Source of the DNA: Isoetes taiwanensis
Lineage: Eukaryota > Streptophyta > Lycopodiopsida > Isoetales > Isoetaceae
DNA length: 64,000 nt
Assembly (NCBI GenBank): GCA_021234155.1
Contig: JAJEKV010000059.1
Span: 2,682,182-2,746,181 of the forward strand
Direction of reading: 5' to 3'
Shown here piece by piece: positions 1 to 64,000 of the stretch. Under the pieces are notes generated by a model that saw only the letters and a program-made list of their open reading frames with translations, did not search any database and was not told where the DNA came from. The first letter of the stretch is position 1, and each line of letters starts with the position of its first letter. The position numbers and the translations under genes are program-made.

Positions 1-1363
1 AAGGGGTGACATCATAACATAGCATCTGATCATCCATCCATCCTAACATCATCTCGCAAGAGCTCCTACCCCATAGCTCAGACTCGTAGAGGATGACTGA
101 CGGCTCGGGGCACCAGAAGCAATGCAGACGGAGTTCATGGCACATGACGTTGGCTGGCATAGAGAACATGGCTAAAGGGTACCACATCCATCCACCCCTC
201 CTGTGCACACTTTGCAAATAGACTGAAAAGTGTCGGGGACATGACCGTAGCCTGCCGGGGATATAGCCGAAAGAGCTACTCCTGGGTTGCATCTCCCCAG
301 GCCCGATGAGGCAGGAAGGTTGCCCTTCCTGGAGGCATCATGCCGATGATGGGGTACTAGAGGGCCACCGCCCGTCTATGGCTACTATCGCCTATGATGA
401 CACACCACCTCAAAACGGTGCATGCCCGAGACTACCCCCAGTCTCACCCCGTGGGGTATCCCACGGCTAGCATCACCCATAAGCGGCGCCAAGCCTATGC
501 CCTGCCCTCTCGCGGTGGCAGGCCATTGGGCCTAGTCTCTTTCCATCATTGGACATCTCCCCCATTCTCAGCCGGTCTCGCCCCCTTCACCCACAGTCAG
601 GTGGGCTCTTGTGCACAGGCCGAATCTACTTGTGATCTAACAGAGCATCTAGGATCATGCTACTAGGCTGGGTCTCTACCCCCCTTCCCCAAACAAGGAG
701 ATATCACAGAAAAACAACAAAGAACATAATCCATCACGAAACAGGATAGAATAACAACTACTTCTATCTACCACAGAACTACTCCTATCATCTAGAAGGG
801 GTTCATTCTTAGAGGCTTCTATCTGGAGATCTAGGAAGGATCTAAGAATGAAACAAAATGCCAGATCGCCTCAATGCTAGCCTGTAAGCTGGCATTGGGG
901 CTCGAATCGACTCCATACCTTCATCCTGGTTGGCGCCCATCTCCAAAATGTGCCGAACTGCCTGGAAACTGCTGCTACTACTCTAAATGATGTTGTAAAC
1001 CAGCTCCTCCCTCCAAAAGAGTCAGATCTGTATGCTCAGGCGCAGCAAACAGAGTAAGGAAGCCCTAATGCAATGAAACTTGGCATTAGGGTTTCTTGAC
1101 CCTTTTGTGTGACGAATTTTAGGGCTTTGTGCCCTAAAGGATCTCATTGGTCAATTGCCACATGGCAATGAGGCATTGGCAAGTTAATGTTTCATAGGTT
1201 AAGGTTCCCTAGATGCAAATATATGATATTTGCATCTCCATGGTATGGTTGTATATGCTTACAACCATATGTGGGTCTCATGTACGTGGCTTTCGGGCTA
1301 CGTACTAGTGACGTACATGTATAATATACATATTTATAGCGTATATTATACTAGAACGTCACA
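1..1363 (-). repeat. 3' LTR of the Ty3 element (partial)
   Basis: This stretch matches 10,635-12,994 with a low level of transitions, apart from the hAT insertion present only in the other copy. On the minus strand the LTR begins TGTGACG at 1,363. Its far end lies outside the window, so about 236 bp are missing. No protein-coding capacity is evident; the short ORFs here are chance. Confidence 0.92.
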
Positions 1364-1376
1364 TTCTCCCCACCTT
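1364..1376 (-). other. Polypurine tract
   Basis: On the minus strand, AAGGTGGGGAGAA lies directly upstream of the 3' LTR start TGTGACG. This is the expected position and composition for the plus-strand DNA primer of an LTR retrotransposon. Confidence 0.85.
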
Positions 1377-2242
1377 GAATTGATGTTGTCCGCAGCATCA
1401 CGGGTCTCCCCACCTTTGGAAAGAACATATCCCTCTAACTCTCCCTACCCTCAACTATTCGCATCCTGCAAAACAGAAGACATTTAACTTTAATAACATA
1501 TTATTATTAAAGTTAGAGTTCACACCTACAACATTATGCAAGGTCAAAAGTTCCTTGCTTACACCTACAAACTACAACAAGCCTAATTTAACTACTGCCG
1601 GCCGCTTGTTGTTGCTCGCTTCACGAGTCTCCGCCTAGTGTGACTCCATGCACTCCTCGTCTTCTTCACTGACATGCATCGGCACACTAAGCTATTAATT
1701 TAACTAATTAAGTTGGTTGTTATGGGAACCACCCATTAATTAGCCTAAGCATGGATGAAAGCATAACTTCCCGGCTAAGAAGATTATGATTCTTCTTTCA
1801 TCGCCGAGGAAGTATGCACTAACATGCCTAAATGCACTAAAGCCTACACCTCTCCCCTCGGCAAGCAAGGAGCAGGTGCTTTCCTATCTTATATGACACA
1901 TGCCCTAATGCATCCCACCCAGGTGCATCACCCTCCCGTGGGGGGTTCTGGCTCGGAGGGACTCCCCAGAATGCCCTCGTCCTTGCGAGTGATCACCTTT
2001 ATCCTGTACATGACCCCCCTATGGTCATGTGCACCAGAGGTGTCTTGTGGCTTAGGGAAGATCTTAAGGATTTATCCCATCCTTGCCACAATTGCCTCTT
2101 TACCATACAAGGGAGCGCATCGTGTGGTTTCTTGGTGCAACTTGGCCTAGAGAAACGATACGAATCTCATCATCGGCTGCTGGAGAAGTTACATGCACGC
2201 TTCCTTCCTGCAAAAGAGCATGCCTTGGAAGAACCACTCACC
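1377..2242 (-). other. Ty3 3' untranslated stretch, no gene seen
   Basis: Between the chromodomain stop and the polypurine tract there is no convincing coding sequence. It holds small inverted repeats, for example a TAACTTTAATAA stem at about 1,488-1,515 and a stem around 1,755-1,803, which could form RNA hairpins near the 3' end of the element transcript. Confidence 0.6.
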
Positions 2243-2473
2243 TCAAGAATCGTCATTGACTATGTCGTCGCTGCTCAATTCGGTGACGATTCTCCCTTTC
2301 TCCATAAACTCTGGGCACTGCTTCTTTAAATCTGATTCAAGTACCCAAGTCGCATCTTCCACTGGGAGTTGCTTCCACTTAACCAAATACTGACGGAATT
2401 GCGTTCTCCTCGTCTTCTTAACATCTCTTTCGAGGAGAAGTTCAGGAACGAGCTCAATGTGCTCTTCTGTCAT
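2243..2473 (-). CDS. Chromodomain, C-terminal end of Pol
   Basis: The 76-residue stretch contains PELLLERDVKK, then QYLVKWKQLPVEDATWV and a terminal helix DLKKQCPEF. This is the three-stranded sheet plus C-terminal helix of the chromodomain found at the end of chromovirus integrases. In this family the domain steers integration by reading histone marks. It follows the integrase GPF module in the same orientation. An in-frame TAA near 2,482 separates it from the upstream module, so in this copy the fusion is broken. The stop codon is TGA. Confidence 0.85.
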   Translation of the reverse strand: MTEEHIELVPELLLERDVKKTRRTQFRQYLVKWKQLPVEDATWVLESDLKKQCPEFMEKGRIVTELSSDDIVNDDS

Positions 2474-3143
2474 CTCTAAAAGTTATGATGTGTCCAATAT
2501 CTCTTCGGGATTGGGCACGTGTCTCTTCAGTAGACTCACGTGGAAGACATCATGGATCTTAAGATGCACTGGCAATTCCAACTTGTAGGCTTGATTGCCT
2601 ACTCTTTGAACTATTTTGAAAGGCCCTGCCCATCTTGGCGCAAGCTTCTTGCAATTGCCAATTCTCAATTTGGCTTGCTTCACCTTAATCTTTAGCCAGA
2701 CATTATCTCCAACTTGAAATTCTCTTACCGTTCTGTGCTTGTCGGCGATGCTCTTTTGACGGCTTCTTGCGGCCAACAAATATCCTCTTACTTCATCAAC
2801 AAGCTGCTCCATTTCTGCCAACATCTTTTGGGATACTTCCACTTTTGACACTGGATTGTGCCAAGTATCAGGAGTCAAACAATGGTATCCATAATTGATC
2901 ATGAATGGGGACATTTGCGAAGACTCCTGCTTTGTGCTATTATACGCAAATTCCACCAAGTGGAGATACTCTTCCCATTTGAATTGCTTGTTTCAAACAT
3001 AATTTCTGAGCATATCCTCAATTATTCTCTTTGTCCTTTCTGTTTGCCCATCCGTCTGAGGATGATATGCTGTGCTCATGGAGAGCTTCGTCTGAATTGT
3101 TGCAAAAAGATCTTGCCAAAAGGCGCTCATAAACTTGGGATCT
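2474..3143 (-). pseudogene. Integrase C-terminal part (catalytic C end and GPF module)
   Basis: The [18 protein letters not shown] and EDML motifs of the integrase catalytic domain are readable, followed by VEFAYNS and the C-terminal GPY/F-type module (LAPRWAGPFKIVQRV, then HDVFHVSLLK). This part is out of frame with the upstream polymerase ORF. The break at about 3,143-3,150 looks like extra AT dinucleotides in an ATATA run right after the second catalytic aspartate (NSD). Integrase inserts the cDNA into the genome; this copy would not make a working one. Confidence 0.85.
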
Positions 3144-5111
3144 CTATATATCAGAGTTTATCTCCCTAGGCATGCCATGCAATCTAAAGATCTCCTTTAC
3201 AAATAGGGCTGCTGCATCCAATGCCGTATCTGTGGTCTTGCATGGAATAAAATAAGCCATTTTTGATAGCTTATCTACTACAACCATCAATGCATCTTTA
3301 CCCCTTTGGGTTCTAGGAAGGCCCGTGATAAAGTCCATGCTCACCACTTCCCATTTGGCATTCGGGACCGCCAAAGGTTCCAAGGCACCTGGAATGCGAA
3401 GCTGCTCTGCTTTTGTCTGTTGGCATATCTGGCACTCACGGATATACCTTGCTATATCTTTCTTCATTCCCGACCAATAATAGATACTTCTTATTTTGAA
3501 GTAGGTTTTCATGAATCCAGCATGACCTGCTATTGGGCTGCTATGTGTATCGTGGAGGATCAACTTCCTTACTCCTGACGATTCTAGTACACAAAGCTTA
3601 TTCTTATGATAAAGAAGCTTACCTTCCTTTTTATAATTCTTGAAGGTCTCCCTTTCTGCATCCGTTCTTGCCTCCTTAGAGAGGCTTGCCCAAACTTCAC
3701 TAAATTCCTTATATGTTGGCAAGGTTTCCTCAATCTTTCCGCCAAATTCACTAACTAGCGTGGAGATTGCATTACAATGAACTCTTGTAATCAATGGATG
3801 CCTTGAGAGCGCATCCGCTACTTGATTCGACTTTCCTGGCTTATAAATGATCTCCAATTCATATTCTTCCAGGAATTCCATCCACCTTCTTTGCCTTAGG
3901 TTAAGGTGAGGTTGGGTGAACACATACTGAAGACTCTGGTGATCTGTCTCAAGCTTAAACTTCCTGCCCAATAAATAGTGCCTCCAGATTCTCAATGCCC
4001 TTACTACAGCCAACAACTCTTGGTCATGTGTTGGGTAGCGTGTTTCGGCATCGTTCATTTTCCTTGAGTCATATGCCACGACTCTTCCCTCTTGCATGAG
4101 AACTGCTCCTGTAGCTATGCGACTTGCATCTGTTGCTACAAGCTTATCCTTATCTGGGGCTGGCAAAACTAGCACTGGTGCTGTTATCAGAGCCTCCTTT
4201 AGCTTTTCGAAAGCTGCTTGCGCCTTCTTGCACCAATGTTCTTGCCAATCTTTGACCTTCCCAGACTTGGTAAGGTCGGTTAGCGGGGCTGCTATCTTTG
4301 CAAAATACTTGACAAACCTTCTATAAAATCCCGCCAATCCTAGAAAGCTCCTGACTTCATGGATATTCCTTGGGATCGGCCACTTAATTATTGCTTCTAT
4401 CTTGCAGGGATCTGTTGCTATCCCGTCTACTGATATGACATAGCCCAAATACTCGATCATAAAGGTCGCAAAATGGCACTTGGAGCGCTTTGCATACAAT
4501 TTGTGCCTTCTTAACTTGTCAAATGCCTTTTTCAAATGCATGACATGCTCTTCCAAAGACTTGCTATAGACCAAGATGTCATCAAAGAACACTATTATAA
4601 AGGAGTCTAAAAACTCGCGGAAGACATCATTCATCAAGCGCATAAAAGTTGCTGGGGCATTAGATAACCCAAATGGCATAACTGTGAACTCATAATGCCC
4701 ATATCTGGTTCTGAATGTTGTCTTGTGAATGTCTTGCTCCTTAATCCTTATCTGATGGTATCCTGACCTTAGGTCAATCTTTGAGAAGATTTTTGCTCCC
4801 TGCAACTGATCCATCAAGTCATCTGATCTTGGCAGAGCATATTTGTTCTTAATGGTGTGCTTATTAATTATAAGCTGTCTATAATCTACGCACATCCTTA
4901 AGCTACCATCCTTTTTCTTGACAAAAAGAATGGGTGCCCCAAATGGGGAGACACTAGGTCTGATGGACCCTAGGTCTAGCAAATCTTGCAACTGTTTCTT
5001 AAGCTCTACCAATTCCTGGCTGGACATCCTATAGGGTGCCTTGTTGGTTGGCTTTGTTCCAGGTTCCAATGCTATTTCACACTCTACTCCCCTGTGGGGC
5101 GGAAGTTGCAT
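3144..5111 (-). CDS. Ty3 Pol: reverse transcriptase, RNase H, integrase N-terminal part
   Basis: A 655-residue open frame. In order: an RT palm with [29 protein letters not shown] and the catalytic box [11 protein letters not shown] (canonical YVDD replaced by FFDD, both aspartates kept); an RNase H with [24 protein letters not shown] and ADALSRHP; then the integrase HHCC zinc-binding region (H near THSS and [13 protein letters not shown]) and MDFITGLP with the first catalytic aspartate. The frame ends at TAG after NSDI because of the frameshift described for the next segment. It replicates the element RNA into cDNA in virus-like particles. The start residue is arbitrary, since Pol is normally cleaved from a polyprotein and the upstream protease is in a different local frame. 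Confidence 0.95.
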
Positions 5112-5387
5112 TATCTGATCTGGAAATTTACTTGCTTGGGTAGCTCGTCATCTTTCTTGCCTTGCTCATCTCTAGGCTCTATCATTTCAAGCTTAAAGAT
5201 GAACGCTACTTGTTCTTTCATCAAACTCTTGAAAAGTTCTATTCCTACCATACATTGCATGATGGGTTCAACCTTATTACCTGTGATTTCAATAATCTTG
5301 CCCTCGGGCATATGCAATGTGACTTTTCTTTTGCCACAATCAATTATGGCACCTGCCAGTCCTAGGTATTCCATGCCGACAATGAGG
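5111..5387 (-). pseudogene. Aspartic protease remnant
   Basis: DLIVGMEYLGLAGAIIDCG and TLHMPEG match the C-terminal half of a retropepsin. The part with the catalytic D-T/S-G and the gag zinc knuckle is missing. Gag sequence abuts this segment in the same frame with only a TAG between (5,388-5,390), which indicates an internal deletion of the gag-protease boundary. The product could not process the polyprotein. Confidence 0.75.
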
Positions 5388-6435
5388 TCCTATCTTCCAA
5401 TGTTCATTACCTCTGCTTTGCATTCCGCTTCTGCAACGGTTTTCGGGTCGATGGCCCTGACTATCTTCCGCAGCTCATCATTTAGGCCTGCTATATAACT
5501 GTCCACTGCTTCTCGTTCTGTTATCCTTGGAACATACAATCTCAGCTTCATGAGTTCCTCGGTGTATTTCTGAATTGAACGGTTCCCTTGTTGTAGCCTA
5601 TAGAACTGCTGTGCCATATCACTCTTGTGTTATTTGGGTACGTAATGCTTCTTGAAAGCCTTGGCGAACTTTTTAAACTTGCACGTGTTCCTGCTTATGC
5701 CATGAGTTTTTGCGTACCCCTTCCACCAGATCCTGGGTGCTCCGGTCAAATTGGTTGTTGCTACCGTGGCCATATCTCTGTCCTTCATACCATAAACTTT
5801 ACCATACTCTTCCATCTCGTCTAACCACGCCTCAGCCTCCATCCCCGATCTACTGGTTCCGGAAAATAGGGCCATCTTCTTTGCCCTATATATATTGCTA
5901 ATGCAGAGTCCACCTTTTTTTGATAAAGTGCCTTGGACTTGCCATGGCATCTCCTTTGATCTGCTTCCCCTTCATCTGAATCTGAGCTTGTGTCCGAGTC
6001 TGAATCTGTTGATGACTGGGAACTAACAGCTGGGTTTGAGCTGGGGGACCTTCGCCTCTTGCGTTTCTTGTCCTTCTTCTTATCATGTCCCCAGGCCTGC
6101 CTTTGTGGTTCCTCATTCTTGTTAGCAGATGCCGCTAAAAGAGCCTTGATTTGGCTCAGATCTGTCTTTATCTGAGATATCTTCTCCTCCGGTGTTAGGA
6201 CTCTTTCTTGTTCAAATAGCCGGCGAGGTGCAAACTGCCTTGGATGGGTCCTCTCTACGGGGATTTCTTGATCATACTGATCGGGATACCTAACTGCACA
6301 TATTGCATTTATTTTTAAATTATGAGCAACATTAGTTGTGTTCCTTGTTATTGCTGATATTTGCTTCATACTACAATAAGATATGAATAGATATGAGCAA
6401 AAAGAAATAAACACAACTTTATTTAATATCCGCAT
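5388..6435 (-). pseudogene. Gag capsid region, broken
   Basis: The core at 5,388-5,950 has the plant retrotransposon gag pattern: EAEAWLDEMEEYG, GAPRIWWKGYA, FKKHYVP, then AQQFYRLQQG and LRLYVPRITE. An in-frame TAA interrupts it at about 5,630. Upstream, 5,821-6,435 encodes a Lys/Arg- and Ser/Asp-rich segment (DKKKDKKRKRRRSPSS then a run of SDSD-type residues) joined to the core by a frameshift near 5,900. No CCHC knuckle remains. Gag would form the virus-like particle. Confidence 0.8.
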
Positions 6436-6468
6436 ATTTAGTGCAAAAAGATATTATGCAATAAAAAC

Positions 6469-7933
6469 TTAATGTCGTTTATCTGGATGGTCCTCCAGAT
6501 ATTTCCTAACCCGGGCCATGTCTAGAGGCTGTCTTAGGTTCCTGATAATGTTGGAGGCAGCCCCTCCTCTAAAAGCAGCCTCAATCTGCTCTTGCCCCTG
6601 GTTAGTCACATGAGCCGCTGTCACAACTAATCGGCCCGTTCTTACGTGCGGTATGGCGAAGTCGAGAAGACTCAAGGCAACTGATCTTTTCACTAGGATG
6701 ATATGGTCTGCATTTGCTGGCAATCTGGAGTGTCCCCCAAATCCTGATAGGGCTATGAGTGAAAAGACCGCTTCCTCCCCCCTTGGGCTAGATTGTCGGT
6801 GGAGCACCGCTATTCTTCCATCGGTGAGCAGTGGCAGGTAGTACTTTAAAGCACTAGTCCTATCACCCTTCTTTTCTGCTCCTCTCGATGCAGCCCTATG
6901 CCGACCTGCAAACTCATCTATGGGGACTTGGATCAACTCCCGGTCGTCCTCCACCCTAGTTGCTCGTGATGTCAGTTTTGCTGGAGCCACATGATGAGAT
7001 CTATCATCCTGTCTGCTTGATGAAGATTCTCCCCTTGATATATTGGTTGTCTTTCCCCTTATGCCCATCCGCTCTTGCAATGCTAGGAACTCTTCTTCGG
7101 AAGGGAGCTGAGCTTGTTCCATTATCTGTCTAAGGTGCCCATACGCTTCAATATCCGAAGTTGGTCGGCCCCTATAGGACTCCACTTCTGCTATCTCTGC
7201 AGGGAAATCTTGTGTCTCCCGGTCGATGAAGCCCTCTAGATCCTGTTGTCGAAGGAGGTGGAGGAGCTCGTCTTGCCTATAGCCCCTCTCCTGGCATTGG
7301 GGTAAGTTCTTGATGTCGTTTAAGAAGAGGTAAGCCTCCCCTTGAAGCATAATTGGGGTAAGACTAGTTATACCTAGCCCTAATGGTGGGGCTATCCTTT
7401 GTTGGTGCAGCTCATTATCAAGTGTTGCCTCTTCCTCTTCAGCTAATCTCTGCTCCTCTTCAAGGTCCATTTCCTGTTCTTCATCCTCTTTCTTCACTTT
7501 CTGATGCATCTTCCAACATGAGGATGTCCTGCCTTTGCCCTTGGGTTGCAAGGGGTTCGACTGCCAAGGGTTGAATGGAGGGTTGCCCTACTTCAACTTG
7601 GGTCCTATAGTTCATGAAGATTGCCAAGGCAGTTGTGAAAGAGAAGTACCCTACTCTATTTACAGACATGGCCATGTAGTCAGGCATACGAGTGACTTGA
7701 CTGCTAAGGTATCTAGCAATGTTAGGTACATGGCTCAGGGCTGCTGAGAGGGCTTGCTTAGGTACAAAGTATCCTGTGCATGGGGGTACTTCTGTCAAGT
7801 AGGGTCCTACCTTGGCTTGGAATTCATCAAGGACCTGCTGATAGAACGGTGTTGCTGCTAGGGTCGCCTCTAAGTCAAACTCATGACAGAAGACTGCAAA
7901 GACTGACTCAATGTCTACCTCAGTGACCATCAC
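6469..7933 (-). pseudogene. Accessory ORF upstream of gag, unknown function
   Basis: Two overlapping frames (7,481-7,933 and 6,469-7,551) look like one roughly 480-residue protein with a frameshift near 7,500-7,550. The N-terminal part is a folded-looking segment (VFAVFCHEFDLEATLAATPF, YFVPKQALSAALSHV). The middle is a highly acidic helix (QEMDLEEEQRLAEEEEA). The C-terminal part ends FAIPHVRTGRLVVTAAHV, RKYLEDHPDKRH and TAA. I recognise no family. It is in the same orientation as gag and pol and lies between the leader hairpins and gag, so it is an extra gene of the element rather than part of the usual gag-pol. It could be an extended gag N-terminus, but a TAA and a gap separate it from gag. 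Confidence 0.6.
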
Positions 7934-8227
7934 CTGAAGGTAGTTGGTGCCATGATAGAGTTGGAGTAGAGGATGACAAATAGAAGGTTGAACGTCTTAG
8001 GGAGCTGAAAGATCGCCTCAGAGCAAGAGCAAAGATTGCAAGGTGGAAATGAGAAGGTTTGAGGTCCTATTTATAGAGAAATCTAGGTGGCAAATTTCTA
8101 GGGTTTCGTGCTTAAGACATTTTTGGGTACTAAAAGGATGAAATCTTACTATTTTGGAGAGTTGGATCTACTTAGCAGGGTCTTAGGTTGAGATTTGGGT
8201 TACTAGGGACCAAATTTGGGGCAAATG

Positions 8228-8290
8228 CTCACACTGTGCGCGGGATGCCTAGTTGAGATTCTCAATTAGGCACCTGGCGCATAGTGTGAG
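8228..8290. repeat. Leader hairpin repeat, copy A (63 bp)
   Basis: A long imperfect inverted repeat that starts CTCACACTGTGCGC and ends GCGCATAGTGTGAG, with an inner stem GCCTA-TTGAGA / TCTCAA-TAGGC around a one-base centre. Three full copies and one half copy of this 63-bp unit occur in the Ty3 leader. Pairing is retained although the copies differ in sequence. Confidence 0.85.
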
Positions 8291-8430
8291 TAAATGGGCT
8301 CATTTTGGGGTGAAAAGCTGCTCAAATTCAACAAGTAAGTAGTCCATTCTATCCTACTCGAAGAGTTGGATCGACTGGTATACTCACTTGTCAAGTTTGG
8401 AGCTGTTTTGATTGAGTTTGGGGGCAAATA

Positions 8431-8493
8431 CTCACACTATGTGCGGGACGCCTAGTTGGGATTCTCAATTAGGCGTCTGGCGCACAGTGTGAG
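8431..8493. repeat. Leader hairpin repeat, copy B (63 bp)
   Basis: Same unit as copy A: it begins CTCACACTATGTGCG and ends CGCACAGTGTGAG, with the inner arms GCCTAGTTGGGA and CTCAATTAGGC. It lies just downstream (in element sense) of the histone-like ORF. Confidence 0.85.
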
Positions 8494-8636
8494 TAAATGG
8501 TCCAATTTACTCCACACAAGCCAGATTAACATGATCTAAACTATGGAACCTACTAAAATCAAGGCAATTACATACTATGACTACCAATTGACACAAAAAA
8601 AAAATACTTTTATATTAAGGAAAATTTAAGGTACAT

Positions 8637-9862
8637 TTAGGGTTTCTCAGAGGGGTCCCTCCTAATATCCCTTGCCAGTCTCATGTCCTTGGGCATTAGT
8701 GTCACCCTCTTGGCATGTACTGCACATGCTCTGGCATCTTCAAATTCTCTGACAATTTTCTGCTCTGCTGCTTCTTGCAAAGCTAGAAGACTCCCATCTG
8801 TGACCCTCATGTCCTTCCTAAATTCCTGAATAACTTCCCTGCAGAGCCTGACAAATGGGGCTCTGGGTATCAACATCCCATAGCTGTTCTAAAAATGCCT
8901 AAGCTCATGAGCCACTCTTGAAATCCTGCTTCTTCCCTTGAAGGGCTTCTTTGATGGCTCAGGTTTCTGTGGTGGGGGTTTTAGTGTGTCCTTTCTTTTG
9001 GGTACTCCCCCTGCTACCACCCTTGGCCTATGCTTCTGGTAATACTTATCATAGGCCTGATACATCTTCATAAATTCCTTGTAATCTTTCAGCTGCTGCT
9101 TGTATTCAATATCTTGCTTCAGCTGATAAGATTCTCTCTGTGGTTTCTTACTCTTCTTGGAGTTCGTATCATCCTTCTTCTCTGGCCATACCGGGTAAGG
9201 TGGGGGTCCCGGTTCTTGAACCTCATCTCCTGCTGCATCTTTCTCTGTTGCACCCGAGGTGCCTTCTCCTGGTTCTCGTGGAACTCTCACATCATCATCT
9301 TCTATATCAGATGATGAAGTTAGTGGCTCGTCTGAGCCCTCTCTCTAATGACAACCTTAGGATTCGGGGTTGTCTTGGTCTTCCTTTGGGGCTTGTCCAG
9401 TTGTGGCTTCTTACCTTTGGCAGCTGCCTTTTTCCTGGCTGCTTCCTCAGCTGCAAGCTGGGCTTCTTCCTCTGCTTTCTTCTTGGCTTCTGCCTCAGCT
9501 GCCAATTTCTTCTTCAACTCCCTATTCTTCTTCTTGAGAGATTGCTTATCTTGCTTATTCTTTGTCCTTCGTTCTTCCTCCCTCTTTGCTTCCTCCTCTT
9601 CTTTTCTCTTTGCTTCCTCCTCTTCTCCTCTCTTGGCCTCCTCCTGCGCTTTCCTTGCCTTCTCTTCGGCCCTCCTCGCCTTCTTGGCTGCGCGCTTGGC
9701 CTCCTTTTCTGCGGCTTTATTTGCAGCTTTCTTCTCTTCTAGCTTTCTTTTCTTGGCCTCCTTCTTGGCCTGTGCCTCTTCATCAGGAAGAGGTTCTTGG
9801 GGCGTTTCCTGTTCATCTGGGTTAGCTTGTTGCTCCGGGTTCTTGGGCTGATCCTCCTCCAT
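8637..9862 (-). pseudogene. Histone H3-like ORF with a long charged N-terminal tail, carried by the Ty3 element
   Basis: The C-terminal segment (8,637 to about 8,930) aligns along the whole histone H3 fold: alpha-N SRVAHELRHF, then [14 protein letters not shown] (H3 has LIRKLPFQRLVREI), [17 protein letters not shown] (H3 MALQEA), [21 protein letters not shown] (H3 [20 protein letters not shown]) and ARDIRRD, then TAA. Loop 1 has the same length as in H3, without the insertion typical of CENH3. The tail is about 320 residues: a Lys/Glu/Ala coiled coil (9,320-9,862), then an acidic and Pro-rich stretch with PPPYPVWPEKKDD. One in-frame TAG (8,889-8,891) stands where H3 has Gln in its RRYQ motif, and an AG-repeat slip near 9,355 shifts the tail frame. 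The start ATG at 9,862 is the best candidate; an overlapping frame begins at 9,948. It has the same orientation as gag-pol. Confidence 0.85.
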
Positions 9863-9935
9863 GTCAGAACTGGTTCTTGGTCTGGCTGCTGTGTCTCAGG
9901 TTCTGGCTCGACCTGTTCTTCCGGGTTGGTCGAGG

Positions 9936-9973
9936 TTGGGATTCTCAATTAGGCGCCTGGTGCATAGTGTGAG
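9936..9973. repeat. Leader hairpin repeat, half copy C
   Basis: Only the right half of the 63-bp hairpin unit is present (TTGGGATTCTCAATTAGGCG to AGTGTGAG). It abuts the 5' edge of the histone-like ORF, so the junction of the ORF block falls exactly at the hairpin tip. This suggests a rearrangement breakpoint in the loop. Confidence 0.75.
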
Positions 9974-10112
9974 TAATTGGCTCATTTTAAGGTTAGGTTT
10001 AATTAGTTTTGGTGAACTAACATGCATTCCTAGGTCATTTTTATGTGTAGTTCTACCTATAACATTACTTTTCCTAAACTAACTAACCTTCTAGCCAAAC
10101 AAGGGGCAATTA

Positions 10113-10175
10113 CTCACACTGTGCACAGGGCGCCTAGTTGGGAATGCCAATTAGGAGTCTGGCGCACAGTGTAAG
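10113..10175. repeat. Leader hairpin repeat, copy D (63 bp)
   Basis: Starts CTCACACTGTGCACAGGG and ends GGCGCACAGTGTAAG, with the inner arms CGCCTAGTTGG and CCAATTAGG. It lies between the primer-binding site and the histone-like ORF. The surrounding 9,974-10,385 shows no ORF and is the untranslated leader. Confidence 0.8.
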
Positions 10176-10385
10176 CAAAGTGCTCACAGTCAGCTAGTTG
10201 CACCCAGTTTCCCCCCTTTCATGCTAACTTGACTACTGCTAGCTACTCAAATCTCCCTATGGGGAAAAATTTTTTTCCAATTTTGAAGTCTCACGCCTAC
10301 TTTCCCAGAACTTCGGATATACTTCTAGAATGTTAGTCCTACAGGGATAATGATCAGTGCTTGATCTTGGTGTGCCAAGATCATT

Positions 10386-10397
10386 GCTCTGATACCA
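10386..10397 (-). other. Primer-binding site for initiator tRNA-Met
   Basis: On the minus strand TGGTATCAGAGC lies one base inside the 5' LTR. It is complementary to the 3' end of plant initiator tRNA-Met, the usual primer of Ty3 and Ty1 elements of plants, and it fixes the orientation of the element. Confidence 0.93.
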
Positions 10398-10398
10398 C

Positions 10399-12994
10399 TG
10401 TGACGTCCCCAGCTAGTATACGAGCCCACACTCGTATATAGACTGGAGCTTTCCCCCAAGCTGAGCTACTCCCAACCTGAGGCCATCTGCCTGACATCTA
10501 TCCCTTAACGTGAGGTCAAGGCACGGATGGGAAGAGCAGACGTGTCATTCCCCCGTCTCCCTCGGAGCCTATCTATAGCGGAAGCAAACAAACATAAGAA
10601 CCATAACATCATATACAATATACATTCCACCCCAAAGGGGTGACATCATAACATAGCATCTGATCATCCATCCATCCTAACATCATCTAGCAAGAGCTCC
10701 TACCCCATAGCTCAGACTCGTAGAGGATGACTGACAGCTCGGGGCACCAGAAGCAATGCAGACGGAGTTCATGGCACATGACGTTGGCTGGCATAGAGAA
10801 CATGGCTAAAGGGTACCACATCCATCCACCCCTCCTGTGCACACTTTGCAAATAGACTGAAAAGTGTCGGGGACATGACCGTAGCCTGCCGGGGATATAG
10901 CCGAAAGAGCTACTCCTGGGTTGCATCTCCCCAGGCCCGATGAGGCAGGAAGGTTGCCCTTCCTGGAGGCATCATGCCGATGATCAGGGTGTTTTTTAGT
11001 GGCCCCGGCGGGCCAGTTGGCCACACATTCATATTTTTCGAAAAATAGTCGGCCACGCCGGAGTAGGATGCATTCGCACCATAACCAAATGGGGGTGGCC
11101 AGTTCAAAACACCAATTTATCGAATTTACTTCATAAGTGGCCAATTTGATATTTGCCCAATCTTCAGACCCGTAGGGCGTGGCCATTTCAAAATACTATG
11201 CGCAATAGAAATTTGCTAGGGTGGCCATTTAAACCATGGAATAATTTTATGCTTTTAGGATTGTGGCCAGGCTCTATATAGGCCAATTGTATGGATAGGA
11301 TTTCGCCACTTGTAGGGTAGCAAAATTAGCTTAATGTTTAGCCCTAAATTGGTGAAGGCATTCTAGACAGATAGTATCCTGACTAGATTCTTATGCTATC
11401 TATTCTACCTTCGTCAACCTTCATTTTCTCATTTCAATATATCGGCCAGTTTGCCAATGTAGTATTTTGGTATATTGTATATCTACTCGATGGCATTTCT
11501 TCATTTCGATTCTTTCATTTCGACCTTATTGATCATATTATACTTTACTTGTAACTTGTGTGTTATATAGGTGACTATCGATAACTTGAGAGCCTTGGCA
11601 CATATTGATTTGATAGCCTTTGCAAAATGAGACTATCATTTTCTTTCCTAACCACAAAGAAAACTTATGGTGCAAAACAAGTTTGAGAAGGCTCTAAAAT
11701 AATAGATGAGCTATCATGATCTCAATGATCAAGAGGGCTCCTCAACAAATATTGACCTAGTTACCATCTTTACATGTAGGATATACAGGTGTAGCCAATT
11801 GAATTTTTTGAAAAAAAAAATAGTTCCATGGTTTCACCATTTAAGTTACAACCCTTCGGTGTAACAATTACAAAAAGGGCCAGGCCAAGCTACGGTTAGC
11901 AATTTATCCAAAGCAAGTAGTGGCCAATATTTTATGCCCCATCAAATATGTAGGTAGGTTAAAAAATACCCTGCCGATGATGGGGTACTAGAGGGCCACC
12001 GCCCATCTATGGCTACTACCGCCTATGATGACACACCACCTCAAAACGGTGCATGCCTGAGACTACCCCCAGTCTCACCCCGCGGGGTATCCCATGGCTA
12101 GCATCACCCATAAGCGGCACCAAGCCTATGCCCTGCCCTCTCGCGGTGGCAGGCCATTGGGCCTAGTCTCTTCCCATCATTAGACATCTCCCCCATTCTC
12201 AACCGGTCTCGCCCCCTTCACCCACAGTCAGGTGGGCTCTTGTGCACAGGCCGAATCTACTTTTGATCTAACAGAGCATCTAGGATCATGCTACTAGGCT
12301 GGGGCTCTACCCCCCTTCCCCAAACAAGGAGATATCACAAAATAACAACAAAGAACATAATCCATCACGAAACAAAATAGAATAACAGCTACTTCTATCT
12401 ACCATAGAACTACTCCTATCATCTAGAAGGGGTTCATTCTTAGAGGCTTCTATCTGGAGATCTAGGAAGGATCTAAGAATGAAACAAAATGCTAGATCGC
12501 CTCAATGCTAGCCTGTAAACTGGCATTGGGGCTCGAATCGACTCCATACCTTCATCCTGGTTGGTGCCCATCTCCAAAATGTGTCGAACTGCCTGAAAGC
12601 TGCTGCTACTACTCTAAATGATGCTGTAAACCAGCTTCGCCCTCCAAAAGAGTCAGATTTGTATGCTCAGGCACAACAAACAGAGTAAGGAAGCCCTAAT
12701 GCAATGAAACTTGGCATTAGAGTTTCTTGACTCTTTTGTGTGACGAATTTTAGGGCTTTGTGCCCTAAAGGATCCCATTGGTCAATTGCCACATGGCAAT
12801 GGGGCATTGGCAAGTTAATGTTTCATAGGTTAAGGTTCCCTAGATGCAAATATATGATATTTGCATCTCCATGGTATGGTTGTATATGCTTACAACCATA
12901 TGTGGGTCTCATGTACGTGGCTTCTGGACTACGTACTAGTGACACACATGTATAATATACCTATTCATAGCGTATATTATACTGGAACGTCACA
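10399..12994 (-). repeat. 5' LTR of the Ty3 element, with a nested hAT-like insertion
   Basis: Bounded on the plus strand by TGTGACG (10,399) and CGTCACA (12,994), a 7-bp terminal inverted repeat of the TG...CA type. Without the 989-bp insertion and its duplicated target the LTR is about 1.6 kb. The promoter and polyadenylation signal of the element should lie here, but I could not assign a TATA box with confidence. Confidence 0.92.
10985..11973. mobile_element. Non-autonomous hAT-like element, 989 bp
   Basis: Its ends are CAGGGTGTTTTTTA and the inverted TAAAAAATACCCTG. It is flanked by an exact 8-bp duplication CCGATGAT (10,977-10,984 and 11,974-11,981). An 8-bp duplication with CAGGG ends is diagnostic of hAT-type transposition. 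The other LTR is uninterrupted at the same point. The interior has no transposase, only AT-rich sequence with scattered GGCCA motifs near the ends. Confidence 0.93.
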
Positions 12995-15157
12995 GCAGTT
13001 CTCAAAAATATCCATCAGTTCGAGGAGACTTGTCACGTTCTCCCTTTTGAGCTTGGCAGAGAAAATTCCGAAGAATGCATCTATATCATCATGAGTGGGT
13101 AAAAGCATGATAAAGGTGTCCACTTTTGGAACCTGCCAAAGTACATACACTAGGTACTCCAAAAACTGGTACTTTCTTTTTTCTTTCTCATGAAAATCAG
13201 TTTAAAAAATTCAAAATAAATGTCTATGACACATTGAGATTTGATGCTATGTGAAACACAAATCTAATAGAGACTAAAAAAGTTGCATCAACCCTTAAAA
13301 TCAATACTTATTTAGACATTACATAGTTCCAAAAGTACTCAGTGCTGGGTACCTTTTTAGGTACTTTTTTAGTCCCTAAAAAGTACTTTTTAAGGGACAC
13401 TTTAACATGCTTTTACCCGAGTGTGCCCAACCATCATGAATCCCACTTTCACAATCTTGAAGACTCCCACTGCAGTCAAGTATGACATTGCCCCAAACAT
13501 CCATCTATTCTTGTTTTCTTTCCAGCAGTTGTCCAACTGAACACATAGCTCCTCTGGCAGTTGTTTCTCATTTATGGGGAACTCATCCCAAGTCCTCCTT
13601 GCTTCTTTCAACACCTTCGATGTGAGCTCATTTATCTGCCTTTGATTGAGCTGCTAGTCATCCATCAAAGCATCAAAGATGGGGGCTGAGGGAGAAAACC
13701 TCCTCCCTCTATAGAGCCCCTCTCAAGTGTTCTCAAGCACTTGAAAATAGAGCTCACATGGATATTCGGATCGTCTCTCCATAGATCAAGCACAATGACC
13801 ATATGTGCCAGTTCCATGGCCATGAGTGAGGACACCTGCCAAGCTTACTTTCATTTGAAAAGCATTCTGGCATCGCTTGGGCAAAGGGTCTAGCTTTGGC
13901 AAGAAAGTCTTCTGCTGGTCCATCTTATCGTGTATTATGCACAAGTATTTGTCAGGTTGCATTTGTGAAAAGGTTCGCCATTGCCAATATAGTTGTCTAC
14001 ATGATACTTAGTCTGATTGGTGATCTACCATTTGCTCTCTGATTGCCATCCTTTCTTTCTCTATTGCAGTTGATGCAAGTGTATCCTTCAGCTGAATGCA
14101 GGTGTTGCACTTCGAGAAAGGCATTTGTTGCAAGACTACCACGTCCGAGAGTGAGTTTTCCATATCCTGCTAAATGTTGATTGTGAAAGTGTTCGACCTC
14201 CTATAGTTTCTAGAATAGCATTCATCTCTTTGAGGCACTCTTTCTGGATGTAATGTTGTGGCAACACCCTCTGCACTAGTTGGACACCATGCTCGTTCAC
14301 CTTGGATCTATGTGGCATAGATTGGGACATGTACCTGACAAAGCTCTCAAACACTGCAATGGCCCTCAAAGTGTTTGCCCTAGGCTTCAAAATCATGTAA
14401 TTGCCATACTGGAACAACTGATGCCCTCTTTTAACTTGTTCCCAGTATCTGTAAAATGATGTCTTGCTAAGACCAAGAATCCATCTTATTGCATTCATGC
14501 ATACCTTATGTTCTCTCAACAGATAAAGTAATATTCCTGTGTCTTTAGATGTGCTGCATTTCTATACAATGAGCATACGAAATTAATCATGTCCTTTTGG
14601 AGCTGACCAATGTACTGTGACCTTATGTCAACTAGCTCATCCACACTATATTTAATTGTGCAATCTAGACTGCAGCACTCCTGTCCCCTCACTGCCTCTA
14701 AGTTTTCCTTAGTTGCTGCTATGCTTCCTTTCCTTTTCAAGTATTTGGCACTTCTAGGCCTCTTAGGCACTTGTGGTTGTCTCTTATAAAAACAGTAGCG
14801 CCTCTTCCTTGTAATCAGAGGATGCACATCCATTACCATGTCTTCTGCATGGCCAGAGTTGTTCCTTGGGGTATCTTGAGATGGGCCTTCTAGGTGGAGA
14901 CCTTTCTTATCTTTGATATGTTTAATTGGCCATCTCAGTTGAGTTTGGAACTCTAGAAATCCCGAGCACACAATGCACTCACTGGAGGCCCCCTGGGACA
15001 TAATTGTGTCAAGCTGGATAAGGAGTTTCCCAACACCAACACCCAAGTGGTCCTCTCCAAGCCTCTCGTCATTGACACTATCGGATGGATCCACGGCCGT
15101 TATGATACCCTCTGCAAAAGCCTCCCCATTGCATGGGTGCACCAATAAGCATTCCAT
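12995..15157 (-). pseudogene. DUF7869-like transposase gene, decayed and interrupted
   Basis: The minus strand encodes, in order, VHPCNGEAFAEGIITAVDPS, cysteine pairs (CIVCSGF, CCSLDC), GLSKTSFYRYWEQ, RVLPQHYIQKECL, CNTCIQLK, IIHDKMDQ, then WDEFP, QLDNCWKENKNRWMFGAMSY, VGFMMVGHT and DDIDAFFG. This is the pattern of a widespread transposon-derived family with an RNase H-like core. I assign the DUF7869-like name from memory of its QLDNC...ENK and HTHxDID motifs. Stops and frameshifts occur between 13,620 and 14,140. A MITE splits the conserved HT-H motif and the Ty3 LTR truncates the C-terminus. It is closely similar to the copy at 33.3-34.9 kb. Confidence 0.7.
13097..13418. mobile_element. MITE, 322 bp, GGGTAAAAGC termini
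   Basis: Perfect outer inverted repeats GGGTAAAAGCATG extend, with minor changes, through TAAAG-GTGTCC. They are flanked by the 4-bp direct repeat GAGT (13,093-13,096 and 13,419-13,422). The interior is AT-rich with several GTACTTTTT motifs and no ORF. It is inserted exactly in the conserved HT-HxDID motif of the host transposase gene, whose reading continues on both sides, so the boundaries are well defined. Confidence 0.88.
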
Positions 15158-15540
15158 CTTTATCCATTGGAGCCTAGGACATTGCTTTCCTTGGGCCTTG
15201 TAAGATTCGGAAGCTACCTATGGGAGACAAAGAAACCATCTATCAAACATTATGTTATATACTTACCATAAAAGCAACCATAACAAGTAAATATAAACCA
15301 TTGGCATATAAGTAACCATAAGAAATAAATAAGAATACATAGCATCAAACCATATAAGATAAATCATTTAAGTAAATAAATCAAACCATATAAGTAAATA
15401 AATCAAACCATATACGTAGCACCAAACCATATAACCATAACAAATAAATAGAAATTTATGTAAACATCAAACCATCGGTATACAACCGTAAGAAATAAAT
15501 AAAAATAGATAGCATCAAATCATTGGCGTACACGTGTCCA
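15158..15540. repeat. AT-rich degenerate tandem repeat
   Basis: From about 15,255 to 15,530 variants of ATAGCATCAAACCATATAAG and AAGTAAATAAATCAAACCAT recur irregularly. There is no coding signal. It lies between the N-terminal end of the DUF7869-like pseudogene and the next unassigned region. Confidence 0.55.
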
Positions 15541-16552
15541 TAAATGATGATGTGGTATGTCAACAGGCGTCTGACCTGTCACGCGGACTGCGCCACCATT
15601 ATTACGTCTTTCTCCCGAATCGAGGGGGCAGCCAGTAATAACTGCATGCTCCCCCCCTTTTGAATCCCTCTTTTCCTGTCATTTGGTATCCCGGCAAGCT
15701 TCTCTCTAGCTTTCTTCCTCCAAGTCCGGCGAGCTTTCACGAAGGTGCTCGCTCTACTCCATCGAGCAATCCGACGGTTTATGACAGTAGTATGGTCGAC
15801 TGATCAGGACGCTTCTAGCGTCGAGATTTTGCGCAGTTTGAGAGTTCTAACAGTAGATACTTTCTCAGAAGAAATTAAGCCTCCTATTCATGTTTTTTCT
15901 TTTTTTTTTTTTCATTTTTTAGTGCGCATCCATCTTTCCTAGTTCATCCTTTATGTTTCTTAACTATTTCTTATTGCTTTCCAGTCCCACAAATCCCTAT
16001 TCTCGAGGGTTTACTCTTAAGTGAAGAGAGAGGCAGACATGGAGGCCTCTTCAAACAAATCGAACAGGTAGTTCATTACCTCTGGCCCCTTGTTTTTAGA
16101 TAAAATTAATACACGTCTTTTTTCTTTTCTGTGGTGAAGCTGTTTTATGATTTTATACGTTTCCCATATTTTCTACACAGCTAGAAGCCAGGTCCAGGTC
16201 CAGTCCCTTTGTTTGAGTGAAGGCAAGACAGGTCAATTTCTACTGCTTTCTGTTAAATAAAGAAAAAATAATGTCTGATATTATAATATCATTTAAAAGA
16301 AGTTAGATCTGTCTAACTGTGGAGAAAAACCAATTGATATTCATAGTTACAGAGGTAGCTACAGATATTCCTACTTACGAGGTAGTTACAATGAGATATT
16401 CATGGTTGGATCTTTCATCACTGAAAGATATTCATAGTAAGAAGGCAGCTCCACGATAACAGAGGAAGCTGCAGCTCCACAAATTATGACAAAGATTCCA
16501 GTAAAATGGAGTCATTACTAATGTAGAATTTCTCATCCCTTGCAGGTCTAGC
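15541..16552. other. No gene recognised
   Basis: Mixed-composition sequence. A 65-codon plus-strand ORF at 15,745-15,942 ends in a poly-Phe tract from a T-run and matches nothing I know. The rest is AT-rich with repeated GATATTCATAGT and GAGGTAGCTAC-like words at about 16,330-16,470. Confidence 0.4.
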
Positions 16553-17095
16553 TTGTCGGGTGCAAGGGGCCATTCTCAACTCGCGAGTCGGGAAGGCCCA
16601 ATCTATCTAGCAGCAGGTCGAGAATCCCCTAATTCTCCACCATCTGCAAGCATTCTCGACTCGCGATGCCCCCATACTGCAACCCAATCTGCATTTTCGA
16701 CTCGCGAGTCGAGAATGCCTCAAATCTCTCACCATCTGCATGCATTCTCGACTCGCAAGTCGAGAATGCACCCATATTGCAACTCAAGACTGCATTCTCG
16801 ACTCATGAGCCGGGAATCCCCCACTTCTCTCACCATCTCGAACCATTCTCAACCGGCATTCTCGACTAGCGAGCCGATAATGCCCCACTCAATCACCATT
16901 TGCCAGCATTCTCGACTGGCGAGTCGAGAATGCCCCCTCTCTCACCATCTTCCAGGATTCTCGACTCGCCAGTCGAGAATGCCCCAGTCTCTCGCCGTCT
17001 GCCAGCATTCTCGACTCTAGAGTCGAGAATGCCCGATTCTCTCATCATCTACCAGCATTCTTGACTCGCCAATCGAGAATGCCCCTTTCATGTGA
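16553..17095. repeat. Minisatellite built on a 24-bp palindrome (about 50-bp period)
   Basis: About ten units, each centred on a palindrome whose half-site is ATTCTCGACTCG followed by its reverse complement. Starts are near 16,571, 16,651, 16,692, 16,743, 16,793, 16,857, 16,907, 16,955, 17,005 and 17,055. Spacers are variants of CCTCTCTCACCATCTGCCAG. The outer GACTC/GAGTC arms are better conserved than the central four bases (CGCG, CGCA, ATGA, AGCG, GGCG, CGCC, TAGA). The ORFs through it are repeat-encoded and not genes. Confidence 0.9.
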
Positions 17096-17124
17096 TCCAA
17101 CAGGGCTCATGCGATGTGATCCAA

Positions 17125-18045
17125 CAGGGCTCATGCGAGTCGAGAACTGGTGGTCCAGTGATGCATTCCACACTCGCTGCCCACACGTGCCTTCCCCCCG
17201 TCTGAGTTGAGCTCCTTCGAACCATAGGCCTCGAATGTTCCGAAGGGGATCGGCTCAGAGGGGGCAAAGGCATGTAAGTGCATCGAATGGTGGATGAATC
17301 TTTCCCAAGGCCCATGTGACTGAGGTCTGTAGATGCTCTTGGTTATTCTCGCCTCCTGAGTCGAGAATAGGTCGTCCAGTGATGCAGTCCACACTCGCTG
17401 CCCACACATGCCTTCCTGCCATCTAAGTTGAGCTCCTTCGAACCATAGGCATCGAATATTCCAAAGGGGATCGGCTCATACGGGGCGATGACATGTAGGT
17501 ATATCGAATGGTGGATGAATCTTTCCAAGGCCCCTGTGCCCGAGGTCTATAGATGCTCCTCCTTATTCTCGACTCGCGAGTCGAGAATAGGTCGTCCAGT
17601 GATGCATTCCAGACTCGCTTCCCACTCATGCCTACTTCCCGTATAAGTTGAGCTCCTTCGAACCATAGGCATCGAATGTTCCAAAGGGGATCTTCTCAGA
17701 CGGCAAGAAGGCATATAGGTGTCCAATGCCCCTGTGCCTAAGGTCTATAGATGGTCCTCCTTATTCTCGACTCGCGAGTCGAGAATAGATCATCCAGTGA
17801 TGCATTCCACATTCGCTTCCCACTCATGCCTACTTCCCGTCTTAGAGGAGCTCCTTCAAACCATAGGCGTCGAATGTTCCGAAGGGGATCTTCTCAAACA
17901 GGAAGAAGGCATGTAGGTGTATTGAATGGTGGATGAATCCTTCCGAACGCCCCTGTGCCTGAGTAGATGGTCCTGGTTATTCTCGACTCGCGAGTCGAGA
18001 AAACTACATGGAGTCATGCATTCCACACTCCCTACCCACACATGC
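17125..18045. repeat. Longer repeat array carrying the same palindrome (about 200-220-bp period)
   Basis: Four to five units contain CCAGTGATGCATTCCA, GAGCTCCTTCGAACCATAGG and GGTGGATGAATCTTTCC, each followed by the same 24-bp palindrome near 17,345, 17,565, 17,762 and 17,977, with a half-palindrome near 17,131. The units have diverged by point changes and small deletions. No protein is plausible in any frame. Confidence 0.88.
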
Positions 18046-18324
18046 CTTCCCTTGCCGGCACCTCTAGCTTGCTTTTTGGACTAAAGACCGAAGCAAGAGG
18101 GAGCTTTCTCCGGGCTCTTTCTAGATGGAATGACTTAACTAAAATTCGACCTGAACATGCCTCAGCCTCGTTGATTGCATGTTCCCTTGCTGAGCACGTT
18201 CTAGCACCGCCACAATGACAATGCTGAAATACGCTCAACAAGGAAACAAGCAGTCGAACAGACTCCAAGCAGATCTCGAAGTAGACCCCCTAAACCCGTT
18301 TAAAAAGTTCTAACTAATATGGAA

Positions 18325-18640
18325 GGATAGACTCACCTCTTTCTTAAGTATTCTTTGGGCCATTGTATAACAGATCCTGCAGCCTTCCGGATGGTCGTTG
18401 CTTCTTCGGTTGGCCTTATAAGCAAAGCATCTCCATTTATAACTTGTGTTATGGCGATCCTTGAGTATCCTTTCTCCATTGCACTGCAGTGGAGCAGGCC
18501 AGTATCCTCTAGCTCGTCCCCGATTGCAACCTTCGCCCCATCCGCAAGCAGCAGATTGACTAGCATATCCAAAACCTCAAGTTACACAACGTTATGATCT
18601 TGCTTCATAATCAAAGAAGAGCTTACCGCTTCTTCGCACC
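18325..18640 (-). pseudogene. DUF8039-like fragment
   Basis: The minus strand encodes DMLVNLLLADGAKVAIGDEL, LLHCSAMEKGYSRIAITQV and AAGSVIQWPKEYL. The last part resembles the WP-x-x-L end of DUF8039, a domain of plant transposon-associated proteins. A possible splice donor (GCGGTAAGC) lies at about 18,625 and an acceptor near 18,582, so this may be one exon of a larger gene. No other exon was found. The family assignment is tentative. Confidence 0.4.
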
Positions 18641-18654
18641 ATATCTAGAAATCT

Positions 18655-19182
18655 GTTGAAGGAAAAGAACGATCCTCCAAGGCCCCTCACAGACTGGGGA
18701 TTTGAAGTGGGTGTCTGGTCATGTATGGCGAAGCGGAATGTACTCGGTGTTTGTTCTCGGGGTGATTGGAGTCCCTCTACTGAAGTGCAAGTTTATCTGG
18801 GGCCAAGAAAAGGCAGACTTTGTGAGGGACCTGGACACGTCTGTCACAAAAGGCACGGAGATAATGGTAAAAAAATTGGAAAGGGTTTATGAGGCCTACC
18901 AGGGATATGGTAAACATAACACTGTTATTATAGATGACAGCGCCTACAAGTGTTACCATAACTCGGACAAACACGATCCTGGCTAAGAGCTATCGACCAG
19001 AAGAATATGAAATAGATACTTGGCTCGCATACGACCTCGTTCCAGTGTTGGCTGAGGCCAGGTTTTCCATTCTGGTGGCCGATGTAATCAGGAGGTATCC
19101 GAATCTCGAGGAGATTGACCAGCATCGCATCTCCTTCATGAAAGCCACGGACGAGAAATTTTATGGTGATAAGGATACTTGA
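18655..19182 (+). pseudogene. FCP1/NLI-interacting-factor-like phosphatase (HAD family), C-terminal half, frameshifted
   Basis: Three frames carry consecutive parts of the domain: DWGFEVGVWSCMAKRNV (18,690-18,740), then CKFIWGQEKADFV and NTVIIDDSAYKCYHNSDKH (18,790-18,975), then SYRPEEYEIDTWLAYDL with DVIRRYP (18,990-19,110). TVIIDDS-YK and the following acidic loop are characteristic of the NIF/FCP1-type aspartate phosphatases that act on RNA polymerase II CTD-like substrates. The N-terminal DxDxT catalytic motif is absent. Shifts near 18,740-18,760 and 18,960 make this a pseudogene. It is embedded between two palindrome arrays. Confidence 0.72.
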
Positions 19183-19244
19183 ATGTAATTATTTTGTAAC
19201 ATTGTGGAATATGTAGATGAACTGTATCATTTGTGACATATGAA

Positions 19245-19470
19245 TTACTTGTATAATGATGTGGCATGGTCTTTCTCGACTCGCGAGTCGAGAAATGAAC
19301 CATTTGTATGGAATGAATGATCTTCAGCGTTTATGGTATAGGAATTACATGCACAAAGTTGTGGCATGGTGTTTCTCGACTCGCGAGTCGGGAAATGAAC
19401 CATTTGTATGGAATGAATGACTTCAACGTCTATCGTATTTGAAATTGTTTGTTCGATCTGCGTGACTAAT
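19245..19470. repeat. Two-unit repeat (about 103 bp) with the same palindrome
   Basis: Two copies of a unit containing GTGGCATGGT, a TTTCTCGACTCG palindrome (near 19,271 and 19,373) and GAACCATTTGTATGGAATGA. The flanks differ from those of the two upstream arrays, so the palindrome has been combined with a third unrelated unit. Confidence 0.85.
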
Positions 19471-19737
19471 GGCACCGTGTTTGTTAATTATGGTCATGTT
19501 ATGTTATAGGAGGTAGCGGTCATGGTACAGAATGGAAGGATATACTCTTACCAGGGCTACGGAATAAGATTGCTAGAGAACACAATCGTTGTAGAAATGA
19601 GGAGGAGAAGATGAATGTTATGAAGCTACAGGAAGCGCAAGCGATACTGCGAGCTTTGGATCAAATCCACGGAGCATGGGGAAGAAGCGTATTTGACGCG
19701 GAGATTGAAGAAAGATCTCGAGTGGAGGCCGTGCAAG

Positions 19738-21134
19738 CTGGCTGTTTTCTAACAGCCTCACAATTATTTCTTTGCTTTTAATACCTTGAAGTTGTGTCCA
19801 AGGCACAATGCCCATACTTTTTTGTTTTGCTTCGGAATTCTTCTTTGGTTTCTTGCTCGTGCTGCTCTGTTGCTCCTTTAATTCTGATTCTTTACATGCA
19901 AAAAATTCTTTCTTGCAAGTCCCAGGCCTAAAAAAGGTAATTGGAATACTTAGTAAAGCAACCAACTGAAGAAGCACACATTTGCAGCTCTAATGATCAC
20001 GGTATGAATTTATACCAAAAGGGCTTGCGGCATAAATTTATACTGACAGGGTTTGCGGTATAAGTTTATACCGATAAGGCTTGAGGTATTAACTTACATC
20101 GATAGAGCTTGCGGTATAAATTTATACCGCAAGCCTCATCGGTATAAATTTACACCGCAAGCGTCAAAGGTATAAATTCATACCGCAAAGCCTCCGACGG
20201 TATAAATTAACTGTCGAGCCTCTACATTAAAAAATGAGTACCGTCGAGCCTCGATGGTATAAATTTATACCGTCGAGCCTCTACAGTAAAAAAATTAGTA
20301 CCGTCGAGCCTCGATGGTATAAATTTATACCGCTTTAAAGTCTTCCCTATTCAGGCTCTTGAATTCAAGAAACTCCCTGTGCATGGATCGAATTTTATCT
20401 ATTACTCTCATCTTTAATCCAAAGTCATTGTCAAGGTTATGGCTAACTGCAATGACTTTTGCTTCTTCATCAGTAAGACCTACATAGATGTGGGTTTCCA
20501 CTGTTTTCTAAATCTCATTTCTTTTTTCTTCTTTTGATAACTCCTTTCTAGCCTTGTAACTGTGTGTGTCACCAAGCAGGTAATAGGTATAGTCTTCAAA
20601 ATCTGCCTTCTTGTATTGGCTCAATAACTGTATTTGATTTTTGTCTACCATGACCACAAAAGGCGAGACATGAACATGCAAGTTTCTATGCATTCTCTGC
20701 TTTAGTATGGGCACATGTGCTGCGTACAGTTTTCTCACCTGTAGCACCCTAACCCCGTCTTCATTTTTAGGTGGCCTTTTAATGGTGCTTATACTTAACG
20801 AGATTGTTTGCTTATGTAGCTTTGTCTTGTTAATCTTTTTGAGAATGGCACTTGATCTGTCAGCAGGCTTAACTACTATGTCAGCTCCAGGCGCTTTGCT
20901 AGCTGCTTCCATGGATTCCTCTAATGTCAAAGCTTTCATTTTTTTGGGCTTCTTCGCAGGTGGTTCTGTGGTCAAGACAAGCTTCTAGCTGCAGTCATCA
21001 CCGGCACCTCTTCCTCGTACTCTCGTTCTGGGGAGTTTTCTTCTAAGTTCTCTTTTTCAAGAGGGTACCACAATCCTTTCACCACCCTTGGGTCTTCACA
21101 AAAAACTACAGGCTGGATAATGTCAATAATATCC
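19738..21134 (-). pseudogene. ParB-like/DNA-methyltransferase paralogue, truncated
   Basis: Paralogue of the gene at 23.8-32.1 kb. A first exon (from about 21,134, after a TGCAG acceptor) encodes WYPLEKENLEENSPEREYEE. A ParB-like part follows: LQVRKLYAAHVPILKQRM, PFVVMVDKNQ, LGDTHSYKARKEL, then YVGLTDEEAKVIAVSHNLDN. The last exon (about 19,738-19,930) has GIVPWTQLQGIKSKE. A TAG (20,508-20,510) replaces the Trp found in the other copy, a frameshift lies near 20,985, and the methyltransferase half is missing: homology stops at about 19,740. It is non-functional. A palindrome array occupies the intron at 20.0-20.34 kb. Confidence 0.78.
20000..20338. repeat. Array of GGTATAAATTTATACC palindromes
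   Basis: About eight exact or near-exact copies of the palindrome CGGTATAAATTTATACCG (or its halves), linked by GCAAGCCTC/GTCGAGCCTC words. The first part has a 30-35-bp spacing. The second has a roughly 62-bp unit with CTACAGTAAAAAAATTAG. It lies in an intron position of the ParB-like pseudogene, immediately after a coding segment ending EDFKA. Confidence 0.88.
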
Positions 21135-21279
21135 TGCAAGAACACCAAACAATGTTTTAATTAAATGCACTTATTTTATAAATGCATTTAAAAGATTCCT
21201 TTAAAAAATTTGAACAAAGTTTAAAAAGGGCCCTTTTTTTTCAAGACTTTCAAATGTTAATGCATGACAGTTTAAATAT

Positions 21280-22958
21280 AAGTGTGATTTATCTGCGTTT
21301 CGAGATAAGCAGATAAATCCGCTTCTTGAGGCTAGTTGGCGTGTCCCCCTTCGAGTATTTAAGTCTGCCTCCCTCGCCTTTCTCCCCATCAGCCGTTTCG
21401 AGCCTTCTCCTCCATCGGTCGCTGGTTCCCCCACCCCTCCCACCCTTTGATGCCTTTGGTTCTCCTTTAGTTTGGCCTTTTCCGCTTTGAGTGTTTTCCT
21501 TGTTGGGTCTGTTATTGCTTTCCTTTCTCTGTTCTTGCTTAGAGGTAGCCTCTACTATTTGCGTATAGTGGTTCTTTAGGTCCTCGTGCGACATTGGTGG
21601 CCCTTATCTTGAGTCTGGTTTTTGTAGAGACTCTTTGGTAGGTGCAGTAGCTTCCCCCTTTGGACATGCTTTGGTGTATAGGTCTTGCTTGCTTGGAGGG
21701 TTTTTGGATGTTGTGATGGCCCTCGTGTCGGTGTCATACCAGTTCTCACGCCGATCAGTGGGGAGGACTTGGGTATTGTGGTGGCCATCGTGCCTTGAAT
21801 CTTGGCCCGCCTTCTAGGGTTTGGGAGCCTTTGTGCTTGGGGTAGGGCCCGCGTGCCCGACTGGTTGCTTTGAAGGCCCTCGTGCCTGGGCGAGGGCCCT
21901 CATGCCCGTGGTTGTCGGCCCTTGTGCCCTTGTACTCTTTTGTGCACTTTTGTGATGGCCCTCGTGCCAGGTGGTAGGCCCTCGTGCCTGTGCGGTGGCC
22001 TGGTGGCCCGAGATGATTTCTGTTTTGCAGGCTTACGCGATGCTGCGGTTGGACGGGTTGCTTTGGAGGCCCTCGTGCCTGGGGAAGGGCCCTCGTGCCC
22101 GATGGTCGTTGGACGGGTGGTTTTGCAGGTTTAGGTTGGGAGCGGTTTATATGGAGGGATGTGTCGTCCCAGTGGCTTCCTCAGGTGGGGTCGTCGCTAT
22201 GCGTAGCCTGCAAAACAGAAATCATCTCGGGCCACCAGGCCACCGCACAGGCACGAGGGCCTACCACCTGGCACGAGGGCCATCACAAAAGTGCACAAAA
22301 GAGTACAAGGGCACAAGGGCCGACAACCACGGGCATGAGGGCCCTCCCCCAGGCACGAGGGCCTTCAAAGCAACCAGTCGGGCATGCGGGCTCTACCCCA
22401 AGCACAAAGGCTCCCAAACCCTAGAAGGCGGGCCAAGGTTCAAGGCACGATGGCCACCACAATACCCAAGTCCTCCCCACTGATCGGCGTGAGAACTGGT
22501 ATGACACCGACACGAGGGCCATCACAACATCCAAAAACCCTCCAAGCAAGCAAGACCTATACACCAAAGCATGTCCAAAGGGGGAAGCTACTGCACCTAC
22601 CAAAGAGTCTCTACAAAAACCAGACTCAAGATAAGGGCCACCAACGTCGCACGAGGACCTAAAGAACCACTATATGCAAATAGTAGAGGCTACCTCTAAG
22701 CAAGAACAGAGAAAGGAAAGCAATAACAGACCCAACAAGGAAAACACTCAAAGCGGAAAAGGCCAAACTAAAGGAGAACCAAAGGCATCAAAGGGTGGGA
22801 GGGGTGGGGGAACCAGCGACCGATGGAGGAGAAGGCTCGAAACGGCTGATGGGGAGAAAGGCGAGGGAGGCAGACTTAAATACTCGAAGGGGGACACGCC
22901 AACTAGCCTCAAGAAGCGGATTTATCTGCTTATCTCGAAACGCAGATAAATCACACTT
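21280..22958. repeat. Foldback element with about 755-bp inverted arms
   Basis: The left arm (21,280-22,039) is repeated in reverse at 22,201-22,958 with few differences, leaving a loop of about 160 bp. The outer ends are AAGTGTGATTTATCTGCG and its inverse. The inner parts of both arms contain degenerate GGCCCTCGTGCC repeats. The arms encode the same chance ORF in opposite directions (21,576-21,788 and 22,384-22,662), which is a by-product of the inversion. A transcript would fold into a long double-stranded RNA. No transposase is present. Confidence 0.92.
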
Positions 22959-23204
22959 CTAGAGCCTAGTTGCACCTAGCAACACCCAACAACACCAACA
23001 ACCATGCTGTTGCTTGTACGTAGGTATCGGTCTTGAGTAGCTTTGGCCTTTAGGTCAACCTGTCCGTCAGTACCTTGTTAGGTTTGGCTGCTGCAGTGTG
23101 AAGCCTCGGAGAGGAGGTCCTTAGGTTCTTTCTTTTCTGCCTCTTTTTTTCAGCATGGTTGTTGGTGTTGTTGGGTGTTGCTAGGTGCAACTAGGCTCTA
23201 GAAG
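22956..23204. repeat. Small foldback, 249 bp, perfect 54-bp arms
   Basis: Arms 22,956-23,009 and 23,151-23,204 are exact inverse copies that start CTTCTAGAGCCTAGTTGCAC. Its left arm overlaps the outer end of the large foldback by three bases. The 141-bp spacer begins with GTACGTAGGTATCGG and ends CTCTTTTTTTCAG, resembling an intron, but this is only suggestive. Confidence 0.88.
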
Positions 23205-23832
23205 CACTTTTTAGCATGTTTTAATCATTCACGAAATTATTTGTGAAAAAGAGCTAAAATTTAAGCATTTTTAGCATGCTTTTTCTATCTACATGATCAC
23301 TCCAATAAAAATCATCTTATGACATAGCATTGTTGAAGGGCCCTAAGGCGTATTCATCCGTATCAAAACTAGATTTGTGTAGACTTACAAGCATATAATC
23401 GAATCATTCATCTTTAAGATTACTTAATTTGTTCACTTAAAGCAAATAATCGAAGTGCTAGCCTCTTTCCAATAGTTTAGAAATAAATGGTTGTTCTTCT
23501 TGCTTTTCTTATTAAAGAGTATGAATCAAACAACAATGAGTACAAATTAGTAATTTGAAGCTTTTACTAGTTGAAAGATGACTGACATGATCAAAATAAC
23601 TCAAGTTTTAGGAATCATTAAATTAGAAGCACAATATAAGCTTTAAAACAAGAAGATTACCAACATGTTACTAAGGAAAGAAAAATAAGCACCAAAGAAA
23701 TGGCAAATTGATTTACAACAAGTAGTTCTTAAACTTCATATTTCAAGCAAATGTTAAACTAGTAAAATGACTACCAAAGATAATTCACAAGTAGTTCTTA
23801 GACTTCATATCTAAAGCAAATGATAAACTAGT
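23205..23832. other. Intergenic, no gene seen
   Basis: AT-rich sequence with a short direct repeat: AAGTAGTTCTTAAACTTCAT at about 23,719 recurs slightly altered at 23,790, together with the following CAAATG and AAACTAGT words. No coding signal. It lies just downstream of the methyltransferase stop codon and may contain its 3' untranslated region. Confidence 0.45.
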
Positions 23833-24408
23833 TTAATAATCAATAGGTTCTTCTTCATCAGTTCCATTCTTCTCTTTCTCCTTTTCAAGGCCAATGTTTA
23901 CCAAAGGAATTGTTGATGAAGCCCTGGGAGTCTCTTCAAGAATTGTAATAGCAGGATCAAGCTCTGCAAAAACAATCTTCTCATCAGGCCTACCACTAGG
24001 TGGTGGCTGAATCTCAGAGAAAGTTTCTGTTAGAGTTCCATTATAGCTTTTGTCGCCTAACTCTTGATTTTCATCATGCAAGGACTCAAAAGAACTTATT
24101 CTTGATTTTATGAAACCAACATTTTCTTGATCAATATCAACACAGATAACGTTTCGTCCTTTCTTAAGGGCACAGATAGCAGTTGTTCCTGATCCAGAAA
24201 AAGCATCCAGCACCCAGTCACCTGGTCTTGAAAACCAAGTAATAAGCTTAGAAATTAACTCCTGGGGCTTTTGATAATGTGACACTATTGTCCCTGTCTC
24301 TGAGGATCTTTCAAATTTTGAAGCATAGCTGGATAACAAAACACGTTGCTTGGTGGTTGAGTTTCATCTGTTGTATTGTAATGCTGCATACTCCTTTTAC
24401 CATCAAGA
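23833..24408 (-). CDS. ParB-like/DNA-methyltransferase gene, last exon (methyltransferase C-terminal half)
   Basis: This exon carries the S-adenosylmethionine-binding end of a beta-class amino-methyltransferase: HYQKPQELISKLITWFSRPG (motif X region), DWVLDAFSGSGTTAICALKK (motif I, bacterial consensus D-P-F-x-G-S-G-T-T) and NVICVDID (motif II). An acidic tail ending EEEPIDY and TAA follows. The acceptor TATAG at 24,409-24,413 joins in frame to the exon at 29.5-29.6 kb. A frame break near 24,343 lies in a T-run; upstream of it the frame reads HYNTTDETQPPSNVF. In bacteria such enzymes methylate adenine N6 or cytosine N4. The specificity here is unknown. Confidence 0.82.
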
Positions 24409-25662
24409 CTATAAACAAGATTACTTATTAAACGGGAGAGTAACATTGCTCCCGTTTCAAAGATTCCCTTCTAAAAAACGGCACTCTTTCAAAAGTGGCA
24501 CTTTTTAGAAAATGTTCATCACTTTGAGAAAACTAAAATTTATATTATGCAATTTTAGCCCCCCTACAACTCGACAACTTTGCATCTGAACACGGTTGCA
24601 TATTAAACGAGAGTGTTCCAGCACTCCCGTTTAAAGATTCCCTTCTAAAAAATATATGCACCATTCGAAATGGACCATTAAGGGGTCGTGTCCAAAAAAT
24701 CATAGTATTTACAATTTAATACATGCTATTTTAGCAGAAAATTATTTTTTCATCACGGGTCCAACAAATCAACACTTTAAAATAGAACTTTTAGGGGTTA
24801 AGTCCATAACACTATGGTGATTAAGATTTAATATATGCCATTTTGACTGCATTTTATTTTTTCTGGCACTGGGTTATTGTGAACCCTGAATTTAGGGGAA
24901 TATAGTTTTCAACACAAAATTGAAAAAAGGTCTGTAATAAAAGTTCTAGTATTTTCAAAATTTGAAGATAAAATCTTCAGAACTACCCACAAAATTTACA
25001 CTTAGTGAGCAAAGTGTATTCTGGAATACTTGCAAAACATACACTTAGTGAGCAAGTGTATTCCGGAATACACTTTTTCTCTACTTTAGAGTGTACAGTA
25101 AAGTGTGAGGACTGCTGAACGAGGGATCCAGCTCATCATTATTTTCATTTAGAAACAAAGACATGAAAAAAAAATATCAAACCTTTTTTGTATTTTGGAA
25201 TACACTTCGTTTTCTGTAATTGCAAAAGAGAAAAATAAACCAACATCAACTAGGCTTTTTGGCATTTTTAATAAGCCTGCGATTTTGATGCCTCGATTAT
25301 TTACATGACCTTGGTGAGTTTTTTGGTTTTTTTTGTAGGGATACGGGAATACGGATTTTAAATAATCTTTGTCTGGTTTGTGGTGACCAGGGATACTGGG
25401 TCATGGTCAAAAAAGAATTTGGGAAATGTATTCTGGAATACGTTTTGTATTCCAGAATAGGATTTTGCTATCGACGGGAGAGGGGGCGAATTTTTTTTCT
25501 CGCCTCCTCTGGTTTGATGCGGCGATAATCCTGCTCGGTGATCTACATCGACTCCATCTTGGTGTTTTGAAACCCTGAGTGTTGCTGGCGTCTGCTGGGT
25601 GATCTACATCGACTCCAGTTTCGTGTTCTAAAACCCTAAGTGTTGATGGCGGCTCTAGTCTG

Positions 25663-26440
25663 TTGCAGTGGCGGCTGTTGCGGTTGAAGATCAAGATCTT
25701 AGCTTCAGGGCAGAAATGGTTAGGTAAAGACCTCAATGTTTATTATAATAGACTGGTACATATGGATGAAGCTCGTTTGCCGCATCAAGCCTTGTTAGAA
25801 TCACAGTCAGCAGTAGGTCACAATGGATGGTACCAACAACTTGTCTCATGGTCAGAATGGTGGGGCATTAGTCTTGTAGATTTGCCAGATAGTGATGTGG
25901 GCTTGCGAGATCTAGTAATGGACAAAACATGGCAAAAACTATGGAGTCAACCAGGAGTTAAGATGGAATTCTATCAGAAGGAAGTGAATCCAATGTTGGT
26001 ATATGTGGAACAAGAGTATTTGCATGCACATGTAGGGTTGAGGAAGAGACGGCTCATATCACAAATGAGATTAAGTAGCCATCATCTAGAGATAGAAGCA
26101 GGAAGAGGGAATACACCACGTGAACTTCGATTTTGTCCTTGCTGCCGTGAAGCTCAAATTGAAGATGAACATCATGCTTTTCTAAAATGTAATATGTTTA
26201 CGGACTTGCGAAAGAAGTATAACATTGATGGAGCTAATTTTTCTGAGTTTCTTTCATTGGAGCCGACACTTCTAGGAGACTTTCTCCAAGAGTGGTGGGA
26301 GCTCCGAAAGGAAACTCTAGATTTGAACCAATATATCGATGAGATTGAGGCTCAAGGCCTCATTTAGTTGTATTATGCCGCCTATGGACCTGGGGGTCTC
26401 AAAGGGCGTGACAAATAAATAAATAAATAAATAAATAAAT
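25663..26440 (+). mobile_element. 5'-truncated LINE (ORF2 C-terminus)
   Basis: Encodes the last part of an L1-like ORF2: LPHQALLES, NPMLVYVEQEYLHA, RRLISQMRLSSHHLEIEAG, then the C-terminal zinc knuckle CPCCREAQIEDEHHAFLKC. After TAG come a short 3' untranslated hairpin (GACCTGGGGGTC) and an (AAAT)n tail at 26,414-26,440. It is homologous to the ends of both LINEs at 49-57.7 kb. Clear homology starts at about 25,690, so over 80 percent of the element is missing, as is usual for dead-on-arrival LINE insertions. Confidence 0.88.
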
Positions 26441-26995
26441 GTCTGAATTTTTTTTCTTGCTTAGTTAGAATGGATGTCTCGCTAGTCATGAAAGTGCACA
26501 ACATGGCCATTGCACTAGAAATTGTCAGCATACTAGATTTTCCAAACTAGAGAGTAGAGGCGTTCATTTTTCTGCACAAAGGTTCTGCCGTGTATTTCCA
26601 TGTCCAGATTCATGCATATGCTTACATGTTTTACAATCAGAGTGTTTAGTGTGCTTATGATGCATGCAATGCTTATTGAATGTAAAACCTGATGTGCCTA
26701 TGTTCTGTATTACAATTAACAAGTTACAAGAACTTTCAGATATCCATGAGAATTCCTCTAGTGAGAGAATAATCTCATCTGCAAAACAGTTTAATCTCTA
26801 GTGGTTAAATGATGACAATGTTTGTGATTGTGATAGGCACATCGTGGTTGCTTTGGGGTCATCTACAATGTCAGCAATTTCTTGTTTGAATGTAACTCCT
26901 TCAGTCTACTTTCTGCATCTCTCCATCCTTTTATGAAAAACGTTTTCTGGCAGCGTATTTTTCTCGTTTTTTCAACTGCTCATGAAACATACTCA
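26441..26995. other. Interior of the inverted-repeat transposon, no gene seen
   Basis: AT-rich DNA without a convincing reading frame between the truncated LINE and the next LINE remnant. Confidence 0.4.
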
Positions 26996-27225
26996 TTCTG
27001 TGTATTTCTGAAGCTCTAAAAAAATTTTACAAATGTTTTTTGTAGCTTAGCTTTGGAGAATGCATTTAACGCTATCAAATGATTCTGAAGGCCTTGTTTG
27101 GAGGCGGACATCCACACAATGTTATCAGCATAAGCAAAATTGGGATGCGCGATTGTGCAAGCATGGAGCCTTCTCCACCCAAAGTCTGCAAAAAGGACTC
27201 CAGTTCATCAACATAAAAGCCAAAT
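26996..27225 (-). mobile_element. LINE reverse transcriptase remnant
   Basis: Two adjacent minus-strand frames give VDELESFLQTLGGEGSM and then AHPNFAYADNIVWMSASKQG with LQNHLIALNAFSK. This matches the region around the catalytic box of the LINEs further right (IDELENWM..., FADDIVLISKS, GLQRHLDVL), with ADD changed to ADN. A frameshift between the two parts and the lost aspartate show it is dead. It was not joined to the fragment at 25.7 kb, which has the opposite orientation. Confidence 0.72.
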
Positions 27226-28880
27226 AACGCAGGGAAATCTTCCTTTGTGAAGTGCCATTTGTGTATCGAATTTTCCCCTCACCATGTTTGTCAAGGTATT
27301 TTTATGAACAGTCATTTGATGAAACAGTATGTGTCTGGTTCTCATATTTGATGAGTTTTGGAAGTCAGATAGGTTCCGAGAAGAGGCAATGGTGTCAGTT
27401 TCCAGATTGCAGAGCTGAGTTTTAAGTTTATTTCCACTATGATTAAGATGTGATATTGTTAAAAACATCCCAAGATGGAAGAATTGGCAGGAATCGGAAA
27501 ATTTTCTTCTTTGTATCGTGTGGCTGTTTCCCAAATGTCCAATCTCTCCAGAAGTAGAATCATAATATTGATAAGTTGCAAGATGTAGAATTGTAGATTG
27601 ATAAGTTGCAAAAAGTTCAAATGCATTGCTAAAGTGGAAAGAATTCAAATAGAAAAATTATGGGCTTGTATTCATGGAGTAGACATGGTAGTTGTAGCAC
27701 TAATACCAACGATTCTAGATATCAAAACGGTTTCTCATTACATTTTTAGTAGAAACTAATATGATATTGAAAACTGTAACAACTTCCCACATTTTCCACG
27801 CATCTGGTTAAACATCTAAATGGAAATTGCAAGTGTGGAAGCATAGTGTGGAAGCACGAACACAAGCATGGAAAATTTGGGAGGTTTGGGAGAGTTAAAG
27901 GGCAAATTCAGAAGCAGGGGTTGCAGGGGTTACGTCTGTGAAAAAGATGGCAATGTTGATCTCTTTGTCAAAAATTTTGCTTTGATTTACACAAAACTTA
28001 AGCATCCATGTTCTAGACCCATGTCTATTTTTGCACAAAGACTAGGACATAACACCATGACTTAGGCTTTTGAATATTTGAGGTTCATACTAAGTCTCCA
28101 TTTATTCTTCAAAGATTCCAAAGATGCAGGATGGCCATTATAACGAGTGTGGGGTGCAGGTGATTTGAAAATATCCCATAAAACATGTAAAATAGACCTG
28201 AACATTTAGTTCACTGTACATCTCTTTCACCTTTGAAACATGTGAACGATCTGCCTTTCCATAATTATCCTAACATGCCAACAGTCAAATGTTAGGGCAA
28301 TTTCTGCATGATTGACTGATTGCTTCAAAGCCTACCTTGAGAATTGCTTTTTGTTCAGTGTTGGCATGTTGCAAAGCTTGGACAATTAACCACGAACATT
28401 TTGCATCTTCTATGTCAGTACCAATCTGAAAACATTAAAATGTTCATCAGAAGTTCAGAACGTGAATAGTGAATTAATATACGAGTAAAACTTATTTCAA
28501 CACCTTCCCAATAAGCTATGGGGTACCAAAGCAGTCCAGATAGTCATCCTGCATGTGACGCCATTTAAGAATTAAATAAATAGACAAGAGAAGGAAGATT
28601 GTTGTAGTATTGCTCATAAAGCAACCTAGTACTTGTTTGAAGTGATAAGATGAAACTTAGATCTAACCAGCTCTGAATTTCCTAGATCTTTAATGCTCGG
28701 TGATGGAAGAAAGAGCCATGCCAGATTCAAAGAACCGATGAGCATGATCCGATTCAAACCCTAAACCCTAATCGACCAACAGCAGCAGCCAAAGGTTCTG
28801 ATCCCATATGCGCCATCATGACTTCTTGTGAGCCGAAGTAGCAGAGGCCGAATCACACCTAATCGCCAGATCAGGAAAAA
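27226..28880. other. Interior of the inverted-repeat transposon, no recognised gene
   Basis: Contains a 146-codon minus-strand ORF (27,208-27,648) with no family features and AT-rich DNA. At 28,757-28,770 there are two plant-type telomere units (CCCTAAACCCTAA), too few to be meaningful. Confidence 0.4.
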
Positions 28881-29546
28881 AAAGGTCGCCTCCCCTCCCG
28901 TCTGCAAAAAACTTATTCTGGAATACAAAACGTATTCTGGAATACGTTTTCCGCTTTTCGTTGTTTCCACGACCCAGTATCCCCCCTTTAAAATTTTTTT
29001 TCCTCCCTACTAAAATGTTTAAAAAATTGCATGAAAGCCCAGTACTTAAATTGTAGAGGTTGCAGCATGTGCAGAGGTTGCAAGCAAAGTGTATTCTGGA
29101 ATACACTTTGCCTCATGCGCGACGGGCAAAGTGTATTCTGGAATACACATAAGTTGTAAATTTTATATGTGATTGTGGAGATTTTATCTTCAACTTTTGA
29201 ATATACGAAATTTTTGTTACAGATTTTATTTTCATTATTGTAAAAACTTGTACTCCCTTAATTTTAGGGTTCTCTCAAAAAACATTGTTCAAAAAAATTT
29301 AAGTTGTAAAAAAAAACGTCACTTTTAAATGGTATTTTTTCCCTCTGCACAAAATAAATTGCTATTTTGGGGGGGTCAAAACATCATTTTATGTCTTAAA
29401 ACTTTTTTTTGCCCTATTTTGACCCCTTTTTTATTAAAAAAAGGGAATCTTTGAGGAATATTCCTTTTGCTCCCGTTTCAATGTTATTCTCCCGTTTAAT
29501 AAGTTATCTTGTTTATAATATCCAATATGGAGATACTCTAACTTAC

Positions 29547-30350
29547 TGATTGTTCGAGAAAAAATGGGCAGTATATAGGGGAGGCTTAGCAATTGTTCTT
29601 GAACAGTGGCCAGCAAACCCATGGTTGGGATATTCATAGTTGCCTGACGATCTTATTTTGTTTTGTTTTATTTTGTTTTGTTACAATTTTCCACTTGTTT
29701 CTTATGACGGGTTTACTTCCCCGGGTCTTACTTGGGCTTCGGCCCCTTGCATGTACTCGTCCCATAACCCGCTGGGTTCCCGTGGACGTTAAAATCTTAT
29801 CTTATCTTATCTTATCTTATCCTATCTTTAACATTTGTTTTTATTCTGCAAGAACTAGAAATCAAAAAAATGAATGGTGCATTTCAAAATGGAAACATGT
29901 TTCAACTTACCACACACAACCCTCAAAACCAACATTGCAAATTATAGATAGTGGCTTTATCACAGACATTGTTTGAACATCTGAATGAAATAATATTACT
30001 CTCCAGTAGGAGGAGGTAGTGACCTCTTTAAATCCTTCCAGGAATGCTTCCACCTCTTTCCAAGTAAAAGCCTCATCATCAAAAGGACTATCCTTTATCT
30101 TGAAGCCATAAGGTATATTAGCGACGCATAATGTGAAGTTACGTGATTGAACTACTTGTTTCAATATCCTGCAGTCTCCAACTATGGCCTTGTATAATGC
30201 ATCTTGATTGAAAAGATAGAAATTTTCAAGGTCATTAGCTGACGCAGCTAGAGCAGCTTGACCTTCTGCTTGTGCTTTAAGTTTTTGCCTTTCTTCTTTA
30301 CAGCTTCTTACAAGTTTTAAAAACCCAGCAGGCAATCCATTAGACTTTTT
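29547..30350 (-). CDS. ParB-like/DNA-methyltransferase gene, exons with methyltransferase N-terminal half
   Basis: The first exon (30,350 to about 29,965, after a TTTTTGTAG acceptor) encodes GLPAGFLKLVRSCKEERQKL, then DALYKAIVGDCRILKQVVQS and the catalytic motif IV FTLCVANIPYGFKIKD. N-x-P-Y here corresponds to the D/N-P-P-Y active site of amino-methyltransferases. SSYWRVILFHSDVQTM follows. A second exon (29,643-29,547, acceptor CAG, donor GTAAGT) encodes NYEYPNHGFAGHCSRTIAKP and HFFSNN. Motif IV before motif I is the beta-class order. Between these two exons lies a repeat ending in a (CTTAT)n tail; after the second comes the 5.1-kb transposon. Confidence 0.8.
29650..29828 (+). mobile_element. 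Short retroelement remnant with (CTTAT)n tail
   Basis: A GC-rich stretch with stems (GGGCTTCGGCCCC; ACCCGCTGGGTTCCCGTGG) is followed by GACGTTAAAAT and about six CTTAT units at 29,790-29,827. This looks like the 3' end of a LINE or SINE whose reverse transcription generated a simple-repeat tail. No A or B box of a tRNA-derived SINE could be identified. It lies in an intron of the methyltransferase gene. Confidence 0.5.
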
Positions 30351-30463
30351 CTACAAAAACAAGTCATTCTTTAGTACGAACATGATGTTTATGAAGTCCG
30401 AATAAAAGAAGTTGAGAAAGTAAACCCACTTGAGAACTTATAATCTAATTTTGAAGTACTAAC

Positions 30464-30910
30464 CCATTTACTGAAGTTCGAGGCATATTCTTTAATCAAA
30501 GCATCTCTGGTTGTCAGCGGATAATTTGCTCTGCAGTCTTCCCAAGCATCCAGGTTAAGTGCTTTTAGTAGCTCTAGCTAGCAAGTTACAAGATCTTTTT
30601 GTCTGTACATGAGAATAAAACATTTTTAAAACATTTGTACTGATTAATCTCAAGAGCAAACAACTTACTGCTTTGCTTCATTTGCCATTTCTTCTAGAGT
30701 AAACTCCTTAGCCACGACTTTCTCCAGAAGATGAACTAGTGGCTCTTTGTCCTTAATGCCTTGAAGAGAAATCCATGGAACAATAGTCATCTCCTTCACC
30801 TTAGGCTTAGATAATTTCTTGCTTGCCTTAGGCGCTTTTTCCGTCACAGATTTAGTCTTTAGTTGATTATCTTGAAACATGGAAAAGATTTTTTCTTGAA
30901 GTTCCCAAAT
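30464..30910 (-). CDS. ParB-like/DNA-methyltransferase gene, middle exons
   Basis: Exon 30,910-30,669 (acceptor CATAG, donor GTAAGT) encodes IWELQEKIFSMFQDNQL, a Lys/Ser-rich linker (KAPKASKKLSKPKVKE), then MTIVPWISLQGIKDKEPLVH and LEEMANEAK. Exon about 30,575-30,464 (donor GTTAGT) encodes LNLDAWEDCRANYPLTTRD and EYASNFSKW. TIVPW-LQGIK-KE is shared with the truncated paralogue at 19.7 kb (GIVPWTQLQGIKSKE), which shows the segment is conserved. I do not recognise the domain. It links the ParB-like and methyltransferase parts. The exact acceptor of the second exon is uncertain because the phases do not obviously match. Confidence 0.62.
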
Positions 30911-31205
30911 CTATGAAAACGCAAACTATTAATGCCAAAGGTTTCCTTAAATTTAAATGATTTTCTTTAATGAGCAAAAGAAACCACAAGATTACAACGA
31001 CCACAAATCTATGCACTCTTTTGGAAGAGTGAACTATCCTTAAGTAATCTAGATGCAAATAGTACACCATTGTTGACTATAGGAATTCCAACTTCTAAGA
31101 TTTTTTTGACAAGTAAGTAATGTACATAAGTGCACGCAGTATGAATTCATACACTAGCTTTTTAACACAAGCAATAAACACGCCAACTTGAGTTTAGATG
31201 CAAAC

Positions 31206-32141
31206 CTTTCCACTTCTGAAAGCTAGTTGAAAATAGTTGTCAAACTTTTTGAAGCATGGATGGGTAACAGGTCACTATCATACTGAAGGCAACATTCTGT
31301 TACACAAGTTTCCTTGAGCTTTTGAAGAAGCGGGCCATTCTTTCTGAAGTCTTCACCGTAGCTTTGCTCAAAGTTTATGACTTTCCGATGCATAAAAAGT
31401 ATCTGATCAATGAAACTCATTTGGAGGCGATACTCATTATCAACATTATGAGATACGACTAAAACTTCTAAAACTTTTGCTTCTTCATCAGTTAGACCAA
31501 CATAAACCTTGGCTTCTACCACTTTCCAAGCAGGATTTTTGTTGTCTTCTTTCATTAGTTCCTTCCTTGCTTTATAGTTGTGTGTTCCACCCACGACACA
31601 ATATCGATAGTACTCAAAGCCAGCCTTATTGTACTCTCTTAGAGATGTACATTGATTTGGGTCAACCATAACAATCAGAGGAGTGACTACTGCTTCTTGA
31701 TTAGCCCTCATTCTATCTTTTAAAATGTCAATGTGAGAAGCATACAACTTTCTAACTTGCAAAGGTCTTTGTCCAGAAGCATCTTTAGGAGGTCTTTTGA
31801 TTGTAGCTGTGGAGAGCCTCATCGTGTCAACAACACGTTTGGTAGCATTGATTTGGTTCAGCAGCTTTGTGCTCCTATCAACTTCCTTACTTTTAAGTAC
31901 ACATCCAGGAGCTCTTTTCTTGTCCTTGGGCACTTCTGAACCCTCAATGCGTTGTACCTTCCTCTTCCTTTGCGAAAAAAATGTCTTTAACTTGCTTTCT
32001 TTTGTTTCTAAGCAAGTCCTTATCTAGTGCTCTAGCTAATCCCCCACCATCTTCTTCTTCCTCTTCCTCTTCCTCTTCCTCTTCCTCTTCCTCTTCCTCT
32101 TCCTCTTCCTCTTCCTCTTCCTCTTCCTCTTCCTCTTCTTC
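31206..32141 (-). CDS. ParB-like/DNA-methyltransferase gene, ParB-like exon
   Basis: After a poly-Glu tract and a basic segment (LLRNKRKQVKDIF, later KDKKRAPG), the protein has the layout of a ParB/Srx-type domain: LQVRKLYASHIDILKDRM, PLIVMVDPNQ, YRYCVVGGTHNYKARKEL (bacterial ParB has G-x-R-R-x-x-A), YVGLTDEEAKVLEVLVVSHN and NEYRLQMSFIDQI. In bacteria and phages ParB-like domains bind DNA or nucleotide and are often joined to DNA methylases, which fits the downstream exons. Frame breaks near 31,978 (T7 run) and 31,235 (A5 run) are both in homopolymers. The donor GTTTGC follows FQLAFRSGK. The true start codon is not identified; an upstream exon is likely. Confidence 0.68.
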
Positions 32142-32145
32142 TACA
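32041..32145. repeat. Hexamer microsatellite (CCTCTT)n
   Basis: About sixteen CCTCTT/CTTCCT units. On the minus strand it reads as poly-Glu and lies at the 5' edge of the ParB-like exon, so it may encode an acidic tract of variable length. Confidence 0.9.
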
Positions 32146-32171
32146 GTCACAGTTAAAGTACAATTACTTTA

Positions 32172-32929
32172 AAAGAACCTCGTTCAGGGCAAAATCATAT
32201 TTCCAAATATCCACCCTGGTTTTTAGGCCAGGCCACATCAGGTACTCTCCAAACCGTTAGCCCATATAAGTTCCTGGATTTAAAAAAATATTCCATAATG
32301 TGTAAATCTCAAATTCGAAAGCGTAAATTGTAAATCTCAGATTTTTAAATCATAAAATATAAAGTATACAATGTAAATTTTAACCCGTAACATATTCTGT
32401 ATTTTTCAAACGTAAGTATAAAGTGTCATAAAGTACAAACTGTAGATCATTCAAAAATATTCCTGTATAAAGTGTAAAAATCTCAAATATGTTCATATAT
32501 CTTATGTGTGTCACAATCAAAATGCCGCTTATACCATCTCTTATACATCCAGTTATTCCATGCGTTACCGCCAACTCTAACAGCAAAACAGAGACAATTG
32601 TAGGAGAGAACCCGTACCTAAATAGTTACGCTCCACTTTGAGAGCTCCTATAGAAACATAATTATTTGAACTTCTTTGCCATATCCCTTCTTTAGGAACT
32701 GCCACTTAAAGGTGTCCTTCTGCATTTGATTAAGATTTGAATGCACTTCTACGATTTGAAGTCGAAAGGAACATAATAAGCGTAAGCACAATATATGTTT
32801 AGGAAGCCTTTTATAATAGAATCTCGTGATCTTGCTCAAAGCTCCTATATAGTTAGAACATTGCCCTTGCAAATCTAAGAAACTACCGACAAATAATCTG
32901 CCTTGTCGGATTCCATGGGTTGCTATGTC
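32172..32929. other. Upstream of the ParB-like gene, no gene seen
   Basis: AT-rich with many AAATTGTAAATCTCAG-like words at 32,290-32,390. A 30-bp stretch at 32,206-32,235 (CACCCTGGTTTTT and AGGCCAGGCCACAT) recurs at 42,768-42,797. This region may include promoter and first exon(s) of the ParB-like gene, but nothing decisive is visible. Confidence 0.4.
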
Positions 32930-33168
32930 CCCGGGGGATTCACCTTTATCATATGAGTATATGCCACCTGCGTGCTCAAGGTGAGAAGAAACACCCCTAT
33001 ATACGTACGAAAAAGTGTTGGAAAAACACCCCTTCCATGGAGAAAATACACTAGAATGTCAGTAAGAGGAGGATTTAGACCCCTAGTATACGTACGAAAA
33101 CATCGAGAAAAAAACCCCTTCCATACACTCTCTAGGTTTATACGGATCTTCTGGGTGAATCCCCCGGG
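32930..33168. mobile_element. CCCGGGGGATTC MITE, copy 1 (239 bp)
   Basis: Inverted termini CCCGGGGGATTCACC and GGTGAATCCCCCGGG, flanked by an exact 8-bp duplication GCTATGTC (32,922-32,929 and 33,169-33,176). The interior holds internal repeats (ATACGTACGAAAA, CCCCTTCCAT) and no ORF. The 8-bp duplication suits hAT-type or another 8-bp-staggering transposase. Confidence 0.92.
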
Positions 33169-33359
33169 GCTATGTCGAACATAAGAAGGTGGTTAAGTTT
33201 TGCAAAATGCAATACAAAGTCCCTCTAAAAGAACTGGTGTAAAGGAGTTGGCAATCACTTTTCGTTAAGACAATGGAGGTGTCAATCTTCAAAGAGTTTG
33301 TTATTTGCCATAGATATTTGCAAAAATGGATGTTTTGTAGCAGTGTTCCAAAGCAGTCT

Positions 33360-34935
33360 CTAGAAGTTGATCAATGAGAAGCGGAAGTAAGGGGCTAGCC
33401 CCTTACCTCTTTCAAGATTTCTTAGACACTTGAAAATGGATCCTATGTGGAAGTTAGATCCATCCTCCCACATGTCTAGGACAAAATGGCCATAAGTACC
33501 AGCTCCATGACCATGAGTCAACATTCCAGCCAGGCTAACCTTCAACTGAAAAGCATTTCCACATGACTTTGGCATGGGATCAAGCCTTGGTAGAAATGTC
33601 TTGTGCTGGTCCATCTTGTCATGAATAATGCATAGAAACTGGCCCGGTTTCATTTTTGAGAATGTTCTGCACTGCCAGTATAAAGACCGGCATGTCTTCT
33701 GTTCAATCTGATGATCTGTGATTTGCTGCCTTATACACATTCTCTCATACTCTACTTGGGTGGAAGCAAGCAACTCTTTGAGCTCGATACATAAATTGCA
33801 CTTTGAGAAGGGCATGAACTTGGCAACCACAACATCCGGGAAATATTTAGCCCACATTCTACTAAACCCGGCCTGTGATAGTTCCCGTCCTCCTAATGAT
33901 GGTAGAATTGCATTGAGCTCGGCAAGGCACTCCTTCTGAATGTAGTGCTGTGGTAATACCCTTTGAGTAACCCGGATCTGACTCTCATTCACTTTGTGCT
34001 TGTGTGGCATAGATTGTGCCATGAATCTGACAAAATGCTCGAACGCGCTCACTGCTAGCAAGGTATTTGATCTGGGTTTTTGGGTCAATTGGTTCGAGTG
34101 CATATACACCCTTGTACCATCATCATACTGCTCCTTATATCTATAGAAAGAGGTTTTACCTATGCACGTAATCCATATTAGTGCTTTATAACACACCTTC
34201 CTACTCCCACATGGATACAACAGCTCTCCTGTCACATTGTCGTAATGTGAAGCACCAAACATTGTATACATTGAGTTAACCCTTCGTTCATGTGACATTC
34301 CCCAGAATTTTATTCTAATGTCAATGAGCTCACTTACTGGGTACGGAGAGATGCAATTGAGACTACAACATGCCTTCTCTTTAATCTTCTTCATATTGTC
34401 TTTTGTAGGTGCCCTTTTCTCTTCTCTAGACAGGGTCATCATGGTCTTCTGCTTCTTCCCAGTCTTCCTGACATGAAAGGTATATCTCCTCTTCCTAATC
34501 TGGACATGCTTAAAATTACATGAGCCCTCCTCTATTGTATCTGCATGCTCCACAGGTGGCTTGCCTCCATCATTGGGGGCTTGCAGACATTGACCATCGT
34601 CTTGTCTGAGGTATGCAATAGGCCATCTTAACTGAGTTCCAACCTCAACAACATTTGAACATACAAGGCAATCACTGGAAGCACTAACACCTGTCAACCT
34701 ATTCTCATATATTATGAGCATGCTGACTATTCCCACACCCAGATGATCATCTCCCAGAGCCTCATCATTCACACAATCACTTGGATCAACTGCTGTGATG
34801 ATTCCCTTAGCAAAGGTCTCCCCATTGCATGGGTGCACTATACCACAAGATGCCCTATACCAACTAGTCCTCCCTCCTTTAACTGCATCACTGGATTCCT
34901 TGGAAGACCCAAAAGCACCAAAAGCACTTTACATC
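33360..34935 (-). CDS. DUF7869-like transposase gene, longer copy
   Basis: An open frame of nearly 500 codons extends upstream of the first Val-His-Pro-Cys motif to about 34,935 (AFGSSKESSDAVKGGRTSWY). It contains HPCNGETFAKGIITAVDPSD, cysteine pairs (CLVCSNV, CCSLNC), KVCYKALIWITCIGKTSFYR, MPHKHKVN, RVLPQHYIQKECLAELNAIL, FSKCNLCIELKELL, IIHDKMDQHKTFLPRLDP and THGHGAGTYGHF. The KMDQ aspartates are candidate metal ligands of an RNase H-like core. A donor-like GAGGTAAGG occurs at about 33,402. The C-terminal QLDNC and HTHxDID parts seen in the 13-kb copy were not found downstream, so it is truncated or continues in unseen exons. Confidence 0.65.
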
Positions 34936-37058
34936 CATATAACAATACAGTCATCAATTTGATTGAGTACTTACAGGTGGAATTGTGTTCACTCAATCAC
35001 AGACCTACAGCAAAATGCTGTACCGCTACAACCTTTGAAGTGGACTGATTAGATATTCAAATAAGGCAGTCTACGCTTACGCTTTCATGTGCATGGTTTT
35101 TTCAAAGCAACACAATTACTCTAGATTGCAGAAATTCCATGAAGGATCAAATGGCAGCTCTAAGAGGTCAGTTGCACAATGGAATTCGTCAATCTATAAA
35201 AATGCAATCTGTAAATGCACGCAAGTTCAAAAGAGAAAAAACAGGGTAGATTACATTATTCAGAAGCTTCCTTTCATAAAAAGGTTACAAACACGGTAGA
35301 TTACGTTAAATTCAGAAGCTTCCTTTCATAAAAAGGTTGGTAGTTTTGGACCTTGCATGCCAAGAATGAATTGCAAAGAGTTTTCTCATGTAGGAAACAA
35401 AATCAAATATGCAAAAATGATTCGCAAAGAGTCTGCTCATGATGCTCTTCAGAATTGGAATTCATATCCAAGACATACTTAAACTCCTCATAAACCTCAT
35501 CCTTCATCTTCAATCTCCAGAACACAACCATAAACGCTCATGAGCTCTAATGTTCCCATCACCAAGTTTGAAGCACTCTTGCAAATTCTCTACAATACCT
35601 TTGGCACTTCATTTACCCTAGGAGGAGAAATGGCAATAATAAATACCTTAATGGAAGAAGTAGGTTGCCTAAATGCTCCAGAGCCAAGGCTTTGACGAAT
35701 GGAGGTTGCCTAAATGCTGTAGAGCCAAAGGAAGCTGCATCTTTGGAGTCCAAATTTATTGCTTGATCTGCTTGTGTAATTGCATCTGGAACTAAGCTGC
35801 AACTCTTATTGACAGAACTGATAGACCAAGAACTGAGGGGCAATGCTTCTCAACAGCTTTTGTTGAGAAGCTTGCCACTTGGAACGGAAAAATATGACAT
35901 CTTGCGCCCTAATATTTGCATCAGACACAATAGACCTAATGAGATGAGTACCTGGCTTCTGCAAATCGACTCAACAGGCCGGATTTCGGAGGAAGTCGTG
36001 TTTTTAGAAGAAAATGAGCGCAAATGAAACACATGCAACTCCGTTTCTTCCCGAACCCATTGCTAGAAGCCCGGAATTCGATCCGAAGAAAAACCCTTAA
36101 GCCTCTTTTCTTCTTTTCTTGGACATGATCTCTCGATGGATATTCCGGTTACCCAGTTTCATACCCCCCGCGTAGCAACACAACTGACCCATTGTTTACA
36201 GGCACCAACAAGTTTTGGCAGGTCACAAGCATATTCTAAGAATATGTCAAAATCCCACACAATCAAAGGTTTTGCCTCCCCCCTCCCCGGGGGCAACCAA
36301 AAAAAAAAAAAACTGCGTTTAGGTTTTCCTGCGAACCAGTCGTCCAAGGTAGAGGACCTGTTTCCCGCTCCGTTCTCCGCCACAGGTCATTTTGCTGATT
36401 TCGATTCTCTTGGATTGGAAAGACTCAGGAGAGACCAGGGCAGCAAAGCCAGGGGAGCAACAACAGGGATTCGATTGGATAGAGGCATGGGTCTTTCCAC
36501 AATTCTGATTTTGAAAATTCTTTTCATGCATGCAAGCAATTAGCAGCACCAAATTACTAGCTTCTTTACCAGCATATCCTTGCTGTCGAATGCAGGAAAT
36601 TTACCTTCAAGCTTCTTTTAGTTTTAAAAGAGTACTTATTAAGAAAGGTCTGAAGATACTGCTGCTGTCAAGGGGAACTTCAAGCTTTTCATTGTTCAAG
36701 GTTAGAGTTTAGTTCTTCATTTTCTCTTTGTTAAAGTGGAAATGTGACCAATTTCTCTCTTCATTCTGCTGTATATAGATCATAAATGGTGTAATTGCTC
36801 TAGTTTGATAGTTTCCTCTTTCTTAGAGTCCTACAAGCACAGCTTGATAGGATAAACGTCTTCCTTAGCCACAAACCTGTGCAATGAATCTTTTTTTTTT
36901 CACATTTATCATTTGTGGGTTAAGTATGCTGCCCACTAACAGATGTATCAACTCTTCATGATTTAAAGCTGCTAAATTAACACAAGCATTTGAAAGGGGA
37001 AGTAAAGGGAATGGCAGAAATGGGTTGGAGGCTAAAAGCCAAAGGGACTTGGACTCTG
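34936..37058. other. No gene recognised
   Basis: Several short ORFs exist but none shows a family pattern. Notable words are a local duplication TTCAGAAGCTTCCTTTCATA (35,258 and 35,310) and another, GGTTGCCTAAATGCT (35,664 and 35,706). The minus strand at 35,613-35,843 reads DAITQADQAINLDSKDAASF, which might be a coding remnant. Confidence 0.4.
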
Positions 37059-37064
37059 GAGCAG

Positions 37065-37112
<48 letters not shown>

Positions 37113-37115
37113 GCC
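37059..37115. repeat. Hexamer microsatellite (GGCTCA)n
   Basis: About eight GGCTCA units. They give an Ala-Gln repeat in one plus-strand frame, but no surrounding gene is evident. The sequence from here to 38,036 shows no recognisable gene. Confidence 0.85.
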
Positions 37116-38207
37116 CTTACACTGCAGGCTCATAATCTGCTTTTACAGATATGCTCATCCCATGGTCCTTTCTACAACAGTACTACAAATAGCTGCTGCC
37201 ATAACTCTGTTTGAGTCACCTTAGCTAAGCAAAAAACGAGCTCCTGAGCCTTTAAGCAGTCCAGTCACTAATCTGTTTTTATCTTCAAAACCCTCATCCT
37301 TGCCTGATACTGCCAATTCCCGTCCTTTTCCTGCAAGCCTAGTTGATGCAATACTCTTGTGTCTGAGAGGAGGCCAGTGAAGGCAAGTGCCCAATATATA
37401 ATGTGTTTTACAGATATTGTGTCGTTGTGTATTGTTGATAGCAGGATATATTCAGCTTTGTTTTCTTGCAGCAGGTGTTCATGTGCCATTACGGATGTCC
37501 ACCAGCTGTTTTACAAGAAGAAAAACTAACTTTGCGTTAAAGCTTATCAATGATTCTGTATCCTATGAGTGTTCATTAATGCACCCCCTTATACGGTCTG
37601 AAAAAACTCTGTTATGCTTTGTATGTGCCTATGGCCCCTTTGCTTCTTTCGGGACTGTCATTTTTGACCATTTCGGTCATTGTCTGAGGCTTCTTTCTTT
37701 CTTTTCTATTACTGGTGATTGGTGTCAGATCAAGTACTAAAAGAAAAGTCAGCACTGTTTGCTCTAATTTCGAATCAAATTCCCTTTGTTTAAGCACGTT
37801 TCTTCTGAGTTTGGTGGGTTTGTACACATAAAAAGCAAGACATTTCTTGTCTGGAAAAAGTTCATGAGCTTGGTTGGGTTCCTGGAAAGACAGTAATATC
37901 TTCCTCTTATTTCATAGTATGCTGGACACAAAAAGATAAAGTATTCTTCTGATTCCACCGCCCTTAATTTGCACATTTGACAGATTCTTTGTTCACGTGC
38001 CCTGCCCTTGGCCTGGCCAGCTTCAATCTTTAACTAATGAGAGGAGACCTGGCCATTACAGTTCTGAGGTTATGTGACCAGCTGGTGTCTAAGTATCCAG
38101 GACGTCGAAAGAAACTTGGCAACAACAAGAAAATACAAGGTATGTTTCTTTTCTCTGCTTTGTGAGTGTCGTGCAAACTCCGGTTTAAAACCTTGGTTTA
38201 ATGTAGC

Positions 38208-39114
38208 ATGGGAGTTTGGGAGTTTGGGATCGCTACCATTGCTACTCTTGGCTTGGTAGGAGGGACACTGTATAAATTTTATTGGAGGGATTCGGAGACC
38301 ATGGATGACTGGTCTCAACGTGAAGAGCTATTGACCATGATGATTCATGCCGCAGATCATCTCATGGTAATAATTTAATTTTACTTGTTTTATGATAATT
38401 TTATTACTTTAAGATGTTATACTAATTTGTATCTAATTTTTAGATTGGCTGTCATCTACGTGAACAAGAACGAGAAAAGTCTGCTGTTGATTCTGCTGAT
38501 TCTGTATTGTATATTCAAGTTAGCACTGCCAAGTAAGTGCTTTAATTGCTTAACTTGTTTGTTTTAATGTTTTTTAAGTTTTTTTATGATTTTTATTGCT
38601 TAACTTGTTTGTTTTAATGTTTTTTAAGTTTTTTTATGATTTTTATTGTACAGGTTACTTGCAGCCTTCAATGCTGCATCACGGTGCCGTTTTTCTCGCA
38701 CCATTCGTGAGAAGCTGACGAAGAGCTCTAGCAGGTTCACTTTTATATTTGCAAAGCTTAGCATTCATCCGCATGCGCAGCATCTGATTGCAGAGAAAGC
38801 AGTCGGAAAATCAAGCATTGACCTCCTCAACGAACTCTTGGAGAAAATTGAACCAATAAATAGCTTAGCACCTTTGGCTTTAGCTTTTAAGGAAATAGGA
38901 AGTATCAAGGAGGAATGTATCTCCTTGTTAAAAGTTTTAGATCCAAAAAAACTCAGATGGATCTCGGTGGAAGATTGGGATAGGTATTCAAAGGTGAGCC
39001 TTTATTATTAATTTTTATTCTTAGTTTTTTATTCTTAGTAAGTAGCATTACTTACTTTAGAGTTTTTTTTTTTCTTTTTAATAGGCAGAAGGGAATACAG
39101 ATGGACAAAGTTAA
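38208..39114 (+). CDS. Four-exon gene for a small membrane-anchored protein, function unknown
   Basis: Exons 38,208-38,366, 38,444-38,532, 38,654-38,993 and 39,085-39,114 join in frame with GT...AG borders (gtaata/tttttag, gtaagt/tgtacag, gtgagc/aatag) to give 205 residues ending NTDGQS and TAA. The N-terminus EFGIATIATLGLVGGTLYKF is a probable membrane anchor, followed by a charged soluble part with amphipathic helices (LLNELLEKIEPINSLAPLAL, LLKVLDPKKLRWISVEDW). An upstream segment, ATG at 38,037 to a GTATGT donor at 38,140 (GDLAITVLRLCDQLVSKYPG), can also be joined in frame by an acceptor at about 38,220, so the true start is unsettled. No stop or frameshift is present, unlike the mobile-element ORFs around it. 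I recognise no family. Confidence 0.68.
38545..38644. repeat. Exact 50-bp tandem duplication in an intron
   Basis: Two identical 50-bp units that start ATTGCTTAACTTGTTTGTTT lie head to tail in the third intron of the membrane-protein gene. The duplication lies outside the splice signals. Confidence 0.93.
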
Positions 39115-41186
39115 CTTTGAAGATTTTGAATAGCCATGCTATAGTAAGAATGGTTGATTAACCCATCTTTGCCTTACTTTTTTGGCTCTTGTGTCAATTG
39201 TTTGCAACAACATGGTCAAACAGATGAAAACTATCTATGTTGCTTGATGCTTCGATAAATTTAAAATCAGTGCACAGTTTTTCACTGCACAGTTTTTCAC
39301 TTGATGCAATTTTATTTATTAGTTCAACCTATTTATAGATGCTTGGATTGTGATTTCATGGATGGAATTACTCATGTATGGAAGAATGCAGAATTCGATG
39401 ATGCATGTAGGATAGTTGGAAAATAAGTAAAAAGAGTTTTATTATCCTTCCATGATCGCTGCATCTCCTCTTTCAAATGGTATTTTTCTAGCTTTGCATG
39501 CAAGTGGTTAAACAATAATATTAAAGGTTAGGAAGCATAGTTGTTTCTTATTGCCATCCTTTGCATTGGAATTTTGAATTAAACAATGTTCCAGTATGCA
39601 TAAATACATGGTTGTATCTCCTCAAGTTCTACTTGTGGACATCATTTTGCAATTTGCAATATTATGTAACATATAATCAAGGTGCTACAGCTTTCTTTGG
39701 TTAATGGATTATTCTTTTGCAGAAACTTGCTCTTTTAAATTAAAAGCCTTTTTAAATATGGTGGTCATAATCAAATGGGGAATATTGTTCATATTGGTCC
39801 CATTATAGCAAGCGCAGTTAATTCGTCATTTTGTAGTACACGCAATGTATGTGCAAGCTACGAGTTCAGCGATGCAAACTAATCAGAATGCTTATGTCTT
39901 CAAGGTTTTTATCTCAAGCATTCTACATATGCAGGAAATGGATGCAATTTCACCAAGGGTTCCATGCAATTGGTGTTCCTAATGAATTGTTTTTATTGTG
40001 CCCAAACTAGCCCAAGATGGCACAGGTGTACCTGCAAATTCTTAGAATGGTGTCCAAAGACATGAAGTATTATCTCGCAATCGTCAGGCTAGTTGTCCAA
40101 GGAAGTGACCCAGATCTATAGTACGGGGCTTTGCTTGGACAGGTTTTAAACCTTCTTATCTAGCTTCCATAGTACTAACTGATAAAAACCAGACCTAGCA
40201 GAAGTATGGGCTTTGGATACTATGGCAAAACCATATGAGTGGAGAATGCACTAGCCAATGTAGATTGTCAGTCCAAACAGAGATAAATATAGATTGTTGG
40301 CATGTGGGTCCATATTTTGATGCTAGCAGATTTGATTGTAGAAGGTTACAACCACCTTTAGTGCCTGGGGAAGTAGGTTGCATGCCAATATCAGAGTGAT
40401 GCCTTCAATTACAGTCTTAATATGAAATGACAGTCAATCAAGAGATCAACTGAACTATCCCAATGGCAGGAAATGGAAAAATGATGCAAAGGTACAAGTT
40501 AAACTTGGATGTTTGCTTTATTGCCCATCTTTGGTTGATTAGCCCATCTTTACCTTATTCTTTTTTGCTCTTGTGCCAATTGTTTGCAACATGGTCAAAC
40601 AGATGGAGACTATCTACATTGCTTGGTGCTTTGAGAAATTCAAAATTAGTGCATAGTTTCTCACCTAATAGAATTCTAATTATTAGTTCAACATATTTAT
40701 AGGCAGTGTATTTGTTCATAATTGCTTCATGCTTGGATTGTGATTTCATGGAACTCTATACTTGCTGTATGTACTTGCACTCAGTTGCAAGGAATGCTTT
40801 TATCCAGATGTATAGAAGAATGCAGAATTTTAGGATGCATTCAAGATAGTTGGCAAAATAAGTAGAAAATATTTTATATTCTGCCATGATTGCTGCATCT
40901 CCCCTTCAAGATGATGATATTTTTCTCGCCTTGCATGTAAAAATAGGAGGTGGTTATGATATAAACAGAAGAACTAATAGTCGTGTAGACAATAATGCAA
41001 CAAAAATTTGTGGCATACTACAATTATATAGCATTAAAGAGACCGTTTCTAATTCTCTTTCAATCTATATCAGTTCAATGATGGTGCACAGCTTGAAAAT
41101 GCGAATCTATTATGTTTTAAATTCGTTTTCTATCTTAAGAGGACTCAAGTGCTCTTGAAGCATTCTTTTAGTCTCATAGTTGGTGC
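39115..41186. repeat. Non-coding region with a dispersed direct duplication
   Basis: About 350-400 bp at 39,150-39,500 recur, diverged, at 40,515-40,925. Both copies share TTGTTTGCAACA-TGGTCAAACAGATG, TAGTTCAACCTATTTATAG, TGCTTGGATTGTGATTTCAT and GAAGAATGCAGAATT. The copies are in direct orientation about 1.37 kb apart. This could be a segmental duplication or a pair of diverged LTRs; no TG...CA ends or coding interior were seen. Confidence 0.7.
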
Positions 41187-41191
41187 TTTTC

Positions 41192-41317
41192 TGTAACGGT
41201 CCTAGCCGCTAAGAGTCCAGTTTATCGTGCATATTTGCATGTAAGAAGATTATTAATAATCTTCTTACATGCAAATATGCACGATAAACTGGACTCTTAG
41301 CGGCTAGGACCGTTACA
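41192..41317. mobile_element. Perfect 126-bp palindrome with 5-bp target duplication
   Basis: The left 63 bases (starting TGTAACGGTCCTAGCCGC) are followed without spacer by their exact reverse complement (ending GCGGCTAGGACCGTTACA). The unit is flanked by TTTTC on both sides (41,187-41,191 and 41,318-41,322). TG...CA ends with a 5-bp duplication are the signature of LTR-retrotransposon integrase. The unit looks like two copies of one LTR end joined in inverted orientation and integrated. Confidence 0.92.
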
Positions 41318-41322
41318 TTTTC

Positions 41323-44193
41323 AATTGAGGTGTGGAACTTTAGACTAGGAAATTCGCAGAGCCACCACTGTTGCACCTTCCCTTCGTAAACCTGCTCAAG
41401 TTTCTTCTGTTGATGGCGAGACTACTTGCACTGCTGCTGATGGTGATTTTGTTATGGGTCATCCTACTACTACTGCCTTACTCATGTTCTGTGCATAATA
41501 GACTTGAGTTTTTGAATCTTTTGGTTTTGTCCCAATGCACTGGACAATTTGCTGACACTTATTAATGCAAAAGATGGGTGCTGTTTAATGGGCAATCCTA
41601 CAGTGAAAATGGTCCTGGAAAACATGGTTTACATGTAAGCATGTCTTTTGGTGATGCACGCAACAACTCTCTTTGCAAAGAAGTAAGCCATTAATCCAAA
41701 TTTTTGTTTTTTAAGCTTTATGAGTAGAAGTATGCCAAATTGATGCATAGTATCTAGCATTATCACAGGGGGTCTTTTTTGTGGTTTTATACGTATATTT
41801 GCATGGTTTTACTATGATTCTGGGCCTGTATTCGTTGATGTGTATTGTTTGATATTTCTAGAGTGCGCCTTATCTGCACCGTTCATCTAGTCCATCTCCC
41901 ACTAATCTATGGGTGTACAATGGAGACTTTTTTCTAATGCCCTAATTGATGATCAAAATTTGGGGGCATTTGTGAGCAAATTTGAAACTCGACATGCACA
42001 GGTCAAGCACTTCAGTTCTAGGGTTACCCTACACAGATAGATAGATAGATGGATCTGAAATTCGTTCTCCAAATTCTTTTCTGGAATCACTCAAATTTGA
42101 GCAGGGCAAGCAGGGCTGCAAGCATGGCTGTCGAAAAACAAGTTAATGCTGTAGTTGCAAGAGTTACAGAGGCCGTTCATTCCCGGATGATCCTTTGCCA
42201 TGCCTTGCTAAGTTTGCTTCGAGGCTTCGCCGATTGACAAGAAAGGTATTCAAGGACTTTATTTTTACGTTCTTGTGGCTGCTTGGCTTCATTTGAAGCG
42301 GGAATGTCCAAGCTAAGTAGCTCCATTTCTTTAGGGTTTGAAAAGGAAGACAAACAGTTACTCTGCTCCGGTAGTTTCATGATAGATTTGTTGAAGAAAG
42401 ACCGTACGTTTTTGTTTTCCCTTTTCTTTTTCGTTTTGCAGGGATGACTTCCTGAAAAATAGCCGCCAAAGTGCAGCCTTATTTATCTTCCAATGTTCTA
42501 CACCCTCCAGTACGAACCTCTTGGGGGGTGACATTAAAAAGGGCGACGGCTCACGAGTTTCTCGTGTACGTAATTACTGGCGTAGAAGAGGTACAAACCC
42601 TTGTATATCCCTCGGGGATGCCGCCTAGTGGTACGACGTTAAAAAATTCTTCTCCTTCTCCTTTTCCTTCTCCTTCTTCGAGACGTTTTCACAGAGATAG
42701 CCACCATATTGTGTTAAAAAACAGCAGATATGGCTTCATTCAGAGTAAAAACGTTGAATCCATGGGTCCACCCTGGTTTTTTAGGCCAGGCCACATTTCT
42801 AAGGTATCAATCAACCAAATGGGTCTTAAAAATTATCAATAACACTTCTAAATTCCACATTTTACTTACAACTCCATAATACAAGTGAACTAGCCATATA
42901 AATCATCAAAGGTACAAACTAATTATATTTAATTTCTTCATAATCTTCAAGTTCAAGTACATATAAACTCTAAAATTTTCCTCCATACTCAATTTCCATA
43001 TATAATTTCATTAATTATCATATAACAAGCACAATCATAGTTTTCAACAAATCAAATCATAGTGATCTCACCAAATTAGTTCCAATGGTCTCATAATAAT
43101 CTGTACCAATTCTTCATCTGCTACATCCTTATGTAGCTTCAACACATTTGCTGCATCCTTATGCAGCCTCGACACCTTGACAAGACTCCAAGGAGAAGAT
43201 GTCTTGGTTACCTGCAGCCAACCATGCAAACGTTAGCAGTAGACCTGGTAACGATGCAAGGGCCAAAAGGTAAGCTGTAAGACATCTTAGCTCATCGCCC
43301 TACACCTTAGAAATAATGTCAAGAAATATGAAAACATTGTATCATGCATTCTATAAACTTATATAAAGGCTGCTTACACCAGCCCCATAGCTTAGAGAAT
43401 CAGCCAAATGCATTTAGGACTGAAATTAACTTGAGGTACACTAACATAAAATAGCCACCTCCATGCTACTTACCTCAGCATTTAACCAGCTGATCATGTT
43501 GTGCCTTAACACATCATGTGAATGTGATTCCTATCATATCTACTCCTATCTAATTCTATGTGCTCTAGCTGCTTACCACAGCTTCATAGTATTGTATTAG
43601 CAACTTCTGGAAAATCTCAACCATTTCCATCTTACCTTTCTATGTGCCAAAATCACATCTTTTTAATTCCTACGTACTACAAGCAATCTTGTTAATATAC
43701 TATTTATACATCTAGTGTTTTAAACCTGTCTTATCATATGTTTTTCCACCTATTGCAGATCCATAACCTTCCTTTAAATCTAAACATGCCACATAATCTC
43801 TTATCCATCTAGCCTTATCATATTTATTACATCTAGCCTTATCATAAATTTGCTGCACCATATTTTGTAATCGATTTAGCATTCTATATCAGCAATTAAA
43901 ACCCTTACGACCCATATAAGCCAACTATAAGCAGGCTGCAAATATGTTTATGAAGATCCAGCAAAATGTTGGCTTCAATCATCATCTCATTAAGGCCAAA
44001 CTAAAACTATGTGGTCTCCAGGATAATATTGCTAAAGAATTTTTAACCACTGTGCCATATTCTCGCATTCTTAAGAATGGCAGACACTATTCGAAGCGAC
44101 AAAGGCATAACCATTGGCTATTCCTTACCAGAATCAACCATTGCTTCTCTTGAAGATTAATACATGGAAAACCCCAATTGAGCTATTTGACTG
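41323..44193. other. No complete gene recognised
   Basis: A Ser/Thr-rich open stretch at about 41,355-41,490 (ATTVAPSLRKPAQVSSVDGE) follows a possible acceptor and could be an isolated exon. At 42,049-42,237 there is a short ORF without family features. The 30-bp word shared with 32.2 kb occurs at 42,768. A two-unit repeat around TGCTACATCCTTATGTAGC occurs at 43,120-43,170. The rest is AT-rich. Confidence 0.4.
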
Positions 44194-44736
44194 AGGGATT
44201 TTTTGAGATCATAAAAAGGCCTTCTAAGAACTGTTGATTAAGCTGTCTGAACTACCAATCAAAAGACAGAACTGGTAATCCAGTCAGCAAAACAGTTATA
44301 ACTAACTCACTGGATCACATTTTCTAGCATAAGTATTGATATAAAAGTCCAAATGAGGTCTTGTTTGGTGGAATGCATAGATCTCATTGAGATCTTTCCA
44401 ACCTTGGATGGTTTGCATATCTTTTAGGCCCATAAGATAGTAAAAAATGCTAAAAACAACGGTTTTTTGGAGTTTGGACAATCACAAGTGGTCAAAATAT
44501 ATGCAAAGCACCCAAGATTGGAAAGATCTCGATGAGATCTATCTATTCCACTAAACGAGAGCTCATTTGGACTTTTTTATCAACAGTTATGTTAGAAAAT
44601 GTGATTCAGTGAGTTAGTTATAACAGTTTTGCTGACTGGACCCGTCAGGCTCTGATTTCTGATTGGTAGTTCATTTATCTTCATTTGGCTTAGTTGGCAT
44701 GTTTTGGAGGCCTTTTTGTGATCTCAAAAAAACCCT
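44194..44736. mobile_element. Foldback MITE, 543 bp
   Basis: Long diverged inverted arms of about 220-250 bp: AGGGATTTTTTGAGATCA at the left end is matched by the complement of TGATCTCAAAAAAACCCT at the right end. Pairing continues through TAGTTATAAC-, AAATGAG-/CTCATTT and AGATCTC-GATCTTTCCAA. The loop is about 100 bp. No ORF. Target duplications could not be recognised. Confidence 0.78.
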
Positions 44737-47700
44737 AATAACATGTCACCTTTAAGAAGAAATAATGATCACAGCTAACCTGAGTAGAGGCGCCTCTAAA
44801 TACCACAGCATCCTTTTGCTTCAAGTTGGCTTTTTTTTTTTGCTCTTGCATAACTAGATCATAGCATGACAGAGAATAGATTTTGTCAAGGCATTGTTAT
44901 GGATTATGCCTTTTGATCTTGCAAACTCTGCAGATAAACAACGGCCTTAGCCATCTGAGCACAACCGATTCAGCAGATTGGCCACGAAGTATCTCCATCA
45001 ATCAGGTTGCCGCCTTCACAAATTCGGCATGCTCTATATGAAAAATGATATGCAAAATAACCGTATACCCTAACTCTAGTAGTTATATAAAAAAATTTTT
45101 ACTTGGATGGTCCTCATCGATTTTAGAGCCCCCAAATAATTTTTGTGCTATCTTTCTCAGCCATCGTTCCCATGCCACAATTTTCTCATGCTTTTCCCCT
45201 TGAAAGGAAGGCCTTTGATAAAGGTGCCCTTATGAGTTTGGTGTTGCGTGAGGTGTCTCACGTGGTGGTCAGCCTTCGATAGCCATGCCACAAATAACTC
45301 AAGCTTTTTCTGGATGGCCACAAAGAAATATCCTATGCCACAAATAATCCAAGCTTTTACATTGAAAGGATGGCCCCACAAAAATATCAAGTGTCGATAT
45401 TATTTCTTTAGGCCCACATAATTCCACTTTAACATCCTTGCACAAGCAATCTTATCCCACCTATATCAATTACATTTACATCTATTCAAGAAGCCTTACT
45501 CATGATAACAATATGATTTATCTTACAAGAAACTTATCGCGGCGGCCAAGGCCGCCGCGAACGTTTCTCTTTCTCAACCCCCTATTCTCCACCTACTTTG
45601 TTGTGGTCAATGACCATTTTCGAGCCATGGCAAAAATGGCTCGGGCGTGCTAACGCGTGCCCTCGCTATTTTTGCCATGGCCCTCAAATTTTTTTCTGGT
45701 AGCTGATCATGTTGATCTTCTTCCGACATGATCAACGTAAACAAAAAACGTAATAGTGGAGCAAATTAACTAAAGGATCATTTTCAGTAATGAGAAAGGA
45801 AGGCATGGTTATAGATTATTTTCAATGTCTGAGCCCATCGATGTGGAAAAGCTCTGGCTACCAGATCGGCATTAACCTTCAAGTGAATAAGAGACTGCAT
45901 CATAACTCGAGCTGCAACATAAAAATCATAGTCTCCACTCCAGATGTTCTCATATATAACAGTGTCACATACACGTTCTTATAGCATTTCTTTTAACCTG
46001 AGCATGAGCTGCGTACAAATGGTCAGGCAACAAATAGTGGCAGAAATATTTTGTGGCATACATGTTTTACCATTTTTGTCATTTGCAGTGATCTTTTCGA
46101 GTCTATTTACATTACATTCTATATGGAGTACACAAAAGTGAAAAAAAAGGGGTAACATTTATGTCTATCATCATTTCCCATTAAAGATCATGTACAATTA
46201 AGGTGTTCTTCCATCTTGCTTGATGGGATTGAGGGTGAATTTGGCACACGAATTTGAGCCATAAACACTAAATTTGGCCTCAAAATGGTCTTGCTTGGTG
46301 GTTCTTAGCTATGCAATTTTGGAGGGGTGGCTCGGAATCAAATGGATGGAAGCATAGCACCTGGTGTGCGTTAGAGCATTAGTGCGCATTAGACTTATAG
46401 CCCACATAGTTATAGAAAGCCCACCACCACAAGATTATAGAATGCCCCTCCAGTCTACCTCCTGTAATTCAAAAAGCTTTACACAATCTTATAAATCCCT
46501 TTCAAATGCCATAAAAATCAAGGAACAACTTTTGAAAAAACATAATGAAGAAATGGTTCATAGCAATGTAAATTGCAGTAGCACAATTTCTTGTGTTCTT
46601 TTCGATCTAAATTCGGTATCCTGCCATGTAATCTACGCTCGCTATGGAGAGCCAACATGTGGATATTTTCCATTATTTCACACTCAAATACCATTTAAAA
46701 AATCTCATGTTCCTTTAGCCCTTGAATTCAAGGCCAAATGCTGATTGTTAGCAAAATATGCATGAAGAGGAATGGCTATTAGGCCAGACTCACCCATAAT
46801 GGCATGCTCAAGGATGTTTATTGCTTAGCATAATGTCTTGGCAAATTAGACAACCCTATTATGTACTTGTGACTATAGTCAGATCTTCATATACAATATA
46901 CAAGGCATGAGCACTAGAAATAAGATATTCATTTATAGTACAAACACTGAACATACTTCACCAATTCCTCCCAAGCTTACATTTGAAAACAGGTTATCCA
47001 GCATTCTGCTTCAGCATCTCTTAAATTTCATCCAGAACCAACCATGCCTGATGCCCCCAATCACCTCTGCTGTTAACTCATTATTCTTCCATAGCTTTAA
47101 TCAAAGGATAATAGACAATGTTAATATGGAATACAACCTGCACAACAATTATAAGCTTTGAAAGCAATGCTGACCTGAATTGTTGGCATTTTCTTGACCA
47201 GGTGCAGATTGCAAAAAGAACTACTTAGAAAGGCCTGTATACTTGCAATAGAATGAAATTTTAAGTAATACATAACTGTGATTCCTACCAACGATTTCGA
47301 TACAGCAGTAACATCCACGTAATAGAACTTGGTGCTGCATCATGCAGCATTGTGGATGTGAAAGCAATAGGCACCTTGAGAGCTCCTAAACTATGGACTC
47401 AAAACATATGTCTATTATTTGACCTTACTTCTCATATGAGACTGACTTTGGATAAAACTCTACAGCAAGTTTTCCAGCTTAGGCTTCAAATAAATGTATT
47501 TCCTGCACCATGGAACCATCCTGTTCCATATCAAAGTTAAATCTAAAACCCCACATTGTAAGAAATTAACATAGAGGATCAAGGAGAGTCAATGGAACTA
47601 ACCATTCAATTACAGTTGCCTTGCCATTTTTTTCATTTTCACATAAGAAGACAATTTAGCACTCCAAATTCAGAAGATAATCTATCCTATGAAATTCGGA

Positions 47701-48151
47701 CACGCCCATACGAAAAAAACTTAGGCGTGTGGCACACGTTGAGTAATTGCATTCTAATATTCAACCCTAAAACCTAAAACTGCCTGCGCGCGGCGCGGGA
47801 CCGTTGGCGTATCGGCTTCCTGATCCTGAATATATTAATTCCATAACCTGCCAGATGAGTCATGGAGACCTTCACAGAGCTCCCTATATCGCTCTCCATG
47901 TATTTTTCTATAATAATTAATTAAATTGATTTTATCCTTCGAAAAAAAAAATATTTAGGCAAGCACAAAGCTACAAATTGAATCTTGACTCTCATAGCCG
48001 GGACCGTGATGCTCTCTTTCTCTTCGCTCCATACGGATTCACTACTCCACATGTACACATAAAAGAGGACATTTCATTCATGTAATAAAAGGCGTACATT
48101 ACTTTTGTCAAACAGTAGGCACATCAAACAAAACCATGGGTTCAAGCCCGA
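44737..48151. other. AT-rich region without a recognised gene
   Basis: Only short, low-information ORFs. Several strong hairpins cluster at 45,530-45,740 (reported separately). GC-rich words at 47,785-47,810 (GCGCGCGGCGCGGG) stand out from the AT-rich background. I see no exon structure. Confidence 0.4.
45530..45740. repeat. Cluster of strong inverted repeats
   Basis: A 24-bp near-perfect palindrome TCGCGGCGGCC-AA-GGCCGCCGCGA (45,537-45,560) lies inside an outer AGAAAC/GTTTCT stem. A second stem GAGCCATGGCAAAAAT / ATTTTTGCCATGG is at 45,621-45,687, and a third, TGATCATGTTGATC / GACATGATCA, is at 45,703-45,736. This may be a composite MITE; the boundaries are unclear. Confidence 0.7.
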
Positions 48152-48859
48152 TCATTCCATGTCTAGCCATACATCGACTAGATCATGAATATTGAATTCC
48201 TGAACCCTGTCCCTCAAACTTGAAGACAGCCAGCCATCCAAATCCTTGGCTGGGTATGTTGTGTGGTCTAGCAACACCATTGCCAGTGCCTCGCAGTCTT
48301 CAGCCTCCCTCTTCAACAGACTCCTGAAAACCGGTTTGAGATTGTTGTGAGTCTAAAGCTCATCTCTTTTTATCAGCCTCCGCAGCGCCTTTGCCCTATA
48401 AATGCGGGCTTTCAGATACATCATGGTCTCCATCATGTCTCCTCGTTCTAGTAAAAGCCCCTCGTTCTGCTCTCTTTCTTTTCCCTCCATACGGAGCTTA
48501 AGAAGCCGATTCCTCATCTCATTCAAATTCTTGGCCTGGAGTTCGTTCCGGACCTCATGCTGCAGCGCATTCGCCTCGCCCAGTAGAAATGCAGCTTCGC
48601 GGCTTACCCTAACCCCCGGGGGATTCAGTAGTGTTTGTAGTATAAGACACGTGCGTGCTATAAAGGGAGGTTTTTTTACCCTTTAAGTATTTGTATACTT
48701 ACCATTAGGGGTTTTTTCACCATTATCTGAGGCAAAATATATACTTTAGGGGTTAAATTAGCTTTCAAAGATCAGTATATTAGGGATGTTTTTGGCCAGC
48801 CTACGAACGCAGATGGTTTCCCCCTTTATTACTAAGTGCATCCCCCGGGCCCCAACCAT
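48152..48859 (-). pseudogene. Small coiled-coil protein gene, left member of a divergent paralogous pair
   Basis: The frame runs from GTT at 48,613 to TGA at 48,152 (154 codons). Its ATG (48,857-48,859) is separated from the body by a MITE that duplicated the bases across the start codon. The protein includes SREAAFLLGEANALQHEVRN, RLLKLRMEGKEREQNEGL, ALRRLIKRDEL, NNLKPVFRSLL and TYPAKDLDGWL, and ends LVDVWLDME. A TAG at 48,353-48,355 stands exactly where the paralogue at 53.2-57.9 kb has Trp. ANxLQxEV, RRLxxxDE, KPxF and DLDxW are shared between the two. Function unknown. The pair was divergently transcribed from a short common upstream region. Confidence 0.72.
48615..48849. mobile_element. 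CCCGGGGGATTC MITE, copy 2 (235 bp)
   Basis: Termini CCCGGGGGATTCAG and GCATCCCCCGGG, flanked by CCCTAACC (48,607-48,614) and CCCCAACC (48,850-48,857), an 8-bp duplication with one change. It is inserted directly behind the start codon of the small coiled-coil gene. It shares the internal word GAACGCAGATGG with copy 3. Confidence 0.88.
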
Positions 48860-49065
48860 TCCGACAAGGGCAGAAGACAAAGGCAGAGATGGGGATGAAG
48901 AAGACGGAGCAAGAAGGGAAGAGGCTGCGACAAGATAGAAATGACCGCAATACATATACTCTGGGGATCTAAATAATGCAAAATCCTATGACCCTTCGGA
49001 AGGGTTAGTGGCTCGAAATATGTTCGTGGCTCGAAATAATAATAATAATAATATTTAATTATCAT

Positions 49066-52000
49066 GCCCCTTAGGACCTTGAGGTCATGGAGCATCAATT
49101 TTTTCATATTTGATTGTATCTGAGTCAAAAGCAATCTATGTGACTCAATCGTTTTAAGATAACATCCTAATTTTTTCGGATCAATATCTAAGAGACTATG
49201 AAAATTACGAGCGCTGATATCAAATGAGGTTCTAAGCCCTGCGTATGCTGTGCATGTCAAAAACACATGTTCTTCATCTTCAATAGCTCCATCTGTGCAC
49301 ATCGTGCAAAGCCGTTCATCCCTTGGGGTACCAGCCCATCTACCCATCTCTACTTGAAGCTTATGTGAACCTGTGCAGTACCGTGCAATTGTTTGCTTCG
49401 GGGATCGAGGGATCTGAGCCTGGAGATAATCTTGATCTGAGTACACAATCATTGGATTTACCTCCGTCATGTAGTATGCCATTTTAGTCCCCTGTTCATG
49501 CCAAATGCGCTTCAGTGCTTGTGACTGTACCATGTCTCTTACTCCTACTTCCAAATCCGGCCAGCTTGTTATGCTGATCTCCCAACTTCCAGCCCAGTCC
49601 AACACCTCTCTATACCAGCCCATATTTGCAGATGCTTCCATGGCTTTCTTTGGGATCCTATCATCATCTAAAATGGATAGTTTATTCACAAATGTAATAG
49701 TCTGGATTAGTGCCTCTACTTCCAGTGGAAACAAACCCGCTTCTGCAAGCATAATCGGATATGGTGTTTGCTGCTTGATGCCAAGTTCCTCTTGCAAGAA
49801 GGTTTTCTGAATGCCTTCAACCTGTTTCCATAGTCCTTTGGATAGTGTAGGTCCCCATATAGGGGCGCCATATAATATTACTGTTTGGACAAGAGTCTTG
49901 AAGAGCATTCTTTTCAACCTCCAATCTTGTAGTGATGCTTTACGGCATCGTCTAAGCATACCATAAAGAGACATTTTCCCTCCTGCTACCCATCTCTTGA
50001 TACATTCTTTCCATTTATAATTTGCACAGAACTCGAGACCAAGATACTTATAATGGCTTACTGTCTCCAGCACTTCTCCAGCATAGGTGAACTGCGGTCT
50101 GTTCAGTGTACCACAGATCATGACCTTGGATTTGAGCAAGTTAACCTTCATTTTCTTTGATGCACAGAACTCGCTCAATGTTTGTAGGTGTTCCTGGAGC
50201 CTTCGGATGTGTCTGCCATAAGGACCACATCATCTGCATATAGTAACAATTGAATCACATAATCTCCTATTTGGATCCCAAACTGCCCTTTATGCTCCAT
50301 ATATGCTTGCAGCTCATCTATGTACAGCCCAAACAGCGTGGGTGATAACGGGCATCCTTGCCTTACCCCTATTGTGCTTTGGATCTCAGTAAGGTTGTCT
50401 GATAACCGTGCTCTCACTTCCTTATATAGCTGAGATACTGCACCTATAATTACTTCCGGGACTCCAATATCTTTCATACGATTGCCTAGTCCATCCCTTG
50501 GTACTGTATCAAAGGCTTTGGAGAAATCAATGAAAGCAAGGAACAATGCCTTTTTGGGTCTCTTTGCCTTTTCAATAAGCACCCTCAGAGTGAGTGCATG
50601 ATCCAAAGTATTATGCGTTTTCCTGAAACCTGCTTGACAAGTAGCCCGTTTCCCATTTTCATCTGCCCATGTGCTTAATTTACGCTCCAACACGCAGCCC
50701 AACAGTTTGGAATAGACACTTCCTACCATAATGGTCATGTAATTGCAGACATCTGTTTTTGTACCTGATTTATGTACTGGAACAACTTTATTTGATTGCC
50801 ATGACCTCGGCAAACCTTCCCTGGCTGCAGTGTTTAACTGATTAGTTAAGATTTGGAGGAGGACTTCACCTCCCCATTTGAGAAGCTCTGCGGTCAGCCC
50901 TTCAAGGTCTGCAGCCTTGCCATTTTTCAGATGCTCTAAGGCCATGCCTACCTCTTCAATTGTGAAAATGTCTTCCTTTACAGCTATAGACTCCATCCCA
51001 AGTGCGTCTTCATAATAGTATAAAGACCGTATTAGCCATAAGAGATCATCTTCCTTTAGCTGTTGGTGCTCCATATGACCACTGAGTTTGTTCCAAAAGG
51101 TTTTTGGATGCTTATGGAACCAGTCTCCAAGATCCTCTTGCCTTCTCAATTCATATTCTCTTTTCTTACCTCTGATCAGCTGCTTGTACCATTTTGGTTT
51201 CACTTTGATCCCTTTAGGTAGTTGGGCCCTTGCCTCTGTACATTCAGCATCCCACCAACCATTGCAAGGTACACCTATCTTCCTCGGTCTTGTGTAACCA
51301 AAACATTGCCCTGCCACTCTCATAATAGTATCCGTGAGTAGGACAGAATCAGCACCCAGCTGCCCATTCCAGGTAGTGTGACATAATGCCTGATCTAGGC
51401 GTTTCTGAAAAGCCTTGCGTTTAGTGTGATCCAGCTTCAGCTTGGGCTTAAACCTGATGGGTATTCTTGCTTCATTCAATCTCCCTTTCAATTCAAGATA
51501 CAGGCCCACATGATCTGATTCTGGCACTTTCTCTTGGAGTCTAAGACATTCCAATATGCTACTGTCATCAGGTGATATGAGCAGGTAGTCAACGACACTC
51601 TCTCCCATCGAAGTGATACAGGTGCTGGTATTGGTCTGTTGGAATCTCGTTATCCCATTCATGATTTTCAGCTCACATGTGGTACCAAAATCAAGCAGTT
51701 TATCTCCCATGGAGTTCCTTATTTGATCCGTGGACTGTCGTTTGAAACTCCTATCATCTATTTCTAGTAAGAGTGGATCTCCTTCCTACACATAAGATAC
51801 CGTCTGCGTCTCTTTTGTTCTGGCATTAAAGTCCCCTACAACTAGTACTTCTCCTTTATCTCTATACATTAAAAATTCTTTGGTGAGATCATGAAGCGGA
51901 TTATCTCTGTCCAGCACCGCTTGGTTATAGATAGCCATGTTTAGAGGAGCATAATAGCATGCTGCCATAAACACATGTTGATCTTCCAGCTCTATTTACA

Positions 52001-52295
52001 TCCACATGTGCTGTTTAAATTCGTGCTTTGCCACAGTCTTCACATGAGCAGCAATTCCTGCCCTGGCATATGCTGCCACACCTCCATAGCCTCGCCCCAT
52101 CGCATGTTCCCTCATGTTCCAAACAGAATCCACTAGATTGAAACCTGTGATGTCTGGAAGTGGGCGTGTTTGATGTTCCCATGTCTCGAGGAAGAGAAGT
52201 ATGTCCATTTTGCTTAATTCAGCCATGTTTGCATCTACTTTTTCTTGCGAGAGCCCATGTACGTTCCATGACAGCAGCCTCAAGGTCCCAAATCC
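49066..52295 (-). pseudogene. LINE ORF2: endonuclease, reverse transcriptase, zinc knuckle (left copy)
   Basis: In frame with ORF1 and separated from it only by TAG at 52,296. It has an APE-type endonuclease (LLSWNVHGL, LFLETWEHQTR, VVGDFNAR, then ESDHVGLYL), a reverse transcriptase with FIDFSKAFDTVPRDGL, GVRQGCPLSPTLFGLYIDEL and catalytic YADDVVLMA, and the C-terminal knuckle CTMCTDGAIEDEEHVFLTC. Damage: TAA near 51,995, TAG near 51,788 and a frameshift near 50,178. No ATG precedes the endonuclease WNVHGL motif, so a normal start for ORF2 is lacking. The enzyme nicks DNA and copies LINE RNA at the nick. Confidence 0.92.
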
Positions 52296-53003
52296 CTAGT
52301 CTTTCTTCTTTCTCGTTACTACTACCTTTCCACTTCTATCAAGGTACGCAACAAAGCCTTCTGTTCTTGCCTCTTTTACTTTTGCCCACTCTCTTTTCTT
52401 AACTTCCAGTTGTGCAGGAGTTAGATCTATGTCAATCCAGATTTTCTGACCTTTCAGTGCTCCTCTATTCTGTAGAACTCTGTTTCTAGCTTGCTCAGTG
52501 CTGAATTTAACTAGAATCGGTCTATTATAGTTCGCTGGCTTGCCAACTCTTTTGCTATGAATGGCTTGAGGTTCATGTAAATGCATGACCTCCTTGAAGA
52601 ATTGTGCAATGACCTGATTGGTATCTTCATCCTCTTGTTCTGTCAGGCCAGATATTTTCAGATTTTTCACTCTAGTCTGTTCTTCCAATCTCTCTGTTGA
52701 GATACGTTCGTGGTGAAAATCCAGTTGTGTTTTAGTGGCGTTGGCTACCAAATCTGTTAGCTGGGACTGCAAGTGGTTTATAGTGGCATTAAGAGTAGAG
52801 GAATCGTCACATGCCGGTTTGGATAAGAGAGCTTTGAGCTCCAAATTCTGTGCTCTCAATTCTCTATTCTGGGTAGCAAGGTCTTGTATCAGATTTCTCA
52901 ATAGAGCAAGTTCTCCTTTGATTTCCTGAAGCGATCTGTAGACCTCTTCGTCATTGCTGGGTTCTCCTTTGGTGGGAGACCCAGCTTTCCTGCTTCGGGT
53001 CAT
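52296..53003 (-). CDS. LINE ORF1 (left copy)
   Basis: A 235-residue protein of the L1 ORF1p type. The N-terminal half is a predicted coiled coil (SLQEIKGELALLRNLIQDL, LELKALL, LQSQLTDLV). An RRM-like part follows (RVKNLKISGLTEQEDEDTN, RPILVKFSTEQARNRVLQNR), then a C-terminal domain (KGQKIWIDIDLTPAQLEVKK). In L1 elements ORF1p trimerises, coats the LINE RNA and assists reverse transcription. It starts at ATG 53,003, about 50 bp inside the 5' end. The frame ends at TAG and stays open into ORF2. Confidence 0.88.
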   Translation of the reverse strand: MTRSRKAGSPTKGEPSNDEEVYRSLQEIKGELALLRNLIQDLATQNRELRAQNLELKALLSKPACDDSSTLNATINHLQSQLTDLVANATKTQLDFHHERISTERLEEQTRVKNLKISGLTEQEDEDTNQVIAQFFKEVMHLHEPQAIHSKRVGKPANYNRPILVKFSTEQARNRVLQNRGALKGQKIWIDIDLTPAQLEVKKREWAKVKEARTEGFVAYLDRSGKVVVTRKKKD

Positions 53004-53052
53004 ACGAAAACCTAAGGCGGCAGACGTTGGTGACTCAGACGTTAGCGAGAGT

Positions 53053-53169
53053 ATGTTCGTGGCTCAAAATATGTTCGTCGCTCGAAATATGTTCACGTGG
53101 TCCGAGGTGCCTCTATGTTCAGTTTTTCATCAAGGAATACTCGCCTTTATTCATTTCAGCGCCTTCAAG
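53053..53169. promoter_or_regulatory. Short repeats upstream of the divergent gene pair
   Basis: ATATGTTCGTGGCTCGAA-type units recur here (53,053, 53,071 and, degenerate, 53,089). The same word occurs on the other side of the LINE at 48,999-49,037. Without the LINE these units would lie together in the roughly 270 bp between the two start codons. The arrangement suggests repeated binding sites in a bidirectional promoter; no TATA box was identified. Confidence 0.45.
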
Positions 53170-53488
53170 ATGGTCGTAACAAGGCGTGCACACGGTTGTA
53201 CTATGGCTGAGATGCAACACCAGATCTCTCAGCCCATTCTTGTTCATGCAAATCAGTTGCAGCGAGAGGTGCAAAGCGAGATGAACGAGCATGAGAACAA
53301 ACAGATCAGTTCTATACTCAACAAGCAGTTGCATGAGGGACGCAACATCCGTGACAGCCATGGAAGATCTATACCTTGCGTCTGGGAGGAGGTTAAGGAT
53401 TGCCTTGTGTCTGTGAAACGGTATACTTACAGGATAAAAGCATAATGCGGAGGTTGCTGAGAGATGAAGACATTTGGCTTCACAACAG
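53170..53488 (+). pseudogene. Small coiled-coil protein gene, right member of the pair, 5' part
   Basis: Starts ATG at 53,170 (MVVTRRAHG). It contains HANQLQREVQSEMNEHENKQ, ILNKQLHEGRN, SVKRYTYRIKA and, after a small frame slip at about 53,443, MRRLLRDEDIWLHN. It corresponds to the first two thirds of the paralogue at 48.2-48.9 kb. The reading is cut by the LINE inserted after CACAACAG at 53,488; the 3' part resumes at 57,662. Function unknown. Confidence 0.68.
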
Positions 53489-53544
53489 AACAAATTTGGC
53501 ACTTTCTACTAGGCGCTTAGTTCGGCGGCGCTTAACTGTTTGCG

Positions 53545-54318
53545 ATGTCCCTGAAAAGGGCAACTCAAAAGGGAGCAGAACCGTTAGAGGAGGAAGACGA
53601 TGCCGTACTTATGATCCGGACTTTGGTGGCTGAATTGAAGGCAACAAGAGAAGACATGAAGCACATTGCTGAAGATTTGAAAGCTGCTAGAGAAGAGATA
53701 CGAAATGTTCAAGTTGAGGTAAAGACAGTGAAGGATGAATTACAGGTGATCAAAAGCAGCATAAAAGAAGTGCAATTAGGATTGGATGTAGTAAAGGAGA
53801 CACTGGATGAATCCTCAGAGCCAGAAGCTGAACCTGAAAACCGTGAAAGTATGGTAGCACAGATTACTTCAAATATAGAGAACAAGGTTACATCTTTATT
53901 TGCACAAGGGCAGGAGCGGTTATCTGAGCAAGAAGAAAGGGCTGCAAGAGCAAGGAACATTATTGTTGCTGGTCTAAAGGAAGAAGAAGGTGAGACCATA
54001 AACGACACTGTTGATATGTTTTTTAGAGAATGCATGCATTTGGTAGACCCAGGAGTCTTATATTGCAGGAGACTTGGCAAAAAGGTAGAGGGCAGAAATA
54101 GACTGATATTGCTGAAATTTGGATCAGTTGAAGCACGAACAAGGGTAACGCAGCATAGAAATCATCTAAAAGGGCAAAGACTATGGTTAAATGATGATTT
54201 AACGTTGCAGCAGCAAAAAGAACGCAGACAGCTTTTAGAAGAGGTTAGTAGACTGAAAGATGAGGGAAAGAATGCATATATTGTTAATAATAGATTGGTC
54301 GTGCGTAACCGGGCATAG
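53545..54318 (+). CDS. LINE ORF1 (right copy)
   Basis: 257 residues: an N-terminal acidic start and a long coiled coil (TREDMKHIAEDLKAAREEIR, VQLGLDVVKETL), an RRM-like region (ARNIIVAGLKEEEGETINDT, NRLILLKFGSVEARTRV) and a C-terminal domain (KGQRLWLNDDLTLQQQKERR). Role as for L1 ORF1p. The ATG lies 57 bp inside the element. It ends with TAG, after which the same frame continues into ORF2. Confidence 0.88.
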   Translation: MSLKRATQKGAEPLEEEDDAVLMIRTLVAELKATREDMKHIAEDLKAAREEIRNVQVEVKTVKDELQVIKSSIKEVQLGLDVVKETLDESSEPEAEPENRESMVAQITSNIENKVTSLFAQGQERLSEQEERAARARNIIVAGLKEEEGETINDTVDMFFRECMHLVDPGVLYCRRLGKKVEGRNRLILLKFGSVEARTRVTQHRNHLKGQRLWLNDDLTLQQQKERRQLLEEVSRLKDEGKNAYIVNNRLVVRNRA

Positions 54319-57300
54319 GGAAATGCTGCCTCCAGGCTTTTAATTTGAAATGTACATGGATTGAATGAAAATACCATCATTAGTAATGATGCATTGTTCC
54401 AAGAATATGATATATTGGCCTTCATAGAGACATGGGAATCAGAGACCAGCAGGTTATTGGCAATTCCTGGATTTGATATTATTGATTCAGTTTGGAATCC
54501 CATTGGAAACAGCAGAAGGAGATGGGGTGGGATAGCATGCTATCTATGCGAAGAAAAACATTGTAAAATCTGTCACAATGGAGAGGAAAGATGAATACGC
54601 GCAGTATGTTTGGCTCAAAATTCACACAAATAAGACAGATATATACTTTGCAATTGCTTACTTCGCGCCATTAGATCCACAACCTGCTGCTGTCTATTCA
54701 AAAAAAGGCTTGAATGCCAATGACCCTTTTCTTCATTTAGCCTCTGACATTTTGAATTATCGGCAAAAAGGATCGGTTTTTCTAGCGGGTGATTTAAATG
54801 GCAGAATCAGTTACATGCAAGCCACGTTGCTATCAGGGGAAGGCAGTGATTTATGGTCAAATGAGTTAACTGCAGAACATGATGCTTGGCCAAGAGCGTC
54901 TGTAGACTGCATGCACAATAAGATGGGAAGGCATGTTCTTGCGTTATGCGAATCATTTAATATGATAATCTATAACGGCCTTCAAAAATATCCTGGCTCT
55001 GGAGGATTTACATGTTTCCAGCCCAATGGTTGTAGCACCGTTGATTTGCTAATTGGTGAACCAGCCAATACACATCTCATATCTGGATTTAGAGTGATGG
55101 ACAGGATTCCGGACTCAGACCATGCACCCTTGCACATCTGTTTGGATACAAAATGTAATAGAAGCCCGGTACCAGTATTACCACAACCGAAATTAAAGGT
55201 GAGCTATAAACTAGCATCTAAGTATGAAGATGGATTGGCGCAAAAACTGGAAAACATAATATGGGATGACAGCCAAGAAAGATATATGCAGATTCAATGC
55301 TTGATACAGGATGTAGCGTCCTCTGTGTTTGGGTATACAAGGCCGCAGGGGCAAAGGAAAAGAGATAGCAAATGGTTTGATAGAGAATGCTTGGATGCTA
55401 AGAGGTTATTTAAACAGAGCAAAGATATGCGTGATCTGAAAAACTATAAGAATATAGTAAAGAGGAAGAAAAGAGCATGGCTACGGCAGCATCAAGAGAC
55501 GGTTATGAATGAACAAGAGATAGTCCAAAAAAGTTTTTTAACAGATGCAAAAAACATACAGGCATAGGTAATATACAGAAGGATGACCTCTTCAATTTGG
55601 TAAAGACTTTATATCAGACTATTCATGAAGAAGGCTTTACACGTAGTGGAGAGACATCATTGCTTTTTACTCACGCAGATGTTTCTGATGCGCTTAAACA
55701 TATGGCAAATGGTCGAGCATGTGATTCAAATGGGCTGACAATTGAGCTTCTGAAATGGGGAGGATCCAAGTTACATGAAATTCTCGCTGACATATGTAAC
55801 GATGCGTTACGAAATGGATTTCCAGATTCGTGGTGCTTAAATAGAGTTGTACCTATTCATAAAGCTGGTAGCAAAGATGATGTGCGGAATTATCGGACCA
55901 TTTTGGTAAGCAATGTCTTCTGTAAATTATTTGCATCTATGTTGGAAAGGAAACTATCGCTATGGGCAGATGAAAATCATGCTCGGGCTTTTTGTCAAGC
56001 AGGTTTTAGAACCGATCACTCTACTTTGGATCATTTGGTTACATTGCGAGTATTATCTGAAAGTGCAAAGGGTGCTGGTAACAAAAGATATCTTGCCTTT
56101 ATAGATCTTACTAAGGCCTTTGATACAGTAAAGAGGAAGGATCTTGCATACAGACTGGAAATGCTACAAGTTCCAGAGGAACTCCGTTATGCAGTTGCAT
56201 GCTTATATGAAAGGGTGTTAGTAGAACTGTCTTTTCCATTTACAGGGTCAGAAAAGGTGCAAAAATACGATTGGGGTGAAGCAAGGTTGTCCTTGTTTGC
56301 CAACTCTCTTTGGGTTGTTCATAGATGAACTAGAAAATTGGATGACGAGACTCGGAGGGTTAGGAGTTCATTTGGGAAGATATGCCTTGCAGCTTCTGCT
56401 TTTTGCTGATGATATTGTTTTGATCTCAAAGAGCCCTACTGGACTGCAACGTCATTTAGATGTATTATGTGGCTTTTGTGAAGAAAAAAGCATGAGGATA
56501 AATCCCGATAAATAAAAAATAATGGTACTAGGAGGTCGGGATACCACATCTTTTTATGTAGGTGGTGTTCCACTTGAACAGGTTACGAATTATAAATATT
56601 TAGGAATCGAGGTGTCCAATAATTATAAGTGGACATTGGCAGCCCAGAAACGTGCATCAGGTGGTCTTAGAGCATTTTATGCTATGATGAATCAGTGTAA
56701 AATCAACAACTTTGAGCATTGGAGACTAAAGAAGCTCCTTTTTTGGGATACAAGTTAAAACAGTGGTTCTGTATGGAAGCCCGGTTTGGGGGCCAGGCTT
56801 GTCCTTAAAGGGGTGGAGTGATATAGAGAAGATACAGAAAAGATTTTTGATTGGTGAGTTGGGAGTAAAGGTGCAAACTCCTTATTGTATGATGTTGGCT
56901 GAAACAGGTCTACTACCTCTTGAGGTGGAGGCGTTGTGCAGAACCATCTCATTTGTTAATAGGGTTCTAGATATGGATACCGAATGGTTACCTCACCAAG
57001 CCCTTATGCATAGCACAACCGGTTGGTACTCTGATGTTAAGCGATGGGCAAGGAAGTGGCTTGACGATGATAATTGGCCTATATCCCGGAAATTTGAAGA
57101 GATACATGAGTATGTAGCTGCACGAGCAATTCGTAAACTTTGGAGAGTAGAGGATGATAAGGATGTGAAGAAAAAATTTTATTTGACTAATTTAAATGAT
57201 TTGGCAGAGTACAAAGAGCAGCCTTATCTACTCTCAAATATCAGCAGGAAAAAGCGAGTGCTTATTTCGCAAATGAGATTATCATCTCATAACTTGCGAA

Positions 57301-57575
57301 TTGAGACTGGTAGATGGGATGATACGCCTCATAATGAGCGGTTTTGTCCAAGTTGCTTAGAACCAGCTATTGAAGATGAAGAACACGCACTCTTGAAATG
57401 CACAGCATATGACCAGGCTCGATATGGCATCATAGCTTCAACACTTGGTGAACTATTTCTTTTGTCTGCACATACTCTGTTTTCATATTTTAGAGACCTT
57501 TCGAAGGAAAGAGAAGATATAATTGAGCTTTTTGCTCTTATGAGCAATTTTGACATTGACAGCGCGCTGAATTAA
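54319..57575 (+). pseudogene. LINE ORF2: endonuclease, reverse transcriptase, zinc knuckle (right copy)
   Basis: Several frames carry consecutive domains: the endonuclease (NVHGL, LAFIETWESETSR, FLAGDLNGR, DSDHAPLHI), the reverse transcriptase (YLAFIDLTKAFDTVKRKDL, MKQGCPCLPTLFGLFIDELE, FADDIVLISKS) and the C-terminal knuckle CPSCLEPAIEDEEHALLKC. A TGA replaces the Trp of the WNVHGL endonuclease motif. Frameshifts occur near 54,590, 55,570 and 56,300, with further breaks near 56,516 and 56,760. As in the left copy there is no ATG between the ORF1 stop and the endonuclease. Confidence 0.92.
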
Positions 57576-57661
57576 GTGCCAATGTATTGATAACCATTTT
57601 GTATTCTTCGCCATAGAGGCCTGGGGGCCTAAATGGCTTGATCAATATATTAAATTAAATT

Positions 57662-57880
57662 AACAGTTTCAAACCCCTTTTTACACAGATGTATTTTAAA
57701 GAGAAAAGCAAGCGTGCTGATCTGGTATTCCAACTGGTGAATAGCACACCTTATTCGCTCGAAGATCTGGACAGGTGGATGGATATGTATGACAGGAGGA
57801 GCATTCAAGCGTTCCATTTGGATGGTCTTATTCTGGTCGAATTGGGCCTAGACCCGGATGATCGTATTGTGGTCGACTGA
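57662..57880 (+). pseudogene. Small coiled-coil protein gene, right member of the pair, 3' part
   Basis: Resumes immediately after the LINE: NSFKPLFTQMYFKEKSKRAD, STPYSLEDLDRWMDMYDRRS, IQAFHLDGLILVELGLD, ending IVVD and TGA. It aligns with the end of the paralogue (NNLKPVFRSLL, TTYPAKDLDGWL, LVDVWLDME). The C-terminal DLDxW and the Leu-rich end are the most conserved part of this unknown family. Confidence 0.72.
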
Positions 57881-58423
57881 ACTACGCATGCTGCATAGAC
57901 TGCTCGTGATGTTTTGGCTAAGTATTATATTTTGTTTGTTATATGTTTTTGCTTCTATGTATGTGATAAGTCAATAAGTATGTAATCCCCTTCTTCTGAA
58001 TAGAGAACTAAGATATATAAAGTAAGTTGCCTCGCGCTTCGCGCGAGGCAACTTACTTTTTTGTCTCCCAATGTAAGGGCACTGCAAGGACACTAGGGCA
58101 CTGTAGGGGTCGTACTGTAGGTGCACTGGAGCACTGTAGGGGCACTGGGCTGTACGCTCTGGACTGTACCTCATGCCTGGCATTGTAGAATCACTGTAGG
58201 AGCAGTAATCGCGCCACGCGCGAGCATGCACCATGCGGTTATGCACAGCGTCTTGGGCTTAGCATCAAGTATATACGTAGTGTATATACAGGGTATGTAC
58301 ATTATTTCTCAATAAATTGCTTCCTCCGAATTACATTGTCTTCGTCTCTTCTGGCTTCTTGTCACTCCTCCTTGGCTGCGTCTCTTTCCTCCTCTTGTTC
58401 TTTGTCAACTAGCTTCCTTCTCA
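57881..58423. other. Intergenic with a terminator-like hairpin and a small minisatellite
   Basis: No gene. 58,019-58,058 is a perfect stem AAGTAAGTTGCCTCGCGC / GCGCGAGGCAACTTACTT with a TTC loop and a T-run. From 58,075 to about 58,205 degenerate GGGCACTGTAGG units recur about eight times. Confidence 0.75.
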
Positions 58424-58999
58424 ATGCTGACTATACGAGAGCATGCTCGCTGGGATGAGGAGGACTGCCTGCAATCATGCACGAAAACGAATGGTCGCGG
58501 TTTGGTCGATGTTTGTAGCGACTTCTGGGAGTATTGCAAATGCAACAGTCCAACCAGGGAGCTTGCAAGGCAGCTGCTCAACTTCATTCTCGGCCGCTAT
58601 GGTGACCGGCAGATACCACTTAGAAGGATTGATCCAACTCACGCAATGCTTTGTCTCACTGCTTTAGGCATGACTGACCCCCCTCCAGATTTGAATGAAA
58701 GGCTGGAAGAGTTGAAGGACGTGCTCTTCCATGGTTATATGGCCCATTCTCTGAATGACTTCATACCGCAAGTCATTCCTGCTTGCGAAAGGAGCACGGT
58801 CTTGTTTTTCAGGAATGCTTACAATCACCATTACAAAAGTTTTGTGGATGCAGGCCAACAACTCTTGCGTGCCATGCAATTCGAGAACCTGTGGTTGTTG
58901 TCTAGATTCCCCAGCTGGGATGAAATAGGGTGGGACATAGGTTCGCTATGGATGCATAACCCGGGAATCCCAGAAAGCAGGCAGGCACGTCGGATTTAA
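58424..58999 (+). CDS. 191-codon ORF, function unknown
   Basis: An uninterrupted frame from ATG 58,424 (MLTIREHARWDEEDCLQSC) to TAA. It is rich in Leu/Asp/Arg helices (RELARQLLNFILGRYGDRQI, LNERLEELKDVLFHGYMAHS) and has an aromatic C-terminus (FENLWLLSRFPSWDEIGWDI). There is no transmembrane segment and no motif I recognise. It lies downstream of and in the same direction as the right member of the divergent pair, with average-looking coding composition. It may be an accessory transposon protein or a lineage-specific gene. Confidence 0.5.
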   Translation: MLTIREHARWDEEDCLQSCTKTNGRGLVDVCSDFWEYCKCNSPTRELARQLLNFILGRYGDRQIPLRRIDPTHAMLCLTALGMTDPPPDLNERLEELKDVLFHGYMAHSLNDFIPQVIPACERSTVLFFRNAYNHHYKSFVDAGQQLLRAMQFENLWLLSRFPSWDEIGWDIGSLWMHNPGIPESRQARRI

Positions 59000-59489
59000 C
59001 GGGTGCTGAGACTGAGTGATGTGACTACTTGCCACATGTTTCAAAGGAGAAGACAATTTCCGGTGAATGTCCTATGTAGGCTATCTACCAATCTATATAT
59101 CTATCTATCTGTCCACAATCTGATAGTGACAACTTCGCATGGGTTATTTAAAATTAATAAGGTTATCTAGAACTAATAGATCCTAATTAGATCATAACAC
59201 ATACTATTTCCTCATAACACAAACTAATTAGCCATTTCAATCTACTCTGGAAAGTAATAAAAAGACATGGAGCACCCAGTTCTCGCGCTAGGCACGACAA
59301 GAGAACTAAAAAGATTACATTGAAGGATTTTAATGGAAAAGATGTTTGCATTTAAGGGCACAACGCCTGCTTCAACTAAAGGAATAGAAGAAAGGCCCAA
59401 GGCCTGCTTCATCTGTTTACAAAAAAAGCGAACTGGCTTCAAACTGGTTACAAAAAAACTGTTTACAACGACGGCTTCAACCTTGAAGC
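59000..59489. other. No gene recognised
   Basis: AT-rich sequence with a short CTATCTATC run near 59,092-59,112. The minus-strand ORF that enters from 59,634 uses a less plausible frame than the acidic one described next. Confidence 0.4.
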
Positions 59490-59745
59490 CACCTACGGAA
59501 TTCAAGATAATCCTTTGCTGCATCTTTATCCACATCTGAAGCAGCTTCATGGGAGCTCTCCCCGCCAGAAGAGACTTCTTCGTCCACTTCCGACTCAGAC
59601 TCCCATAAGTAATCCTTCCAACGCTGCCTTTCATCTGCTTCCTCGGAATCCAAATCCTCCGTGCAGGTCTCGGAAACTTCGGAGCGCGAGTGGGAGTGGG
59701 AGTGGGAATTGGAGCGCGAGTGGGAGGCTGAGCGGCTTCTTCACG
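59490..59745 (-). CDS. Possible exon: Ser/Arg-His-rich then acidic stretch
   Basis: One minus-strand frame is open without an ATG: SRSASHSRSNSHSHSHSRSE, then EDLDSEEADERQRWKDYLWE, EVDEEVSSGGESSHEAA and AAKDYLEFRR, followed by a GTGGC that could be a donor. Charge clustering of this kind is typical of nuclear proteins and is unlike random sequence. The repeated GAGTGGGAGTGGGA at 59,690-59,710 underlies the SH repeats. Too short to assign; an internal exon is possible. Confidence 0.35.
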
Positions 59746-59879
59746 AACATGTAAAGGCTGGTCTGATTCGTAGGCATTATGATTTCGCTCATAGCGCGAG
59801 TTGAAGTGCGTTCAACTACTAATTAATTTGTTAGCTCTTCTCTCTCCTCACTTCACGTATTTTTAAGTCTTCAAGCTAT

Positions 59880-60102
59880 TATGCAAGCCAGGTCGCGCGT
59901 AGCGCGACTCGGAGGTCACCCACCTCATGCTGAGGTGGGCGACAGCGGACTCGCACTAAGCGCGACTTGGGTTGTCTAAGAGTAAAGACTTAACAATTTA
60001 CTTAAAGATTTAATATCACGAAAACCTTAGAGACCTTGGTGTGCAATCATCTAGACTGAGGTGGGTGACAGCGGACTCACGCTAAGCGCGACTTAGGATG
60101 TC
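59880..60102. repeat. Degenerate tandem repeat (about 129-bp unit)
   Basis: TGAGGTGGG-GACAGCGGACTC followed by TAAGCGCGACTT occurs at about 59,931 and 60,057. The word TAATATCACGAAAACCTTAG (60,010) recurs slightly changed at 60,387. No coding signal. Confidence 0.7.
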
Positions 60103-60349
60103 CAAGGGGGGTTCACCTTAATATCCCGTATGAACCATCTGAGTGTAAGAAGTGGGTTTTTTTTAGACTTTTTTCGTACGAAAATATATGGAGAGGGCTG
60201 TCTTTTTATTACATTTCACACCTTTCTGAGCTCGTATATTTCCTACATGGGTATTTTTCAAGATTTGATGAATCGTATACTAAGGGTTTTTTTGCTACCC
60301 TAGGAACGCAGATGGCATATCCGTATTGTATATGGGTGAATCCCCCGGG
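60103..60349. mobile_element. CCCGGGGGATTC MITE, copy 3 (247 bp)
   Basis: Right terminus GGTGAATCCCCCGGG and a slightly mutated left terminus CAAGGGGGGTTCACC, flanked by the exact 8-bp duplication AGGATGTC (60,095-60,102 and 60,350-60,357). It shares GAACGCAGATGG and TTTTTTCGTACGAAAA-like words with the other copies. Confidence 0.9.
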
Positions 60350-61562
60350 AGGATGTCTAATAGCCTAAAGACTATAAAATATACTTAAAGACTCAATATC
60401 AGGAAAACCTTGGAGACATGTTTTAACTCATAACAGACAAGATGTTATACAGGTCTAGCATGTTTTAGCTGCATGCTACAACATGTTTCATTCAAGATCA
60501 GAAACTCAAGGAAATATTCGAAGCAACAGGAAGCAGATGAAGTTTATAGAAAGCTATTCTTGCTATAAACATCGTCTGGATCCATTGCCTCGACTAATTC
60601 CCTAAGATTCTGATCAAGGAATTAACCTGCTATAGACATGCTGCATGTCTTATTGCGACATCGGGCGACATCGGGCGACATAGGGCGACATCGGGCGTGA
60701 TATCCAGGAATGCGGTTAAGGTTAGTCTCAAGCTAGATCGCTAGAACAATCAGTAAAAATGATTTATGGAAATGGTAAAATTCCTAGTCGAGGGTAGGAC
60801 TGTATATATCAACATCAACACTGGGTTCAAGGTGATTCAGCCAAGCAACATTCGGTATCATAGGAAAAAGATGATCATTCACTCTTTAGCAGAAATCCCA
60901 AAATTTATCCACTAGTCAGGGACACATCAAGACTAATTGACAGTAGTTTCCGGGATGAAAGATTGGAGGGACATGCTTGCCGTGATACTTCGGACTTTCA
61001 AATTTTCAAATTTTCAAAGTTCCAAGAGCAACGGTAATATCTATACCGGTATATACATATACAGTTGAGTATGGGCATGCGTATGAAATAACAGACGGAT
61101 AATGACCAGCGGCGTTAAAATTCAAGAAATAAAATTTACATAAATAATGCGAACTAGCTAATAGGGGATTATCCAGAAAAAAGGTAAAAATATAGGGGTA
61201 ATAAGTATGTCTAATATAGAGAACACTGACATTAAACATCCTAAAATATCTAGTAGGTACGAAGGACAGAGAATATACCAAAATTAAAGGAAAATTTAAA
61301 TATTCTCACGGCTGGTGACTTGACGGACAAGATGGGTCTGAGGGGTAGGAGGACAGCCATAAGATCTACATAGATCGAACGGTGTCGATCAAATACTCGT
61401 ATGTATATGAAAATTGAGGTGTCTTGAGTATATATAGATTCAGGCGCGCCATAGCCTCATCAACTATTGGCCTCCATACCGCCCTAATTCCCGACCGCTC
61501 CGGCTCCATAGCCGAACTTCACCTAGATTTTTCCTTTTCCTCTGGAATCATCTTTCGAAGCT
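60350..61562. other. Intergenic; four-unit 10-bp minisatellite
   Basis: No gene seen. Four GACATCGGGC units (one GACATAGGGC) occur at 60,658-60,697. The region from about 61,440 to 61,562 has mixed composition just upstream of the cysteine-rich gene and would hold its promoter; no element is assignable. Confidence 0.5.
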
Positions 61563-62117
61563 ATGGAAAAGAAGGTGAACAAGAGGGTCAGAATTAGCGA
61601 CCAGAGGGGCTCGCTAGCAAAGATGTCAGTTGCATGTAAACTAACGAGGATCAGGACTCGTTTGGAAAAGGAGGACAAGATAATTCGTATCAAGAAGCAA
61701 ATCCAAGACGGTGAACTGAAGATCCCGAAGGATATTGGGCCAGCAGAACTTTACTGCGTATGTAAAGATTGTGGATGCCATGAATTGCTATAGCTTAGGT
61801 GTGAGGATTGCAGGCGAATGCACTGCTCATTGTGTTACAGAATACACACTGCGAAGTGGATGGCAAAGAATGGGATAGAGGTTGAACTGGACGAGTGGCA
61901 CAAGGAGTTAGGGCCGAAGGGTGCAGCGGAGGTATCAGCAACAGATCAGAAGGCAAGAACATGCTTTGATAAGCTAACCGAGAGCCGGGAGACCATCAGA
62001 GAGGGAACACACCTGCTAGCAGAAGTTAAACCGACTAGGGAGCCAGATATTAGTTTCTTGAGGTGCGTGGTATGCGAGAAGATAAATCCTACAACAGACC
62101 ATTGTATTGCAGGATGA
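61563..62117 (+). pseudogene. Cysteine-rich (zinc-binding) protein with one internal TAG
   Basis: A single frame of 185 codons from ATG 61,563 to TGA 62,117 is interrupted once, by TAG at 61,791-61,793. The N-terminus is basic (MEKKVNKRVRISDQRG, ARIR-like helices). Then come YCVCKDCGCHELL, CEDCRRMHCSLCYRIH and, near the end, LRCVVCEKINPTTDHC. The spacing C-x-C-x2-C-x-C, C-x2-C...C-x2-C-x3-H suggests cross-braced zinc binding. I cannot name the family. The internal stop lies between the first and second cysteine clusters, so without read-through the zinc module would be lost. Confidence 0.55.
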
Positions 62118-63671
62118 AGACATAACAAGTTGATCCGTGGCAGGAGGGGTGCTGAAAAGGGACAGACATGGAGGAGGCGGGATAGTTAGAGAAAAATTTT
62201 CTTTTGATTTTGAATTTTGTTTTAAATGTTGATGTTTTCGGAATCACTCATCTATAAATTGAGATCTAAATAGCCAGCAGCTGTGCAAGCCTGTTTAACT
62301 ACAGTTATATGGGCAGAGCATGATGTCAACTAACAGTTCAGGATATGGTGATATATCAGGGACCTCCACATGAATGATTAGAATAGCTATGGCAACTAAA
62401 CTTCCAAGAATAGCACCATGTGCTATGGAAGAATTTTGTACTCAAAGTTTAATGAATAGAATTGTGTTTATTGTCATAAGATGTGGGAAACACTAAAGAA
62501 TAGGTAAACTAACCATTGCTTATGTCTGACTGACACTCGAAATATAGCTATGACAAATGGCTTACAAATCACAGCTCAGGATTGGTGATACATTATAATA
62601 TAATTAGGATTGCATTCCTAGACACTATATGTAAAAGACTTGTAGAATAATTGTTAAAAATGTTTATAGTACTAGTGATATAATTTAGCTATACTATAGT
62701 CATGTTACACTCATGTTATGGAATAAACTATAGATGAAATATGACACAATAAGGACAGTAGGGTATTACAAATACAATATAGATACACACTATGGGACGA
62801 GAAGGTACGAGATAAGTATGTAAAATCACATAAGGGAATACAGGTACATGAGTATATAAGGACCGACGGACAAAAAACATGTGAGACAACAATAGATGTA
62901 ACCAAGCATGACAAAGGGGGCCACAGAAGCCTGTGAGGTGAATATCTCCCGACGGATCGGAGTACTGTCATAGAAACCACGTAAAAACACGTGGCGGAGA
63001 CGTACGTAGATGATCCAGGGGGGCCGCAGAAACCTGCCAGGTGGAGGCCAACCAAAAAGAATAAGCACGGGTCGGAGTACTGTCACAGAAACCACGTGGC
63101 ACCACGTGGCGGAGACATACGCAGACGACCCAAAAAAACAGAAACAAGAACACAACATCTATTGCAAAAACACAAGTATTCGAGGTGGCGAACAACTCGC
63201 CACCCTGCCTATGGAAGACAACCCATGTTGGGCAATCAGTCACACAACCTATAGAGAATCGCAAAGCAGCTATGGTATGGAGACCCCATCTAGGGTCGCA
63301 GAAACACCATAGTTGTGGAGATTCTCGCAGAGGGGATGGTGATCTGAGGAGAACCATCTTGGTACAACAGAAATATAAACAAAATTAACCAACTTAAGTT
63401 GGGGTAACAACTATAGCTAATCAACAGATGACAATCCCAAAAATGACGACATAAGTTATAACGAAAAAGTATGTTACAGAGTATCAAACAACATTCACCC
63501 ACTAACAGAAATAATGACAGAAATAATGACACCGCCACCCGAAATAGTAGGACGCCAAAGGGGATTCAAAATTCAAAATCATCGGGATTCAAAAACAGCA
63601 GAAGCAAGAGCAGCAAGTAGAGGCACCGCAAGATCAGAAAGAGAACAGCAGACGCACCAATCGATGGCAAG
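62118..63671. repeat. Non-coding; direct repeat of about 115 bp upstream of a coiled-coil ORF
   Basis: No gene in 62,118-62,880. At about 62,910-63,125 two units share GGGGCC-CAGAA-CCTG, TCGGAGTACTGTCA-AGAAACCACGT and ACACGTGGCGGAGACRTACG. Such monomer-like repeats in front of an ORF1-like gene recall LINE 5' leaders. Confidence 0.6.
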
Positions 63672-64000
63672 ATGGAAGGACCAGCAACCAAAAGGGATAT
63701 CGAAGAGATGTTGAGGAATCTCCACCAAACAATCCAGAACAAAAATGAGGAAGACATGAGGAAGACGGTGGGCATGGTGGATCAATTGCAGCAGAAAGTA
63801 GCAGGAGTAGGATCTGAGACCCAACTGCTACTCAGGGAAACAGAACAGGCGCGAATGGAAAGGCAAGAAATGAGAGCTGAAATTCATAACATCACTGAGT
63901 TAGCTAATAGACTAGATAAAGAATCAAGTAGTGAGTCTTGGAAATTCCATGATAAAGTTAAAGCAGTAATAGACGAGTTGCAATATCAAGAGAAAATCAA
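63672..64000 (+). CDS. Coiled-coil ORF running off the window, ORF1-like
   Basis: Opens with ATG at 63,672 (MEGPATKRDIEEMLRNLHQT) and stays open to the last base. It is almost entirely heptad-type coiled coil (MVDQLQQKVAGVGSETQLLL, MERQEMRAEIHNITELANRL). This resembles the N-terminal half of an L1-type ORF1 protein, and a repeat resembling a LINE leader precedes it. A retrotransposon gag with a coiled coil is an alternative. The downstream part needed to decide is outside the window. Confidence 0.5.
   Translation, partial: MEGPATKRDIEEMLRNLHQTIQNKNEEDMRKTVGMVDQLQQKVAGVGSETQLLLRETEQARMERQEMRAEIHNITELANRLDKESSSESWKFHDKVKAVIDELQYQEKI

Follow-up and report, generated by a model that had tools for sequence, protein, structure and literature searches.

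A histone H3-like first open reading frame in a Ty3/Gypsy chromovirus class of the quillwort Isoetes taiwanensis

Introduction

Why would an LTR retrotransposon carry a histone, and could such a protein act on chromatin? The question is raised by a 64-kb stretch of the Isoetes taiwanensis genome (hereafter the window), in which a sequence-only reading placed an open reading frame (ORF) ending in a complete histone H3 fold between the 5' LTR and gag of a chromodomain Ty3 element. The genome paper on this quillwort describes an assembly of 1658.30 Mb (204 scaffolds and 909 contigs) with many PPR genes and reports that Gypsy elements account for 10.7% of it; the word "histone" is absent from the paper's main text (PMC8566536). 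Here we describe the element, its relatives across the genome, the conservation of the H3-like protein, and the roles that it may have.

Results

The element in the window

On its minus strand the window holds a Ty3/Gypsy element longer than 12 kb, to which all the element features below belong unless stated otherwise. The two LTRs are 96.0% identical over 1023 bp and 99.4% identical over 350 bp (blastn, 5' against 3'). The 5' LTR spans 10635–12994 (blastn blocks 10635–10984 and 11972–12994 against 1–1363) and includes 987 bases (10985–11971) without a counterpart in the 3' LTR, which lies at 1–1363 (blastn) and is cut by the window start. Between them, in minus-strand order, are ORF1 (9862–8640), ORF2 (7933–6469), gag, the reverse transcriptase, RNase H and integrase domains, an SH3 domain, and a chromodomain. 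The gag region (5630–6435) is divided between two frames (6435–5821 and 5950–5630) and is 57% identical to that of a relative, L019; its matches to Retrotrans_gag (E=0.0022) and Ty3_capsid (E=0.013) are weak and both fall below Pfam's cut-off. Pol (3144–5111) matches the Pfam families RVT_1 (2.2e-35), RT_RNaseH (1.5e-33), Integrase_H2C2 (6.5e-20), and rve (3.7e-5). It is followed by the integrase C-terminal SH3 domain (2483–2959; SH3_Tf2-1, 4.3e-23) and by the chromodomain (2246–2482; PF00385, E=8.7e-10), preceded by an in-frame stop in the window copy; a chromodomain is also found in the relative L013 (PF00385, 6.3e-8). With two LTRs, the order gag to RT-RNase H-integrase, and a chromodomain at the integrase C-terminus, the element is a Ty3/Gypsy chromovirus, and the earlier placement of the H3-like ORF between the 5' LTR and gag of a chromodomain Ty3 element is borne out.

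ORF2 is broken in the window. Its first part (7481–7933) resembles, by eye, the ORF that follows ORF1 in L046 and has no significant match to a profile of ORF2s from two element lineages, A and B (described below). The second part (6469–7551) has no Pfam match and corresponds to an unknown protein that the A and B lineages share with the window (63 bits and E=3.4e-21 against a profile of seven A/B-type ORF2s, in a search of only three sequences).

MITE-like, strong palindromes of ~90 bp flank the H3 ORF at 8215–8305, 8418–8508, and 10100–10190 (no strand assigned), the last of them upstream of the ORF1 remnant and accompanied by a half copy at 9946–9973; the fold z values of the three are -7.6, -7.4, and -3.3. 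Other parts of the window carry further mobile-looking sequences. An ORF with an N6/N4 DNA methylase domain (23833–24339, minus strand; PF01555, E=2.6e-16), a family that is mainly bacterial, lies near other mobile-looking ORFs, and two ORFs that are related to each other (20508–20975 and 31223–31933, minus strand), neither of which matches Pfam, look ParB-like by eye; these and the methylase ORF are possibly parts of one mobile element. One protein appears, by eye, in two copies (14136–15157 and 33360–34838, minus strand), the longer with a weak match to DUF7869 (E=6e-4), and the two resemble components of a DNA transposon. Repeats around the palindrome CTCGACTCGCGAGTCGAG, partly in tandem with a spacing of 198–221 bp, occupy 16597–19416, and LINE-type ORFs are present on both strands at 48832–57575, one of them matching RVT_1 (E=6.3e-21).

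An H3 fold in the first ORF

The interval 8918–8640 (minus strand) matches the histone family PF00125 with E=1.9e-22 when an in-frame TAG is taken as Q, and in the PDB the best sequence matches of this H3 piece are to chains of H3, with E-values as low as 5.7e-25. We modelled window positions 8646–9308 with AlphaFold from an alignment of 13 rows. The predicted helices lie at residues 58–93, 131–141, 149–163, 171–198, and 206–216, of which the last four correspond to helices N, 1, 2, and 3 in H3 order. Overall confidence is given by a pLDDT of 70.2 and a pTM of 0.36, and the mean pLDDT of ten-residue blocks is 59 at helix N and 78–93 across the remaining fold. The top 50 Foldseek matches in the PDB are all nucleosome or H3-complex chains, 39–53% identical to the model. 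Pfam, PDB sequences, the model, and Foldseek agree on an H3 fold that includes helix N, and the profile search and structure prediction that had been proposed as checks on the sequence-only reading both support it; loop 1 is of canonical length, as had been stated, and has no insertion.

The window copy itself is decayed. Its upstream charged part, rich in K, E, and A (9320–9862), occupies the position of the charged linker of intact relatives, matches L033 in tblastx, and is in a different frame from the H3-bearing part (8640–9311), which runs from a linker helix into the fold (~8918–8640) and ends at a stop at 8639–8637. In addition to the frameshift between the two parts, a TAG interrupts helix N (8891–8889), the start is lost, and the tail tip found in relatives is missing. 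The original description was therefore correct as to place, strand, and fold, and wrong in assuming a single complete ORF.

Outside this genome, two protein-database searches returned 99 and 10 matches, which are histone-domain proteins. A metagenome protein (P0102) was considered as a relative sharing the tail and was rejected, as its match outside the histone is weak and gapped. None of six pattern matches in a scan of viral contigs was confirmed.

Related elements across the genome

We searched the host genome (1,658,258,908 bases in 1110 contigs) with PF00125. This gave 8705 first-look candidates, a number that should not be read as copies, and the 150 that were scored are all above the cut-off, five of them holding a stop. 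Fifteen of the 150 span profile positions 2–122 with E-values no higher than 1.9e-45 and resemble host H3 genes; most of the others are without the tail part. Twenty loci were fetched from the non-host-like matches, picked mostly for long frames. The fold is present in all 20 (tblastn; 61–83% identical to canonical H3 over the aligned stretch) and lies inside an open frame of 444–494 codons in 16. Downstream of it, in order, are ORF2 (19 of 20 loci), ORF3 (16 of 20), and gag-pol (19 of 20), counts that include the self-matches of L019 and L009, from which the queries came. A second search, with the H3 piece of the window, gave 10256 candidates (again not a copy count). Among the 150 scored, the 149 others are 50–62% identical to the window and mostly span linker and fold, and ~100 of the 150 are stop-free (counted by eye). 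Seven relatives tested against PF00125 gave E-values from 2.7e-42 to 6.7e-22 (L019, L024, L029, L025, L039, L046, and a piece of L048).

Since loci picked by their histone are biased towards having one, we added a sample picked by pol. Of 44604 candidates 68 were scored, 12 of the 67 others than the window were picked by rank, and 2.4 kb was fetched from each at the expected place. Eight of these 12 intervals contain the H3 fold; no H3 was found in the interval searched in the other four, nor in that of L037, the closest pol sibling of the window. (A PPR-bearing ORF lies near L037; PPR_2, 7.5e-12.) Three places occur in both the H3-piece and the pol list, with H3 and pol on one strand and H3 ~5 kb upstream (by eye). 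The H3-like protein is accordingly a standard component of this class of Ty3 chromoviruses: the fold is present in all 20 histone-picked loci, 19 of them followed by gag-pol, and in 8 of 12 pol-picked ones. A single-copy artefact, which would have undone the sequence-only reading, or a host gene beside an element is ruled out, as relatives were recovered through the histone profile, the H3 piece, pol, and the tail tip alike, with the H3 ORF at the same place in many elements.

Element types and exchange of modules

The proteins fall into several types. In types A (e.g. L019), B (e.g. L024), and C (L025), an N-terminal domain of ~200 residues is followed by a charged linker and the fold, which is 83–89% identical to host H3 (19 of the 20 loci; L027 was omitted as cut short). 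The window belongs to the D/E types, with a fold 48–66% identical to host H3 in 16 sequences (L029–L036, L039, L041, L046, L048, L055, and L059–L061). Broken folds, e.g. L038, L040, L043, and L045, were omitted from this set; L038, L043, and L045 have out-of-frame stretches.

The gag-pol pieces of L023, L024, and L025 are mostly 76–95% like those of L019, but ORF1 and ORF2 only 40–49%, so front ORFs and gag-pol seem, on these identities, to have been exchanged between element lineages as modules. L013 is without ORF2 and ORF3, gag-pol following directly after ORF1 (2780–3046, in the orientation of the H3 strand). Its junctions are not sharp, and the gap may stem from a deletion or from reverse transcription of a spliced RNA.

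The H3 tail tip

In seven of eight D-type loci, which were chosen by H3 similarity, ORF1 starts with Met-ARTKQTARK, that is, H3 residues 1–9 including K4 and K9; V then replaces S10, and the frame is unbroken to the fold. The eighth locus, L033, has an altered tip. The exact tip is also found in six of the eight H3-positive pol-sampled loci, followed by P or R, and two of these six (L039 and L046) have an unbroken frame from tip to fold. Residues 1–9 of the H3 tail ARTKQTARKS are thus exact in 13 of 16 loci, and S10 is not kept. The ARTK tip is absent from types A, B, and C.

A degenerate codon pattern for the tip has 1051 matches genome-wide (516 and 535 by strand), versus 0 for a reversed control. 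Host H3 genes are included in this number, and 5 of 100 places listed coincide with one by eye. Every eighth of the 100 listed places was fetched (n=13). None of the 13 is a canonical H3, and in 12 the fold match starts 0.83–1.12 kb downstream (none in L052); all 13 have an interrupted frame between tip and fold. The intact protein of the window lineage is thus a stretched H3, composed of Met-ARTKQTARK, ~300 charged residues, and the H3 fold, and most copies are decayed.

Selection on the protein

Across the 13 exact-tip loci, 10 of the 30 bases differ (two at first, none at second, and eight at third codon positions). As these loci are listed for having the exact residues, the fair figure for conservation of the tip is the six of eight from the pol sample. 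For the longer regions we computed NG86 dN/dS and report medians over pairs with 0<dS<1.5. In the fold, dN/dS is 0.047 in type A (36 pairs), 0.016 in B (10 pairs), and 0.082 in D (15 pairs), values that are lowered by the choice of A and B by histone score and of D by likeness to the H3 of the window. It is 0.13 (A) and 0.11 (B) in the N-terminal domain, 0.21 (A) and 0.12 (B) in the linker, and 0.16 for tip plus linker in D. The pol-sampled folds have a median of 0.087 and a highest value of 0.31 (8 of 28 pairs usable), and the tip-sampled folds are more weakly constrained (median 0.316, highest 1.01, 15 of 16 below 1; 16 of 66 pairs usable). When pol and tip loci are pooled, decayed copies included, the median is 0.22 and 50 of 51 values are below 1 (51 of 190 pairs usable); four pol-sampled folds pooled have a pN/pS of 0.28, with dS saturated.

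The low values in the fold indicate an H3 gene under purifying selection. A captured chromatin gene is therefore seen at a constant place in many copies and under purifying selection. Both ends of the protein are conserved and the middle evolves faster, which is the pattern expected of a working H3.

Contact residues and origin of the fold

All 16 D/E sequences keep R72, R83, C110, H113, K115, R116, V117, T118, D123, L126, and I130, and 15 keep R69. We take R72, R83, K115–T118, C110, H113, D123, L126, and I130 to be DNA and H3-H3' contacts. Other positions are changed (in loop 1, F84 to V in 15 of 16 and Q85 to T in 15 of 16; elsewhere R63 to P in 14 of 16), and R40, R42, K56, K79, and R129 are largely lost. 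The kept contacts favour a D/E fold that pairs with H4, makes the H3-H3' contact, and binds DNA, with an altered surface; given the changed and lost residues, its nucleosomes would differ from those of the host.

A tree built from 45 rows and 98 columns places types A, B, and C in one group (97/91) within the H3 clade that includes host H3. The D/E sequences group together on long branches (100/99), where the tree program gives a warning of long-branch joining, and the plant CENH3s fall separately with one Lolium H3-like protein (99/98; clade of five rows). The comparison with host H3 and plant CENH3 that the sequence-only reading had suggested thus leaves the element H3s outside the plant CENH3 clade. 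Constraining all 29 element H3s to one clade gives a p-AU of 0.041, borderline and affected by long branches, so that origin by one capture or by two is a borderline matter on this alignment.

Discussion

Proposed role and alternatives

A large element family with its own H3, and with the exact start of the H3 tail in one lineage, suggests an element that uses its own histone to act on chromatin. We consider it somewhat probable that a Ty3/Gypsy chromovirus class captured host H3 as its ORF1, and that the long-tailed variant acts on chromatin together with host H4; for ORF1 itself, the most likely function is that of a long-tailed H3 variant partnered with host H4. In this account a host H3 gene was captured as the first ORF, upstream of ORF2, ORF3, and gag-pol. 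ORF1 would be produced as an H3 variant with a tail lengthened by ~300 charged residues, would pair with host H4 through the conserved fold, and could be brought into the nucleus by H3-H4 chaperones. There it may become part of tetramers or nucleosomes that form on element cDNA, new insertions, or target chromatin, where the long tail would show K4 and K9 to chromatin proteins of the host and possibly of the element, and the displayed tip might steer integration or blunt silencing. A simple loop in which integrase reads K9 methylation on the element's own histone is not favoured. By our reading, with cage positions that we placed by HP1, the integrase chromodomain has one of the three aromatic cage residues, which makes such reading doubtful.

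A more specific proposal can be held only tentatively. The element would work through its own histone, with stretched H3 in nucleosomes or tetramers on element DNA and the ARTKQTARK tip writing or withholding chromatin state, and the host would share its DNA packaging with a very large parasite family.

Conservation of the tip could also be understood if ORF1 were never deposited. Tip and fold would then be bait for K9 and K4 writers, readers, and H3-H4 chaperones, and silencing would be weakened. The tip is exact in six of eight H3-positive pol-sampled loci though the following residues differ, many tail enzymes and readers bind ARTKQTARK without S10, and a long charged arm from tip to fold requires no nucleosome. 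Yet H3-H3' and DNA contact residues, needless for bait, are kept in 16 of 16 D/E sequences, the constraint covers the whole fold, and types A, B, and C keep the fold without the tip. We regard such a decoy as unlikely, if worth keeping in mind.

The distribution of the fold, present in A, B, C, and D/E while the tip is confined to D/E, would also fit a carrier, whose binding to host H4 and to H3-H4 chaperones or importins would serve nuclear entry or cDNA compaction alone, with no marking of chromatin. Ty3 elements require nuclear entry, and the linkers are highly charged. Because it leaves the exact K4, K9, and their neighbours in D/E unexplained, we think this rather improbable.

A CENH3 borne by the element and guiding integration to centromeres is very improbable. 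CRM-type chromoviruses do target centromeres, and the D/E fold is diverged (48–66% identical to host H3), but loop 1 has the canonical length without an insertion, and the element H3s stand apart from the clade of plant CENH3s other than the host's own (99/98); loop 1 length and tree thus give CENH3 identity no support. A passive passenger, an H3 gene of host origin picked up by the element and kept with no function, is hardly credible: copies are often decayed, and interruptions between tip and fold are seen in the window copy and in all 13 tip-sampled loci, but dN/dS in the fold is below 1 in 50 of 51 usable pol- or tip-sampled pairs (median 0.22) and the exact tip recurs in several subtypes with differing next residues, so that fold and tip already contradict it.

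Relation to known systems

The element resembles plant Ty3/Gypsy chromoviruses in its LTRs, its gag-pol order, and an integrase with SH3 and chromodomain, and differs from them in extra ORFs between the 5' LTR and gag (three in most of the fetched A, B, and C loci), the first of which is H3. Compared with canonical plant H3, the protein has the same fold, most of the contact residues checked, and, in D/E, tail residues 1–9, but ~300 charged residues lie between tip and fold, the tail is replaced from S10 onwards, and types A, B, and C have another N-terminal domain in place of the tip. Virus-encoded histones are another case of mobile genomes with a core histone of their own, and include a bracovirus H4 with an extended tail and the histones of Marseillevirus and Medusavirus. 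Those come from viruses of insects or protists, unlike the present one, and we know of none in which an LTR retrotransposon encodes an H3 bearing a long linker.

Among the published cases considered here, the nearest precedent comes from algal retrotransposons, in which DNA methyltransferases were captured by Gypsy and DIRS elements (KnitGypsy-Dnmt3 and SymbioDIRS-Dnmt3), with a Ka/Ks below 0.2 for KnitGypsy-Dnmt3 (PMC5890265). Our case is similar in that a host chromatin gene was taken up, multiplied, and kept under purifying selection, and differs from KnitGypsy-Dnmt3 in that the enzyme there lies inside the Pol ORF and here a structural histone forms a separate first ORF upstream of gag (PMC5890265). 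Unlike the captured Dnmt3, one lineage here keeps the H3 tail tip. A limited literature search found no retrotransposon-encoded H3, and such a protein is likely new in print.

Implications

If ORF1 is expressed, the host would receive a core histone whose form the element, and not the host, has selected, and one could test directly whether nucleosome composition is a means by which transposons fight or steer silencing. As a natural H3 in which tip and fold are kept and the mid-tail is replaced, ORF1 would also bear on the role of each part of the H3 tail. In a lycophyte as rich in Gypsy elements as this one (10.7% of the assembly, as reported in the genome paper; PMC8566536), an element-encoded H3 could matter genome-wide.
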